This document shows, one piece after another, positions 1 to 64,000 of a stretch of 64,000 bases of DNA; within the stretch, counting starts at the first letter, position 1; every line of letters starts with the position of its first letter. Under the pieces are notes generated by a model that saw only the letters and a list, made by a program, of their open reading frames with translations, searched no databases and was not told the DNA's origin. The DNA is from Isoetes taiwanensis (lineage: Eukaryota; Streptophyta; Lycopodiopsida; Isoetales; Isoetaceae): NCBI GenBank assembly GCA_021234155.1, contig JAJEKV010000214.1:186001-250000 (forward strand). Direction: 5' to 3'. The position numbers were made by a program, and so were the translations under genes.

Positions 1-1559
1 TGCGAAATTTACAGTCTTTTTCTAAGACTCAGTTATGTGCAAATGTGAGGAGTGGTAAGGGAGGGATCCAACACGTCATCATATTCATTTGCAACATCTA
101 ACTAGTTTTGCAAGGTCATATTTCTGCAAGATCTACAATACTTTTCCAAGGAGAGCCCTCTGTTGTGCTCCACAATTGTTTTTTAGTGCTGCTGAGGATG
201 ATATTATTAGGGGTCTACATATAGAGAATGGCTCTAACGAAATATGTAATCAGTGTGAGGGTGATACCTTTTTATTTTTGATAGCAGAGGATAATCTCCA
301 AAATGCAAAGCTTCTACTTGCATCTTGAGTTTTACTAAGTTGGCGAAAATGTTCTGTACTATGGACTCTAGATGATGAATGTATTCTTGCTTATCCTTGG
401 AAGATGGTGCCTTATGGGAAGGCAACCAAGCTTCTCCGTATTCTGTGGGTTATTCATGTTTCAACTTCTGATGCTTGGGATGTCATAACAGAGGGGTTGT
501 AGAGGCACCCTTTTTGGTGGGATACTGCTAAGCTCTCTATGTCTGGAAGGATGACAGTTGCTAAGCATGTTTTAAGCATCACACATGTCTATATGGCTTC
601 TACTATTCATGCTTCCCAATCAAAGTTTTATGAGATTGTGGGTGTCATTAGAAACTTTATTTGGGGTGGATATGAAGCAAGTGTTGTGTTAAGGTTGCAT
701 GGTCTAAGTAATCAAACCTATGTTTGTTGGAGGTTTGGGCATGACAGATTTCCATTTGCAGAATAAGGTCACGATCTCTAAGTTCATTTGGAGGCTTCTA
801 TTGGATAAGGATGATTCTCCTGGGTTGCGGCTTATTGCACATGCTCTTACTCATTGTATCACTTTTGGTAAAGCCACATATAAACTTGTTCTTCCATGGG
901 GGCTCTTCTATGATTTGCGACCTTATCCTAATGCTTCTTCCTTTTTTAAAGGGCTTGTTAGAATCCTGATACACAGTCGAAATGTTATTTCATATCAACC
1001 CACCGACTTATGCTCAATTGACTGCACTTTGTTGGTGGATCTTGTTAGATGACAATGCACCATTTGCTTTATAGTGCATCCAATTGACTCAGCGACATTG
1101 GAAATTGGCTGGAGTCTTAACAATTGCAGCTTGGTATAACTCATGCCACTTGCTTTAGGGGCAAGAAGTTGCGGATTATCTATAATCTAATCTGCCACAA
1201 TAAGAAGATATTTTAGTGTGGATTTGTCATCAGGAGGTTAAGAAGTGCAAACTTGTAAACTCAATGTATAAGCTGCTACTTGATGCTTATATTCTTCCCC
1301 CCACTGTTCCAATATCTCATGGCTAAGCATCGCCAACGCCGCCATAACTTCACTAGTGCGGAGCTCCTGCGTGTCACATGGCTTGAACATTTTTCGCTTC
1401 AAGAATTTGATCTCATAAATCAGCAGGCTTCTCTTCAAGCACGACCCGCTCTTGCCCTCATCAGACCAACATCTTCTTCTGGACACTTTACAGAATGCCT
1501 CTCTGGCAGGCCCGACCATTTCCTTGGATGGTAAGCTTGTATTTCAGATACTGAATTTG
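1..1559 (+). pseudogene. LINE (non-LTR retrotransposon) reverse transcriptase fragment
   Basis: Decayed LINE ORF2 read across several frames. Around 250-330 there is a degenerate RT active-site region (CEGDTFLFL where a functional element has YADD) followed by NLQNAKLLL. Around 530-690 comes the thumb-like SMSGRMTVAKHVL and IRNFIWGG, and around 730-860 GGLGMTDFHLQNKV and ISKFIWRLL. These are typical of the RT C-terminal part of plant LINEs. Frameshifts and stops separate the pieces, so no protein can be made. The 5' part lies outside the window. The fragment ends where gypsy LTR sequence starts at 1560. A plus-strand LINE C-terminus reappears at 41496 on the other side of the gypsy, so the gypsy may have landed in this LINE. 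Positions 1050-1559 are assigned only by continuity. Confidence 0.7.
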
Positions 1560-1943
1560 TCAAGGTGACTAGAAGGCCCCTGCCCTTATTCGACTTAACC
1601 CACGGAAAGTGAACACCACTTCACGGTGTCGAGTCCATGCCTTTACCCAAGACGCAGTGGTAAGCCATTAGACCTAGTCACAATGATCCCCTAGAGGGCC
1701 TTACACACGGGAGGGACGCTCAAGAGTCGAACACCTAACCTCCTTCTAAGCCAGGTCTAGCCCCTTCACCCACAACTAGGTGTGGTTCTTGTGCGGCAGG
1801 TCTAAACTACAAGCAGTGCTAGAGAGGCTAATCTAGGAGCATCTACTACCAAGCTTGAGGTCTCTACCCCTCTTCCCAATACAAGGAGTTCACAGAGATA
1901 CATCATCCATATACATCACAGAAGAACTAAAGAACTAGATCTA
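1560..1943 (-). repeat. 3' LTR of the gypsy element, distal segment
   Basis: This segment matches 40494-40863 of the 5' LTR with small indels. The match starts abruptly at TCAAGGTGACT, so the terminal 561 bp of this LTR are missing. It ends at TCTA (1940-1943), which is repeated at 11199-11202 on the far side of the inserted TIR transposon. The uninterrupted sequence is visible in the 5' LTR at 40860. Confidence 0.85.
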
Positions 1944-1966
1944 GGGTGCTTTTTTATTGACCTACC
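1944..1966 (+). repeat. left terminal inverted repeat of the 9.3-kb transposon
   Basis: GGGTGCTTTTTTATTGACC followed by TAC. It is the reverse complement of the right end at 11175-11198 apart from one T in the homopolymer. The flanking TCTA is duplicated. Confidence 0.88.
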
Positions 1967-3725
1967 TTAATTTCAAGGACGCCTCCAAAGACCGCTCAAA
2001 GACCTATTTTCAGCTTTTTTTCGTGGACGTGAAGGACGCCCCTTCATCATTTTGCAGGGTGTGCGGGCCTGCAAGGCCAAAAAAGTTTTCGCAGCAGAAT
2101 TGATTAGGTGCAGCTAGGATTTTCGAATCGTGATCATTTTGATTTTGAAGCTTGATTGAAAGTGTAATTGGGTTGGGAAGTTCGGTTCATTCTCGCTACT
2201 CTTAGGACTTCCAAAGATCTAGATATGGCGCTCAAGTCCGCGAGGTAAAAATCCTCTATTTCTCATGCTTTTTCTTTATCTACCGATATTGAACTAAAAA
2301 AAACACCGCTTTGATGTTATCGAACTGCCGCAAGAACTGGTATGAATTTCACACAAACAGAGGTTTGTGTAATGAAGGGAATAAGCCAAAGGATTTGAAG
2401 GCGAAGGATGTTTCCGACCGCGGATTTTCTTTGAAGTCGGCAAAGGCCCACTTTCGAAAGGAAAGATAAATTTAAAATTTGTTAGGCTCTTGGTTCGCCA
2501 TCGTGGCCGCATGACCCGCTGGAAAGGATTTATCGTAAAAGCAAGCCTACCAACAATGAGGTTAGGGTAACCTTTGCTCGAGCTTTTGCTTGGAGTAATA
2601 CCCGACGAGCTTTATCAAACCACAGGCAATTCAAAGTGAACTGGGCTAGTTTTGCTAAGCTTATCGAACATCCGGCCTTGATTTCTAAGGGGAGAGACTA
2701 GCACCATCGCTTTGAATAGCAACGCTATTTTGGATCACTTGGGTAAGCTTGCTGAGATGAAGAGAGATGCAGAGGAGTTGCTATTATCAAAACAAGAGTC
2801 TTTGTTGAGGAAAGAAGGTGTTGTTGCTGGAGCAGACATAGCTTGCAAAGCTATATATGAAAATATACAGGCCAAGCGTAAGACCTTGAGCGTGATTTTC
2901 CGTAATAGTTGATGCTATTGCAAAACTAAAGAATGATGAAGTAGTTGTGCGGAGAGCTTTGGAGTCGAGACTTTGAAAAATAGATTCTAAAGGGGAAGAA
3001 CACATTCGTGCAGAAATTTCTGTGCTGAAGGATGAAATAGCATCCTATGAGGAATCAATGGCTAAGTGGCATGCAAAGGCTAAGCATATTTTAGCCATGC
3101 AGCAAGATAGTGAAAGCACCAAAACTCGGATGGAGTTGGGTATGGGTGTGTATTCTTTGCCTTTGCTAACTAGTGATGTATGTCAGGCATGTGGCCTTTG
3201 TTTTCCTCAAGAATATGACCTGTTTGTTAAAATAAACCAATGTGGACATAAGTACCATGTGTTTTGCTTTTCAACTGTGCTGAAAACTATGCATTGTGTG
3301 GTTCCCTATTGTGGAGAGGAAGTCCCAAGCAATATTTTGCAGGAACTGGGATTTAAAGAATTCAGTGTTGTGATTGAAGAGGACTCTAACTATGAAGATG
3401 AAGAAGAAACTGAAAATGCAAACAGTGATGAAGATAAGAAGCAGAAGGATGAAGTTGATAGCAGCATCACTTTGTACAATAAACCTGCAAGTGCTGAATT
3501 TAAAGCAGAAAGGACTGCAAAAATTAAGAAAAGGAAGACAAGGGCCAGCACAAAGAAAGACTCGAAACCTGTTGCAAGTAAGTATTCTTGTTCAATGTAG
3601 TTTTGTGCTAACTTCAATTTTATTTGAACAGTTATAGATATTGACAAGCTGAGTCCTGTTAAATTTGCTCACATATCTCCCATAAAAGGTACACATTTAG
3701 TTTTAGTATTATAACTTCTCTTTAA

Positions 3726-4131
3726 GTTACATTAATTTTAAATTAATCTTGCGAGACAAGAAGACCCACGACAAAGACTGGACAACTGCGCAGACAAGAA
3801 GACCCTTGCAAGAAACAAGCCTGGAGCACTGAAGAAAAATGGTAAGTCTAAGCGAAAATTTGAATAGTAGTCCATGTTCAATTTAGTTGTAGTTAATATT
3901 GAATTCTTGTTGCAGGAAATATGTCTAACATTGCTGTGAAAGCTTCTGCTGAAGATGCAAGGTTGGAGCCTATAGAAGATCAAGATGCTAGAGATGTAAA
4001 GAACAATGATCTTTGAAGAGGATAAAGGAGCGGATTTATCACGGGATAAAGGAGCAGATTTATCACAGGATAAAGGAGCAGACTCTGAAGAAGAAAATCC
4101 TCCAGGTGGTACACTGGAGGAAAATTATCTA
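3726..4131 (+). repeat. direct duplication, left copy (flanks Helitron A1)
   Basis: About 400 bp, starting TTAATTTTAAATTAATC and ending GGAAAATTAT plus CTA. It is repeated after the Helitron at 6012-6390 with few differences. The duplicated block contains an intron and the start of the last exon of the RING-like gene. The two copies touch the two ends of the Helitron exactly. Confidence 0.85.
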
Positions 4132-6011
4132 TCTTATATTATAATGTTATACCGTGGCGCGAGTGCAATCGAACCCCTAATTTGAATGGCCGAGATCATC
4201 TGGATGCATCCAAGGCCCAGATTTATTGCACGACTTACCAACACCGTGGATTGGTCATGCTTTCGACTTTAAGGAAAAGGGTAAATGAAAAGGGGAAAAG
4301 GAAAAGGGAAGTGGAAAGAGAGAATGTGAAGGGCAAAAAAGGCATGGGGAAAAGGCAAAAGGGTAAAAGGAAAAGGTGGGGGATAAGAGAAGAGAAAAAG
4401 GCATGGAAAACGAAAAAGGGAAAGGGAACACAGAAAAGGGCAAGGGAAGGAAGGAGGAAGAGATAAAGTGGAAAAGGTAAATGGAAAGGGCATGAAAAAC
4501 AAAAGGAAAGAGGAAAAGGTTAAAAAAGGAGAAAATGAAGGAAAAAAAGCATGGAAAGGGGAGGAGAAAAAAGCACGGGGAAAAGGAAGGAGCATGGGAA
4601 AAGGGGAAAAAAGAGGAAAAAGGAAGGGACAAATGACATAGGAAAAGGGAAGAAAAAAAAAAAAAAAGAGGGAAAGGGAAGGGAAAAAATGCATCAAGAA
4701 AAGGGGAAGAGTGAAAGGTTTGAAAAATGGGGAACAAGAAAAAAGGATGGGGAGAGGGAAAAGAAAAGGGGCATAGAAAAAGGGAAAGTGAGAAGAAGAA
4801 AGAAAAGGAAAGGAAAAGGGAAAAAGGGAACCTAGGTAAAGGTCACAAGGAAAAAGAAAGAGGGAAACGAGAAAAGGGAAGGGGGGAAGGGCATGAGAGA
4901 AAAGGGAAGAGGAAAATGGTGAAGAAAGGGAAAAAAAAAAAAGGAAAAGAAAAGGGGCAAGAGAGAAAGGGTGGGGAAAATATGAAAATGGGTATAGGAA
5001 ATAAGAGAATAAAACAAATGTGCAAAAGGCATGGAAAAAGGGAAAAGGAAAAGGAAAGGAAAGGAAAAAGTGCACAAGAAAAGGATTGGCAAAGGAGGAA
5101 AACGGAAAGAAAAAATCCATCAAGAAAAGGAAACGGGAAAAAAGGGAAAGGGAAAGGGAAGCAGGGGAGTGATGGAGGGGAGGGAAAGCGAAAAAGGACA
5201 TGAGGAAAGGAAAAGAGAAAAGAAAAAGGAAGGGTTGAAAGAAGGGAAAATTGCACGGGAAGAGGGAAAGGGTGGGAAAAGGAAGCATGGGAAAAATAGA
5301 AAGAAGAAAAGGGTGGGAAACAGGGCATGGGAAAAGGGAAATGGAAAAGGGGGGAAAGAGAGAGAGGCACGGGAAAAAGGAAATGAGGAAAATGGAAAAA
5401 GGGAAACGGGAAAAGGAAATGAGGAAAATGGAAAAGGGGAAGAGAAAAAGGGAGCATGGAAAAGGGAAAGAGGGAAAGGGTGAGGAGATGGAAAAAGGGA
5501 AGGTAAAAAGGGCATGGAAAACGGGAGGGAGAAAAGAAAAATGGAAGGGAAAAGGGCACACAAAAAAAGGAGGAAAAGAGTGGGAAAAGGAGGAAAAGAG
5601 AAGGGGAAATAGGCATGGAAAAGGGCGAAAGAGTAAATGGTTGAGAAAAAGGGAAGACATGGAAAAAATGTGGGGAAAAGAGAAGGCATAAAAAAGAGAA
5701 AGGGGAAGGGAAAAGGGCAAAGAAAAAAGAGAAGAGGGAAAAGGTGGAGAAAGGAGCAAAGGGAAGGGAAAAAAGGTTATCCGGGGAACAGGGAAGGGAA
5801 GGAAAGGAATGGGAAAACAAGGAAACATGTGAGAAAGACGAGAAAAAAAAAAAAGAAAAGAAAAAAAAAAGTAGAGAAAATAAGAAAAAATGAAATGCGG
5901 GATAGAGCAAAAGGGAAAGGGAAAGGAAAAGGGATAGGGCTTTTCTCACTGCATCCCAAAGCATTTACAGGCCCTCAACTTATGCCCAGCAACGCTGGGC
6001 ACCATTACTAG
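4132..6011 (+). mobile_element. non-autonomous Helitron A1 (1880 bp, purine-rich)
   Basis: It starts TCTTATATTATAATGTT after an A and ends with the hairpin GCCCAGCAACGCTGGGC, then ACCATTACTAG, followed by T. TC start, stem-loop, CTAG end and insertion between A and T are the defining Helitron features. No protein is encoded. Between roughly 140 bp at the 5' end and 75 bp at the 3' end it is almost wholly one purine-only strand. It is a sister of the element at 17921-19800, with the same total length of 1880 bp, nearly identical sequence and different insertion sites. Confidence 0.93.
4270..5935 (+). repeat. 1.67-kb polypurine strand inside Helitron A1
   Basis: The plus strand is built from GGGAAAA-type runs with scattered CAT or CAC interruptions, so nearly every base is A or G. 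The minus strand reads as long open frames of F, P, S and L, which are composition artefacts and not genes. Long purine-pyrimidine mirror-like tracts can adopt triplex (H-DNA) structures. Whether this one does is inference. Confidence 0.9.
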
Positions 6012-6390
6012 TTAATTTTAAATTAATCTTGCTTGAGACAAGAAGACCGGCAAAGATTGGACAACCTGCAGACAAGAAGACCCTTGCAAGAAAACAAGCA
6101 CGAGCATCAAGAAAAATGGTAAGTCTGGGTTTAAAATTTGAATAGTAGTCCATGTTCAATTTAGTTGTAGTTAATATTGAATTCTTGTTGCAGGAAATAT
6201 GTCTAACATTGCTGTGAAAGCTTCTGCTGAAGATGCAAGGTTGGAGCCTATAGAAGATCAAGATGCTAGAGATGTAAAGAACAATGATGCTGAAGAGGAT
6301 AAAGGAGCAGATTTATCACAGGATAAAGGAGCAGACTCTGAAGAAGAAATCCTTCCAGGTGGTACACTGGAGGAAAATTATTTTGCTTTT
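6012..6390 (+). repeat. direct duplication, right copy (flanks Helitron A1)
   Basis: Second copy of the block at 3726-4131, directly after the Helitron's CTAG. Here the sequence runs on past the duplication endpoint (GGAAAATTATTTTGC), which shows which copy keeps the ancestral downstream junction. Confidence 0.85.
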
Positions 6391-6539
6391 AAAAAGGCAA
6401 GACTTTCTGGAATTTAGCAGTCTTTCAGCATCTACCAGGCATCTTATTAGCATCTACCAGGAGGATATTATGAGGATGTTTTCTTTTTAATATATTATGT
6501 GGATCTTGTATACATGCAACACAATTTTGTTCCATAGTG

Positions 6540-7300
6540 TTGACATGTTTTTTGAATATTTATGTAATAGCAAGGTTTACACTAATATAAGGTTTACATT
6601 CCATGAATATGTAAGGTTTACACTAGTATAAGTTTTACATAAGGTTTTACATAAGGTTTTTACATGTAAAAGGTTTACATTAATATAAGGTTTATGTAAA
6701 AGGTTTATGTAAAAGGGTTTATGTATAAGGTTTATGTATTACATAATAGGAAGGTTTACATATGAACAACAATGAATAGCAAGGTTTACATATGTATAAC
6801 CCAGCAAGGTTTACATTCCATGAATATAAGGTGTACACATGAATATAAGGAAGGAAGGAAGGAAGGAAGTTACTTTTATCGTCCACGGAGACCAATCGGT
6901 CTATGGGACCCAATACAAAAACGCAGCAAGCGGATTACTGCCCGGATTACATTCCAAGTATGAAGGTTTACATTCCAAGTAATGATTGTTTATGATTGAT
7001 AGCTATCTAGCAATATGAGTGTTTACATATGATTGTTTATGGTTACATATTTGTTTATGATTGTTTATGATTGACAACCAATATGATTGTTTACGTATAT
7101 GTTTATGGTTACATATGATTGTTTATGGTTACATATTTGTTTATGATTGTTTATGATTGACAACCAATTTGATTACATATGAATTATGACAACATATTTG
7201 ACAACATATGAATTATGACAACTTCAATATGACTACAAATTTACAATATGATTTACAATTTACAATATGGTTCACAATTTACAAATTGGTCTAGGGTTTA
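6540..7300. repeat. AT-rich minisatellite between convergent transposon genes
   Basis: Imperfect repeats of AAGGTTTACAT and related units (6565-6835), an (AAGG) microsatellite at about 6847-6868, then repeats of GATTGTTTATGGTTACATA (6985-7160) and of CAATATG/TTACAATTTACA (7200-7290). It separates the 3' ends of the plus-strand RING-like gene and the minus-strand transposase. No open frame is supported. Confidence 0.8.
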
Positions 7301-7309
7301 CAGTTTGAA

Positions 7310-10300
7310 TCACAAAGCATCTTTGCCTTTTGCTACTTTTGCTTTTGATTTCTTCTTTCCTTTCAGATCATTTTCTTTAAACTCTAAAACTTCTTGAGCA
7401 TAAATGGATGTGCTTTGATGCAAGCTATCCATAATTTGATCTTCCACAATGTCAGGGAGCTGAAACAGGTTATTCCTCAATCTGGTCATATCAAAACCAA
7501 TGTACCAAAACCAAATGGTCATATACAATCGTGACACGGCTCATGTTCTAGCAATTCATACAAGTTACCATTAATTAACTTGTAATATTTTCCAGTAACA
7601 ACTACTTCATTCCTACCAAACTTTTGCCCCCAAGGATCCTTGTATGCTTTCTCTATAACATGCTTTGTTCTAGTGCATTTTAAAATATAAAAGTCTACTT
7701 TTTCTTTGTTGTTAGGCTCAAAGATTGACAAAGCAAAGTTATCTCCAACAACAATGATATCCGATTTCCACTCATGATCTCCTTCAAAAACAGGGCCTTC
7801 AACAACTTCCTCAACATAGTCAGCACCCATAGGTTTTAATTCAGAGTATGACCACGTGCCTATTCTAGCAATGTAGGGACACTTTGCATATTTCCCTAAC
7901 CAGCAGTTATGACAGAAACAAGTGAAGTTCATATGTGCCACTTGAGTCGGTCGGGTTCTTTGAGTAGGTCCGATGGAATGAAAATTTGCTAGAGCCGGAT
8001 AGAGTTGCACAATCATACCTTTCACTTCTATCAACATCTCCTATGCCAACTTCCCAAAAAATCATCAAAAACACAAGCATTCACAAGCTCAGCAAATTGG
8101 AATGTATAAAAATCCAGCAGTTCAACAAAGACACCAGACCATCCTTGCCTTCCATTGTTATGTTGTCACTGAAATGTTTTTTGCAAAAACCACTACATCA
8201 TGTGCATTTCTAAGTGGGCAATTTAAATTTTAACATCTCATAAGTTAGGGCTCTCTTAATGACAGCTCCAGCACCATCATGTTCACATGTTTCTCTATCA
8301 GATTAGTGCTGGAAATGAACATTAACTCTAGGTGCTTGAAAATGAAAGTTACCTTTCCCATGATAAGAAGCAAAATAATTCCAAGTTATTGGGATGCCAC
8401 TAGTTTGATAATTTCTTCCTAGAAAGTAAAATGTTCTACTTCCTTTCCACTGGCTAGAACGTCCATCAGACCAAACAATGTGTCTGACAGACTTGATTTG
8501 TTTGCTAGACAAAAATCTTTGCATGGTACATTCAAACAATGTTGCATAAACAAAGTGTCATGTTCCCTGTCATCTGAAATGTAGAAGTGATGATTCTTCT
8601 CTCATCTTCATCCAATTTAGGGTCATCACTTTTGGTGGCATGTCTATATGATATATGCACTAAAATTGTGCACTGATCATTCCTCCAATGCAGACTTTGA
8701 ATTTCTTGCTGAATCTTGAAGCTGTAATTTTCAGCAAAATCAATCACTGAAACTATTGCATCCTTTGGAAATGTTTCCAAACACTCCTTGAATTGCCTGG
8801 CCTGTCATCTAGCCTTATAGTTATGTGGAATGAATTCTTTCAGCACTGTTCTGGCATTCTGGAAAATATCAGCAGCACTTGTGGTCTTGTAAACCAGTTT
8901 AGTGACTGGTTTTTTTCCCAGCTTATAACCTCCTTTGCCATCAGGTTCTTCTACAGATTCATATATCTACAACAAATACAGAAATAAAAAATAAAGCTAC
9001 ACCATAATGACGCATAAAAAACAACAACAATCTTAGTACCTTGTCATATGTCTTCCACTCCACCTGCACACCATTTTTGAAATTGACTTCTTTTGGACAT
9101 GTTGGTAAAGCTTGCTAGGGTCCACAATTATTGCACTTGAGAGTTAGGCAGTCATGTGCATACCATTCTTCACTTTCATCTCTTGGACAAACAAGAGACC
9201 TCCAAAGCTCACTTGTTGAAGCATAGATGCTCTTCCTTGCCATGCATGTTGGTCCAGGACCACAAACTTCACACGTGCATTTACAATTTGGACCATGAAT
9301 TTTTTCATCATGTCTTACTTTGTTCATTGCAAGTCAATAAAATCTGCTCTCATATGATACACACAACAACATATCTCTCCTCCTTTACTTTCCCCGACAT
9401 AAAGGGGTTTCAAGGCATGGCGAGAAAGAAACCTCAAACTTAGGATACTCCCTTCAAATTTGGTAAAATGAAACCGCAAAATAGACACAAAATTACAAAC
9501 AATTAGAGCAATTACAGCAGAATTACAAAGAATTACAACAATTGTAACAACATCCAAAGATGTGCAATCAAACTAACTCAGTATCCTCCAGAAGTGTAAT
9601 GGATGCATGATCTTGAATCCTTCAACCACTCTAATCCTTATAACATGTTTCTTGCATGGAGACACTTTCGTGTGTTATCTCTCAAAAAGTCAACTATTAG
9701 TTTCCTCTCATCATAAGAGAGTCATCAAATCTAGTATTCTTCTTGAACATGGACCATGGTCCACTACCATGCTCTGCGACCAATCTTCTATTTCTTGCAA
9801 ATCGACACAATCTTCCTATTCATATTCATTTGCTTGGCAAAAGCAGACTTGTTAGTTTCACCATTGACCTGAAAAGTCATTGCATCACTTCTTGCTCTCC
9901 ACACATCTGTATTTTTTGAATACTTATGAGCTGCAAAAGACTCCCTCAAATTGTTAATGATTGTTTTCATTGTGTTTAATTCTTTGCTGTTTGAGAGATC
10001 TAGTTCAGGTATCCACTTTCTAGCACCCCCTAGAATTTCCACTCTTTCTTCAGATGTAGCATTCTCACACAATTCGTTCACAAGCTTGCTTAATTCTTTT
10101 GACAACTTTCTTTTCTTCCAACTGCTGAATGAACCTTTCTTACCAACAGTAGCATCATTTGCAACTGCACCTAAGTTGCCGATTCAAAACATCCACTCTC
10201 TTTTTTACATCTTTGAATCCTCCTAATTTTGGCTGTCTTTTTTTTGAAAGCGGCTTTATAATTCTCTTGCAATTCTAACTACAAAGAACAAAATTTATCA

Positions 10301-10886
10301 ATGCAAATACCTCTATTATAGCAAGTACCCGATATGACAAATGATCCAACCTCTACAAAGATTGCCAACATCCATAACTTCAAAGATCCTCATTTGATAT
10401 TCCACCATATTCTCCTGTAATTTTAGCATGTCGGTTTAGTTTTATAAACCAAGTAACAAATTTAAATTGCATACTCGACATGTTGAAATCATGTTCAAAG
10501 TCCATAAATTCAGCACCATTGAATGAATTCTGTTCCACTGAAAGCAGTACATTACATCAGTCAGCAATTTAGAACAAAAAAATTCAGCAATTTAATAGCG
10601 GAAGCATTTATCAAGGACTACCTTGTCTTTCATCTTCATGATGAAATTCTTGATCTGAATTTTCGACTTCATATGTAGTTTCTTCATTCCTTGTGAAATC
10701 CACTGTTTCAGATGAAATGTGAGTACCAGCTTCGATTTGTGTAGGTGATTCTTCAAGGTAATTTTCGCAAATTGTGAACAAAGACTCGAAATCGCTTGGA
10801 ATTGTTGACGAACTCTTGCATGCCCGCCAGCATTCTCCGGGCATCAAATTGCGCACAATGCCTGAACACAGAAGCAAGGAATTCAT
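7310..10886 (-). pseudogene. DDE-type transposase of the 9.3-kb TIR transposon (multi-exon, decayed)
   Basis: Read on the minus strand from an ATG at 10886. The first exon (to about 10622, donor GTAGTC) is acidic. The middle part (10.3-9.3 kb) is broken by stops; it has coiled-coil-like lysine-rich sequence and then GGEICCCVYHMR. At 9.3-9.1 kb comes a Cys-rich block (CKCTCEVCGPGPTC). The catalytic region follows: VIDFAENYSFKIQQEIQS (8.76-8.70 kb), HWRNDQCTILVHISYRH, then IVWSDGRSSQWKG (8.49-8.45 kb) and a YHGKGNFHFQAP block (8.35 kb). The Asp in VIDFAENYSF and in VWSDG are the probable metal ligands. The C-terminal part (8037-7310) contains CFCHNC and ends lysine-rich. Frameshifts make it non-functional. 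It resembles a widespread eukaryotic transposase family whose members share SDG-xxSQ and HGKG motifs. Confidence 0.72.
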
Positions 10887-11174
10887 CTCTCAACTCAAGA
10901 ACCATAGTTGTGCTTCAAGAAACGCTGAAATAGCATAATTCTGAAGGTGCAGCATTTGAATTGGGCAGGGAAATTCCAATTCGAATTGGAGATTGCAAAC
11001 TAAAATTTCGGGATCGATGACTAGGCCAAAATTAGCAGGAATGATGGATCTTGACTCCCGCTCAAGGCTGGCTCTGGCGGGTGAAGTGCTTGATGAAACG
11101 TGAAGGGCCGTCGAAAAAATTTTATGACGGGTATCAGCACCTTACCAGCACCAATGTCGCGACATGATTTTTTG

Positions 11175-11198
11175 AGTAGGTCAATAAAAAAAGCACCC
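11175..11198 (-). repeat. right terminal inverted repeat of the 9.3-kb transposon
   Basis: Reads GTAGGTCAATAAAAAAAGC then ACCC, the inverse of the left end at 1944. The duplicated target TCTA follows at 11199-11202. Confidence 0.88.
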
Positions 11199-11202
11199 TC
11201 TA

Positions 11203-11844
11203 ATCTATCTGATAGAGTTAGGTTCTTTAGTTAGAGTCTGGTATCTAGAGATCTAGAGGGCTACTATGGGCAATTTAATAGGCTAAACCTACTGATTCAA
11301 TGACTAGAAGACGGTTTAGACTATTAAATTGACTAAATACCTGATCCTTGGCTTGCTCCTCCTGCTCTGAACTCGACCATCCTGCTAAACTGCTCGAATC
11401 AAGGGAAACTAATGGTGCAATTCGCTCAGACAAAGTCTGGGAGGCGGTTTTGGCTCTTGGAGCAGCCAAAACAGAGCTCTAAAACCCTAGGAACGAAAAA
11501 TGGGCAAGTTAGGGTTTCTCCTACCTAAATAGACAAGGGGTTAGGGCTAGGGTTTCCAATTATCCCTTTAGGCATGTGGGATAATTGGGTATGGCGCACT
11601 TGCCTTTAATGGCTAGGTGGCATAAATGTATCTACATGGAAAGGTGTGCACCTTAATAAATGTGCACATTGGTAAATGTGCACATTAATAATAAATGCAC
11701 ATACCTTGCAAGTTGCCCCCCTAGGGGCTACCCACCGCTACACGCTTCTGCGTACCGCCGTTCGGAATGGATGGTACGCTGCGATTTAGTAGCAAAGACA
11801 AAGATACGCCCCGGGACCGGGATAATCTTTGGCCGAACGTCACA
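11203..11844 (-). repeat. 3' LTR of the gypsy element, proximal segment
   Basis: Continues the 3' LTR after the inserted transposon and matches 40864-41495 of the 5' LTR. It ends in GAACGTCACA, so in element orientation the LTR starts TGTGACG and mirrors the GTCACA at the LTR's other end, as expected for an LTR bounded by TG...CA. Confidence 0.85.
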
Positions 11845-11857
11845 TTCTCCCCACCTT
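11845..11857 (-). other. polypurine tract of the gypsy element
   Basis: On the minus strand AAGGTGGGGAGAA abuts the TG start of the 3' LTR. This is the position and composition of a plus-strand primer. A second similar purine run (CCAAGGTGGGGAGACCC, minus strand) lies about 40 bp further in. Confidence 0.8.
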
Positions 11858-12700
11858 GAAATGATGCTGTCCGCAGCATCGTGGGTCTCCCCACCTTGGG
11901 ATCTTCCTAACCTGCAATCAACCTGATACATACAATATACTACTATAATACTTACACATTTATTAAGATTACCTTAAGGTAATATTTTTAGAACATTATT
12001 ACGCCATTATCTTATGAAATAACTTATCAATTCATAACATCATTAAAACAAGTTACTCAATAATTCACTTATCACGACAATTTAGTTTATCAAAATTTTA
12101 AATTAACGTTCGAGGTACTCTTCATTCCTTGCAACACATTCCAACAAAATTTGTGTTGCAAGTCTTCATAGTTCGACCTCCTTGCCCTCCGGAGCGCTCT
12201 ATTGGCCTGCAGGTCGACACTACATTAGTACCATTCAATTATTAATAAAATTTTGGTTATATAGTGACCACCCCACCTATCTACATGAATGCATGGCTAA
12301 TCTCCGTAGGAAGAGGATGATTCTTCCATCATTGGCCGTGGAGACAATGGCCCTATCATGCCTATATGCCGCTCATGCCTACACCTCTAGTTGCCCAGCG
12401 TGGAGGATATCCTTCCCGTATATGGGGCGTGAAGGATAGATTCCTCCTATCAAAGCATATATGGGGCTAAAGGTGCCTTTCCTATCAATGCATTCCTCAA
12501 TGGCCTCCTTTCTCTCGAGGTCGTCTACTTCCGTGGGACAGAAGTAGACTTTCCTTCCACTCATCCAAGTGGAAACGCGGTCATGCCTACATTGGCATTA
12601 CACCACGCCCTAGGGATCACCGTAGTGGTCCCATCATCGGTAACAACGCATGCAACCCATACCTAGCATAGGCGTAGATTAATCTTAACTACACATAGAA
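11858..12700. other. non-coding region between gypsy integrase end and polypurine tract
   Basis: AT-rich stretch (11930-12130), then GC-richer sequence with short fortuitous frames. I see no gene here. Its position in the element makes it the 3' untranslated part of the gypsy transcript. Confidence 0.6.
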
Positions 12701-13315
12701 TTAATCTACACAAATCGACATGCCTGAGCCGATTTCTTCGGAGATGACGTTGCCGTCCCATTGCTCCATAAACTGCGGGTACTGCTTTAATAGATCCTTC
12801 TTAAGTACCCATGTCGCGTCTTCCACCGGCAAGTGTTTCCACTTAACCAAATATTGGAGAAACTCTGATCTCCTTGTTTTCTTGAAAGCTTTATCAAGAA
12901 TCAATTCTGGAACTATTTCCAGCTGCTCCTCCGTCATTTCCAATAACGTTGGAGTGTCCAAGACTTCGTCTGGATTTGGAGTATGCTTCTTCAACAAACT
13001 CACGTGGAAGACTTTATGAATCTTTAGGTGTGCTGATAGATCCAGTCTGTAGGATTGATTACCTATTCTCTTGACTATTCTGAAAGGTCCAGCCCACCTT
13101 GGAGCAAGCTTCTTGCAATTACCGATGCGGAGCTTCGCCTGCTTTACCTTGATCTTGAGCCATACATCATCTCCAACTTGGAACTCTCTGACTGTTCGAT
13201 GCTTGTCGGCGATGCTCTTTTGTCGACTCCTTGCTGCCAGAAGATATCCTCGAACTTCTTCCACTAGCTGCTGCATGTCGGCCAACATTTGCTGCGAAAC
13301 TTCTACCTTTGACAC
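12701..13315 (-). pseudogene. gypsy integrase C-terminus with chromodomain
   Basis: A 204-residue open stretch. The first half is the GPY/F-like integrase tail (VWLKIKVKQAKLR, APRWAGPFRIVKRIG, HVSLLKKH). From about residue 135 it is a chromodomain: PELILDKAF, EFLQYLVKWKHLP, DATWVLKKDLLKQYPQF. Two aromatic cage positions (the W of VKWK and the W of ATW) are present. The first cage residue, normally an aromatic at the start of the domain, is not evident, as in many plant chromoviruses. Chromodomains steer integration to chromatin with particular histone H3 marks, which is notable given the H3-like ORF in the same element. It is separated from the integrase core by a frameshift near 13310. Confidence 0.88.
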
Positions 13316-13994
13316 GGGATTGTGCCAAGTAGGTATTGATAGCCGTAATTGATCATAAACGGCAACATTTGGGATGATTCCTGCTTGGTGCTATTGTACG
13401 CAAACTCCACCAAGTGAATAAATTCTTCCCACATACCTTGCTTGTTCCAGACATAGTTTCGTAGCATATCCTCCAAAATTCTGTTGGTCCGCTCTGTTTG
13501 GCCATCCGTCTGAGGATGATACGCCATGCTCATGGATAGCTTCGTCTAAATTGTCGCAAAGAGGTCTTGCCAAAAGGCACTCATGAACTTGGGGTCCCTG
13601 TCAGAGATAATCTCCCTTGGCATGCCATGGAGCCTGAAGATTTCTTTGGTGAAGAGCTTCCTGTATCCATAGCGGTGTCTGTGGTCCTGCAAGGCACAAA
13701 ATGTGCCATCTTCGACAACTTGTCGACCACTACCATCAAGGCATCCTTCCCTCTTACCGTCCTTGGAAGCCCTGTTATGAAGTCCATGCTGATGACCTCC
13801 CACTTAGCGTTTGGCACCGCTAATGGCTCTAATGTCCCTGGAATTCGAAGCTGCTTTGTCTTCGTCTGCTGACTGTAGCGAGCTACTTGATTCTTCATTC
13901 CTGGCCAATAGTAGCTGCTGCGCACTTTGAAATATGTCTTCATGAATCCCAGATGGCCAGCTATTGGACTGTTGTGAGTGTCGTGGAGGATCAA
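13303..13994 (-). pseudogene. gypsy integrase core
   Basis: The zinc-binding region shows HNSPIAGHLGFMKT, but the expected CxxC is degenerate (VARYSQQTKTKQ). The catalytic core has [10 protein letters not shown] (first Asp), [12 protein letters not shown] (second Asp) and YHPQTDGQTERTNRILED (Glu), so the DDE residues are all visible. The ORF is broken into several frames at about 13580, 13550 and 13390. It catalyses cDNA integration in functional relatives. Confidence 0.9.
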
Positions 13995-13999
13995 CTTCC

Positions 14000-14955
14000 T
14001 TACACCCGATGATTAAGACGCACAACTTGTTCTTTGTGATACAAGAGATTACCTTCCTTCTTAAAATTTTTGAAGGTTTCCCTCTCCTTGTCCGTTCTTG
14101 CTTCCCTGCATAAGCTTGCCCATGCTTCCTTGAAGTCCACATCCGTTGGCAAGGATTCTTCAATCTTCTTCGAAGCATTTGAAAGCGTCGAAATTGCATT
14201 GCAATGCACTCTAGTTGTCAGGGGATGCCTTGAAAGCGCATCCGCTACAACATTGAGCTTCCCCGGCTTGTAGACTATACCAAAGTCATACTCTTCGAGG
14301 AACTCCATCCACCTTCGCTGCCTCAGATTAAGGTGTGGTTGCGTGAATACATACTGGAGGCTCTAGTGATCTGTATCCAATTGGAATTTCCTTCCCAAGA
14401 GGTAGTGCCTCCAAATTCTTAATGCCCTGACAACCGCAAGCAATTCCTGATCATGGGTGGGGTGGCGCCGCGTTTCAAGGCGTCGTTCATCTTCCTGGAA
14501 TCATATACAACCACACGCTCTTCCTGCATGAGCACTGCACCTGTGGCTATCTTACTCGCATCTGTCGCCACAAGCTTATCTTTCTCTGGATCTGGCAGGG
14601 TCAAGACGGGGGCGGTCGTTAAAGCTTCCTTCAACAACTCAAACCCTGCTTGGGCTTTCTTGTGCCAATGGTCTGCCCAATCTTTCACTTTTTCCGCCCT
14701 CGTCAAGTCCGTTAGCGGGGCCGCTATCTTAGCAAAGTTCTTCACGAACTTCCTGTAGTACCCTGCTAGGCCAAGGAAACTTCTCACCTCATGCACATTC
14801 TTCGGTGCCGGCCACTGAATGACGGCTTCAATCTTAGCAGGATCCGTCGAAATGCCTTCCGCCGAGATCACATGACCCAGGTATTCCACCTTCTCCGTTA
14901 TTGTGACACCCGACAACTTGGCGCATATTTGGTGCCTCCTTAATTTCTCAAGCAC
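14000..14955 (-). pseudogene. gypsy reverse transcriptase connection and RNase H domain
   Basis: The stretch begins with the RT thumb/connection (AEGISTDPAKIEAV, RSFLGLAGYYRKFVKNFA). RNase H follows: [26 protein letters not shown], then, after a frame change near 14420, [15 protein letters not shown] and [12 protein letters not shown]. The first RNase H Asp (TDAS) and the terminal DALSR motif are intact. At least two frameshifts and an in-frame stop near 14364 disrupt it. Confidence 0.9.
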
Positions 14956-15592
14956 TCTCCTTAAGTGTTGCGTGTTCTTCTAGGGATACGCTATACACCA
15001 AAATGTCATCAAAGAATACTATCACAAAGGTGTCCAAGAACTCCCTGAAGATGTCATTCATGAGCCTCATGAATGTTGCTGGGGCATTCGATAAGCCGAA
15101 AGGCATTACCGTGAATTCATAGTGCCCATACCGCGTTCTGAAAGCGGTTTTATGGGTATCTTCCTCCTTTATCCGGATCTGATGATGGCCTGACCTTAAG
15201 TCAATTTTGGAGAAGACCTTTGCACCTTGAAGCTGATCCATCAAGTCATCCGATCTGGGGAGCGCATACTTGTTCTTGATGGTGTGCTTGTTCAACTGCC
15301 TATAGTCTATGCACATCCTCAAACTGCCATCCTTCTTCTTGACAAAAAGAATAGGCGCTCCAAATGGCGAGAAGCTAGGTCTAATGAAGCCTAGGTCGAG
15401 CAATTCCTGCAATTGCTTCTTTAGCTCCGTCAGCTCCTGCGTCGTCATTCTATATAGGGCCTTGCTTGTCGGCTTCGTTCCCGGTTCGAGTGCTATCTCA
15501 CACTCGACTCCCCTATAAGGAGGGAGCTGCTTGATCTCATCTGGAAAGAGATCGTGGAACTCCGTGATCAACCCAGCTACTTGTTTGGGCAA
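14948..15592 (-). pseudogene. gypsy reverse transcriptase
   Basis: 214 open residues of the RT fingers and palm: [81 protein letters not shown] and [10 protein letters not shown]. The catalytic pair reads FFDD where most relatives have Y/F-x-DD, so both Asp are present. It ends at a frameshift just after the active site. Confidence 0.93.
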
Positions 15593-15807
15593 CTTGCTGA
15601 GGTTCTTATTTTCCTTACCTTCTTTTTATTCGGGCTCTTGGATCTCGAGCTTGAAGACATAAGCTACCTGCTCACTCTTTATGCACTGAGCGGTACGCTT
15701 AGAGATATAAACGCATTATGGGAACAACTTCTTTACCTGTGATCTCTATGATCTTGCCATTGGGTCTTTGGAGAGTCACCTTCCACTTTCCACAATCAAT
15801 GAGGGCT

Positions 15808-16080
15808 CTATTTGGACCAAGATACTCCATCCATGATTAAGTCATACTTTCCAATGTTCATTACCTCCCCCCCCATCCCGAATGTTGATTCCCGGCAATT
15901 CAATGTGAAGTTGATTCTTTTACTGCTTGTATGCCTTACTCCCCCGTTTGCCAACACCACGGGTCTTGGCTTGGACTTCAAAGGCTTAAGCTTCAACATT
16001 TCTACCATTCTTATGAATGCAAAGTTATGGCTACTTCCCGAGTCTATCGAGGGACTATGAAAGACTTGGCCTTGGCCTTC
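15808..16080 (-). pseudogene. gypsy retropepsin-like protease
   Basis: A DSG-type active site is visible at about 16040 (minus strand DSGSS), followed by MVEMLKLKPLKSKPRPVVLA, NGGVRHTSSK and DLIMDGVSW, the typical order of plant gypsy proteases. A frameshift separates the active site from the rest, and a stop follows at 15808. It lies between gag and RT as expected. Confidence 0.75.
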
Positions 16081-16099
16081 CTACCTTGAGAAATTACCT

Positions 16100-17500
16100 T
16101 ATCTTTGGTTTTCTCTGCTTGTTCTGCATGTCTATTGCGGCAAAGATATGACACTCACCCTGAATATAGTCGCGGGCTATCTCGCCGTCCCAACTCTCGC
16201 GTTGAGACGGAGTGTCCCAATCTCCCAACCGCTAGTCTTTGCACTCATGATGTAGGGCGGGTTCGCTATCCTATGGCTTTGGCTGGAAGCACACTGAAGC
16301 AATCTTTGCTTTTCTATGCACTCCTGCCTCTTTTCCTTGGGCATAGCTTTGCAAAAGGATCGTGACCGCTTTGGAGTAGTTTGACCCCTCCTTGTCCTTG
16401 AAGGACACACGCTTTTTCTCCCCTATTTTGCTTCCCCGGGTTGCCACCATATGGGGCTCTAGCTGGGCACAGGGCCGGCTGCCCTAGGGCTATAATTCCG
16501 CTTTGCCTTGCCTTTATCCCCGGTAATAGTGCTGCCTCTGCGCTTATGATGCGAGGCCCCTGTTCCTTGCAAGCTTATTGCCTTGGATTACGCTTCGATC
16601 TTTGTCTTAGGGTTTATTGCTCTTACAAGCTTATGGATCTCATCATTGACCCTTCAATATAGCTCTCCACTGCATGCTTTTCCCCCAACTTTGGCACATA
16701 AAGTCTTAGCCTCATAAATTCCTCTATGTATTTCTGGACGGATTTGTTTCCCTGTTGCAACATGTAGAACTGCTGCATCATGCTGGACTTGTGCTCCCTT
16801 GGGACGTAGTGGCGCTTGAAAGCTTTAGCAAACTTCCTGAACCTGCAAGCATCCCTGCTTAAGCCATGGGCCTTGGCATAACCCTTCCACCAAATGCGTG
16901 CTGCTCCTTTCAGGTTGGCTGTTGCCACTCTGTCTTTATCCTTGCCCTTCATACCATAAGCGTTGCCATATTTGCTCATTTCATCGAGCCAAGCCTCCGC
17001 TTCCATGCCTGATCTGTTCTCGCCTGAGAATTGTTCGAGCTTCCTGGCCTTCCATACGTTTCCCAAAGCTGAATCTACCTTCTTCTGGTAGTCCGAGGTC
17101 TTCGCCTCTTTGGGTGCGGCTATCCCTCAGGTTACTTCAGATTGGTTCAGCCTCTTCCTGAAGTCGTGAGTCTGAGTCAGGAGCTTGAGTCGAGGAGGAT
17201 TCGTCTTTGGAGGCCCTCCTTCTCTTGCTCCTCTTCTTGTCCTTTCCTGTTTTCCGAGCTGATGCTTGTGGCAACTGAGCGTTGCCCTCCGAACCAACTC
17301 CTGCTTGTGCGGCCAGGAAAGCCTTTATCTGCTCAAGGTCCGGTCCTCATTTGCGACACTTCCTCCTCTCGGGGGTCATGGGTCCAAATGCTTCATCTGA
17401 GCTCCTTTTGGGTGGTCTGGGCGGACTCTGTTCTTCCCTATGGTCTCGGCGATGTCGTTCCCCTGAGCTCAGGTCTCTAGCTGCATACACAAGTAGTTCA
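16100..17500 (-). pseudogene. gypsy gag
   Basis: The capsid-like core is open from 17066 to 16623: KLEQFSGENRSGMEAEAWLD, RIWWKGYAKAHG, HYVPREHKSSMMQQFYML and QKYIEEFMRL are classic retrotransposon gag. Upstream (17.5-17.1 kb) is a charged, serine-rich N-terminal part, and downstream (16.6-16.1 kb) a basic nucleocapsid-like part without a clear zinc knuckle. It is broken by stops. The hAT-like element lies about 100 bp upstream of the N-terminal part. Confidence 0.82.
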
Positions 17501-17920
17501 TGACTATATGATTAGTTTTATTTGTTCTCTTGGTATAGTTGTGGAACAAAATACATCAATAAAACATTTGAAGTGCAAAAGAAATTATATTTATATTATA
17601 TAATACAGGGATAGGTTCTATACGTACAAAATTAAAATTCCTGACGTATAAAGTCAAAAAATACGTATTTTTTAATAAAATATGTATTTAACGTATAAAA
17701 ACCTCGCCGGCCGGAAAAAAAATTTCAGCGTCGGAAAAGCACCGTGAAAAGCGTCGCATAAAATTTTTCGGCGTCCTTGAAGCGGTAATTTTTTTTCGGG
17801 GGCCAGCGTCTGTAAACCTACATTTAGCGTCTGTGAAAAAACTTTTCGCGTCTGTAAATGGAAGGTTCAGCGTCTGTGAAATTTGAATTTAAAAAATATA
17901 TATATATATTATATATATTA

Positions 17921-19800
17921 TCTTATATTATAATGTTATACCGTAAGTGCGTAGTGCACCGAGCCCTAATTTGAATGGCCGAGATCATCTGGATGCATCC
18001 GAAGGCCTAGATTTATTGCACGACTTACCAACACTGTGATTGGTCATGCTTCGATCTCTTAAGGGGAAAGGGTAAATGAAAAGGGGGAAAAGGAAAAGGG
18101 AAGTGGAAAGAGAGAATGTGAAGGGCAAAAAGGCATGGGGAAAAGGCAAAAGGGTAAAAGGAAAAGGGTGGGGATAAGAGAAGAGAAAAAGGCATGGAAA
18201 ACGAAAAAGGGAAAGGAACCTGAGAAAAGGGCACGAGGGAAGGAGGAAGAGATAAAGTGGAAAAGGTAAATGGAAAGGGCATGAAAAAACAAAAAGGAAA
18301 GAGGAAAAGGTTAAAAAAGGAGAAAATGAAGGAGAAAAAAAGCATGGAAAAGGGGAGGAGAAAAAAAGCACGGGAAAAGGAAGGAGCATGGGAAAAGGGG
18401 GAAAAAGAGGAAAAAGGAAGGGACAAATGACATAGGAAAAGGGGAAAAAAAAAAAAGAGGGAAAGGGAAGGGAAAAAATGCATCAAGAAAAGGGGAAGAG
18501 TGAAAGGTTTGAAAAATGGGGGAACAAGAAAAGGATGGGGAGAGGGGAAAAGAAAAGGGGCATAGAAAAAGGGAAAGTGAGAAGAAAGAAAAAGGAAAGG
18601 GAAAAGGGAAAAAGGGAACCTAGGTAAAGGTCACAAGGAAAAAGAAAGAGGGAAACGAGAAAAGGGAAGGGGAAGGGCATGAGAGAAAAGGGAAGAGGAA
18701 AATGGTGAAGAAAGGGAAAAAAAAAAAAAAAGGAAAAGAAAAGGGGCAAGAGAGAAAGGGTGGGGAAAAGATGAAAATGGGTATAGGAAATAAGAGAATA
18801 AAACAAATGTGCAAAAGGCATGGAAAAAGGGAAAAGGAAAAGGAAAGGAAAGGAAAAAGTGCACAGGAAAAGGATTGGCAAAGGAGGAAAACGGAAAGAA
18901 AAAAATCCATCAAGAAAAGGAAACGGGAAAAAAGGGAAAGGGAAAGGGAAGCAGGGGAGTGATGGAGGGGAGGGAAAGGGAAAAAGGACATGAGGAAAGG
19001 AAAAGAGAAAAGAAAAAGGAAGGGTTGAAAGAAGGGAAAATTGCACGGGAAGAGGGAAAGGGTGGGAAAAGGAAGCACGGGAAAAATAGAAAGAAGAAAA
19101 GGGTGGGAAACAGGGCATGGGAAAAGGGAAATGGAAAAGGGGAAAGAAGAGAGAGCCACAGGAAAAAAAAGGAAATGAGGAAAATGGAAAAGGGGAAACG
19201 GGAAAAAGGAAATGAGGAAAATGGAAAAGGGGAAGAGAAAAAGGGAGCATGGAAAAGGGAAAGAGGGAAAGGGTGAGGAGATGGAAAAAGGGAAGGTAAA
19301 AAGGGCATGGAAAACGGGAGGGAGAAAAGAAAAATGGAAGGGAAAAGGGCACATAAAAAAAGAGGAAAAGAGTGGGAAAAGGAGGAAAAGAGAAGGGGAA
19401 ATAGGCATGGAAAAGGGCGAAAGAGTAAATGGTTGAGAAAAAGGGAAGACATGGAAAAAAGGTGGGGAAAAGAGAAGGCATAAAAAAGAGAAATGGGAAG
19501 GGAAAAGGGCAAAGAAAAAAGAGAAGAGGGAAAAGGTGGAGAAAGGAGCAAAAGGGAAGGGAAAAAGGTTATCGGGAACAGGGAAGGGGGAAGGAAAGGA
19601 ATGGGAAAACAAGGAAACATGTGAGAAAGACGAGAAAAAAAAAAAAAAAAAAAAAAAAAGTAGAGAAAATAAGAAAAAATGAAATGCGTGATAGAGCAAA
19701 AGGGAAAGGGAAAGGAAAAGGGATAGGGCTTTTCTCACTGCATCCCAAAGCATTTACAGGCCCTCAACTTATGCCCAGCAACGCTGGGCACCATTACTAG
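17921..19800 (+). mobile_element. non-autonomous Helitron A2 (1880 bp, purine-rich)
   Basis: It has the same TCTTATATTATAATGTT start, GCCCAGCAACGCTGGGC hairpin and CTAG end as the copy at 4132. A precedes it and T follows it. Differences from A1 are scattered single-base changes and small indels that cancel in total length. The host is an AT stretch of the hAT-like element, and that host sequence is itself repeated on both sides of the Helitron (17790-17920 and 19801-19935). Confidence 0.93.
18060..19730 (+). repeat. 1.67-kb polypurine strand inside Helitron A2
   Basis: Almost only A and G on the plus strand, with CAT/CAC interruptions, as in Helitron A1. It includes a run of about 30 A at 19635-19660. 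The long open frames on both strands are low-complexity artefacts. Confidence 0.9.
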
Positions 19801-20212
19801 TATATTATATATATATATTTTTTGGCGGTTCGTCTGTGAAACCTTACATTTTGACGTCTGTGAAAAAACTTTCAGCGTCTGACGCAAAAAGAAGGTTCGG
19901 CGTCTGGAAATTTGAATTCAAAAAATATATATATATTTTTCGCGTCGCAGCGATTTTCAACATTTCAGCGTCGCAGCGAAAAACTTTCAGCGTCTGTGAA
20001 TTAGAAGGTTTCAGCGTCGCGAAAATCTTAACGCAGGAATTTTTTTTTGCCGTATTTTTTACGTTTTATACGGCAAATATGTGCCGTATCATACAATTCA
20101 TCGTATTTCAGATATAAAGCGTCTGTTGATATTGAACCTATCCCTGATATAATATCGTAATATAAAATCTCCGGGATCAAGAGTCTAACTATTCTTGAAA
20201 TTCCTCGAGGAA

Positions 20213-21690
20213 CTTCTTAACTTGGGCCGTTCCTACCGAGCGTCCCAAGTTCCTGAGGACATTGGTTGACGTCCCGCCCTGCAAGACTGACACCAACTCT
20301 TCTACTCTGCGGTCGGCGGTGTAGGCAGCGATTCTTGCTTAATCTTCCTCGCTTGCCGGTAGGGAGACGCAGTAGTCGAAGATGTGAAGTGCCATTGCTC
20401 TCTTGACTAGGACAGCATATTCGACATTTGCCGCTATTCGAGCATGTCTGCCGAAGCCTGAGAGTGCAATAAGCATGAACACTCCTTCTTCACCCCGGGG
20501 GCTGAATTTGCGGTGTATCACCGCTATTCTCCCATCCCGCAGCAGGGGGAGGTAGTACCACTGACATTGCCGTTGTGTGTTCAGCGACGACTCTCCTCTG
20601 GCAGCTCCCCGGGTCTATGCCTTACGGCATATTCGCCGACCTCCACCTCGGTGATTTCCTGGTAATCCCCGACAGGGAGTCGACTACGCGATGTCGATCC
20701 CTGCTCCTCTTGCTGGAGGTGGTGTCGAGGAGCTTGGCATTAAGACGCTCGTGGTCTTGCCACGGATCCCCATCCGCTCCTGGAGGGCGAGGAACTCCTC
20801 CTCCGTTGGCAGCTCTCGCGCTTCCATCATTTGCCTGATGTTGCTGTAGGCTGGATGTCGGGAAGACTCCCCTGTGTAGGTGTCTTCCCGACTTGAAAGC
20901 AGAAAAGTCCCGAGACTCCGGATGATGAAGTAGGGCCCAAGCCTGGTGCCGTAGTTGGTGCAAAGAGTTCGTCAATCAGAATTTCGTTCTCCCCTCTTGA
21001 GAAGGTTACGATGTCGCTGAGGAGTAGATACTCCTCTCCGTTGATGATGATGGGGGCTAGGCTTGTGATGCCTAGCCCAAGTGGGGGAGCGACTTTGAGG
21101 GTCTGCCGGCTCCGCTCGAGGTTGGCCAGCTCCTCTTCTGCTTGCCGCCGTTCTTCCTCTGAGTCGAGCTCCGTGTACTCTTCGTCGTCCGACTCCTCTT
21201 CTTCTTCTCTTCCTTCTTGTTTTGCCGCCGGTACTTGCAAAAGCATCTGCTCTTCTGCTTGGGCTGCTGTGGGGTCCACCTCCATGGGAGGAATAGAGGT
21301 TGCCCCCATTGGTTTTTCGGCACGGTGGGAAAGGAAAATGGCTAAGGCGGTGGTGTAGGAAAAATACTTAGTCCTGTCAACTGTCAGGACCATGTAGTCT
21401 GGCAGCCTTTGTGCCTTGTTGGTCAAGTATTTGGCAATGTTCGGAACATCACCCAAGGCTACTTGAAGGGATGGGCGGGGAACAAAATACCCTATGCAAG
21501 GGGGTAGCTGCACGAGGGAGGGTCCTAGTCTAGCTTGGAACTCGGCTAAGACTTGCCTGTACACCGGGGTTGCATTCAGAGTGGCTTGGACATCTATTTC
21601 TTTCCTAAAGACTCGAAAGATGTCATTGACATCGGCCTCGGCAGCATGGGCACTGGCGCTGTACCATCGCCTGAAGTCAGCAGTGGCCAT
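20213..21690 (-). pseudogene. gypsy accessory ORF-b, unrecognised protein upstream of gag
   Basis: The open part runs from an ATG at 21690 to 20827 (287 residues). It begins MATADFRRWYSASAHAAEAD. A hydrophobic or globular first half contains LPDYMVLTVDRTKYFSY. An acidic stretch (EGREEEEESDDEEYTEL) and a LANLERSRQTLK helix follow. After frame changes it continues with ELPTEEEFLALQERMG, then FSPRGEEGVFMLIALSGFG, RIAANVEYAVLVKRAM and, after a stop at 20341, RRVEELVSVLQGG and VKKFLEEFQE (stop at 20213). About 490 residues in an unbroken version. I recognise no family. It is in sense with pol, preceded by two 67-bp palindromes, and sits where gypsy elements normally have only leader or gag. Confidence 0.55.
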
Positions 21691-22003
21691 TGATCTAGCG
21701 AAGAAGAGACTAGCAAACAGATGCAGAAGCGCCTCAGTGAGCTGGAAGATCGCCTAAACAGTCAAGAACAAACTTGTAGGGTGCTAAGTGGGAAATGGGG
21801 GACCTATTTATAGAAAAAGGGAAAACCCTAATTTTTGGATGACCTAGAATTTTACTGGGATTGGGCGATTATGATCTATTAAGAGGTGCAATTGAGAATT
21901 TGAAGACTACTTTTAGGGTTTGAGCATGCTAAGATCAACTGATGAACCTATTGCAACGACTGGAGATCATTTGGATATGGCATGGTGAAGAAAATGCTGA
22001 GAG

Positions 22004-22070
22004 GTCTCACACGTTGCGCCCAGACCGATAATGAAAAGTTCATTTTCTGCCCTGGCGCGACGTGTGAGAC
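22004..22070. repeat. 67-bp palindrome (hairpin), copy 1
   Basis: The arms are GTCTCACACGTTGCGCCCAG and CTGGCGCGACGTGTGAGAC. The centre GAAAATGAA...TTCATTTTC is itself symmetric, with two mismatches in this copy. Four copies exist in the gypsy internal region, in two pairs. This pair precedes ORF-b and follows the H3-like ORF. Confidence 0.9.
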
Positions 22071-22199
22071 ATTGTCTCTAGATGGGCTAAAGTTGTCTAA
22101 TTTGGGTGATCTAAGGGTCTAATTCTACTGGACTCGTCGAGGCAGAATTGACCCCTTATTTGGTCAATTTGGAGCAGTTTTGGGCATTTTTGGGGCATG

Positions 22200-22266
22200 G
22201 TCTCACACGTTGCGCCCAGCCCGAAAATGAAAAGTTCATTTTCTGTCCTGGCGCGACGTGTGAGAC
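22200..22266. repeat. 67-bp palindrome (hairpin), copy 2
   Basis: Near-perfect copy of the same palindrome, about 130 bp from copy 1. Both arms and the GAAAATGAAAAGTTCATTTTC centre are conserved. Confidence 0.92.
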
Positions 22267-22411
22267 ATCGTCTCAATTTTGCTCAAAAGGTCCAATTTAA
22301 CCAAAACAAAAGCCAGAATTCAATATCTTAACCTAATTAAGCAAGATTAAACATATTATCTAACCAAAAATTCTTTATATTAACAAAAATTTTCTATTAT
22401 TTACAAAATGT

Positions 22412-22686
22412 TTAAGGGCGCTCTCCCTTGATATGACTAGCAAGATGCATGTCTTGCCTCATAAGTGTGACCCTCTTCGCATGAACTGTGCAGGCCGTCG
22501 AATCTTCAAAGTGCTGCACCAGTTTCTGCTCTGCTGCCTCCTGTAGGCACATCAACATTTCGTCGGTCACCCTCATCTCCGTGTTGTACTCCTGGATGAC
22601 CTCTCAGACTAGGTAGTGGAACGGTGCACGGGGGATCAAAAATCCGTAACTTCGCTGGAAGTGCCGGATTTCATTGAGGGCTCTCC
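22412..22686 (-). pseudogene. histone H3-like ORF of the gypsy element, histone-fold part
   Basis: Reading frame on the minus strand from the transposon junction to a TAA at 22412-22414. The residues follow canonical H3 from A47 to the C-terminus without gaps: ALNEIRHFQRS (H3 ALREIRRYQKS), FLIPRAPFHYLV (LLIRKLPFQRLV), [16 protein letters not shown] (LQEAAEAYLVGLFEDT), VHAKRVTLM (IHAKRVTIM) and HIKGERP (RIRGERA). Loop 1 has canonical H3 length, not the longer loop of many CENH3 proteins. One in-frame TGA at the REI-like position breaks the frame. Sense is the same as gag-pol. The N-terminal tail continues at 38280 across the 15.6-kb transposon, and the CTCC target duplication proves continuity. 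Divergence from host H3 is large. Confidence 0.85.
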
Positions 22687-22717
22687 AACCATCATCCAAT
22701 TAAATTGGGATTATGTC
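22687..22717 (+). repeat. left terminal inverted repeat of the 15.6-kb transposon
   Basis: Starts AACCATCATCCAATTAAATT and ends TTATGTC. It contains the internal palindrome CCAATTAAATTGG. The same end closes the inverted copy at 49801-49831. Confidence 0.9.
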
Positions 22718-22989
22718 AACTCCAAAATCACGAACCTGCTATTGTCTTCTAGGGGGTTTTTGTTTTTTTTAATCTTTTATTTTGGACTTCAAAAATAACA
22801 TAAGGTTGCGATTCACGTGTGACTTTTCATATGCGAATTGAAATATGCAAAAATGAAGAGCAAGTTGCTAACATAGATGAGACCAAAATTGCTTGCTCGA
22901 TAGATGATAATATTAGGTTTGATAATAACAGATTGCATTATTTGCGAGGCAATTCCAGACTCGAAATTATCGATACATGGCACAAATAT

Positions 22990-23640
22990 CATACAAAAAT
23001 ATCATATATTCCAATAAAACATTAAGGGATCAATCCATGTTTTTCCACGTATTTAACAAGGTGTGGTTCCATGTCAGCCGTTCTGTCCAGTTCTGGGTAC
23101 GAATCTAACACTTCACCCACCGTCATCCCCATAGCCAAATTATGCATAAAACTTCACCAAGAAAATCATCGCCATAAAGTTTTTTAGATCGTAAGATGGT
23201 GGATTCAGGGCCTGTGTTTGATTGTAGAAGCATTTGAGAGCATCATCATCCACTATGATTATATCATCCTTATTCTCGATACCAAGTTCGTCCATCATGT
23301 TAGTCAAGTGTTTGATGAAGATAGGTTTACTGTTGGATCCTTGGGATTAGTGAACTTCACACATTTGTTACGATCCCAAAAGGTCAACCAATGTCTACGC
23401 ATTTCCCCCAGTGCCTCCAAAGTATCCTTGATGTTCCTTAGTTCCATGGATGACCAAATACCAACTCGAAATAACCTGAATGCCTCGTCTAGCATCTCCT
23501 TCAAGTGCGGCCGCGGATAGATCCACTTGGTGTTTGATTCTACTGGTGTCTGATGAAACTGATCTCTAGCCACTTTATTTTTTGGAAAAGTCTTGCAAAG
23601 GACTCCGTTTAGGTCGAACACCACAACCTTCTTAGAAACG
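22990..23640 (-). pseudogene. transposon cargo: HAD/FCP1-like (CTD-phosphatase, NIF type) protein
   Basis: The segment opens at an apparent splice acceptor near 23640 and reads VVVFDLNGVLCKTFP, IYPRPHLKEMLDEAF, FRVGIWSSMELRN and HWLTFWDRNKCVKF, then after a frame change DELGIEN-type and DDDALKCFYN. This order matches FCP1/NLI-interacting-factor HAD phosphatases found in plants. Motif I reads DLNG, with Asn where the canonical DxDG/T has the second catalytic Asp, as in a known plant subgroup. Stops near 23300 and later break it. A parallel decayed copy is at 48890-49400. It is the gene nearest the left TIR, reading towards it. Whether it serves the element or is captured cargo is unknown. Confidence 0.6.
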
Positions 23641-23703
23641 CAATGGAAGCTGAAACATCAAACATGTATCCGGTCAGCAAGATACGATAACACAAACAAT
23701 ACA

Positions 23704-23845
23704 AACGCGCCAAGCGTGATTTGAAATAGTCATAACCAAATCGCGCTCGGCGTGATTTAGTTTGACAACGAAAAATAATCAAAGCACGCCTGGCGCGATT
23801 TAATTCAAAGGTAATACAAATTAAATCACGCGTGGCGCGATTTCG
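23704..23845. promoter_or_regulatory. cluster of four CACGCC(N)GGCGTG-type palindromes upstream of the HAD-like gene
   Basis: Sites include CGCGCCAAGCGTGATTT, CGCGCTCGGCGTGATTT, CACGCCTGGCGCGATTT and CACGCGTGGCGCGATTT, about 35-45 bp apart. Each is bordered by AAATC or GATTT, so the symmetry extends beyond the core. They lie between ORF-B and the HAD-like gene. A role as binding sites is inference. Confidence 0.6.
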
Positions 23846-23849
23846 TGGG

Positions 23850-24390
23850 CAAGGCCATACCTATCATCTTCAGTTTCACTGCCGCCGTCGGCGTCATTCA
23901 CCCCTTCGCCACCCTTAATCTTCATGCTCTTCTGACTGTTAGAATTGTTATTTTCTATTAGTTCCACTGCGTCCTTCACAACTGACATTATTTTACTATT
24001 GATTTGGTAAACCTGTGAATCACTAGAGTCGCCTTGGTTGCCTTCAGCCGGTTGCCACATCAATTAGCTCATTGTTAACCTGTGAATCTACTCTATTGTT
24101 GCTTGCATCACCCTGAAGGGAGGCAAGGATATTCCCTAAGTTCGCCGCGATCACATTACTTTGAGCAGCCAGTTTAGCAGCTATTTGTTCATTGCTTTCC
24201 TTATCAGGCTGCGGATTACTAGTTCCCTCACCAGAACCATCGTCCACTTTCGAATTGGACAAGTCTACGAGACAAGTTTCGCTGCCGTCGTCGGCGTCAT
24301 TCTCCCCTTCGCCACCCTTAATCTTCGTCTTCTTCTGACTGTTAGAATTGTTATTTTCTATTAGTTCCGCTGCGTCCTTCACAACTGACA
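23850..24390 (-). pseudogene. ORF-B C-terminal segment, second tandem unit
   Basis: Minus-strand open sequence encodes SNSKVDDGSGEGTSNPQPD, KESNEQIAAKLAAQSNVIA, NLGNILASLQGDASNNRVD and MSVVKDAAELIENNNSNSQK, a low-complexity Asn/Ser-rich, possibly disordered tail. About 400-430 bp are tandemly duplicated. One unit is complete here and the other is split by Helitron B at 24391. The undisturbed junction at 23990 (GACA|TTATTTTA) is the empty target site of that Helitron. In the inverted copy (48.24-48.65 kb) there is only one unit. Confidence 0.65.
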
Positions 24391-24860
24391 TCTTATATTA
24401 TAATGTTTTAGTGCAAGTAATGGACCACGCCCTAAATTCGACGGCCGAGATTTCATGATGCAATTCTAGGGCTAAAAAGTGGCGTAAAAAAGGCTAAAAA
24501 AGTAACGTCCAAAAAATATTAAAAAAAGGGCACGTAAACCTCAAGAATAGCCAATTTCAATTTAGGGTTCAATTTAGGCAGGCAAATTTAGGGTGCTTGA
24601 TCGAGGATGAGGATCGGAGATACCTGCCTGGTTTACCATCGAAGATGAGGATCGGAGATACCTGCCTGCTTTACCATCTTGCTGCTCTGTTATCCAGCAT
24701 TTTCTCACCAAGAACGTTTATTAATATAAGATACAGAGCTTCTGGCTATGGCAATATCACTTGCCCCTTTGGATTGGATGGCCAAGAAAGCTCTAGGGTC
24801 CTTTTAAAACAAATCTCGAGTTCTAGGGTTCCGCCTCAAGACAAAACGTCCTTACCTTTT

Positions 24861-25605
24861 CTATCGAAACAGAAAGCGGAAGCAGAGAAGCGGATCGTGC
24901 AAATGAAAGGTAGGTTTCCATTGATCCGCCCATTTATCCGCTAGCTCTCCATTGCGTTTTTCCAATTCCCTGTGCATTGTTGCTGCGGCGCAGATTATTT
25001 GGGTCCATAATTCCATCGAGGCTAATGTTCTTTGGAGTATCGGTTCCTTCATGAATTGGGGCGTGTAAGTTTTCGGATTGTCCAAATGGTATATGATCTG
25101 CAGTAGCTCCATATTACATTGGTGCTTAGGTCGCCAATGGAGGCCTCTGCGCTATTTATGTATTCATAGGATGGGTCAGAGTTGGCATCCCAGATCCATC
25201 CCATTTCCAGCTGGTTGTCCCTTTGATCAATGGTGAAGCCTGTAACTGCCATGCTCCAAGTGGCCATTTGCTGTTGAGCAGAACGGATGTGTCGCTGTAT
25301 AATTCTTAGGACCCTTTGCCAAATTGTTTTAGCATTTTCACAGTCCCAATAGGTATGAAAGTGGTCTGCTGGTTGTCCACACCAAAGGCAAGGGAAATAG
25401 CTGATAATTTATCTATAGTTTCTGCGCATTGTGCCTGTATAGATGATCCTTCTGATGATCCAGCAGAGCCATCATGCAAAGAGCTGATTGAGCTGTGAAA
25501 AAACCCATTCTGGTAGATTATGACATTGAAATGGTATAGTATCCTTGCATTGTTTAATTGCTTTGAGTATTTGAAATCCTCATCTGCCATGTCGCGATAG
25601 CTCAT
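24861..25605 (-). pseudogene. captured LINE fragment (RT zinc-binding-like region) inside Helitron B
   Basis: The minus strand reads in pieces WCGQPADHFHTYWDCENAK, TIWQRVLRIIQRHI and SPSYEYINSAEASIGDLST, then KWADQWKPTFHLHDPLLCF. The first two resemble the zf-RVT domain at the end of plant LINE ORF2 and the linker to the following region. Frame changes separate them. Orientation is opposite to the Helitron, as often seen with captured DNA. An independent LINE insertion truncated at both ends is the alternative. Confidence 0.5.
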
Positions 25606-26327
25606 TGTAGACTGTTTGTTCTTAGATTAGCAGTGATGACGATTTTGTGGTCACTGATTTATTATTGCCATTAACAAAGGATTTTTCCTTATCTGCAGAT
25701 CATTGAAAAGATTACCATAGGAGCATCACACATAGGAAAAAATTCTAGAATTTCTTACGTGCATGACAAGCACTGTGCAGTTGACATATCCAAGCAACTC
25801 TTATGGTAAGCAACTCTGGGATTTATGCGAATAAAAGTATGAATCCTTAGGCTCAAAGGATGTGGTCATTGAAATTCATAGTATCTTTGAAAAACTCATC
25901 CATATTAGCAGCTATTAGAGTTTCAGTTTACCAGATATAAAAGTTTCAGTTTGCCAGTAAATGGTTGCAATGCAGACTCCTGCCAGTGATGCTTGCCATA
26001 GTGATTTTTTCCACCGAGCTTTTGGGTCCAGGAAGGCTTACACAGAACATGATGTTCTTCCTTATGTGGATGCTTAATGCGGCAAGTTTCAAGATTCAAG
26101 CAATGGCAGAACCTTCTAATGCCGCGTAGAAGTCAAGAAAAGAATACAGATGCAAGAAGGTGCCAAGATGTAATCTTGAGATGGTTTGGGTTGTCAAACC
26201 CAGAGCTTATTGTAGTACTACAGTCATAGTGTTTACTGTTTTCAAACCAAAAGCTAGAGGTATATGTATTTATGTTTTATCTGCGAAAAATAGTTTTGTC
26301 CTAGGAGAGGCCAAAACACAAAAGCAG

Positions 26328-26431
26328 GGAAGATTTGGATTTGAAAAAAATTGTATTATGACAAATAAGAATGGCATAAGGAAGATTTGGATTTGAAAAA
26401 AATTGTATTATGACAAATAAGAATGGCATTG
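26328..26431. repeat. 52-bp tandem duplication in Helitron B
   Basis: The unit beginning GGAAGATTTGGATTTGAAAA occurs twice, head to tail, almost without change, followed by a shorter echo (CATTGGGGACTACATAGCA) at about 26475-26520. Confidence 0.85.
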
Positions 26432-27206
26432 GACTAAATAGAACATTGTGGTCAGTCACAACAATAGCATTAGCATTGGGGACTACATAGCACAACAATA
26501 GCATTGGGGACTACATAGCAAGACCATGTGAGCGAATGATAATGTATTGAAATATCCATACTTAGAGAATATCCATATTATACAGAACTGTAGTATTAAA
26601 GGCAATCTTTTATTCTTTTTGTGTATGTCTTCTATCAACACAAAACAAAAGCATGTATGTAGACGTGTAAACAAAAAGGCAAATCTCTACATTTTAATGG
26701 AGCTACACAAAGTACTTTGCTATGTTAATGAATGCTATCTTATGCTAGGATGGACAAGAAAATCAACATTTAAAACTTATATCACCTTCAAAGAAGCAAC
26801 TATAAAACTACACTATAGGAGTTGTTACTCGAAGATTGGAAAGACATGGTTTGTTAGACCTCTAGCAACAAAGTTTGAAAATAACATTTATAAGAGCTTT
26901 GCAACAAAACTTGAAAATAACATTTATAAGAGATCTGCAATGCCAAGCTCTGGTTCAACTACTTGGTATTTTAACTATTCATACAATTGAGTAGGCAACA
27001 TTTTTAAAAGTCCAAAGATATATGTAACACAACTATTCATATACATCACGGAACTTCCACGGAACCGATGGTGGGCAATTACATATATAAAATAAAATAG
27101 GCAAATTACAAAATAAGAATTACATAGCGATGGGCACATTTTTTTCAATTGCGCCCAAAACATTTATAGACTCTCGACTTATGCCCGGCAACGGCACCAT
27201 TACTAG

Positions 27207-28870
27207 TTATTTTATTATTGATTTGGCAAACCATGTGAATCACTAGAGCCGCCTTGGTTGCCTTCATTTTAGGTTTCCACATCAATTATTTCATTGTTAA
27301 CACTGTGAATCTACTCTATTGTTGCTTGCATCACCCGTAATGTGGGCAAGGATATTCCCTAAGTTCGCCGCCATCCAAAGTGCTTTGGCGCCCGGTTTAG
27401 CATGACTATTTGTTCATTATTGCTTTCCTTATCGGGCTGCAGTTACTAGTTCCCTCACGGAATAGCGTCCACTTTGAATTGGACAAGTCTGAGACTTTTG
27501 ATTCTTGATGATTCGAGGGTTGCCATAAGGGCCTTTAGGAGATTTGGCAAGCACATGCATGAGGAATGGTTCAAGAAAGTCTTTGGCCTGCCCATTACTC
27601 ACAAAGTAGTGACATCTTCTTGCACCCATAAGAGCCTCTCGGGCAATATAACCTCCAACATGAAGCTCCAAGCAGGTTGTATCAATTGGAGCAAATGCCT
27701 CCGAGGAAAGCGACCATAGGCGGAAATCCATTTTATTTAAGGGGCCCTTCTCCTTAGTTTGTAGCTCGTGCTTGATTTCCTTTACTTAGGAGGGGTCCCG
27801 ATCCTCATCCTCTTGACTCATCCTGTTACGGTCGATCGATCCGTATGAAAGAATATAGTTCTTAAGTCCGGATCATCTAGAAGAAAATATTCCCATCCAC
27901 TGCTATTGTCACCCTTGGCCTTAGCAATATCATATTCCTCGTCTGACAGCATGGATATCATAATAAAGATCACATGTGCCATCTTCCGTTCTGTTCGCAG
28001 CTCATTATCCTTAACATCATATATTAGGCATCCCTCCTTAATAACTTTGAGGCACTCCAGATCATGAGCATCGGATAGTGCATGCAGATGTGACTCACCA
28101 GAAGGACAAACAATGACAATAGTGAAGGACCTCTCAGTTGTCAATCCTATACAGCTGGTAAAGAAGCTGCTGTAGTCCTTCGGTTCATGCCCATATCTCC
28201 TCTCCCACCCCCTATTTGTCCAACACAAAGAGTGATATATTTTTTAAGGCCGGTTGATTACGGCAAGAGATCTTTGTACCCAATGGAGACTGAATACTGG
28301 ACAGCGTCATCTTCTCCAGTAATCTTCTTCACAAGGGCCACTTTTCTTCTCAACTCGGCCCGATTACCTTAGGGGTAGAGTCTCCTTATGTTTTGTATTT
28401 TTAGCCTTCCAATTCTTTAGGAAGTCCTTTGACGAGAATACAAACTTCTTGATGTCATCATTCTTGACCTTGTATTTGTCCGGCCAATCAATTTGAGGAT
28501 AATGCCACATCCCCAGATAGCCTTTGTAACTCGGCTCCCTGGTGACTTCATTATCACGATACATTCTTTACGTGGCTGCAGCACTCAACGAAGGACATCC
28601 TATCCTTGGTGAAAGCACCCTTCTTGTATAAGACTTCCTTCTTTAAGCATTGGTCTAAAACCCAAATGGTCTCGGCCGTCTAGCCCACGAGTCTTTCTCA
28701 TCTCTGTCACATTCAAGTCAAAGATGCTTACATCAGCGGGAGGCACCCTACCCATAGTATCCTGCAGCTTCCTTTGTGCATAAGCGTCCAATTCATTCCA
28801 CTTTTGCCATCTTGCATCCTTACAAAACACAATCTTATACGAAGTCTATTGGGCCTGACACGCTAGATGA
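27207..28870 (-). pseudogene. transposon cargo ORF-B, unrecognised large protein
   Basis: Minus strand, several joined frames. From about 28830: KWNELDAYAQRKLQDTMG, DVSIFDLNVTEMRKTRG; then YLGMWHYPQIDWPDKYKVK, KKFVFSSKDFLKNWKAK, AELRRKVALVKKITGE; then (28.2-27.8 kb) TTERSFTIVIVCPSGESHLH, HDLECLKVIKEGCLIYD, KMAHVIFIMISMLSDEEYD; then AFAPIDTTCLELHVGGYIA and FLMHVLAKSPKGPYGN. An Asn/Ser-rich tail follows at 27490-27207 and again at 24390-23850. The inverted copy at 46900-48470 aligns segment by segment, and each copy has frameshifts the other lacks. That indicates a real ORF of roughly 600 or more residues in the ancestor. I recognise no domain. Confidence 0.5.
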
Positions 28871-29079
28871 GCTTTTCGGGAAAAGGATCTGCAATGTCAT
28901 CACCACCTTTTTTCTTTGATTTTCTTGCGTTTTTTTCTTCTTCTCAATATAATTATGCATGCAGTCCGCTCAAACAGCTTGAAAGCCTCAGACTTTGACC
29001 CGCCCTATCTGGTAGGTAATGGCAGCCATTTTCCACCCATTTGATTGGCGTGGCGCAGCTTGCTCCGCGTATGGACTGC

Positions 29080-29440
29080 CAAAAGTACGCATTGAATCGA
29101 AGATCGAGACAAGAAACACGCCGGTAGCGATTTCAATAGAAAAGATCAACCTCAAAAATGCGCCTGGCGTGAAATGAATTAAATACCAATGCAATTCCAC
29201 GTGATGCCTGCTTTTGAATCGGTTAATTCACGCCAGCGTTATTTCAAATGAATTGAAATCACGCCAGGCGTGCTTTCAAATCAAATCAATTCCACGCCAG
29301 GCGTTTTTAACATTTCGCTGGCCCAGGCCGGTTTGATTTGATTGCACGCTTTGGCGTGATTTGGTTTCATTCTGGGGAAATCACTTTGGCATGAATTGGT
29401 TTCATTTGAATGAGCGCTGGCGTGAATATGAAAGTGCTAA
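29080..29440. promoter_or_regulatory. array of CACGCCAGGCGTG-type palindromes upstream of ORF-B
   Basis: Complete or half sites recur every 25-45 bp, among them CGCGCCTGGCGTGAA, CACGCCAGGCGTGC, CACGCCAGGCGTTT and CACGCTTTGGCGTGATTT. They are embedded in runs such as TTTCAAATGAA and AAATCAAATCAATT. The inverted element copy has the matching array at 46305-46572. The array sits between ORF-C and ORF-B, where a promoter would be. Function is inferred from position only. Confidence 0.65.
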
Positions 29441-29479
29441 CATCCTAACCACGGTTAGTTACCTTTTGTATAGAAATGT

Positions 29480-30620
29480 CTTCCCCATTTCATTCAAAGT
29501 TGCACTAATCTAAACCCAAATCTGCGAGGGTGAAGTATTGGCATCAAGATCTGACACCTCCTATCGCATAGTGATTGTAGAAGCAGCGTTTTGGCCTGTT
29601 TGTTCTACTCGGGCCTGATGAGGGCCTTACGTGCCTCAACAGAATCTTTGCCGTCGATGGCGGCGAATTTAATGTTATCCTTTACCATTCGTCCTCGAAG
29701 TTCGTCCACTCGCCGGGCTTGTTGAGATCATATCCCAAGGTAAACATCCGGTGGCATAGGCATTTGACTGGATTACTAATCATGCTCACGAACAATCTCC
29801 ATGGCATGGCTGGATCATATCTTACGCTAACATAAATGGAGCTTGGTGAACGGATGAGGGACTTCACATGGATCATAAAAGTTTCCTTAAGACCCTAATG
29901 GATAATGGTGTGACTTATTCACTTATTCATGGCGTCTAATTGCGCCACCATCCTCTGTTCATTCTCAAAAAGCGAAGCCTCCATGCCTTCGACAACTGCG
30001 GGTTGAACATCCTTCCCTAGATCTAGGACCCTCTTAGAAGCTTTCAAGTCGGCTAATTCCCTAGCTTTCGCAAATAGTGACTTGGTGTCGGTTTTAGTGA
30101 ACATGCCTCTACGCATTTGTAACCCCTTGGCAAATAGATATTAGGCGTAAGCTGCTACATTGGTTGGCCAACCATACTTAAAACATGTCTCACCGATTTC
30201 ACACCATCTTCATGAGCGTATCCTTGTGTCGCGATAGCTCTATAATGAGTAAGTGCGAGCAGATCTTTCTTACGCTTTTGTGTAATCTCAAGAGCAATTT
30301 GCGGTTGGTGTCATCTTCTTCCTCACAAAAGATTAGGATCCCTTGTTTGGTCATCTTTATGCCTTCCTTTTTCCTCGAGAGAAGAGAGTTAAGTCGAGCT
30401 TGCCATTTGTCTTGGCAAGGTCAATGTGTACCACTCGGCACCCTCGTCCATTTCCTCTTGAGCTGAGGCAGGGTCGTGGGTTGCTATAAGAATCGGCCCT
30501 TCATCATCTAAGGTGAGATCATATGGATGCGCATCGGATCGTCTACCCTTGACTTCTTGGCAGGATTAGAACCGAATTATTAGGGTTTTCTTCCTCTTGG
30601 GCCTTTGCAAAAGAAGATGA
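29480..30620 (-). pseudogene. transposon cargo ORF-C, unrecognised protein
   Basis: Minus-strand segments: VHIDLAKTNGKLDLT, KKEGIKMTKQGILIFCEEED, RKLLLRLHKSVRK (30.45-30.28 kb); then MRRGMFTKTDTKSLFAKARE, LADLKASKRVLDLGKDVQPA, VVEGMEASLFENEQRMVAQL (30116-29919); then MIHVKSLIRSPSSIYVSVRY and PVKCLCHRMFTLGYDLNK (29876-29682). The inverted copy at 45290-46250 has the same segments in the same order. No recognised domain. It probably follows the RGG exon as later exons of one gene, since that exon ends in a splice donor. Confidence 0.5.
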
Positions 30621-31056
30621 ACATTTTTATAGTATTTTTCAGAACAGGAGATCACGCTTGGCGTGCATTTAAACCTAAATTAGTACAATTCACGCTTGGC
30701 GTGTTGGTAGCTCCTATTCTTGACCATGCTATGCGTGATTTTGAAACTAAATTAGTTTGCATCCACATTTTAAGCTACATACCCTTTATGAATCCATATT
30801 TCACACTATTTAACCTCATTGAACATTGCTATCTCCAACTGTCTAACACCGCTATATTCTATATATAAAACAGAGCAAAATTATGTTCTACAAAACGGAC
30901 AATCAGAGCATTAACTGATGGTAATACTTAAAATTCATGCAAAGCATAATAACTCAAACTCATGCAAAGCATATTAACTGAAGGCAAGGAAATATCTCAA
31001 ATTCATGCAAGCATAATACTCTCCACACAGTGTGTATTCTGTGGCAAATTAAATAC

Positions 31057-31192
31057 CTTGAATAAGGTTACGTATTCTGTGTGTATTCTGATCAACGTCC
31101 TCTGAAACTTGAGAAGAGCCGGGTTTTGAGATTCCTCTTCCACCGCTTCCTCTGCCCCGTCCGCCTCGACCACCTCTGGTTTTAGAAGACAT
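31057..31192 (-). CDS. RGG-box first exon of a transposon cargo gene
   Basis: An ATG at 31192 opens MSSKTRGGRGGRGRGSGGRG and then ISKPGSSQVSEDVDQ. It ends at a splice donor (CAAG|GTATTT). RGG/RG-rich N-termini typically bind RNA or single-stranded nucleic acid. The frame is intact here. In the inverted copy (44563-44683) a stop has arisen after SQV. It probably forms the first exon of the gene continuing as ORF-C downstream; the join is not proven. Confidence 0.55.
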
Positions 31193-31639
31193 CTCCGGAG
31201 TCGCCTAGTAACAGAGTCGGAAGGTCGCTCGGATCTGGCAATTTCAGTACTTTCGAAGAAATAGCTTTTTCTGCATCAGACGAAAAATAGAAATTTGAAT
31301 TTCAAGAAAACACAAAATGCAGTTTGAAATATTCTTGACACATACAAATAATAATGGCGAAGACCCGTCCATGAGCTTCTTTCATTAAGTTTTTAACCAC
31401 CAATCTACCCAAAAAGTATCCCATAAATTTATCCCCCTAAGCGTAGTTAACCTAATCTTTCTTCTAATTGAATTTTTCCGGGCCGGAGTTTCCATCAGCT
31501 TGTGATTTCGAGAACTCAAATCAGCTTCTCAAGAATGGCTACAGAATTCTGGTACTCATCTCATTCCTATAGCTTGAACATTAATTTCCAATAGTAAGTG
31601 TCTGAATAGCAATTTTTCTGCATTGTCGAAGATGAATGT

Positions 31640-31865
31640 TTCATGTTAACTACAAATCAGAAAAGGAAAGTAGGATTATGCAAGATCGACTCCATCGATC
31701 CATTCAGAATCGTCATGGAATTCCGCTAGGGGGATAAGTATGTCCGGAAGTTCTGATGATTAACTGCTGCACTATGGATGAAGCTTTACCCGAGACACCC
31801 CGGTGGGGATACGGTTGGAGAAAGTGTTGGAACATTTGTTGCATGGCCAAGAAACCGCTTAAAAA
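31640..31865 (+). pseudogene. small transposon ORF on the plus strand, unrecognised
   Basis: Starting at about 31648 it reads TTNQKRKVGLCKIDSIDP, then DKYVR and, after frame changes, residues matching AMDEATPVGIRLEKVLEHL. The inverted copy (44054-43848, minus strand) keeps a 68-residue open frame. It runs opposite to the neighbouring cargo genes. The open copy lacks stops that this copy has, so this copy is degenerate. Function unknown. Confidence 0.4.
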
Positions 31866-31997
31866 AGGTATGTAACATGTATTACATTGTAGAAATATAG
31901 AAGTAGACAAAATTTGTTGTATTCATTGGAAAAAGTTTATAATTGTATATAATCGGATAAATTGGATAAACCGGACAAAATCCCGGACCTATTTGTT

Positions 31998-32676
31998 TCA
32001 AGCCCGGTCTTGGTAGGCTGGGCTATCAACTCTCCCATTTCCATAGCTGGGCATAGTGACCCTGTCGGGTAAAACCCGGCCAAAAACACCGAGCTCTAGC
32101 TCCACCTCCCTTTTGCTCCACCTCCACCTCCACCTCCTGCTCCTCCTCCTGCTCCATTGGTTGAACCTCCAATGCAACATATAGCGCTGCGGTAGTGGTT
32201 CCATTGGTTGAGCCATCTCCATTGCATCGTATATCTCCTGTGGTAGTGGTTCGTGTTGGGGCATCCGGGCATAGAGGCTAACCACTAAAAACGACTCCTC
32301 ATTTTGAATCTCGAATCGCCGGATCTGAGATTCACTCTCGATCAATGCATGTACTGCGATTGCAATGCATGTACTGACGGATGCGAGATTCACTCTCGAT
32401 CAATGCATGTACTGCGATTGCGATGCATGTACGTGCGATTGCAAGGGCCCCAGAGCCCAGATCTATCATTGCCCTGCGCTCTGCTGCCATCATCATTACT
32501 TGATCCAAGTACTCCGGGGTTGTAAGGCGGGTGCTCGGCCCGGGCCTGGTGCTCCTCGCCGGTTCAACCGGACTGGAGATTGGAGCCGAAACTGGAGCTG
32601 GGCTATGTGATTGCTGGCCCAAATGTAATTCCAATGCATCTTCGTCACCAACCGGGTGATTAATGTAACTTGGCAT
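31998..32676 (-). pseudogene. transposon cargo ORF-D, unrecognised protein
   Basis: An ATG at 32676 opens MPSYINHPVGDEDALELHLG, a Pro/Ser-rich linker (SPAPVSAPISSPVEPARS) and TTPEYLDQVMMMAAERRAMI. A short internal duplication follows (AVHALIESESRIR and AVHALIESESQIR, about 60-70 bp apart at 32330-32430). After a frame change it continues EIQNEESFLVVSLYARMPQH and an Arg/Trp-rich low-complexity end. The inverted copy starts identically at 43117. The shared start in two diverged copies supports a real gene. Confidence 0.5.
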
Positions 32677-32699
32677 CTATCAATAGGAAGTGAGCGGAG

Positions 32700-33075
32700 T
32701 ATCAGTATTCACGCCTGGCGTGTTATATTTATTTATTTATAAACTTAGAAACTAAGAGACACGCCCGGCGTGTTTAGCATAAAAGTTGAAAGTAGGGATA
32801 AAATTGTTTGCACGCTCAGCGTGTAAACTGCTATATAGGAAAAACTATACTTTCGGCGTAGAGGGAAAAAAAAGCAGTACAGATAGATAAGTAAATAGAT
32901 AAAAGGCGGGCAATTATTTTACACGCTAAGTGTGTAAAATAATTGCCTGGCCTTTATCTATTTACTTATCTATCTGTACAGTTTTTTTTTCTCCCTCTCT
33001 GCTGAATGCACGCCGAGCGTGTATTCATGTTGAAGGCTAAGGTTAGCATGAAACACGCTTAGCGTGTTTCAAATA
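32700..33075. promoter_or_regulatory. array of CACGCCNNGCGTG palindromes between ORF-D and the acidic gene
   Basis: Sites about 45-110 bp apart: CACGCCTGGCGTG (32711), CACGCCCGGCGTG (about 32761), CACGCTCAGCGTG (32811), CACGCTAAGTGTG (32921, at the centre of the large hairpin), CACGCCGAGCGTG (33009) and CACGCTTAGCGTG (33054). The four-base arms are constant and the three central bases vary. That is the expected pattern for dimeric protein binding, stated as inference. Confidence 0.65.
32861..32999. repeat. large hairpin with arms of about 65 bp
   Basis: Left arm GAGGG-A(8)-GCAGTACAGATAGATAAGT and onward; right arm mirrors it through ACTTATCTATCTGTAC, poly-T and CTCCCTC. A few mismatches. The centre is CACGCTAAGTGTG. 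The homology of the inverted element copy stops at this centre (42852). Confidence 0.88.
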
Positions 33076-33079
33076 TTAT

Positions 33080-34320
33080 CTTTCGCGTGTTTCAAATATT
33101 ATCTTTCAGATTTTTCTAATGCTTTCTACTACACTTATTCATAATAGAAACTTGCATGCAATAGCATGATTAATTCGGAAGAGAAACTCAAGAATTTACT
33201 GAACAAAAAAGCGGATGAAGTTTATAGAAAACTATTCTGGTTTCATAGACATCATCTGCTTCCTGCCTAGAGCAAATGCAAAAAGCTTGTCTTCTTGGAT
33301 TAAACCTGCCATTGAGATGAAACTTAAAACTAAATGAAAACTAACCTTGAGTTCTCGAGGTCGGAAGGATTGAAGAACGGAGGACTATGCTTGTGGTTTT
33401 AATTAGGGCTTTTCGATTCATGAGACCTTAGTCCTCTCAAGCACGGATGCTCTGAGAACTAAAAGGCTGAGTCTTTTAGTGAGTTAGGAATTGCCGAAAC
33501 CAAACATCTAACATTCTTTGAATATAAATCGCTCACCAAGATTTCGGGAGGGCGGATCCAAAACACGCAGGCGAACCGCAAATCGTATGAAGGAAGGAAG
33601 AAAATGTAGGAACTTTGAGAGCGTGAAATGGATTTATATAGGCATAATTAGAAATAAGTTAGCGTGAATAATTGATTGCTTGAATTAACACGCTCGGGCG
33701 TCATTTGATCTTCTTGGACATGACATGTATATGGTATATATGGAGAATATTACATTTCATGCAATAAATTCTCACGGCATTTTATTCCATTTATTGCATT
33801 CGAAAAAATAGAATTTAGAAATTTTATATAGGCTAAATTAAAAATGATTTTAAAGGCAAAATTATGAAGGCTAAAAAATGACTTGTAAGGTTGGGGAATT
33901 ATTTTAGGTCGTATAGGAAAATTTCCTATGGTTACTGAGATGAATCAGAGATTTCTCATGTGGTTGATTTATAGTGTTCCCGAGACTTTGTTGAGACAAA
34001 ATTTGCAGATACAAAATTTTAGAGAAAGCAATGACGAACAGGAGACAAAATAATTGGAGAAAACAGTTGGATTTAATTCAAATAATTTTATGTCTGTAAA
34101 AAAGCATTAGAAGAACACTGTTTGAAGAAAATTTTATGAAAACTTTTTGATTTCATTCATAAAAGTTATATGTAACAGGTAAGCCCAAGGCTTGTATGCA
34201 AAAAGTGCGAAGGCTTTTCACAAAATTACATGAAAAAATATGCCGGGAGGCGTGTCCAAAGCTTCAGAGTAGCAAACCAAAAACAAAAGGGGCCGCCCGG
34301 GATGCATCATTGATCTTCCA
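33080..34320. other. non-coding stretch of the 15.6-kb transposon
   Basis: AT-rich, with no supported gene. It contains one further CACGCTCGGGCGT site near 33690 and direct repeats of GAGACAAAAT (33995-34050). Confidence 0.5.
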
Positions 34321-34324
34321 CGTC

Positions 34325-34612
34325 TGCAACAAAGAAGAAAGAAAGGTGTTAGAAAAGAAAGAAAGGTGAAAAAAATAAATAAAAGCAGACATGCAAACCT
34401 AGCTCATCTCTCAACCATTCTAAAAACTGGTCGAATTGTCGACCTTCCTCCTCATCTTCTTCCTCCGCCTCCTCCTCCTCTTCCTCCTCCTCCTCTTCAG
34501 AGATTTCATTCTCTTTTTGGTGGTCAAGCCAACCACAAGCGGGGCGGTCATGTGCTCTTGAGAGGACATCTCCTCCCTCTTCCTCCAACTCCCTCCTCTT
34601 CCTCCTCTTCAT
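34325..34612 (-). CDS. small acidic transposon protein, two exons
   Basis: An ATG at 34612 gives MKRRKRRELEEEGG, then a long Glu/Asp run (residues 40-57) and FDQFLEWLRDEL. A donor (GCTAG|GTTTGC) near 34395 and an acceptor (TTTGTTGCAG) at about 34326 join to a short exon ending within five codons in TGA, giving about 75 residues. Basic head and acidic body suggest a nuclear chromatin- or protein-binding role, but this is composition only. No copy exists in the truncated inverted element. Confidence 0.45.
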
Positions 34613-34839
34613 CGAGGAGGAGGAATCGAGGAGAATTGGGCAAGAAAATCTATGGGGGGAAATAGAGGTTCTTCAACCCGACGTCTCTTTGAAAAGACCT
34701 CGGGTTCTTCATGAAGCTCGAAAGGCGAGGCAAACGCTACATGGCGGGCCCGAAAAAAAAATTTGGACAGAATGGAGGTCTTGAGGCGTGAACCGGATTT
34801 ATATAGGGTTAATTAGAAATTAGCGTGAATAATTTATTG

Positions 34840-35210
34840 CCTCAAATAACACGCAAGGCGTACGAAATTCCCGCCAGCTATATCATCTAGGGTATATTAT
34901 TATGGATAATAAATTCTCACGTCCATCAGCTATATGTCTTTTTCAGAATCATATATCCAAATTTTTCGATAATTAAAATTAGGATATATTTATATAAATG
35001 TCATTTCCTTGTTGTTGCCACGAAAATTCTTGTTTTAAATGATTTCGTTTACGCCCATTGTTATTATTATATTAAACCTATTTCCAAGGAATTTCTTGCT
35101 TTTAAAAAATGTGATTTACCTCTACATATTCCATAAATGTATTACTTTTTTATCTTATGGTGTAATAATTTTTTCCTACTCATTGACTAAAAAGGGTGCA
35201 ATTTGCCTAG
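34840..35210. other. intergenic region before the DUF7869-like gene
   Basis: AT-rich. One CACGCAAGGCGTACG site near 34850. The last 10 bp (TTTGCCTAG) look like a splice acceptor for the exon starting at 35211, so part of this stretch is probably an intron. Confidence 0.4.
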
Positions 35211-37900
35211 GTCAATGGTGCCTCTCCAACTCAAGATGGTGTGCAACATATTGAAAAGAGCAATATCAATGAAAAACCAACTCCTAACAAGAATGTTGAA
35301 GAAAAACAATTAGTCCTCTATAGTAGGGTGCAATGGAGGAACAAGAAGGTGAGAATCATGCACAAGTGCAACAAGGAAATAGTAGGGCAAGGAGTCATTG
35401 TGCTAGCAGATCCTGGTCAAGCTGTTAATGATGAAAGGCTAGGGGAAGACAATATTGGTATTGCAATTTCGATGTTGGAAGACAACTGGAAAGGTAAAGG
35501 TTTGGGTGACAAGGAATGTTTTGGTTGTGTCAAGCAATTGGAGGTTCCTTGCATCATGGCATGGCCTATAAGTAGTGTTCAATTTGTGGAGGATTATATT
35601 TTTCCAGAGCCTGAGGTTGTTGGGGACAATGATTGTCTTGATATTGATCCATTGGCAGTTGGAACTCTAAACCTAGGCAAAAGGGGAGAAGTATCAGTTG
35701 CCAGACATTATCCTAGCAAAAGAGCCAAGTTGAATAGTGACACCAAACGTGAGACAATGGTGAAGGTTAGGGGCTCAGATTGTTGTTGGAGTGCTTGTAG
35801 GCAATTCTTTACAATAGAACAATTGGTGGAAGCAAAGAGCCACTTTTTCAAGAGTACTTTGTTGATGAGAGGAGGACCTACATGTACACAATCTTCGAGC
35901 ATGCACTTCAAGATGAAAGAAACCCAAACAGAAAAAGATACCCTTTGCTAGGCAAATGGATATGTGCAAAAGCATGGCAGAGTATCCATGCAATTCCAAC
36001 TTCTTCATGGCATAATTGGCAAAAAAAACAGGCAGAGGGGAACATGATTGCTTTACATGGAAATAATGGTTTGTTGAGACCAATAGCTAGGACCTTGGCT
36101 GCCAGGGAGATATTTGAAAAATATATTGATTTCAATGCGAGTCTATGCCACACAAAAAGTAGAAGGGATGAAAAGGGAAGAGCGGGTTGTTGAGAAAAGG
36201 TTGCCATCACATTGTACTCAAAAGAGTATTTTGGAAGAAGTAAATTCCCTACTTCGAGAATTGGGAATTCTTCAATATCCCAACCTAGCTTTAGTAGGTT
36301 ATGGAAGAAGCATTTCAATCATGTCACCATAGCAACTTCAAACAACTTTGCAAAGTGCAATTTATGTGCTAAGTTGAAGGAGACTCTTGATAAGACCTGC
36401 AACAACCTAGTCAAAGGGCTAGGATAAGGGAGCATATGAAGGACCATATGATCGACCAACTATCATGTAGATCATGTTATTGGATGTGGAGGACTTCAAT
36501 AACTATTTATGTATTATACATGACAAGATGGACCAGCAAAAGACTTGTCTTCCACAATTCAAGTACATACCAAAGTCATGTGGAAGATCATACCCTTTCT
36601 GAATCTCAATGATCGGGGCAATCTTGCATGGGCGAGTAATCAAACCTACTATGGCCATTTTAGTTTGGAGTTGTGGAGTGATGGTCAGATTTTCATATTG
36701 GGAGTATCATGAGGTGTTTGAGAAACTATGAAAATGGATACAATGGTCACCTCCGGGACCTTCTGACTAGCCGTGCACTACATAGAGCATTGTTAGATGG
36801 AAACCCTAACAATATTGAAAAGTTCAGCAAGGCAAGGTTTAGGAAGCATGGGTCTAATGAACATGTTGGAGCTTCAACTTCACTTGCTAAACCTCAAGAT
36901 CTACCCAAAAGGTTTCTCTTGCAACTTGATAATTGTCTTTGGCCAAAATAAGAACGGTGGATGTTTTCTTTCCTATCCTACTTAACAATTTGTGGGGATA
37001 TTTGAAAGAGTTAATTTAGGGTTCCTTATGCCCGGGCATACCCATGAGGATGTGGATGCATTATTTGGCAAATATAGTTGTATCTTGAAGCAACAAACAA
37101 AGGACCAACTTTCCTAGGCTAATGGAAATCTTGCATGAATGCACTACTCCAAACCCTATAGCTTCTCTCATAGAAGAAGTGCACCGATTGGAAGAGCTTT
37201 GTGGATGGTTATACATTGGATCTTGAAGGTCATTCCGGGCCTCTGCAGTTCACTTTTGGGTGAGAGATGGGATTCCAATCTTCCAATGGAAGATGAGACC
37301 TTGAGAGGATGAGTGGAGAGGAGGGGAGGAAATATGGGCGTAGAGATGAGAATGGCAAGCCTATGATACCTCTAGGTCAACCAAAAGCTTTAAAACCTCT
37401 TGAAGAAGTGAAGCAATTGGGATTGACTAAGGAAGGAATCCAAGACTATATAAAGCATTGGCAAACCAATCCAGATGACACCAACCGTGCCTTGGTGGCT
37501 TCTTTGGAAAAGGTGATTAACCTTGTTGGGGAGATAGACACATCCTCAGATGAATTGAAAGAAGGGTGGTTGCCTAAAACTAGGTGGAAGACCTTAGCGG
37601 TCTTTGAGGATTTTTGATGACAACAGACGTGGCATTAAAGCAATATGCTCCTCCTCTTCGACAAACACTATGTTGGTCCTAAGAACAATAGGCCAAAGTT
37701 TCTAGGCATGGATGCTTATGAACCTTCCATTGACTTGGAATGCCACCAATTTGTGGTAGTAAAGCGAGATTTAGATACATATCCGGTGTAGTTTGGGGTT
37801 CACTATCTCTGATATTTGCAAAGAAGAAGGTAATATTAACTTCAACCATATGTGAGGTGGAATGGTGGTGTCCGATTCATCGGTTGACCAACGTCTAGGA
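35211..37900 (+). pseudogene. DUF7869-like transposase gene of the 15.6-kb transposon (decayed)
   Basis: The exon begins after an acceptor at 35210 and stays open to 35951 (about 240 residues, SSVQFVEDYIFPEPEV). Frames change but continue through TYMYTIFEHALQDERNPNRK, RTLAAREIFEKYIDFN, NLCAKLKETLDK, then HDKMDQQKTCLPQFKYIP (36.5 kb), FLLQLDNC plus KNKNGG (36.92-36.96 kb), and GFLMPGHTHEDVDALFGKYS (37.02-37.07 kb), ending SWTPNTIPARNARITIS near 38.04 kb. D-MDQ-KT-P, LQLDN-KN and GFLM-GHTHEDVDA are hallmarks of the DUF7869 family of TE-encoded proteins in plants and animals. At least eight stops or frameshifts. It is the only transposase candidate in the element. Confidence 0.75.
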
Positions 37901-38244
37901 TAAAGAAAGGTACTTTCAGTTGTTGGATAAAGAGATGGAGGAGAAATCCGAGTGATCCTGATCTTTGGCTAGACTATGAAAGTGTTTTGTACTCATGGAC
38001 TCCAAACACTATTCCAGCTAGAAATGCGAGAATTACAATATCTTAGGATGTCAGGAAGAAGGCTATGATATCATTAAGTTGAATAACTATGTAAATTTTT
38101 GTTATCACGTTTTTATGATATGGTGCTATATTGTGAAATATTGACTATTTTGTAAATAACATGATGTTACATTTTCATAAGTGAAATGTGTGAATTTGAA
38201 TATGCTACTAAAAACATGCAATATGAAATTTGTCCCAAAATTAA

Positions 38245-38275
38245 GACATAAACCCAATTTAATTGAATGATGGTT
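38245..38275 (-). repeat. right terminal inverted repeat of the 15.6-kb transposon
   Basis: Reads GACATAAACCCAATTTAATT and on to GATGGTT, the inverse of the left end with two mismatches. CTCC target duplication follows at 38276-38279. Confidence 0.9.
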
Positions 38276-38279
38276 CTCC

Positions 38280-38495
38280 TCTCCGTCTCCTTCCTGCCGG
38301 TCCGCTTCTTCCCTGGTGCTCTAGGAGGCTTGGGCTTCCCGGTGGTGGCGGCTTTAGGGTCAGCTCTTTTGCCGGATGTCGCCCTCTATAGTCCGTACCT
38401 GTTCTCCCCGATAGTATCGCGTTATATGCCTCCCGCCGCCATGAATGTTGTGTTCCCTCGGCTTCTTTTTTGATAGACCTTGACGGGTCTATCAC
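38280..38495 (-). pseudogene. histone H3-like ORF of the gypsy element, N-terminal tail part
   Basis: Continues the H3-like frame upstream of the transposon insertion. ATSGK aligns with residues 10-14 of the H3 tail (STGGK). A Lys/Arg/Pro-rich stretch of exactly the canonical length (37 residues to A47) follows: KAATTGKPKPPRAPGKKR, then TGRKETERR. An in-frame TAG at 38386-38388 and a frame change precede it. In the neighbouring frame GRTGTDYR could correspond to H3 residues 1-8 (A-R-T...R). No Met sits directly before that point, so the H3 domain may have been longer at its N-terminus or fused. Confidence 0.7.
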
Positions 38496-38699
38496 ATACG
38501 CCTCCCGTTGTGGCGCGGTTTGACCTTATCCCACGTTGGGTAGGGTGGGGCCCGGTGCTGCGGGCTGCTCTGCTTTCGGGTGCTACCACTCGGTACCTAC
38601 ACGCTCCCTGGCGAGGGGTTTTGAAGAGCCCCCCTCGGTGTTGGGGGCGTAGTCTTCATCCCCGAATCGTCGGTGGAGGGGGTCTGGTAAACTGTGGCT

Positions 38700-39437
38700 C
38701 GTTGATGACTAAACCCCTTACCGCTCAACCCTCACGACTGTTCTTTTGCCGCCTTTATGCCTTCGCCTTCCTCTTCTTCGACTGCGGTATTGTACGGCGG
38801 CTCAGCTCCTTCTCTTACCCTCTTTCTCTTCTTTTCGGCACTCTTTGGCTTCTTACTTCTTGATAAACGCCGCGAGGTCTTCTTCTTCAACTGGGTTGAG
38901 CCTCATTTGCCTTTGTTCCTCTCTCTCCTCAGCCTCCTTCAAACGAGCCCAAGCTTCAAGTTGCTCCTCGATGTTTGGCTGCCTGCATCTTCACGTTCCG
39001 CAAGCCACCCGATCTTGTTCCTCTTTCTTCTTCCTCCTCTCCTCGTCGATTTCTTGGAGGATCTTTTGCATGAAGACCGGCTGTTCTTCGCCTATGACCT
39101 CCGTCCCCGCGTCGGAGTGTGCATCCTCCTCTCGCTGCTAGGATCCCTTACTTTGGTGGTCGTCCGAATCTGCCCCCTCACTCGATGAAGACTGGCCATG
39201 CCTGAAAAGGCGCTCCTGAAGTATCCTCTGTATCAGGGCGGGATCATGGGCGCTGGAAGGTGCTTTGTCCGAACCATATTTGGGATTCGTCAATCCAGCT
39301 GTCTCTTGGGAAGATCGCCTTGGCAAGCGAGGCCAATTTCCTAAGGAAGGACGCGGAAATGGGGGGTCTAGGTCTATTTTATAGGTGGGCGATTTTAGGT
39401 CAAATTTCAAACTACCTTTTGGGTCACCTAAAAACAC
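38700..39437 (-). pseudogene. gypsy accessory ORF-a, charged coiled-coil protein
   Basis: An ATG at 39437 opens MFLGDPKGSLKFDLKSPTYK and continues DPALIQRILQERLFRHGQSS. After a stop it continues QPVFMQKILQEIDEERRKK and IEEQLEAWARLKEAEERE, then NPVEEEDLAAFIKK. The Glu/Arg/Lys-rich heptad-like stretches suggest a coiled coil. Several frameshifts. It follows the first pair of 67-bp palindromes, in sense with gag-pol, and lies just upstream of the H3-like ORF. No family recognised. Confidence 0.5.
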
Positions 39438-39452
39438 CTAAATTTAAGCATG

Positions 39453-39509
39453 GTCTCACACGTTGGGACCGATAATAAAAAGTTCATTTTACGTCATGAC
39501 GTCTTAGAC
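39453..39509. repeat. 67-bp palindrome family, copy 3 (degenerate)
   Basis: Begins GTCTCACACGTTG and has the AAAAAGTTCATTTT centre. The right arm is degraded to GACGTCTTAGAC. Located just upstream of ORF-a. Confidence 0.75.
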
Positions 39510-39657
39510 ATGGTGGATTCTGATGCTAAATTTTATACTTTCTAAGCATATTTTTAGAAATGTAACGTACCAATTCTAGCTAATTCCTAGCTTAAAATTA
39601 GAATTATCAAGTTATTTCTCTGAAATTCATGACTTTTTAGGGTGTTTCAGGCTGAAT

Positions 39658-39724
39658 GTCTCACACGTTGCGCCCAGCCCGAAAATGACATTTCCATTAT
39701 CTGTCCTGACGCGACGTGTGAGAC
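39658..39724. repeat. 67-bp palindrome family, copy 4
   Basis: GTCTCACACGTTGCGCCCAG ... GACGCGACGTGTGAGAC, as in copies 1 and 2, with some changes in the centre. With copy 3 it forms the first palindrome pair, 200 bp inside the primer-binding site. Confidence 0.9.
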
Positions 39725-39917
39725 CATCCTACTTTTTGAAGGTACTTTGACTCACTAATTTTAGTCTTTTTATGTTTTCATTCACTTTAACTGTTACTAG
39801 CTTAGCATATACTATAAAAATGAGAAAAAAATTTCCAATTTTTCGAGGTTCAAGGAACCTATCAAGTTAGTACTACTGGGAGCATGGTCAGTGCTTTGCT
39901 CTTGGTCTCCAAGAACA

Positions 39918-39931
39918 TTGCTCTGATACCA
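39918..39931 (-). other. primer-binding site (initiator tRNA-Met type)
   Basis: On the minus strand TGGTATCAGAGCAA lies one base inside the 5' LTR end, matching the 3' end complement of plant initiator tRNA-Met, the usual primer of plant gypsy and copia elements. Confidence 0.92.
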
Positions 39932-39932
39932 C

Positions 39933-41495
39933 TGTGACATCCCCTACTCGTATATGATGCACTCACCGCATACAAACATGCCCCCATACCAGCTCCATGC
40001 CGATACAGGGCCCTCCACATGACACTGCAACCGTGACGGGTCCCAGTGGGAAGAGTGAAGGGGTCATTTTACCCCGTCTCCCTCAGGGCCTACCAAGCTG
40101 CGGAAGCGTAAACATACATGTCAGTACATAACGTCATCACACATCCACCTCGAAGGGTGGTGCATCCACCATCTGCATAGACAAAAATCAGCACAATACA
40201 TAAGGGAAATCCTACCCAAGACTCAGACTTGAAGGGATGACTGGCGGCTTGGGTCTCCAGAGTTAATTGCAGACAGAATTCATGGCAATGGATTTGGCTG
40301 GCATAAGAACATGGCTTAGGGTTTTCCACTCCATCCGCCCCTCCTGTGCACACTTTGCAGAGTAGGCTGAAGAGTGTTGGGACCTGACTGTAGCCCGCCG
40401 GATGCATAGCCAAAAGGGCTATTCTTGGGTTGCATCTCCCCAGTTCCAATGGGGCAGGTAGGGATCTCTCCCACTAGAGGTCTCCATGCTGACTCAAGGT
40501 GACTGGAGGGCCCCTGCCCTTATTCGACTTAACCCACTGGAAAGTGAACACCACTTCACGGGTGTCGAGTCCATGCCTTACCCACACGCAGTGGTAAACC
40601 ATTAGACCTAGTCACAATGATCCCGGTGAGGCCTTACACACGGAGGGATGGTTCAAGAGTCGAAACGACCTCCTTCTAAGCCGGTCGCCCCTTCACCCAC
40701 AACCGGGTGTGGTTCTTGTGCAGGCGAAACTTCTGGTGTGCTAGAGGCTAATCTAGGAGCATCTACTACCAAGCTTGAGGTCTCTACCCCCCTTCCCAAT
40801 ACAAGGAGTTCACAGAGATACATTATCCATATACATCACAGAAGAACTAAAGAACTAGATCTAATCTATCTCATAGATTTAGGTTCTTTAGTTAGAGTCT
40901 GGTATCTAGAGATCTAGAGGGCTGCTATGGGCAATTTAATAGGCTAAACCTACTAATTCAATGACTAGAAGACGGTTTAGACTATTAAATTGACTAAATA
41001 CCTGATCCTTGGCTTGCTCCTCTTGCTCTGAACTCAACCATCCTGCTAAACTGCTCGAATCAAGGGAAACTAATGGTGCAATTTGCTCAAGCAGTGCAGG
41101 GAGGCAGTTTTGGCTCTTGGAGCAGCCAAAAGCAGAGCTCTAAAACCTAGGAGCGAAAAATGGGCAAGTTAGGTTTCTCCTACCTAAATAGACAAGGGGT
41201 TAGGGCTAGGGTTTCCAATTATCCCTTTAGGCATGTGGGATAATTGGGTATGGCCCACTTGCCTTTAATGGCTAGGTGGCATAAATGTATCTACATGGAA
41301 AGGTGTGCACCTTAATAAATGTGCACATTGGTAAATGTGCACATTAATAATAAATGCACATACCTTTCAAGTTGCCCCCTAGGGGCTACCCACCTGGCTA
41401 CACGTCGGCGTACATGTCAGTCGGAATGGCGTGTACACTTGGCGATGGCGACAAGATATCGTCTGGGACCGTATCTTTGTCTTTGGAATATCACA
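39933..41495 (-). repeat. 5' LTR of the gypsy element (1563 bp)
   Basis: Bounded on the plus strand by TGTGACATCCCC and TATCACA, so TG...CA in element orientation with short terminal inverted repeats. The part from 40494 onwards is shared with the 3' LTR pieces. It keeps the uninterrupted target (TCTA at 40860) of the 9.3-kb transposon. Small indels and substitutions relative to the 3' LTR are frequent, most of all in the last 120 bp. Confidence 0.9.
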
Positions 41496-41982
41496 AACGA
41501 GGCAAATCGCCTTGGATCGCGAGCGCGCGCTAACTTGTTTGCCGGATGTCATCCATATTGAGGCCCACTTGTTGTTACAGCATGCGGGGTTGGCTCGGAG
41601 GCCGTAACCGTCCCGCCATATCATCGATGCGATTGTTAGCCCACGGGGCCGGTATGTACTTCAGCATGGAAGCCATCTAAAGGACACCCAGTTCTCAGTT
41701 CAGGAGGGTTTCTCTCCACTTCAGCTCACTAGACGACGTCAGGAGTTGTGTAATATGCGGGAGGCTAGGCTACAGCGAAAGTGGGCAGTGTACCGAGGAG
41801 GCACAGCTATTATTCGAGATCAGTGGCCTCAGAATCCATGGTTTGGTTACCTTTAGTTCACTATGCTTACACACTTTGTTATTATTTCTATTGTATGTTT
41901 GTAATGTTTCCGTCTCATAGGCCAGTTGGCCTCAGTGGACGTTAAAATAATCTTCCTTCCTTCCTTCCTTCCTTCTTTCTAA
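41496..41982 (+). pseudogene. LINE C-terminal fragment with simple-repeat tail
   Basis: The plus strand reads, with frame changes, FSPLQLTRRRQELCNMREAR, LQRKWAVYRGGTAIIRDQW and NPWFGYL, the usual end of plant LINE ORF2. After a short 3' untranslated part comes a (TTCC) repeat at about 41951-41976, which may be the element's tail. It abuts the outer end of the gypsy 5' LTR. Confidence 0.6.
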
Positions 41983-42851
41983 TAAGTGGTACCTTCCTCC
42001 TACTATGTGGCACCTTCAACTTCATCCTCCTCAATGGCAGCAGATGTGGACTTAGGCATGTGATAAACTACCTCATCCTAAAGTGGGAGTACTTTGGTGG
42101 CAGATTCGAGTAAATAATTCATATGAAGCAAGGTGAATAGATAAAGGCCAGGCAATGTAACTCCACGTCAAGGTATTTGTATTGAGAACATGCTTCCCTT
42201 TTGTTCGTGAAGATAAAACCCTCTCTTTTTTAGTAAATACAAGTACGCTTACAAAAAACTGCTTTTAAGAGCAGGTTTTTCATAATGCACAAGCTATTAT
42301 CAAGGCTTCTTACTATTTTTTGCTTGACCAGAAGGAAAAAATGATATCGGAAGTTTATCTTCAGACTACCATCTTTTGTATAGTCAGGTGGTTTTCCTCT
42401 ATTTATCCATTGGGGTTCCAATCTTGGCTTGCATTATACGTTGTTGTTTTTATTTGGTGATTGAATAAACGTTTTGTATAAGGAAACGCAGCCCTACCCC
42501 GCATTCTGATAGGGAAACCATGCCGATGCGCAAAGCGTGGAGGCGTGGTTGACCCTACCAGATTGCAGGGTAGAGCTGAGCATGTGATACAAGTCGTCAA
42601 TGATCGGGAACTCCACAAAAAAAGCATATTCTTATTTGCCATTAAAACAAGGAATGCAAGAGCAAAAAATATCGATGAAGTGAGTCTTAGCCTCCTCGAT
42701 AGCACAATATCAATGAAGGGCGATCAATAAGAGTGCCTTTAGGCGATTTGAAGTGAGAGTAAAGAAGATTTTTGTGAGTTGCTGATGTGCAAAACAAAAT
42801 AGCCTGATGCCTCAATATTTTATTTAAATTTATTCACACCAAAGATAGAAG
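41983..42851. other. unassigned sequence between LINE tail and inverted transposon copy
   Basis: I recognise no gene. At 42131-42154 a 22-bp piece (AATAGATAAAGGCCAGGCAA) matches one arm of the 32.9-kb hairpin. So the truncated transposon copy may once have reached further, with about 700 bp inserted here. Confidence 0.4.
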
Positions 42852-43116
42852 CAAGCGTGTAAATAATTGCCTGGCCTTTATCTATTTACTTATCTATCAT
42901 GCATTTTTTTTTTTTCTCTCTCTACGGTGAATGCCGCGGCGTGTATAGTTTTTCCTATATAGCAGTTTACACGCTGAGCGTGCAAACAATTCTATCCCTA
43001 GTTTCAACTTTTAAGTTAAACACGCCGGGTGTGTCTCTTAGTTTCTAAGTTTATAAATAAATAAATATAACACGCCAGGTATGAATACTGATACTCCGCT
43101 CACTTCCTATTGATAG

Positions 43117-43705
43117 ATGCCAAGTTACATTAATCACCCGGTTGGTGATGAAGATGCATTGGAATTACATTTGGGGCAAGCAATCACACAGCCCAGCTCG
43201 GCCGGGCTCCAATCTCCAGTCCGGTTGAACATGAGCCGAGCACCGGTCGGCTGGAGCACCGATCTTGCAACCCTGCGTTACTTGGATCAAGTGATGATGA
43301 TGGCGCCAGAGCATGGCAATTATAAATGTGGGCTCGAGGCCTGAAAATCTCGCGGAGGCTGGCCCTCTTATTCGATCACTTCGATCATGCGGTACATGCA
43401 CCGATCGAGAGTGAATCTATAACCGTCATTTCGAGATTCAAAATGAGGAGTCAGCGTTTCTTAGTGGCTAGCCCTCTATGCCGGATGCCCCAACACGTAA
43501 TTACTACCACAAGGTGGTATCACGATGCAATGGAGATGGTTCAACCAATGGAGCGGGAGATGGAGTAGGAGGAGGAGGGGAGGTGGAGGTGGAGCGGCGG
43601 GGGGAGGTGGAGCTAGAGCACGGGGGTTTTTCTTTGGGTTTTGCACGATCCATTCACTATGCCCGGAATGGAAATGGGAGTATCGATAGCCCAGCTACTC
43701 AGTAG
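43117..43705 (+). pseudogene. ORF-D, second copy
   Basis: Starts MPSYINHPVGDEDALELHLG like the first copy, then ATLRYLDQVMMMAPE. A stop at 43342 breaks the frame. It continues with AMEMVQPMERE-like residues and a Gly/Glu-rich low-complexity end. Confidence 0.5.
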
Positions 43706-43847
43706 ACTGGGCTTGAAATAGTAGTCTGGGATTTTGTCTGGTTTATCCAGATTATCCAGATATACAATTGTAAACTTTTTTCAATGAATACAACAAATTT
43801 TGTCTACTTCTATATTTCTACAATGTAATACATGTTACATACCTTTT

Positions 43848-44054
43848 TTAAGCTGTTTCTTGGCCATGCAACAAATGTTCCAACACTTTCTCCAACCGTA
43901 TCCCCACCGGGGTAGCTTCATCCATAGCGCAGCAGTTAATCACTGTAACTCGGACATACTTATCCCCGAGCGGAATTCCATGACAGTTTGCAGTCGGATC
44001 GATGGAGTCGATCTTGCATAATCCTACTTTCCTTTTCTGATTTGTAGTTAACAT
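43848..44054 (-). CDS. small antisense transposon ORF, open copy (68 residues)
   Basis: MLTTNQKRKVGLCKIDSIDP continues to NCCAMDEATPVGIRLEKVLE and ends HLLHGQETA. It runs opposite to the cargo genes and is open here while the copy at 31640 is broken. No family recognised, and it may extend upstream through an intron. Confidence 0.4.
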   Translation of the reverse strand: MLTTNQKRKVGLCKIDSIDPTANCHGIPLGDKYVRVTVINCCAMDEATPVGIRLEKVLEHLLHGQETA

Positions 44055-44562
44055 GAAACATTCATCTTCGACACTGCAGACAATTGCTATTCAGACACCT
44101 ACTATTGCAAATTAATGTTCAAGCTATAGGAATGAGATGAGTACCAGAATTCTGTAGCCATTCTTGAGAAGCTGATTCGAGTTCTCGAAATCACAGGCGC
44201 TATGGAAACTCAGGCGGTCGAGAAGATTCGAGTTATGGAAAGCTATAGAAAATTCGAGTTAGAAGAAAGCTTAGGTTAATTACATTTAGACGGGATAAAT
44301 GTAATCAATGCAAGACCACGGTAGATTGCTTTTTAAAAACTCAATGAAAGAAGTCGGCGGACGGGTTCTTTTTTTTTATTTGAAAGTGAATCTTCGTCAT
44401 TATTATTTTTATATGTCAAGAATATTTGAAACGCATATTGTGTTTTCTTGAAATTCAAATTTCTCTTATGCGGTAGAAAAACTATTTCTTGCCCGCAGCT
44501 ATTTCTCGGCGGCTTGGCCGTATCCGGCGACCTTCCGACTTTGTTACTAGGCGACTTCGGAG

Positions 44563-44683
44563 ATGTCTTCTAAAACGAATCGAGGTCGAGGCGGACGGGG
44601 CCGAGGAAGCGGTGGAAGAGGAATCTCAAAACCTGGCACTTCTCAAGTTTAAGAGGACGTTGATCAGACCCCTCCTATTCAAG
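44563..44683 (+). pseudogene. RGG-box exon, second copy
   Basis: MSSKTNRGRGGRGRGSGGRG, then a premature TAA after SQV. The same splice donor (CAAG|GTATTT) is preserved. Confidence 0.5.
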
Positions 44684-45289
44684 GTATTTAATTTGCCACA
44701 GAATACACACTATGTCGAGTATTATGCTTGCATGAATTTGAGTTATTTCCTTGCCTTCAGTTAATATGCTTTGCATGAGTTTGAGTTATTATGCTTTGCA
44801 TGAATTTTAAGTATTACCATCAGTTAATGCTCTAATTGTCCGTTTTGTAGAATATAATTTTGCTCTGTTTTATAGAATATAGCAGTGTTAGAAAGTTGGA
44901 GATAGCAATGTTCAATGAGGTTAAATAGTGTGAAATATGGATTCATAAACGGTATGTAGCTTAAAATGTGGATGCAAACTAATTTAGTTTCAAATTCACG
45001 CATAGCATGGTTCATAATAGGAGCTACCAACACGCCATGGCGAATTGTACTAATTTAGGTTTAAATGCACGCCAAGCGTGATCTCTTGTTCCGAAAAGTA
45101 CTCTAAAAAATGTTCATCTTCTTTTTGCGATTGCCCAAGGGGAAGAAAACCCCTAATAATTCAGGTTCTATTCCCGGCAAGAAACCTAGGGTAGGCGACC
45201 GCATGCAGCATACCATATGATCTCACCTTAGATGATGAAGGGCCGATTCTTATAGCAACCACCGACCACCGCCCCCGAAGAGGAAATGG

Positions 45290-46250
45290 ATGAGGGTGCC
45301 GAGTGAATGCGTTGACCTTGCCAAGACAAATGGCAAGCTCGACTTAACTCTCTTCTCGAGGAAAAAGGAAGCAGGCAAGATGACCAAACAAGGGATCCTA
45401 ATCTCTTGTGAGGAAGAGGACGACACCAACTGCAAATTGCTCTTGGAGATTACACAAAAGCAGAAGAAAGATCGGCTCAGACTTACTCACTGTAGAGCTA
45501 CCGCATACAAGGATACGTTCATGAAGACAGATGTGAATGTTGAGACATGTTTTAGGTATGGCTGGCCCACCAATGTAGCAGTTACGCCAATATCTATTTG
45601 CCAAGGGGTTAGAGGTGTGCGTAGAGGCATGTTCACTAAACCGACACCAAGTCACTAGCAAGCTAGGGAATTAGCTGACTTGAAAGCTTCTAGGAGGGTC
45701 CTAAATCTAGGGAAGGATGTTCTTCCTGCAGTTGTCGAAGGCATGGAGGCTTCTATTTTTGAGAATGAACAGGACAGGGTGGCGCAGCTAGAGGCCATGA
45801 ACAAGCTGAATAAGTACGCTGACCATTATCCATTGGGTCTTAAGGAAACTTTTGCGATCCATGTGAAGTCCCTCATCCGTTCACCAAGCTCCATTTATGT
45901 TAGCAGAAGATATGATCCCGCATATGCCATAGAGATTGTTTAGAGCATGATTAGTAATCCGGTCAAATGCCTATGCCCGGATGTGTTACCTTGGGATATG
46001 ACATCGAACAAGCCTGTTTGTGTGGGCGAACCGAGGAGTTAATGTTAAATGATAACATTAAATTCGTCATCATCGGCCGGGCAAGATTCGTTGAGCCACA
46101 AAAGGCCCTCATTGGGGCAAAAGGCGAGAACAAAGCGGGCCAAAGCGTTTTCTCGGTCACTATGCATTATAGGAGGTGTCGTCTCTTGGATTCCAATACT
46201 TCACTGCTGATTTGGCCGAGATTAGTGCAACTTTGAATGAAATGGGGAAG
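45290..46250 (+). pseudogene. ORF-C, second copy
   Basis: Contains DLAKTNGKLDLTLFSRKKEA, GKMTKQGILISCEEEDDTN, ELADLKASRRVLNLGKDVL, PAVVEGMEASIFENEQDRV and GLKETFAIHVKSLIRSPSS. Comparison with 29480-30620 shows which frame is ancestral, because breaks differ between the copies. One frame is longer here (45290-45658). Confidence 0.5.
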
Positions 46251-46304
46251 ACATTTTTATACAAAGGTAATTATTTGCATTAGGATGTTAGCATTTTAAT
46301 CTTC

Positions 46305-46572
46305 ACGCCGGTGCTTTCAAATGAAAACAATTTATGCCAGCCACGCTTTCAAATGAAACCAAATCACGCGGGCGTGCTTTCAAATCAAAGCAATTCACGC
46401 CCGGACGTGAAATGTTAAAGCACGCCTGGCGTGAATTGATTTGATTTGAAAGCTGGCGTGATTTGGTTTCTTTTGAAAGCATGTCTGGCGTGAGTTCAAC
46501 CGATTCGAAAGCACGCATGGCGTGAATTGCATTGGTATTTAATTCATTTCACGCCAGGCGTGCTTTGAGGTT
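46305..46572. promoter_or_regulatory. palindrome array, second copy
   Basis: CACGCCTGGCGTGAA, CACGCATGGCGTGAA, CACGCCAGGCGTGC and several half or decayed sites, about 30 bp apart, in the same intergenic position as 29080-29440. Confidence 0.65.
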
Positions 46573-46579
46573 GATCTTT

Positions 46580-48470
46580 TCTATTGAATGTACCATGTGT
46601 TTCTTGTCTCGATCACGATTCAATGCCCGTACTTTTGGCGGTCCATCGATGGAGCAACTGCGCCGCCCGATCAACGATGGGTGGAATATGGCTGCCCATT
46701 ACCCACCGCATGTATGGTCAAAGTCCGAGGCTTTCAAGGCTTTGGAGCGGACCGTCATGCTGAACAATTATACAGAGGAGAAGAAAAAAACAACAAGAAA
46801 ATCAAAGAAAAAGGTGGTGATGACATTGCGGATCTTTCCTCAAAGCTCATCTAGCAGGTTAGGCCTAACGGACTCGTATAAGATTGTGTTTTGTAAGGAG
46901 GCAAGATGGCAAAAGTGGAATGAATGCAGGATGCTTATGCACAAGGGAAGCTGCCGATACTATGGGTAGGGTGCCTCGTTGATGTAAGCATCTTTGACTT
47001 GAATGTGACAGAGATGAGAAAGACTTCGGGGGCTAGGCGACGCGAGACCATTTGGGTTTTAGACCGATTGCTTAAAGAAGGAAGTCTTATACAAGAAAAG
47101 TGCTTTCACTAAGGATAGAATGTCCTTCATTGAGTCTTTGCAGACCATGTGAAGGATATGCGATACAATGAAGTCAGTTTGTAGGAGCCGAGTTACAAAG
47201 GCTATCGGGGGATGTGGCAATATCGAGAAATTGGATTGCTTGACAAATACAAGGTCAGTAATGATGACATCAAGAAGTTTGTATTCTGGTCAAAGGACTT
47301 TCTAAAGAATTGGAAGGCTAAAAATACAAAACATAAGGAGACTCTACCCCCTAAGGTACTGGCCGAGTTGAGAAGAAAAGTGGCCCTTGTGAAGAAGATT
47401 ACTGGAGAAGAAGACAACTGTCCAGTATTCAGTCTCCATTGGGTACAAAGGTCTCTTGCCAGAATCAACTTCTTGCCTTAAAAATATATCACTCTTTGTG
47501 TTGGACGTGAGGTGGGAGAGGATATATGGGCATGAACCGCAAGCACAAAGCAGCCTTCTTTACCGGTGTATATAGGATTGACAACTGAGAGGTCCTTCAC
47601 TATTATCATCGTTTGTCCTTCAGGTGAGTCACATCTGCATGCATTATCCGTTGCTCATGATCTGGAGTGCCTCAAAGTTATTAGGGAGGGATGCCTAATA
47701 TATGATGTTAAGGATAATGAGCTGCGAACAGAACGGAAGATGGCACATGTGATCTTTATTATGATAGCCATTTGTCGGGGAGGAATATGATATTGCTAAG
47801 GCCAAGGGTGACAATAGCAGTGCATGGGAATGTTTTCTTCTAGATGATCCAGACTTAAGAACTATATTCTATCATACGGATCATGATCTATATATCAGAA
47901 CAGGATGAGTCAGAAGAGGATGAGGATCGGGACCCCCTCCTAAGTGGGGAAATCAAGTACGAGCTACAAACTAAGGAGAAGGGCTCCTTAAATAAAAATG
48001 GATTGCGTCTATGGCTGCACACCTCGTCGAGGCATTTGCTCCAATTGATACAACCTGCTTGGAGCTTCATGTTGGAGGTTATATTGCCCGAGAGGCTCTT
48101 ATGGGTGTTAGAAGATGTCACTGCTTTGTGAGTGATGAGCAGGCCAAAGACTTTCTTGAACCATTCCTCATGCATGTGCTTGCCAAATCTCCTAAAGGCC
48201 CTTATGGCAACCTGAAATCATCAGCAATCAAAATTCTCGTAGACTTGTCCAATTCGAAAGTGGACGATGGTTCTCGTGAGGGAACTAGTAATCCGCGTGA
48301 CGATAAGGAAAGCAATGAACAAATAGCTGCTAAACTGGCTGCTCAAAGTAATGTGATCGCGGCGAACTTAGGGAATATCCTTGCCTCCCTTCAGGGTGAT
48401 GCAAGCAACAATAGAGTAGATTCACAGGTTAACAATGAGCTAATTGCGGAGTGGCAACCAAACTGAAGGC
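46580..48470 (+). pseudogene. ORF-B, second copy
   Basis: Segments in order: KKTTRKSKKKVVMTL, KEARWQKWNE, DVSIFDLNVTEMRKTSG, DKYKVSNDDIKKFVFWSKDF, AELRRKVALVKKITGEED, TTERSFTIIIVCPSGESHLH, AFAPIDTTCLELHVGGYIA and NEQIAAKLAAQSNVIAANLG, ending QVNNELIAEWQPN at a stop near 48466. It shows the single, unduplicated form of the C-terminal tail. Frame changes remain at about 46970, 47160, 47480 and 47790. Confidence 0.5.
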
Positions 48471-48889
48471 AACCAAGGCTACTCTAGTGATTCACGTGTT
48501 TACCAAATCAATAGTAAAATAATGTCATTGTGAAGGACGCAATGGAACTAATAGAAAATAACAATTCTAACAAATGGAAGAGCATGAAGATTAAGGGTGG
48601 TGATAAGGGTGAATGACGCCTTGACTACGCAAAATGGAAACCGAAGATGATAGGTATGGCCTTGCCCACGAGAAATCGCGCACATGGCGTGATTTAATTT
48701 GTATTACCTTTGAATTAAATCGCGTTTAGGCGTTTTGATTAGTTTTCGTTGTCAAACTAAATCACGCCGAGCCGATTTGGTTAAGACTAACTCCAAGTCA
48801 CGCGCCGTTTGTATTGTTTGTGTTATCGATCTTTGTCCCACTGCACACATGTTTGATGTTTCAGCTTGCATTGCGTTTCTAAGAAGGTT

Positions 48890-49400
48890 GTGGTGTTCGA
48901 CCTAAACGAGTCCTTTGCAAGACTTTTCCTAAAAAAATAAAGTGGCTAGAGATCGGTTTCATCGGACACAAAGAGAATCAAACACCAAGTGGATCTATCG
49001 CGGCCGCACTTGAAGGAGATGTTAGATGAGGCATTCGGGTTATTTTTCGAGTTGGTATTTGGTCATCCATGGAACTAAGGAACATGAAGGATACTTTGGA
49101 GGCACCGGGGAAATCGTGAGACATTGGTTGACCTTTTGGGATCGAGAACAAATGTGTGAAGTTCAATAAGGATCCAACAGCAAGCCTATCTTCATCAAAC
49201 ACTTGAGTAACATGATGGACGAACTTGGTATCGAGAATAAGGATGATATAATCATTGTGGATGATGATGCTCTCAAATGCTTCTACAATCAAATGCAGCC
49301 CACGAATCCACCATCTTACGATCCAAAAAACTGCGCGACGGATAATTTTCTCGATGAAGTTTGTGTCTATTATGCATAATTTGGCTATGGGGATGACGAT
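48890..49400 (+). pseudogene. HAD/FCP1-like gene, second copy
   Basis: VVVFDLNESF at motif I (degenerate), then RPHLKEMLDEAFGLF, then, after frame changes, residues matching MDELGIENKDDIIIV and DDDALKCFYNQ. It is more decayed than the first copy at 22990-23640. Confidence 0.5.
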
Positions 49401-49831
49401 TGGGTGAAGTGTTAGATTGCACCTTAACGGATAGAACGGTGACATGGAACCATACCTTGTTAAATACGTGGAAAAACATGGATTGATCCCTTAATGTTTT
49501 ATTGGAATATATGATATTTTTGTATGATATTTGTGCCATGTATCGATAATTTCGAGTCTGGAATTGCCTCACAAATAATGCAATCTGTTATTATCAAACC
49601 TAATATTATCATCTAAATGCTCTTCAATTTTGGTCTCATCTATGTTAGCAACTTGCTCTTCATTTTTGCATATTTCAATTCGCATATGAAACGTTACACA
49701 TGAATCGCAACCTTATGTTATTTTTGAAGTCCAAAAAAAAAAGATTAAAAAAACAAAAACCCCCTAGAAGACAACAGCAGGTTGGCGTGATTTTGGAGTT
49801 GACATAATCCCAATTTAATTGGATGATGGTT

Positions 49832-50426
49832 ATATGAACACCCACAAATAATATGCACACTTAGTCATAAACCCTTTAAGACACACTTCATCTCATCCAT
49901 CTTATGTTCACCTTCGTCGAGCGCATATTTGCTATTGATTTTGGGTATGTAATTCCACATAATGTCGTAGACAGTTTTGGGCTCCAAGACTATGTAGAAA
50001 AATATAATGTAGTTGTGGGAGCCAAGCAACTTTTCTTGGTATATATCAGACACGATATCAAACCGTACCTATATATTCAAGACGCATTAGAACCTTCCAT
50101 ATCAATTAGCTATTAAAACATAGTTCACGTCGACCCCTATGATTCTTCCAAGTTTGGAAAAAGTTGTTTGTGATTTAGGGTTGAATAGACATACCAATTT
50201 TGGATTGCTTTATGCGGTAATAGGAATGCCTTTTTCTGATAGAATAGTGTGTTGAACAAATGTATCCTTTTTAATGGGATAAGTGTATTAGATAAATGTT
50301 AAAGAAATGTATATATTCATGATCGTTAAGAGGCAACGCAATCAAAAGTATTATGCTAGAATCAAGGTTATCAGGATATGAATTGCATGGGATCAATATC
50401 GCATAGAGCTCAAATAAACACACACA
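49832..50426. other. unassigned DNA between inverted transposon copy and Helitron C
   Basis: AT-rich. A 70-residue frame at 49904-50116 has no recognisable features. It may be part of an older Helitron that resumes at 58079 and ends at 58651, but no start could be identified. Confidence 0.35.
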
Positions 50427-50609
50427 TCCTATATTATAATGTTGTGTAATGGACCGCGCCCTAGATCGGGCGGCCCACATTAACTCTTTGAATAGACGGT
50501 TGTGATCATTCCAGAAAAAACCCTAACCCTATCCGTCGGAGTTGAGTCCTTCTTCACTTACAAACCCTATCCGTCGGAGTTGAGCTGGGTTCCTTTTTAT
50601 CTGGCCTCT

Positions 50610-50870
50610 CTTTCTGCGATTTAGGGTTCCGGCCATACTCTCGAGCATCGCGGCCATGGTGACTACTGGTGGGAACACTTGCTAGCTTCCTAGGGAGTAG
50701 TGGCTAAACTCCACCCGGTGGTTCTTTTCCATATCGTGATTCGTATATTGGACGAAATGACCAGCGTGATCAGGGAATCGGCACTCTTCTGGAAACGATT
50801 GCTTCAGGCGGTACTCCCCTCTCGATTTGACCTTTGTGCTTCTCGTTGCATAATTTCGTTCGAGTTGAAG
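50610..50870 (+). pseudogene. captured eIF3f first-exon fragment, copy 1
   Basis: After CCGGCCATACTCTCGAGC, the ATG at 50656 opens MVTTGGNT. The MPN-domain start VAKLHPVVLFHI follows in a shifted frame and then goes out of frame. It is nearly the same as copy 2 but more damaged. The surrounding 5' sequence is duplicated too, so the duplication happened after capture. Confidence 0.6.
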
Positions 50871-51091
50871 CCGCATCTCGTATTTAGTAGCGATTAATTT
50901 CAACAACAAAATCTCAACTTCAAAGTATATTGGGCATGGTAGCTATATACAATAGAAGCTAATCCCTCATGCACTTAACCAGTCTGACATGCCTTTGGCG
51001 ACATGAGAATTTGAAGCTGAAGAGAGAAATGTTGGAATATAACGCTTTCAAGCGGCTTCAGGCATGAATGATGCATATTCCGAGCTGGCCT

Positions 51092-51360
51092 CTCTTTCTG
51101 CGATTTAGGGTTCCGGCCATACTCTCGAGCATCGCGGCCATGGTGACTACTGGTGGGAACACGGTGCTACAGCTTCCCTAGGGAGTAGTGGCTAAACTCC
51201 ACCCAGTGGTTCTTTTCCATATCTGTGATTCGTATATTGGACGAAATGACCAGCAGGAACGGGGAATCGGCACTCTTCTTGGTACGATTGCTTCAGACGG
51301 TACCCCCTCTCGATTTGACCTTTGTGCTTCTCTGTTGCATAATTTCGTTCAGAGTTGAAG
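51092..51360 (+). pseudogene. captured eIF3f first-exon fragment, copy 2
   Basis: An ATG at 51140 gives MVTTGGNTVLQLP and a stop. The same frame then resumes with VAKLHPVVLFHICDSYIGRN and DQQERGIGTLLGTIASDGT. That is the start of the MPN (JAB1-like) domain of translation initiation factor 3 subunit f (compare HPxVxFxICDxxxRR and ERVIGTLLG). Related MPN proteins such as Rpn8 fit less well. The coding match ends after SDGT. Captured by the Helitron at DNA level. Confidence 0.65.
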
Positions 51361-52369
51361 CTGCATTTCGTATTTAGCAGCAGAAGCTAATCCCTCATAT
51401 TTATGCAGAAGTTTTCGTATTTATGCTAGGCATGGTAGCTATATACAATAGAAGCTAATCCCTCATGCACTTAACCAGTCTGACATGCCTTTGGCGACAG
51501 GAGAATGTGAAGTTGAAGAGAGAATAACGCTTTCAAGCGGCTTCAGGCATGAATGATGCATATTCCGAGCTCAAGCTTCTTCAGTTATACTATCTGGTAG
51601 TATGCTTTTGATGTCTATGCCCTTGCTATTTCATTGGATCTAAGTTGTTTCTGCCATTTCCAGTTGCTATAAATTCTAGAATAGCATTTTAGAATTTGTT
51701 CTAAAAGATATAAGACCTTCAGATAAGCTATTTTGATTTAATAAATATTGCAATTCTTAACTGGAAAAACGTGCTGCTCCATTTAATTGTGCACCAATTA
51801 GATTGTGTTGACCGAGATATCATGTTTGGAGCATACGTAGACGAATTTTATTTTTTGAATTTAATTCATGATAGCTGCATGCTCATGATTTGATGACATT
51901 AGTTTCTCGGACCGATTCGTTTCTACTCAGTGTCACACAAAGGGATGTGTTAAGCATCGAGTATGGCCTTTACTAGAGATACTCCGACAAATTCGTAGTT
52001 GTGGTCATGCTGATTTTTCTTTTTGTTCAGTTTGTGATTGTGTTTTTTGTCATCTCATGACATTCTACGGAAAAGCAAACATTAATCCATTTAAATATTT
52101 ACACCGAAAACAACAATATTGTAGGTCTCCTCTTCCCCAAAATTATGTTCGCTTTGATGGTTTAGTAGATGCTACTCACTTTTATTTCTGTTGTGTTTGT
52201 GCAGGTTGGAGCAAGCATTTTGCCGTGAAGTTCACCCTTCTTCCTTCCAAAGGAAGAATAATTTCTTAGAGGTGTGCCATGGATATGGCAACATGGTCTT
52301 GCTGGGAAATATTATGGGAATAGTTTCTTTGATTTATCACATAAGCAAGCAGACACTATTTGGAGTTTA

Positions 52370-53071
52370 ATGTTATTGGGGCATAGTGATGAGTACCCGT
52401 AAGATAAGATTATGCAAGTCATCAATTTGCATACAATCATTTTGGTCTTGTGCTTAATTGAGCGTAAGCCAAGGTAGATTTTGCCTCTCTAATAGCTGAA
52501 CAATCATTTTCAAATTTGGGATCTAAATGTGATCGTCCCGTGAAAATGCAGATGCAGATATGGATACTTCCATGTGCTGAATAATGATTATACCCAGTGG
52601 GAGATGTATGCAGTAGGAGGCAGCTCAAATTCTACCATTAATGTGGAATGAAATCGATTCTTGGCCCCAGTAAATATAGATGCAAAAGAAGTAGGCACTC
52701 TACCTATACCTGTTAATAGCTTTCTTTCTGCCTCTTCTCTGATCAAAATTTTGATGCATATGCAGGTCACAAAACTAGAATATATAAATGAAGGCATATG
52801 GAAGAACTGGAACTGGAGATCAGAGGGGAATCTGTTCCTAAATGGAGCTTACGTTGTTCCATCCGATTTTCAATCAGGGGCTATTTACAGCAAAGCATCC
52901 AGCCCCTTTCTCTCTGCCAAGCCTGCTGCATTTGTGCAATATCTTACTACTAATGCTGGGGACATCCCCTGCATTTTGGAATTTTGTGATGTTGAATTTT
53001 GGCAGGCATTTTGGAAGCAGCCATTTTCAAGCAGTTTTTCTACAGCACAAAGGATTGCCTTGCGTGCTTGA
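52370..53071 (+). pseudogene. captured pectate lyase 3' fragment (introns retained)
   Basis: Pieces of the pectate lyase beta-helix in order: MLLGHSDEYP and DKIMQV (52370-52420), AYNHFG, then exon [20 protein letters not shown] (52548-52610), [11 protein letters not shown], a TGA, NRFLAPVNIDAKEV. An intron with CAG acceptor (52766) follows, then VTKLEYINEGIWKNWNWRSE, GNLFLNGAYVVPS and KASSPFLSAKPAA. The order and motifs match plant pectate lyases (cell-wall enzymes). Internal stops and retained introns show a non-functional genomic capture. Confidence 0.75.
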
Positions 53072-53492
53072 AAAACTTGCTAGGCCTTGCCAATTTCACA
53101 GCTTTGTATTCGGATGCATTTCCAGATTTTGGATGCCATCATGAAATATAAATACTAACAACTAACATACTAACAACAACCAACAACAAACAACTAACAT
53201 ACCTAATTTCCCTTTTGACTTTTTTACCCAACGTAAAATGCCCATCACCTTTTTTAAACTCCAAAAAGGACTACACTTTTTGCAACGCCTACCACCCTTT
53301 TTAAAACTTCAAAAAAAGACTATACCTTTTACCTTTTTACAACGCCTACCACCCTTTCTTAAACTTCAAAAAAAGACTATACCTTTTACCCTTTACCTAG
53401 GTTTTAAAAAGATTCATGGAGGAGTAGCGACCCACACAACTAACATCCTTTGGATCGTGATCCGCAATGACTAAGAACGAGAGAGAGAAGGC

Positions 53493-54620
53493 TTGCCAAG
53501 CGAGAGAGGTATGAAGAAGAAGCGTCGCATCAGCAGACAAAGACAGGAACGTGATGTTCGATTGGAGAAACGAAGAGAGAATTACAAAAGAAGAAAGATG
53601 CAACAGGCTGCAATAGAAACAGAAGATCAACATCGACAAAGATTAGTCGAAAACACCCAATATCAACGCCAATGGAGAGCCCAGCAGGTTGCCACAGAAA
53701 CAGAAGAAGAGCATCAAGAGAGACTTGATGAACTTGAACAATATCATCGCCAACGAGAGCCCGGCCCACCCACGCATTGAATAGCAAGGACGCTTGAAGT
53801 CACACAAGTCGAACGACACCACTGTGGGCCGTTTAATAGGGAATGCGTACACTGTGGTGCATTGTCGTTCAAGGACGATGGTACGAACTGCTGTCATGAT
53901 GGACAAATCAAACTGGAACCTCTACAACCAATGCCCCACCTAATTCAGAGATTATTGAGCCACCAGCACCCAAAAAGCACCAACTTCCACCAACACATTA
54001 GGGCCTACAATAGTGCTCTCGCCTTTGCTTCCTTTGGCGCCAACATCGAGCAGTTTGAAGGACACGGACCATATTGTTTCAAGATCCAAGGACAAACCTA
54101 CCATAGGGTAGGACCAGCTCATGCCGATAATTCCCAGCCCGCAACATACTCCCAGCTCTACATTCTAGATGCCGACTATGCACATGAAGCGCGAACCCAA
54201 AATCCTCAAAATGTAAATTGCGATAGTGACCTACTCAAAGAACTGGATGCCGAGCTACGCAACGTCAGCCCCTATGCATCAGCTCTCATGATGATGCACG
54301 AGGTAGAAGAACGAGCACAACATTCAGGTGAAGGCGTGAAAGACATCAGGATGTACTTCAATGTTTCTCGAAACCTGGACCTTAGGAGATACAATCCAGC
54401 ATGCTCAAATGAAGTTGCAGTAATATTTGTCAATGCAGACGGAGAGCCACCATTCGATAGGGACATCTGTATACATCAAAAGGGTGGCGGCCTCAAGAAG
54501 ATTCCAATCACAAACCCAAATCTTGATCCCTTAGTTTACCCCATTCTCTTTCCCTTTGGTGACGGGGCTGGAGTATACGATCAAGAAAGCAGAAACAAGT
54601 TCTGCATCGACGTCTTCTAA
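53493..54620 (+). pseudogene. Helitron RepHel, N-terminal part
   Basis: The first open piece (53493-53780) is a charged repeat region with EDQHRQRLVENTQYQRQWRA-type units repeated (HQERLDELEQYHRQR), as in the N-termini of plant Helitron proteins. After a frame change come CVHCGALSFKDDG-like residues and then the Helitron-like N domain: HIRAYNSALAFASFGANIEQ, GPYCFKIQGQTYHRVG, SQLYILDADYAHEARTQ, YFNVSRNLDLRRYNPACSNE and NPNLDPLVYPILFPFGDGAG. Frameshifts at about 53780 and 54610. Confidence 0.88.
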
Positions 54621-56321
54621 CAAACAAGAGCACGTGACTATGTTTCAATTCTACAATTATCGGCTGGCAATAAGGAGCAGAGGTTGGAACCCATTGCTTT
54701 GCGCCGGCAAGCTAACACAGCAATTCATTGTTGACGTGTACTCGAGAGTGGAAGCAAACAATCTAAACTGGATCAAACAAAATCAAAGGAAGTTGCGAGT
54801 AGAGTTATACCAAGGTCTCATTGACTACATAGATCACGAGGCAGAGCAAAGAGGCTTAAGATCCCAAAGTCGGGTCATCCCGCCTTCTTCATACAATGGA
54901 AGCCCGAGAGCAATGCAAATGTAACTACCGTGATTTGATGGCCTTGATCCCAAGATTTGGCAAAGCTGACCTCTTTGTAACATTTACGCCCAACCCAAAT
55001 TGGGTAGAGATTAGACACAACCGACAATGACCACATGATAGGCCAAATTTGGTTGTACGCCAGATTTCACACAAAGCTCAAAGCATTCTTCCACGACCTC
55101 TTTGAAAATGATATCTTGGGCAAGGTGAAGGCACACACATATACGATAGAGTTCCAGAAACGAGGCTTGCCACATTGCCACCTCCTCATGATTCTCGAAC
55201 AAGAAGACAAGATCCGAGATAGCGACGCCATTGACAGCATCACGAGCGCCGAGGTACCGGGCCCAGAAAATCCCAACCTGCGAGAGTTCGTCATCAAGCA
55301 TATGGTCCACGGCCCATGCGGGCCCCTCAACCCAAACGCCCCTTGCATGCAAGCCAAGGAAGGCAGCCCAATGAAGGAATGCACAAAAGGATTTCCAAAG
55401 CCATTTATTGACAATACCAAAGTCAACGCAAATGGCTATCCAGAGTATAGAAGGCGGGACACAGGCCACTTCATGAGGGGCAACACGCCTATTGACAACA
55501 GATGGATAGTTCCCCACAATCAATGGCTGCTTGAAAAGTACGAAGCACATATCAATGTTGAGCAGTGTTTCAGCGTCGGTAGCGTGAAGTATATCTATAA
55601 GTACATCCACAAAGGGCACGATCGGGCATCCATCAAGATCACGGAAGAACCGACAGGGGAATCCACGTCCACATTCAATTGGAACGAGGTGGAGCAATAC
55701 CTTGACACGAGATACATTTCTACAATGGAAGCAATATGGAGGCTATATGGATTCAAGATGCATGGCAACTCCCACACAGTACACAGGCTACCTGTTCACT
55801 TGCCAAACAACCAAGCTGTCTATTATCAGGAAGGCCATGAAAGACAAGCCATCGAGCGGGAGATGCAAAAGCAAACAATGTTGACTGCATGGTTTGAGCT
55901 CAACAGGCATGACCCAGCTGCACGTGAATACACTTATCCAGAAATCCCCCAACACTACACATTCACGCGCCAGACGTCCTGGAAAAAGCGGGAGGGCAAG
56001 TTCAAGCTCATCACACGGATGTACAACGTGAGCCCTAAGGACGGTGACCGCTACTACCTCCATCTCCTGTTGCTACATATCAAGGGCGCTACCAGCTTCG
56101 AAGACATGCGCACTGTTAATGGAAAACTATGTTCGACTTTCAAGGAAGCTGCCAAAGAGCTCGGCTTACTAGAAGACGACGCCGAGTGGGAGAAGACGCT
56201 CGAAGACGCGAGCCTCTTCCAAATGCCGGTGCAGCTACGCCAGACATTCGCATTCATTTGCCTATACAATGACCCACAAGATCCACGCGGTGGGAGCTCT
56301 TCAAGGATAGCCCGAATGTAA
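54600..56321 (+). pseudogene. Helitron RepHel, HUH replication initiator part
   Basis: FYNYRLAIRSRGWNPLL and QQFIVDVYSRVEANNLNWI precede the Rep core. FVTFTPNPNW (about 54975-55005) and the HUH motif GLPHCHLL (about 55165-55190) are present. The tyrosine motif YIYKYIHKG (about 55590-55615) keeps both candidate nicking tyrosines. Downstream LTAWFELNRHDPAAREYTYP and TRQTSWKKREGKF are typical. The Rep nicks and joins DNA ends in rolling-circle transposition. The 428-residue stretch 55035-56321 is open. Breaks occur at about 54920 and 55028. Confidence 0.9.
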
Positions 56322-56339
56322 GACTATCAACGGAAGATG

Positions 56340-57918
56340 CCACAGGAGTAAAGCTTATAACCATGCACCGAAGGACATTGCATCTTCCGTGATGATGAGC
56401 AACTTGACCGCCGGAACCCACCGGATAGACATTCTAGGTAATCTCCCAAATGAACCCACCTTCGATGCGTAAAAGGAGTTGAAAGAAGGGCAAGAAAACT
56501 ACCTGAAAAGCTCAACAAGGAGCAGAAGCACATAGCCGACATTATCCTCGATGCAATCAGCCAGCATCAAGCCCTATGTATCAATGTGGATGGCCCAGGA
56601 GGCACAGGCAAGACATTCCTCTTCAACAGTCTGATCAGCATACTAAGAGGATACGGCGTGGGTGTTGTATCAGTAGCTTGGACAGGCATTGCCAGCCTCC
56701 TCTTGAAGGGAGCACAAACAGTTCATTCGACATTCAAGTTACCACTCAACCTCACACAAGAGGCAACCTCTGCACTACGTGCAACAAGCCAACAAGTAGA
56801 GGTACTTCGAAAGGCAAGCATAATGGTATGGGACGAAATGGGATGACACATACGCAAGCACTCACTGCCGTCGACAGGGTTCTACACGAGATACGCCAAG
56901 ATGACAGGCCATTTAGGGGAATGATAATGCTCACCGGCGGCAATTTCCGACAACAATTGCCTGTGATCAAGCGTGCAACAAAGACAGAAATCATCTCGAA
57001 GTGTGTCAAGAGAAACCCGTTGTGGATTAATTTCAAAACCCACAAGCTGACACAAAACATGCGGGTTGGAAAAGACGAACAAATCTTCTCAAATTGGCTC
57101 CTACGACTCGGAAATGGGGAACGGATGAACAATGAATCAGCGCTCGACCGTGACTTGGTTGAGATACCTGAAGAATGTGTGGTAGAAGACGACCTGATTG
57201 ACAGCATCTTCGGCAAGGAAATAACAGAGGCAAATGTGCACCTATTGTATGACAAGGCCATCTTGACTCCAAAGAATGAAGACACGCTGAAAATCAACAA
57301 TAAGGTCCTTCTAAGGTTGAATGGACAACTCCATACGTACACGAGTATAGATGCCATCATTGCAGAAGGCGAAGATGCTACAAGGGATTTCCCAATTGAG
57401 TTCATCAACCACCTGACCCCTTCTGGCATGCCACCGCATAAGTTACACATCAAGGATGGTGCCATCATCATCCTACTCAGGAACATGAACCCAAAGGCCG
57501 GTCTTTGCAATGGCACCCGCCTCCGTGTAATCAAAGCGCACCCAAGAATCATAGATGCAGAAATAATCACTGGCACCTACAAAGGAACACGGGTCCTCAT
57601 ACCAAGGATAACACTGGAGCCATCAGATAACGACCTCCTCCCCTTCAAGCGAAGGCAGTTCCCCGTGCGACTTGCATTCTCGATGACCATAAACAAGTCG
57701 CAAGGGGGTCAATGACCTCCGCTGGCATCTACCTACCAACTCCAAGAGATTCGCGACACGGCCAGCTCTATGTCGCATTCTCAAGGTGCACCACACAACA
57801 CGGAGTGAAGGTATACATTCAAGAAACCTCAAGACAAGGAGCACTGCTAAAAAACAAAAGGAGGTTCACTCCAAATGTAGTCTACAAAGAAATTCTACAT
57901 GATGAAATAGCCCCTTAG
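56340..57918 (+). pseudogene. Helitron RepHel, PIF1-like helicase part
   Basis: Walker A VDGPGGTGKTFLFN (about 56586-56625), VAWTGIASLLL and HSTFKLPLN, Walker B IMVWDEMG (about 56823-56845). Then MLTGGNFRQQLPVIKRA, HKLTQNMRV, LPFKRRQFPVRLAFSMTINK and, after a frameshift, HGQLYVAFSRC (about 57755-57790), the final SF1B helicase motif. The frame breaks at about 56845 and 57714; the stop is at 57916-57918. It unwinds DNA during transposition in functional elements. Confidence 0.9.
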
Positions 57919-57945
57919 TTTCTATAGATTTCTTACACTGTACTA

Positions 57946-57976
57946 ATACCCAGCAGCACTGGGCACTATAACTATA
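57946..57976 (+). other. degenerate second Helitron 3' stem-loop
   Basis: CCCAGCAGCACTGGGCACTA resembles the functional terminator at 58051-58078, but the CTAG end is replaced by CTAT. It looks like a former or alternative 3' end about 100 bp upstream of the used one. Confidence 0.65.
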
Positions 57977-58078
57977 TTTGAATATTTTTTTATTCCAAAT
58001 TTGCACACATTTCTTATTGCAATAAAAACATTTACAAACTTCCAATGAATGCCCAGCAACGCTGGGCACCGTTACTAG

Positions 58079-58651
58079 TACTTAGTTATTGTTTGACATT
58101 TGCATGGCATAGCTCATTGAAAAAAACTTTTTCTGCTTTTTCCAATTAGTCTTTGATTGATATTAAACACTTACATGATGTATATAAAAACTATTGTAAA
58201 CTTAAATTAATAGATGAAGTACTCACCTGTCAACATCAAGATACTCAACTCAATGTCTATCTTAGGGACTCGAGATGCTTATGATACCATGAACACGATT
58301 AAAAAATGCATACCTAGATGCTCATGGTACTCAATGGGGAGTCGTGTGCAACATATAAAAAAGCCTGAATTCGTCGTGAGACGCTTCAAGATGACACAGA
58401 ATGGCTCGAGCAGCTTCAGGAAGTAACAACATGCGGCATCCCACCACAATTGCGGCACATGGTTGCGACACAAAAATAAAAGCAAATTATGTCTATTCTT
58501 GCCAGTATCAACATGTGTTGTTATCGGAAGTTGTTGTTCTTGCCAGTATCAACATGTGTTGTTATCGGAAGTTGCACACATGGACGTTAAATGTCAAGTA
58601 AAAACACATGGTCGTACATTAGCCTGGCAACGCCAGGCACACGTTTACTAG
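58079..58651 (+). mobile_element. 3' part of a second Helitron (different tail type)
   Basis: Ends with the hairpin GCCTGGCAACGCCAGGC, then ACACGTTTACTAG followed by T, a proper Helitron terminus but of another subfamily. The start was not found; it may lie upstream of 50427, with Helitron C inserted into it. It contains a 45-bp tandem repeat (TTGCCAGTATCAACATGTGT at about 58499 and 58544). It ends about 125 bp from the stop codon of the receptor kinase gene. Confidence 0.65.
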
Positions 58652-58776
58652 TTAACATGAAATTACATTGGAATGCCTTATATGCTATAATTGTGAAACC
58701 CTGCCAATAGTATAAATCGAACGCCACATAGGATTCTTCTTTGAGATCTTAAACTCGCTTCAAACCCACAATAGTA

Positions 58777-61341
58777 TCATATACTCTCTTCATCAATAGG
58801 ATAGAGAGCATTTTGTTCTTCAATCGAAGAGGGATCACCTTCTAGCATCTGCACGATTGTCTTCATGTAGGGTCTTGCTGTAGGTTCTTGACGAGTGCAA
58901 CACATTGCTACTTCTATAGCCTTGTTCCCCTGTTTTTCATCGTAATCTCCCTCCATCACCAATCTAGGATGAATCAGAATGCCATTTCTGATATTTTCTA
59001 TAGCCCAATCTAAGAAATATTGAGGATTTTCTCCTTTTATAATCATTCTACGACCACTTAAGACCTCTAGCATGACTATTCCAAAGCTGTAAACATCATG
59101 CTTCTCTGATACAGTTCCATTTACCCACTCTGGTGGTAAATAACCAAAAGTTCCTATCAATTTTGACAGCATCACTGAACTTTGATCACGCGGCATGAGC
59201 CTACACAATCCGAAATCTGATACCTTCGCATCGAAACCTTCATCCAACAATATGTTTTGAGGTTTTACATCTAAGTGAAGTATTTTTGGCTCACATTCTC
59301 GGTGCAAATATGCTAGCGCTCTTGCAGATCCCAGTAAAATCTTCATTCTTCCCGTCCAGCCTAGAAAACTATCATCAGTAGATATCCACTTTTCTAAGGA
59401 ACCATTAAGCATGAATTCGTAAACAAGGAGTTTGTGAGGGCCTTCTGCACAAAATCCCAACAATCTAACAAGATTAACATGATGCACGTTTCCGAGCGTC
59501 TCAATTTCTGACTTAAATTCTTGCATGCCTTGGGAATTGCTTTCTAGCTTCTTCACTGCAACTTGTTTTCCACTAAGGAGGGTTCCCTCATATACCCCTC
59601 CAAATCCACCTCTTCCTATCATTTTAGTGAAGTTATTCGTCACCACCTCCAATTCTGGATAGGTGAAAGTAGATAGAGACATTTTTATATCAGTTACAGG
59701 GTCTTTTGGAGGTCGCCCTAGAAGAAGCCAAAGAAGTACCCTTTTGACAGATGTTTGAGTACGTGTCTTCAAACACTGTATTGTGACTCTAATAGACGTG
59801 GGCGTTATGATGTTATGAGAGTAAGAGGCCCATAGAGCAATAAGTATGAAAATGACAGCCAACGTAATCAAGGCTATTTTGAAACCTGGAAATTGCGCAT
59901 ATGAGTTAAAGTAAAAGAGAAGGTAAAAGCCAATTGCAAAGAAGGCACTAAACGAATTAGCAAGAAGGACCAAGACCGTCTTTCTAGTGGGAGTGCGACA
60001 CACACTTTGTGGAAGTCTGGTTAGGATGAGGCATATTGTGTTCATAACTGGGAAAGGGTATATAAGGAAAGATATTAACAAGAAGTTACTAGATTGAGTT
60101 TGTGCCTGTTCACTTGAAGGCCAACATGTTGCAAGAATGGTTAGGTATGGGAAGAGAATGGCTGGCATGTGGAGTAGAATCAGCGTAGTAAAAATTTTGG
60201 GATTCATAGGCAGCAACCGAAGGAAGACTATGGTGGTCACTTGCAGAATGATCAGATAGAGGGCAAAACAAGCTTGAAATAATCTATGGTAGGAAGTTAA
60301 AAATGCTGTGTAAGGATACGATATATGCAATCTGCGAAGCGCAATAGTTGTTGCAGAAAATGAGCAGGCAATGATAATAAGTAGAATAGATTTGGTACGA
60401 CACCTGTTTGCGATGATCCATAACAACTCGAGGCAAAATATCGAGGAGATGAGGCCAAGGAGGAAGCAAGCAAGCAAAGTTTTGCTCTTGGGCCCCACAT
60501 ATGGGCATTCTTCGAATTGGGTACCGTTAGAACAACAAATACTCTGAACAGACCACCTGGCAACCGAGTCTGGATAGTCATAGTGTACTACCATTCCATA
60601 GACCAGAAACGATCCATCGATCTGTAGCCTCATGAAAGATCCATCTTGCTCAACATAGTTAGTGATTGTCATGTTAAAGTTTTGCAAGCCACTGGAGTCA
60701 AAACATTGCATCATCAAGTTGTAGTAATAAACTGAGCCATTTACAATAAGCCGGGCTTTTACTCCTGCGCCGTTAATTTCGCATAAGCGTGTAGCACCTT
60801 TAGATATCACGAAACTGCCATTTTCCCAACCAGCCGTAGCATCTCCTGCGGTGAGTTTGCTAAAGTTCTGCCCCACAAATACAGCATCTGTCAAATGATC
60901 CATGCTTTGCCAAACCAATGCCATATTCTCATACAACGCTAAATTTCCATTAGACTGCAGCTCCAACCTGTTGACGTTCTGCCCTGCACTCCACACCCTT
61001 TTGCCATCATCTTTCAGCACAAGTGTCCCGTTCGAATTTAGAAAAAGCTTTGAATTCCATTTTACTGTCACGTTGCAATCCCAGATTCTCTGAAGATCGT
61101 CCTTGGCAACTTTTGTGAAAATTCCAAACACAAAACTATTTTTTTCTGCTAGGACAGGTTGAAATGCAAGTACGAACCTTTCGGTCTCCAAAACGGTAGT
61201 GTTGTCGACCAAAACTGGATACAATGGACCAGCAGCAATGTTCCTCATCAAACTAGTGGGAAGCAGTTGGTAATTGATGTCTAGAAAGTGAGCCTTTGGT
61301 AAGCAACATAAGAGGATGCAAAGAAAAGCACGCATCGCCAT
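58777..61341 (-). CDS. lectin receptor-like kinase with seven membrane helices (854 aa)
   Basis: An intact single-exon ORF. The ATG at 61341 is the first in frame, is followed by GCG, and starts a signal peptide (residues 1-about 18). Residues 45-200 resemble the bulb-type (G-type) lectin domain (WNSKLFLNSNGTLVLKDDG, LELQSNGNLALYENMALVWQ). Cys-containing sequence follows to 281, with several N-glycosylation sites. Hydrophobic helices then lie at about 289-311, 318-335, 354-375, 383-406, 419-441, 455-478 and 487-507. The kinase (573-835) has GRGGFGGVY, VAVK (Lys597), HLDVKPQN (689-696), DFG (709-711) and PPEW. The catalytic loop is HLD, so a non-RD kinase, yet all catalytic residues are present. 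Seven helices put the lectin outside and the kinase inside. Known G-type lectin kinases have one helix and usually S-locus/PAN domains, which I do not see here. Ligand unknown. Confidence 0.9.
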   Translation of the reverse strand: MAMRAFLCILLCCLPKAHFLDINYQLLPTSLMRNIAAGPLYPVLVDNTTVLETERFVLAFQPVLAEKNSFVFGIFTKVAKDDLQRIWDCNVTVKWNSKLFLNSNGTLVLKDDGKRVWSAGQNVNRLELQSNGNLALYENMALVWQSMDHLTDAVFVGQNFSKLTAGDATAGWENGSFVISKGATRLCEINGAGVKARLIVNGSVYYYNLMMQCFDSSGLQNFNMTITNYVEQDGSFMRLQIDGSFLVYGMVVHYDYPDSVARWSVQSICCSNGTQFEECPYVGPKSKTLLACFLLGLISSIFCLELLWIIANRCRTKSILLIIIACSFSATTIALRRLHISYPYTAFLTSYHRLFQACFALYLIILQVTTIVFLRLLPMNPKIFTTLILLHMPAILFPYLTILATCWPSSEQAQTQSSNFLLISFLIYPFPVMNTICLILTRLPQSVCRTPTRKTVLVLLANSFSAFFAIGFYLLFYFNSYAQFPGFKIALITLAVIFILIALWASYSHNIITPTSIRVTIQCLKTRTQTSVKRVLLWLLLGRPPKDPVTDIKMSLSTFTYPELEVVTNNFTKMIGRGGFGGVYEGTLLSGKQVAVKKLESNSQGMQEFKSEIETLGNVHHVNLVRLLGFCAEGPHKLLVYEFMLNGSLEKWISTDDSFLGWTGRMKILLGSARALAYLHRECEPKILHLDVKPQNILLDEGFDAKVSDFGLCRLMPRDQSSVMLSKLIGTFGYLPPEWVNGTVSEKHDVYSFGIVMLEVLSGRRMIIKGENPQYFLDWAIENIRNGILIHPRLVMEGDYDEKQGNKAIEVAMCCTRQEPTARPYMKTIVQMLEGDPSSIEEQNALYPIDEESI

Positions 61342-62580
61342 ATCTGCACTTGGAGCAAAGCTCTATGTGCACAAGTTTCTATTTCTTACCTATTGAACTC
61401 AGCAACTTCCTGTACTTCTACTAACGCGTCAAACAGTTTTTCTGGGCCCTTCATTCAAGATAATCCGCATGGGTGTTTTCGCACCCAAAATTACATTCCG
61501 TGTGGACCTTAACTTATCATTAGCCAGATTTGCACTCAAAGCTACACTAGCGACTGTATAATCTGATGCTGATCCACTTATCCGGCTCAATTAAGCAACA
61601 CAAGAGGAAAACAAAGCCAGGACCCCTTACCCTATTCTTTGCGATTAGGAGGAATCATTCAATAATTGCGTTGGGCCCCAATGTAACAGGCGTCAACTCT
61701 ACAGTTTTTAAGGCGTCAACACAATAAGATGCTTCAGCTCGCCACTGCAAGAGCCAATTCCAGTGGCCTAGTGTTAAAATTTGACGGCATTTTGCCCATC
61801 AAAACGGGCAAAATTGCCCTTCTTGCATATGAAGGGCATCAAATATTTAAATGTCCGTATACAGTATACAGTCATAGGAAAGACAATAAAAAAATTTACA
61901 CGTCATTTCAAAGGCCAAGAATGTACCAAGAATGTAGATTTGCTGTCATTTTTTCCCATAGTCCATTATATAATATATTTGATGTAATGTGGTTTAAACC
62001 TATATTTCTACATATAACATTGTGTATAAAAATAGTTAAAAAGATCCATATATTATGGTTAATGGTTAATCTAATATTTAATATGCTTGCTTGTTGTTAA
62101 AGTTTAATACTCGTCAACCAGCAAGGAGTATATCCAAAAGATTTTGAATAGTTCTTAAACCATTGGGCTCAAAGATTATTACGATCTAACCGTTGACAAC
62201 CGTTAGATCTAAGTGAGCTTAAAAGCTGTAACTTGCAACATCTTTAGAATATTCTAAAGATTATCTTGATAACTGAGGATTATCAATGATAATCTTCAGA
62301 ATATTCCTTTATTGAGATAATAATCTTCAGAATATTTCTCTATTTGAAACTTGAATTTTATTGTTTACTGCCTGTACAAAACTTGGTTTGGCAGAAACAA
62401 CATTAACAACTTATTTACAACAATTGCTGCCTTTTACTTGGTAGTGAAATTTTAAATACATCCACGTCAACAATGCGCCCTTGCCCACGCCGGACTGCCC
62501 GGGGCGGCTCTAGGGCCGTCGCGCACGCCTCGGCTGATAACGGGGGTACTTGGCTGATAACGGGGGACTGACACGTCAGC
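61342..62580. other. upstream region of the receptor kinase, no other gene recognised
   Basis: Contains the kinase gene's promoter side. No clear TATA element was found close to the start. A 123-residue plus-strand frame (61729-62100) is AT-rich and unlike a coding region. Tandem units GGCTGATAACGGGGG occur at about 62532-62567. Confidence 0.5.
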
Positions 62581-62903
62581 CAGCTTCAATTGAAGCTTAA
62601 TTCCTGTAAATGATCCTATCAACTATTTTCATTGTTGTATCTGAATCTGGTATAGTTAGAAACACACAATGGCTCACATTTGAGTGCTGGAAATTTGGGC
62701 CTCCGTTGTACACATGATGATCATGGTCTATAATCTTTTTTGAACCGGTAGAAAGTATTGGATCTGCATTACAATTAAGCCCACTAGAACCTTGTAGTTC
62801 ACGCTTGAGATGAAGAGCTTTACAAGCAGCAAGACTCTTTGCTAACTCTTGTAAAAACTGTTCATCACTGTGCAATATACAAAGGATATTAAATACAATA
62901 TGA

Positions 62904-63110
62904 CTAGAAACGTGTGCCCCGCGATGCCGGGCATTAGTCGTGAACGTGTGGAATGGATAGACATAATAGGATATGTAGGTGGAACAAAAAATTGTAAATG
63001 TACTTGGATGTAATGGAGTGTGTTGTAGATCTGCTTCACCAGCAACCCTTTGCCTGGTGTTTCTGTGCATTACAAGTTACTTAAAGAAGATTTGAATCAG
63101 GTAGACAAAT
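62904..63110 (-). mobile_element. Helitron 3' end on the minus strand
   Basis: On the minus strand GCCCGGCATCGCGGGGC, then ACACGTTTCTAG followed by T. The GGCACACGTTT-CTAG tail is the same subfamily as the end at 58651. The 5' end was not identified, so the extent given is only a minimum. A 157-residue minus-strand frame (62597-63070) runs across this end and is therefore unlikely to be a gene. Confidence 0.55.
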
Positions 63111-63662
63111 AATGCAGAGAAAGACAAATAAAGCATACATGTAGCTCAAAAGGACTGTCCAGATCCACAAAATATCCAAGTATTCTAGCTCTAACTCTGC
63201 TGCAGATATTGATGCAAATCATCACAGAAGGTAGTAATTTGCCCCTTCTTTAGAATCAGAAATAGCAACAAATTTTAGGAATGAAGCATCATATACCAAA
63301 AGAAAAGATTCGTCATTTAAAAATAGAGCACGCATGTGCTTGGGATATAAGACAGCAGATTGCACAGTCATTTGTTGCTGCCCTTTTACTATTTGGTTGA
63401 TATCATCCGCCTTTCAGCTGCAATGTGTCATAAGTGTTTGGCCGAATCAAGAAAAATAAGAGCAAGCAAACCCAATCTTTACTAAGAAACAGAGAATATT
63501 TATAACGTACATTAAATCAATTTGAATTAGCATAACAAGATTCTCACTTGCCATCGAATCCATCTAGGGCTCAAACTAGAAATAAAAAGCAAGATTTCTA
63601 CACATGTAACCTGTTGTACAATCAGGCCAGTAGTGATCTTCTCCACCAGGTGATTCCGATGA

Positions 63663-64000
63663 TGTGACGCTCAATGCTAAATATACGGCACCCGGCCGTA
63701 CACTCGGCAGGAAATCCCCCATCCGGTCCTTCAACCGCACGGGCCCTCCGTCTATCCCGCACTCTGAGATGATCGTAGTGCGGGAAGGGGACACGAAGGT
63801 GTCTTGCGTGCCCTTTCCCTATGGGCTCGCACAAACATCGTCAGAACTAGCAATAACAATACAACATACTACCTCGAAGGGTAGCTCATCCACATATCCA
63901 TAGCTGCAAAGAACATAATCATATACCACAAAACATGAGAGCTCCTACCCATGGCTCCGACTCATAAGGAGGTAGACTGACTGGATAGGTCTCAAGATAG
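63663..64000. repeat. LTR-like sequence, start of another gypsy-type LTR
   Basis: Starts TGTGACGCTCAATGC and later has ACCTCGAAGGGTAGCTCATC, which parallels the gypsy LTR (TGTGAC at 39933 and ACCTCGAAGGGTGGTGCATC at 40148) at similar spacing. It runs off the window. No primer site directly precedes it, so it is either a 3' LTR or a solo LTR of a related family. Confidence 0.45.

Follow-up and report, generated by a model that had tools for sequence, protein, structure and literature searches.

The window analyzed here, a stretch of 64,000 nucleotides of Isoetes taiwanensis DNA, contains a decayed and nested copy of an element from a Ty3/gypsy chromovirus family; judging from its sequence, the ORF that comes first after the primer-binding site is almost certainly an H3-like histone gene. 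The order of the family is 5' LTR, tRNA-iMet primer-binding site, H3-like ORF, ORF2, gag, reverse transcriptase (RT), integrase, chromodomain and 3' LTR. A preliminary description of this DNA had proposed that the element encodes its own H3 variant, and this proposal is supported because the profile match is strong, sister copies carry the ORF, the core has diverged from host H3, and the ORF is under purifying selection. The gene was indeed located between the primer-binding site and gag as described, with ORF2 additionally intervening before gag.

All parts of the element are read on the minus strand. The 5' LTR (39933..41446), whose main pieces are 85-89% identical to the 5' LTRs of copies c4, c9 and c10 and which matches the 3' LTR pieces of the same element, is directly followed on its 3' side by the primer-binding site TGGTATCAGAGC (39920..39931), which we take to be of the initiator tRNA-Met type. 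Of ten retrieved 20-kb copies, eight (all but c1 and c2) have the same 12-mer upstream of the H3-like ORF, and it adjoins the LTR end in c4, c9 and c10 as it does in the window. A 67-nt RNA hairpin (A, 39658..39724) and a degraded one of 57 nt (B, 39453..39509) precede the N-terminal and linker part of the H3-like ORF (38276..39277), which is homologous to nine open ORFs, starts at the ATG 39277-39275, has its frame broken by a deletion and frameshifts, and ends in KPKPPRAPGKKRTGRKETER (read by eye). The claim that a CTCC-flanked transposon splits the H3 frame was borne out, since the insert (22687..38275) is bordered by CTCC duplications at 22683-22686 and 38276-38279 and carries 23-bp terminal inverted repeats that match at 22 of 23 positions in a by-eye comparison. 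A relative of this transposon lies in inverted orientation at 42854-49831. The histone-fold part (22412..22686) reads from ALNEIRHFQRS to HIKGERP over 22681-22412, with a single in-frame TGA at 22606-22604 and a final TAA at 22414-22412.

Two further 67-nt hairpins, C (22200..22266) and D (22004..22070), lie between the H3-like ORF and ORF2 (20201..21690; MATADFRRWY...), the latter being open from 21690 to 20830 and broken beyond. Between ORF2 and gag (16000..17126; Retrotrans_gag and Ty3_capsid are matched by the family copy c9), a GA-rich repeat (17919..19812) that is 95% identical to 4130-6023 has been inserted. The gag gene is followed by the RT/RNase H region (14350..15625; RVT_1 E=3.3e-30 on 14948-15625) and by the integrase (12701..14350; SH3_Tf2-1 E=1.3e-21), whose C-terminal chromodomain at about 12755-12913 matches the Chromo profile with E=1.7e-10 (4.8e-10 in c9). 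The 3' LTR consists of a first piece (11199..11785, 93.8% identical to 40860-41446) and a second piece (1560..1943, 89.9% identical to 40494-40863), between which an insertion spans about 1944-11198. With a spacing of 13.8 kb, the two GA-rich repeats (4.1-6.0 kb and 17.9-19.8 kb) resemble an LTR pair, but they are inserted repeats and were rejected as LTRs of the H3 element.

The gap-free, co-linear H3 fold of the preliminary description was confirmed by profile searches, in which the histone-fold part of the window gave significant matches to the Pfam Histone family (E=3.3e-19) and to H3 in the PDB (E=2e-22, without gaps across 88 residues), and the full open ORF of copy L002 matched Histone with E=1.5e-27; a chance resemblance to H3 is excluded. 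The predicted structure of the core was too poor to carry weight (pLDDT 51), and its best PDB match was a nucleosome chain but with E=4.6e-3 and TM 0.22. In open copies the protein is 415-467 aa long and consists of an H3 N-terminus, a charged linker of ~300-350 aa in which long acidic and long basic stretches occur, and an H3 histone fold without gaps. The true start of the ORF lies ~1.0-1.1 kb upstream of the fold. The linker stands where a short H3-type tail would leave about 36-45 residues before the fold, and it replaces the K14-K27 stretch; to our knowledge, a tail of >300 aa is unlike that of any known nucleosomal H3.

The sequence MARTKQTAR opens eight of the nine open copies, and the window reads MVRTK at 39277 with a deletion directly after it. 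When N-termini were located by DNA similarity rather than by motif, they were found in 24 of 41 stretches (21 distinct sites), with an ATG at 21/21 and MARTKQT(A/T)RKP at 17, one of which has T at residue 7; the remaining four are frameshifted or deleted. Residue 10 is P in all nine open ORFs, residue 9 is K in six and V in three, and Q5 is replaced by E in one. The proposed match of ATSGK in the window to STGGK of the H3 tail had to be discarded, as ATSGK is out of frame; at this site the frame that is homologous to that of the open copies gives GRHPAKELTLKPPPP for the window and mostly GGHPTKSQTLKPPPP for those copies. In the residue pattern of 37 cores, C110, H113, D123, L126, R83, K115, R116 and T118, which we take to be H3-H3' and DNA contacts, are kept, and the fixed changes R63P, K64R, R129H, R131K and K122Q could weaken contact with DNA. 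The identity of these cores to a host H3 is 49-57% (n=37), about 55%, which is far from the near identity that the preliminary description had named as a sign against its proposal.

A genome search with the H3 core yielded at least 150 matches: the best 150 of 8,699 loose candidates were scored, all of them match the core, in line with the expectation that sister copies carry the ORF, and 136 of these 150 have no internal stop (counted from the rows). In all ten longer stretches, which had been selected for their long H3 frames, remnants of ORF2 lie downstream of the core, and the gag of the family lies downstream in eight (all but c2 and c8). LTR pairs enclose the H3-like ORF in c4, c9 and c10 (96.4, 92.9 and 93.3% identity), that is, a long pair was present in only 3 of the 10 fetched 20-kb stretches, the limited length of 20 kb, nesting and decay being possible reasons for the other seven. 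Copy c9 encodes gag, then RT, RNase H and integrase, an order shared by the copies that keep these parts, and in the copies read the H3-like ORF is separate, fused neither to gag nor to integrase. Paired LTRs, a primer-binding site, the gag-RT-RNase H-integrase order and a C-terminal integrase chromodomain place the family among the Ty3/gypsy chromoviruses. The integrase chromodomain might read a mark on the H3-like protein; by eye, it is without two of the three aromatic residues that form the cage in HP1. In this it resembles the type II chromodomains described in PMC6317226.

Analysis of substitutions indicates that the H3-like ORF is under purifying selection. The dN/dS values of nine open ORFs (NG86) were 0.066 for the core, 0.221 for the linker and 0.078 for the first 12 codons, below 1 as the preliminary description had anticipated, and they are biased downward because the choice of copies relied on similarity of the core or on long frames. 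In 37 cores, 74% of the differences fall at codon position 3, amino acid identity is 93.6% and 4/37 contain a stop; neutral copies simulated with a DNA difference matched to the real cores, the best 37 of 8,699 being picked by protein likeness, gave 44% third-position differences, 80% amino acid identity and a stop in 18/37. In an earlier neutral run whose divergence was too low (a DNA difference of 5% among the picked copies), amino acid identity was 92%, close to that observed, but third positions accounted for 52%. Among the long segments of the protein, conservation is highest in the histone-fold core.

Hosts silence retrotransposons through modification of histone H3. Our preferred, though tentative, reading of the sequence is that the protein joins host H4 in nucleosomes and makes the chromatin of the element harder to silence. 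It would be made from the genomic RNA as the first cistron and would assemble into an H3-like nucleosome, as suggested by the retention of the H3-H3' and DNA contact residues. The tail keeps ARTK(Q/E)TAR, which includes K4, whereas the P found at residue 10, the V that some copies have at 9, and the linker in place of K14-K27 would remove the K27 and K9-S10 silencing substrates; because of these tail residues, nucleosomes with the H3-like protein would present an activating tail end without those substrates. The retention of K9 in 6/9 open ORFs counts against this mechanism. If true, an H3 that is supplied by the element, has an activating tail end and is free of the main silencing sites would directly counteract host silencing and offer a natural experiment on the function of H3 marks.

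Four other roles were weighed against incorporation into nucleosomes. The nearest of them, which we regard as unlikely, is that of a packaging or targeting factor that stays with Gag or integrase and serves either to condense the cDNA or to bring the integration complex to H4 or nucleosomes; the encoding element has gag, integrase and a chromodomain, and the linker has acidic and basic runs beside a preserved fold, but the ORF is separate in the copies read, and an exact H3 N-terminus, unnecessary for packaging, is nevertheless conserved. That same N-terminus, conserved despite ~300-350 aa of linker before the core, would suit a soluble decoy that exposes ARTKQTAR to the host's readers and writers of the H3 tail and titrates them away without entering nucleosomes, a role that is improbable, given that the tail alone would suffice for it and yet no long segment is better conserved than the core.

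Slightly less probable again is an H3 derived from or converged on centromeric H3 (CENH3) that sends element chromatin to centromeres. The alignment shows EIRHFQ, LIP-A-F and RVTLMR-D in common between the family H3 and the fold of Arabidopsis CENH3; however, the family lacks the loop-1 insertion and aligns to H3 without gaps while Arabidopsis CENH3 needs a 2-residue gap, the N-terminus of the family is of the canonical H3 type, and Arabidopsis CENH3 sits on a long branch of the tree with unsure placement. No host CENH3 was recognized among the best 150 rows of a CENH3 query, as judged without their sequences. Very improbable is a passenger, i.e. a captured host H3 cDNA carried without function, even though capture of H3 by transposable elements has a precedent in fungal hAT elements (accessible part of PMC6710886): dN/dS is far below 1, third positions are in excess, the N-terminus is conserved, and 136 of the 150 scored cores remain open at ~55% identity to host H3. 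A one-off capture is excluded by the sister copies with the ORF, the selection and the divergence from host H3, and the chance capture of a host cDNA that the preliminary description had offered as its alternative is contradicted by copy number, selection and divergence.

Besides this family, a sister family whose RT is 78% identical to that of the H3 family most likely carries an H3 closer to the host, 85% identical to host H3, so that one genome would hold an evolutionary series of host H3, sister-family H3 at 85% identity and family-1 H3 at ~55%. The two sister-family N-termini read begin MAITKSA (L051) and MANTKSA (c8) rather than ARTKQT, and the tail argument may therefore fail for this family. 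A BLAST comparison of the N-domain of this second family with ORF2 revealed no similarity. With slightly more reserve than nucleosome incorporation itself, we consider it possible that the lineage has its own chromatin system, in which a self-encoded H3 would form element-specific nucleosomes on new copies, escape K9/K27 silencing and perhaps act with the chromodomain integrase and ORF2; this would be the first retroelement histone kept by selection, and the two sister families would differ in how far their H3 has moved from that of the host.

Literature searches found no description of another retrotransposon with a histone gene; in its accessible text, a chromovirus survey uses "histone" once, for chromodomain binding (PMC6317226), and a paper on additional ORFs does not contain the word (PMC7264820). 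The family shares with plant chromoviruses the LTRs, the tRNA-iMet-type primer-binding site, gag, RT-RNase H-integrase and the C-terminal chromodomain, but it has two extra ORFs before gag, the H3-like histone and ORF2. The available text of PMC6710886 describes hAT transposons of Dothideomycete fungi that likewise multiplied an H3-coding sequence, with hundreds of copies in Pseudocercospora fijiensis and 26 in Pyrenophora tritici-repentis; these are transduplicated host genes in a DNA transposon, RIP-inactivated in P. fijiensis and in many cases potentially active in Pyrenophora, whereas the Isoetes H3 is the retrotransposon's own ORF, strongly diverged and under selection. Bracovirus H4 (CvBV-H4/CpBV-H4) is also a host-derived histone gene with an extended tail important for function, but it is an H4 of a polydnavirus, reported to join host nucleosomes, and the single H3 of Xenomavirus is virus-coded with a longer tail, though it exceeds the H3.2 tail by just 35 aa and belongs to a virus rather than an LTR retrotransposon (accessible parts of PMC9145170, where the word "retrotransposon" is absent, and, for bracovirus H4, PMC5423620). 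Accessory ORFs are likewise known in LTR elements of bdelloid rotifers and planarians (PMC5408684 and PMC6431247, as far as accessible; "histone" is absent from that text of the latter).

ORF2 had no Pfam match above the cut-off and no protein database match at E <= 0.001 among 1,789 candidates, the last part of the query being a broken frame, and its predicted fold reached a pLDDT of 32; an NCBIfam search with four ORFs gave no match, and an Rfam search of the window gave none at the gathering score. The 67-nt hairpin is strongly conserved; in the covariation analysis, 94.5% of cells were paired, practically the same share as in shuffles (94.4%). The repeated hairpin leaders may allow H3 and ORF2-gag to be translated as separate cistrons.

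A profile search, which the preliminary description had suggested as a check on its H3-like gene, matched the minus-strand translation of the window at 22681-22412 to Pfam Histone with E=3.3e-19, and the resulting fold, which contains one TGA, aligned with PDB H3 chains at 2e-22 and gap-free across 88 residues; the portion past the TGA on its own still matched Pfam Histone (E=5.3e-12). The proposed location of this gene between the primer-binding site and gag was borne out, since a 5' LTR (39933-41446) and a tRNA-iMet-type primer-binding site (39931-39920) lie upstream of the fold, and ORF2 (a further ORF between H3 and gag), gag, RT, integrase, chromodomain and a 3' LTR in two pieces follow downstream in that order. 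The same held for the claim that a transposon with a CTCC target duplication splits the H3 sequence, the fold being separated from the upstream part of its ORF by an insert with inverted repeats and that duplication (22687-38275). The reading of ATSGK as the counterpart of STGGK failed, because the frame common to the open copies is GRHPAKELTLKPPPP in the window, at a site where these copies mostly have GGHPTKSQTLKPPPP. The 3' LTR is broken by an insertion at about 1944-11198 with inverted ends of the AGGGTGCTTTTTTATTGA type.

When the genome (1,658,258,908 bases in 1,110 contigs) was searched with the histone-fold core of the ORF, the best 150 of 8,699 first-look candidates were scored, and all 150 matched the core, at 85-93% identity with the window itself excepted; counted from these rows, 136 of the 150 had no stop inside the core. 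Ten copies, selected because their frames stay open over a long distance, were examined together with 10 kb of flank on either side. A long LTR pair enclosed the H3 ORF in three of them (LTR identity 96.4, 92.9 and 93.3%), the exact primer-binding 12-mer was found about 1.6-2.1 kb upstream of the core in eight, ORF2 remains lay downstream of H3 in all ten, and gag of this chromovirus family (family 1) was present in eight. The element order, clearest in copy c9, is LTR, primer-binding site, H3 ORF, ORF2, gag, protease/RT, integrase and chromodomain. In stretches L039-L040, H3-bearing element sequence recurs in tandem about every 6.1 kb, and the H3 core of the second copy is degraded.

Picking by start and end motif gave 12 open-ORF strings, three of them the same copies fetched twice, and the nine distinct ORFs (415-467 aa) have a MARTK(Q/E)TAR start, an E/K/R-rich linker and a histone fold with GERP at the end. 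Because motifs had been used to pick this set, the N-terminus was also located by DNA similarity alone, in 24 of 41 stretches (21 distinct). ATG was present in 21/21 and MARTKQT(A/T)RKP in 17/21, the other four (L013, L016, L029 and the window) having a frameshift or deletion there. Among the 17 stretches in which this search did not locate it are L051 and the copies c4, c5 and c8, which carry a second N-terminal type, MARTK(Q/E)TARVP. Proline occupies residue 10 in all nine open ORFs and valine residue 9 in three, and no ARKS motif was seen by eye in their alignment. Of 38 copies, 37 have a stop codon after the core. In 97-100% of 37 family-1 cores, C110, H113, D123 and L126, which we take to be H3-H3' contacts, are retained, as are R83, K115, R116 and T118, presumably DNA contacts; K56R, R63P, K64R, K79N, K122Q, R129H and R131K are altered at the same frequency.

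The dN/dS ratio (NG86) of the nine open ORFs was below 1, the test put forward in the preliminary description, with 0.066 in the core (dN 0.044, dS 0.672), 0.221 in the linker and 0.078 in the first 12 codons. Because copies had been picked by core similarity or long frames, bias in these figures was checked by neutral simulation. The 37 cores differ by 11.2% in DNA, with 74% of the differences at third codon positions, a mean amino-acid identity of 93.6% and a stop in 4/37. The simulation assumed a star phylogeny in which all rates are equal, and its copies were selected for their likeness to the protein (best 37 of 8,699), which only approximates the real picking of copies; it gave 44% third positions, 80% identity and a stop in 18/37 at 11.1% DNA difference; a first run, ending at only 5% difference, had given 92% identity and 52% third positions. 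Judged from the third-position excess, the identity and the stops relative to this simulation, H3 is an element gene kept by selection, even though present-day copies decay.

Near identity to a host H3 gene, which together with a lack of purifying selection would have spoken against the preliminary description, was not found, as 37 family-1 cores share 49-57% of their residues with host H3. A genome search with a plant H3 query (best 150 of 9,022 candidates scored) returned 15 full-length matches to host H3 genes (96-98%), and the next 135 showed 71-86% identity to plant H3, dozens of them within open frames of >400 aa. The one read of these 135, L051, begins with an N-terminal domain of unassigned kind (MAITKSA...), after which comes an H3 fold that shares 85% identity with host H3. 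A relative of this domain, 85% identical over 138 residues, begins in stretch c8 about 0.8 kb past a primer-binding site; it follows, in line, a gag-pol with an RT that shares 78% identity with the family-1 RT, and this copy is cut short ahead of any H3. Taken together, the L051 H3 and the c8 domain by its primer-binding site and gag-pol suggest that a sister family most likely carries a nearer H3 at the same element position, with L051 as the one read H3 ORF behind this assignment. The sister-family leader ORF starts MANTKSA or MAITKSA (L045:7873-8295 and L051), faintly like the H3 start MARTKQT, and could be what is left of that tail. In a 17-row tree, family 1 formed a single group (99/97), L051 grouped with canonical H3s (84/85, open fork) and an Arabidopsis CENH3 sequence stood on a long branch. 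No host CENH3 was recognisable among the best 150 rows scored with a CENH3 query, which H3 genes lead.

Sequence comparison establishes the H3 identity and the selection, and the preferred, if somewhat doubtful, role for the product is that a nucleosomal H3 encoded by the element shields element chromatin from silencing. On this reading the element H3 would be expressed, would enter nucleosomes and would affect silencing.

A search of 5.8 billion proteins with the complete L002 ORF gave 2,422 matches; among the 120 listed, alignments span 22-37% of the query, and the six examined were tandem or fused canonical histones. For the c9 integrase, the 120 matches listed reach 52% identity and include Ty3-type elements from plants, from a fungus and from environmental sources. 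ORF2 (20201-21690), an orphan retrotransposon ORF, had no match in the protein database and none above the cut-off in Pfam. No retrotransposon with a histone gene turned up in searches of open-access literature, papers on the host and on viral histones included (subscription papers and most preprints fall outside this scope), and the word 'histone' is absent from the main text of the Isoetes taiwanensis and Isoetes sinensis genome papers. The nearest precedents are hAT elements of fungi with captured H3 (PMC6710886) and viral histones (PMC9145170).

A near-perfect RNA hairpin of about 67 nt is present twice upstream of the H3 ORF and twice more upstream of ORF2 throughout the family (39453-39724 and 22004-22266, minus strand), with minimum energies of -34 to -41 kcal/mol and z of -4.6 to -8.4 in three window examples. 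Across the family 112 instances were found, 108 of exactly 67 nt: 20 + 20 before H3, where many stretches end short of the upstream region, and 35 + 33 between H3 and ORF2. Since the stem hardly varies, little covariation signal is available. The hairpin may be a leader module duplicated as H3 became an extra first cistron.

Elsewhere in the window, a large transposon is present in two copies of opposite orientation (42854-49831 and 22687-38275). Their two longest aligned pieces show 83-91% similarity, and the first copy has AACCATCAT... terminal inverted repeats. Two GA-rich repeats (4130-6023 and 17919-19812) are 95% identical, and the first lies between direct repeats (3732-4128 and 6012-6381, 87%) and resembles a small non-autonomous LTR element. 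A protein kinase open frame at 58777-61362, with a lectin-type match slightly under the cut-off, is likely a host receptor-like kinase, and open frames at 53781-57715 resemble, by eye, a Helitron or similar helicase.
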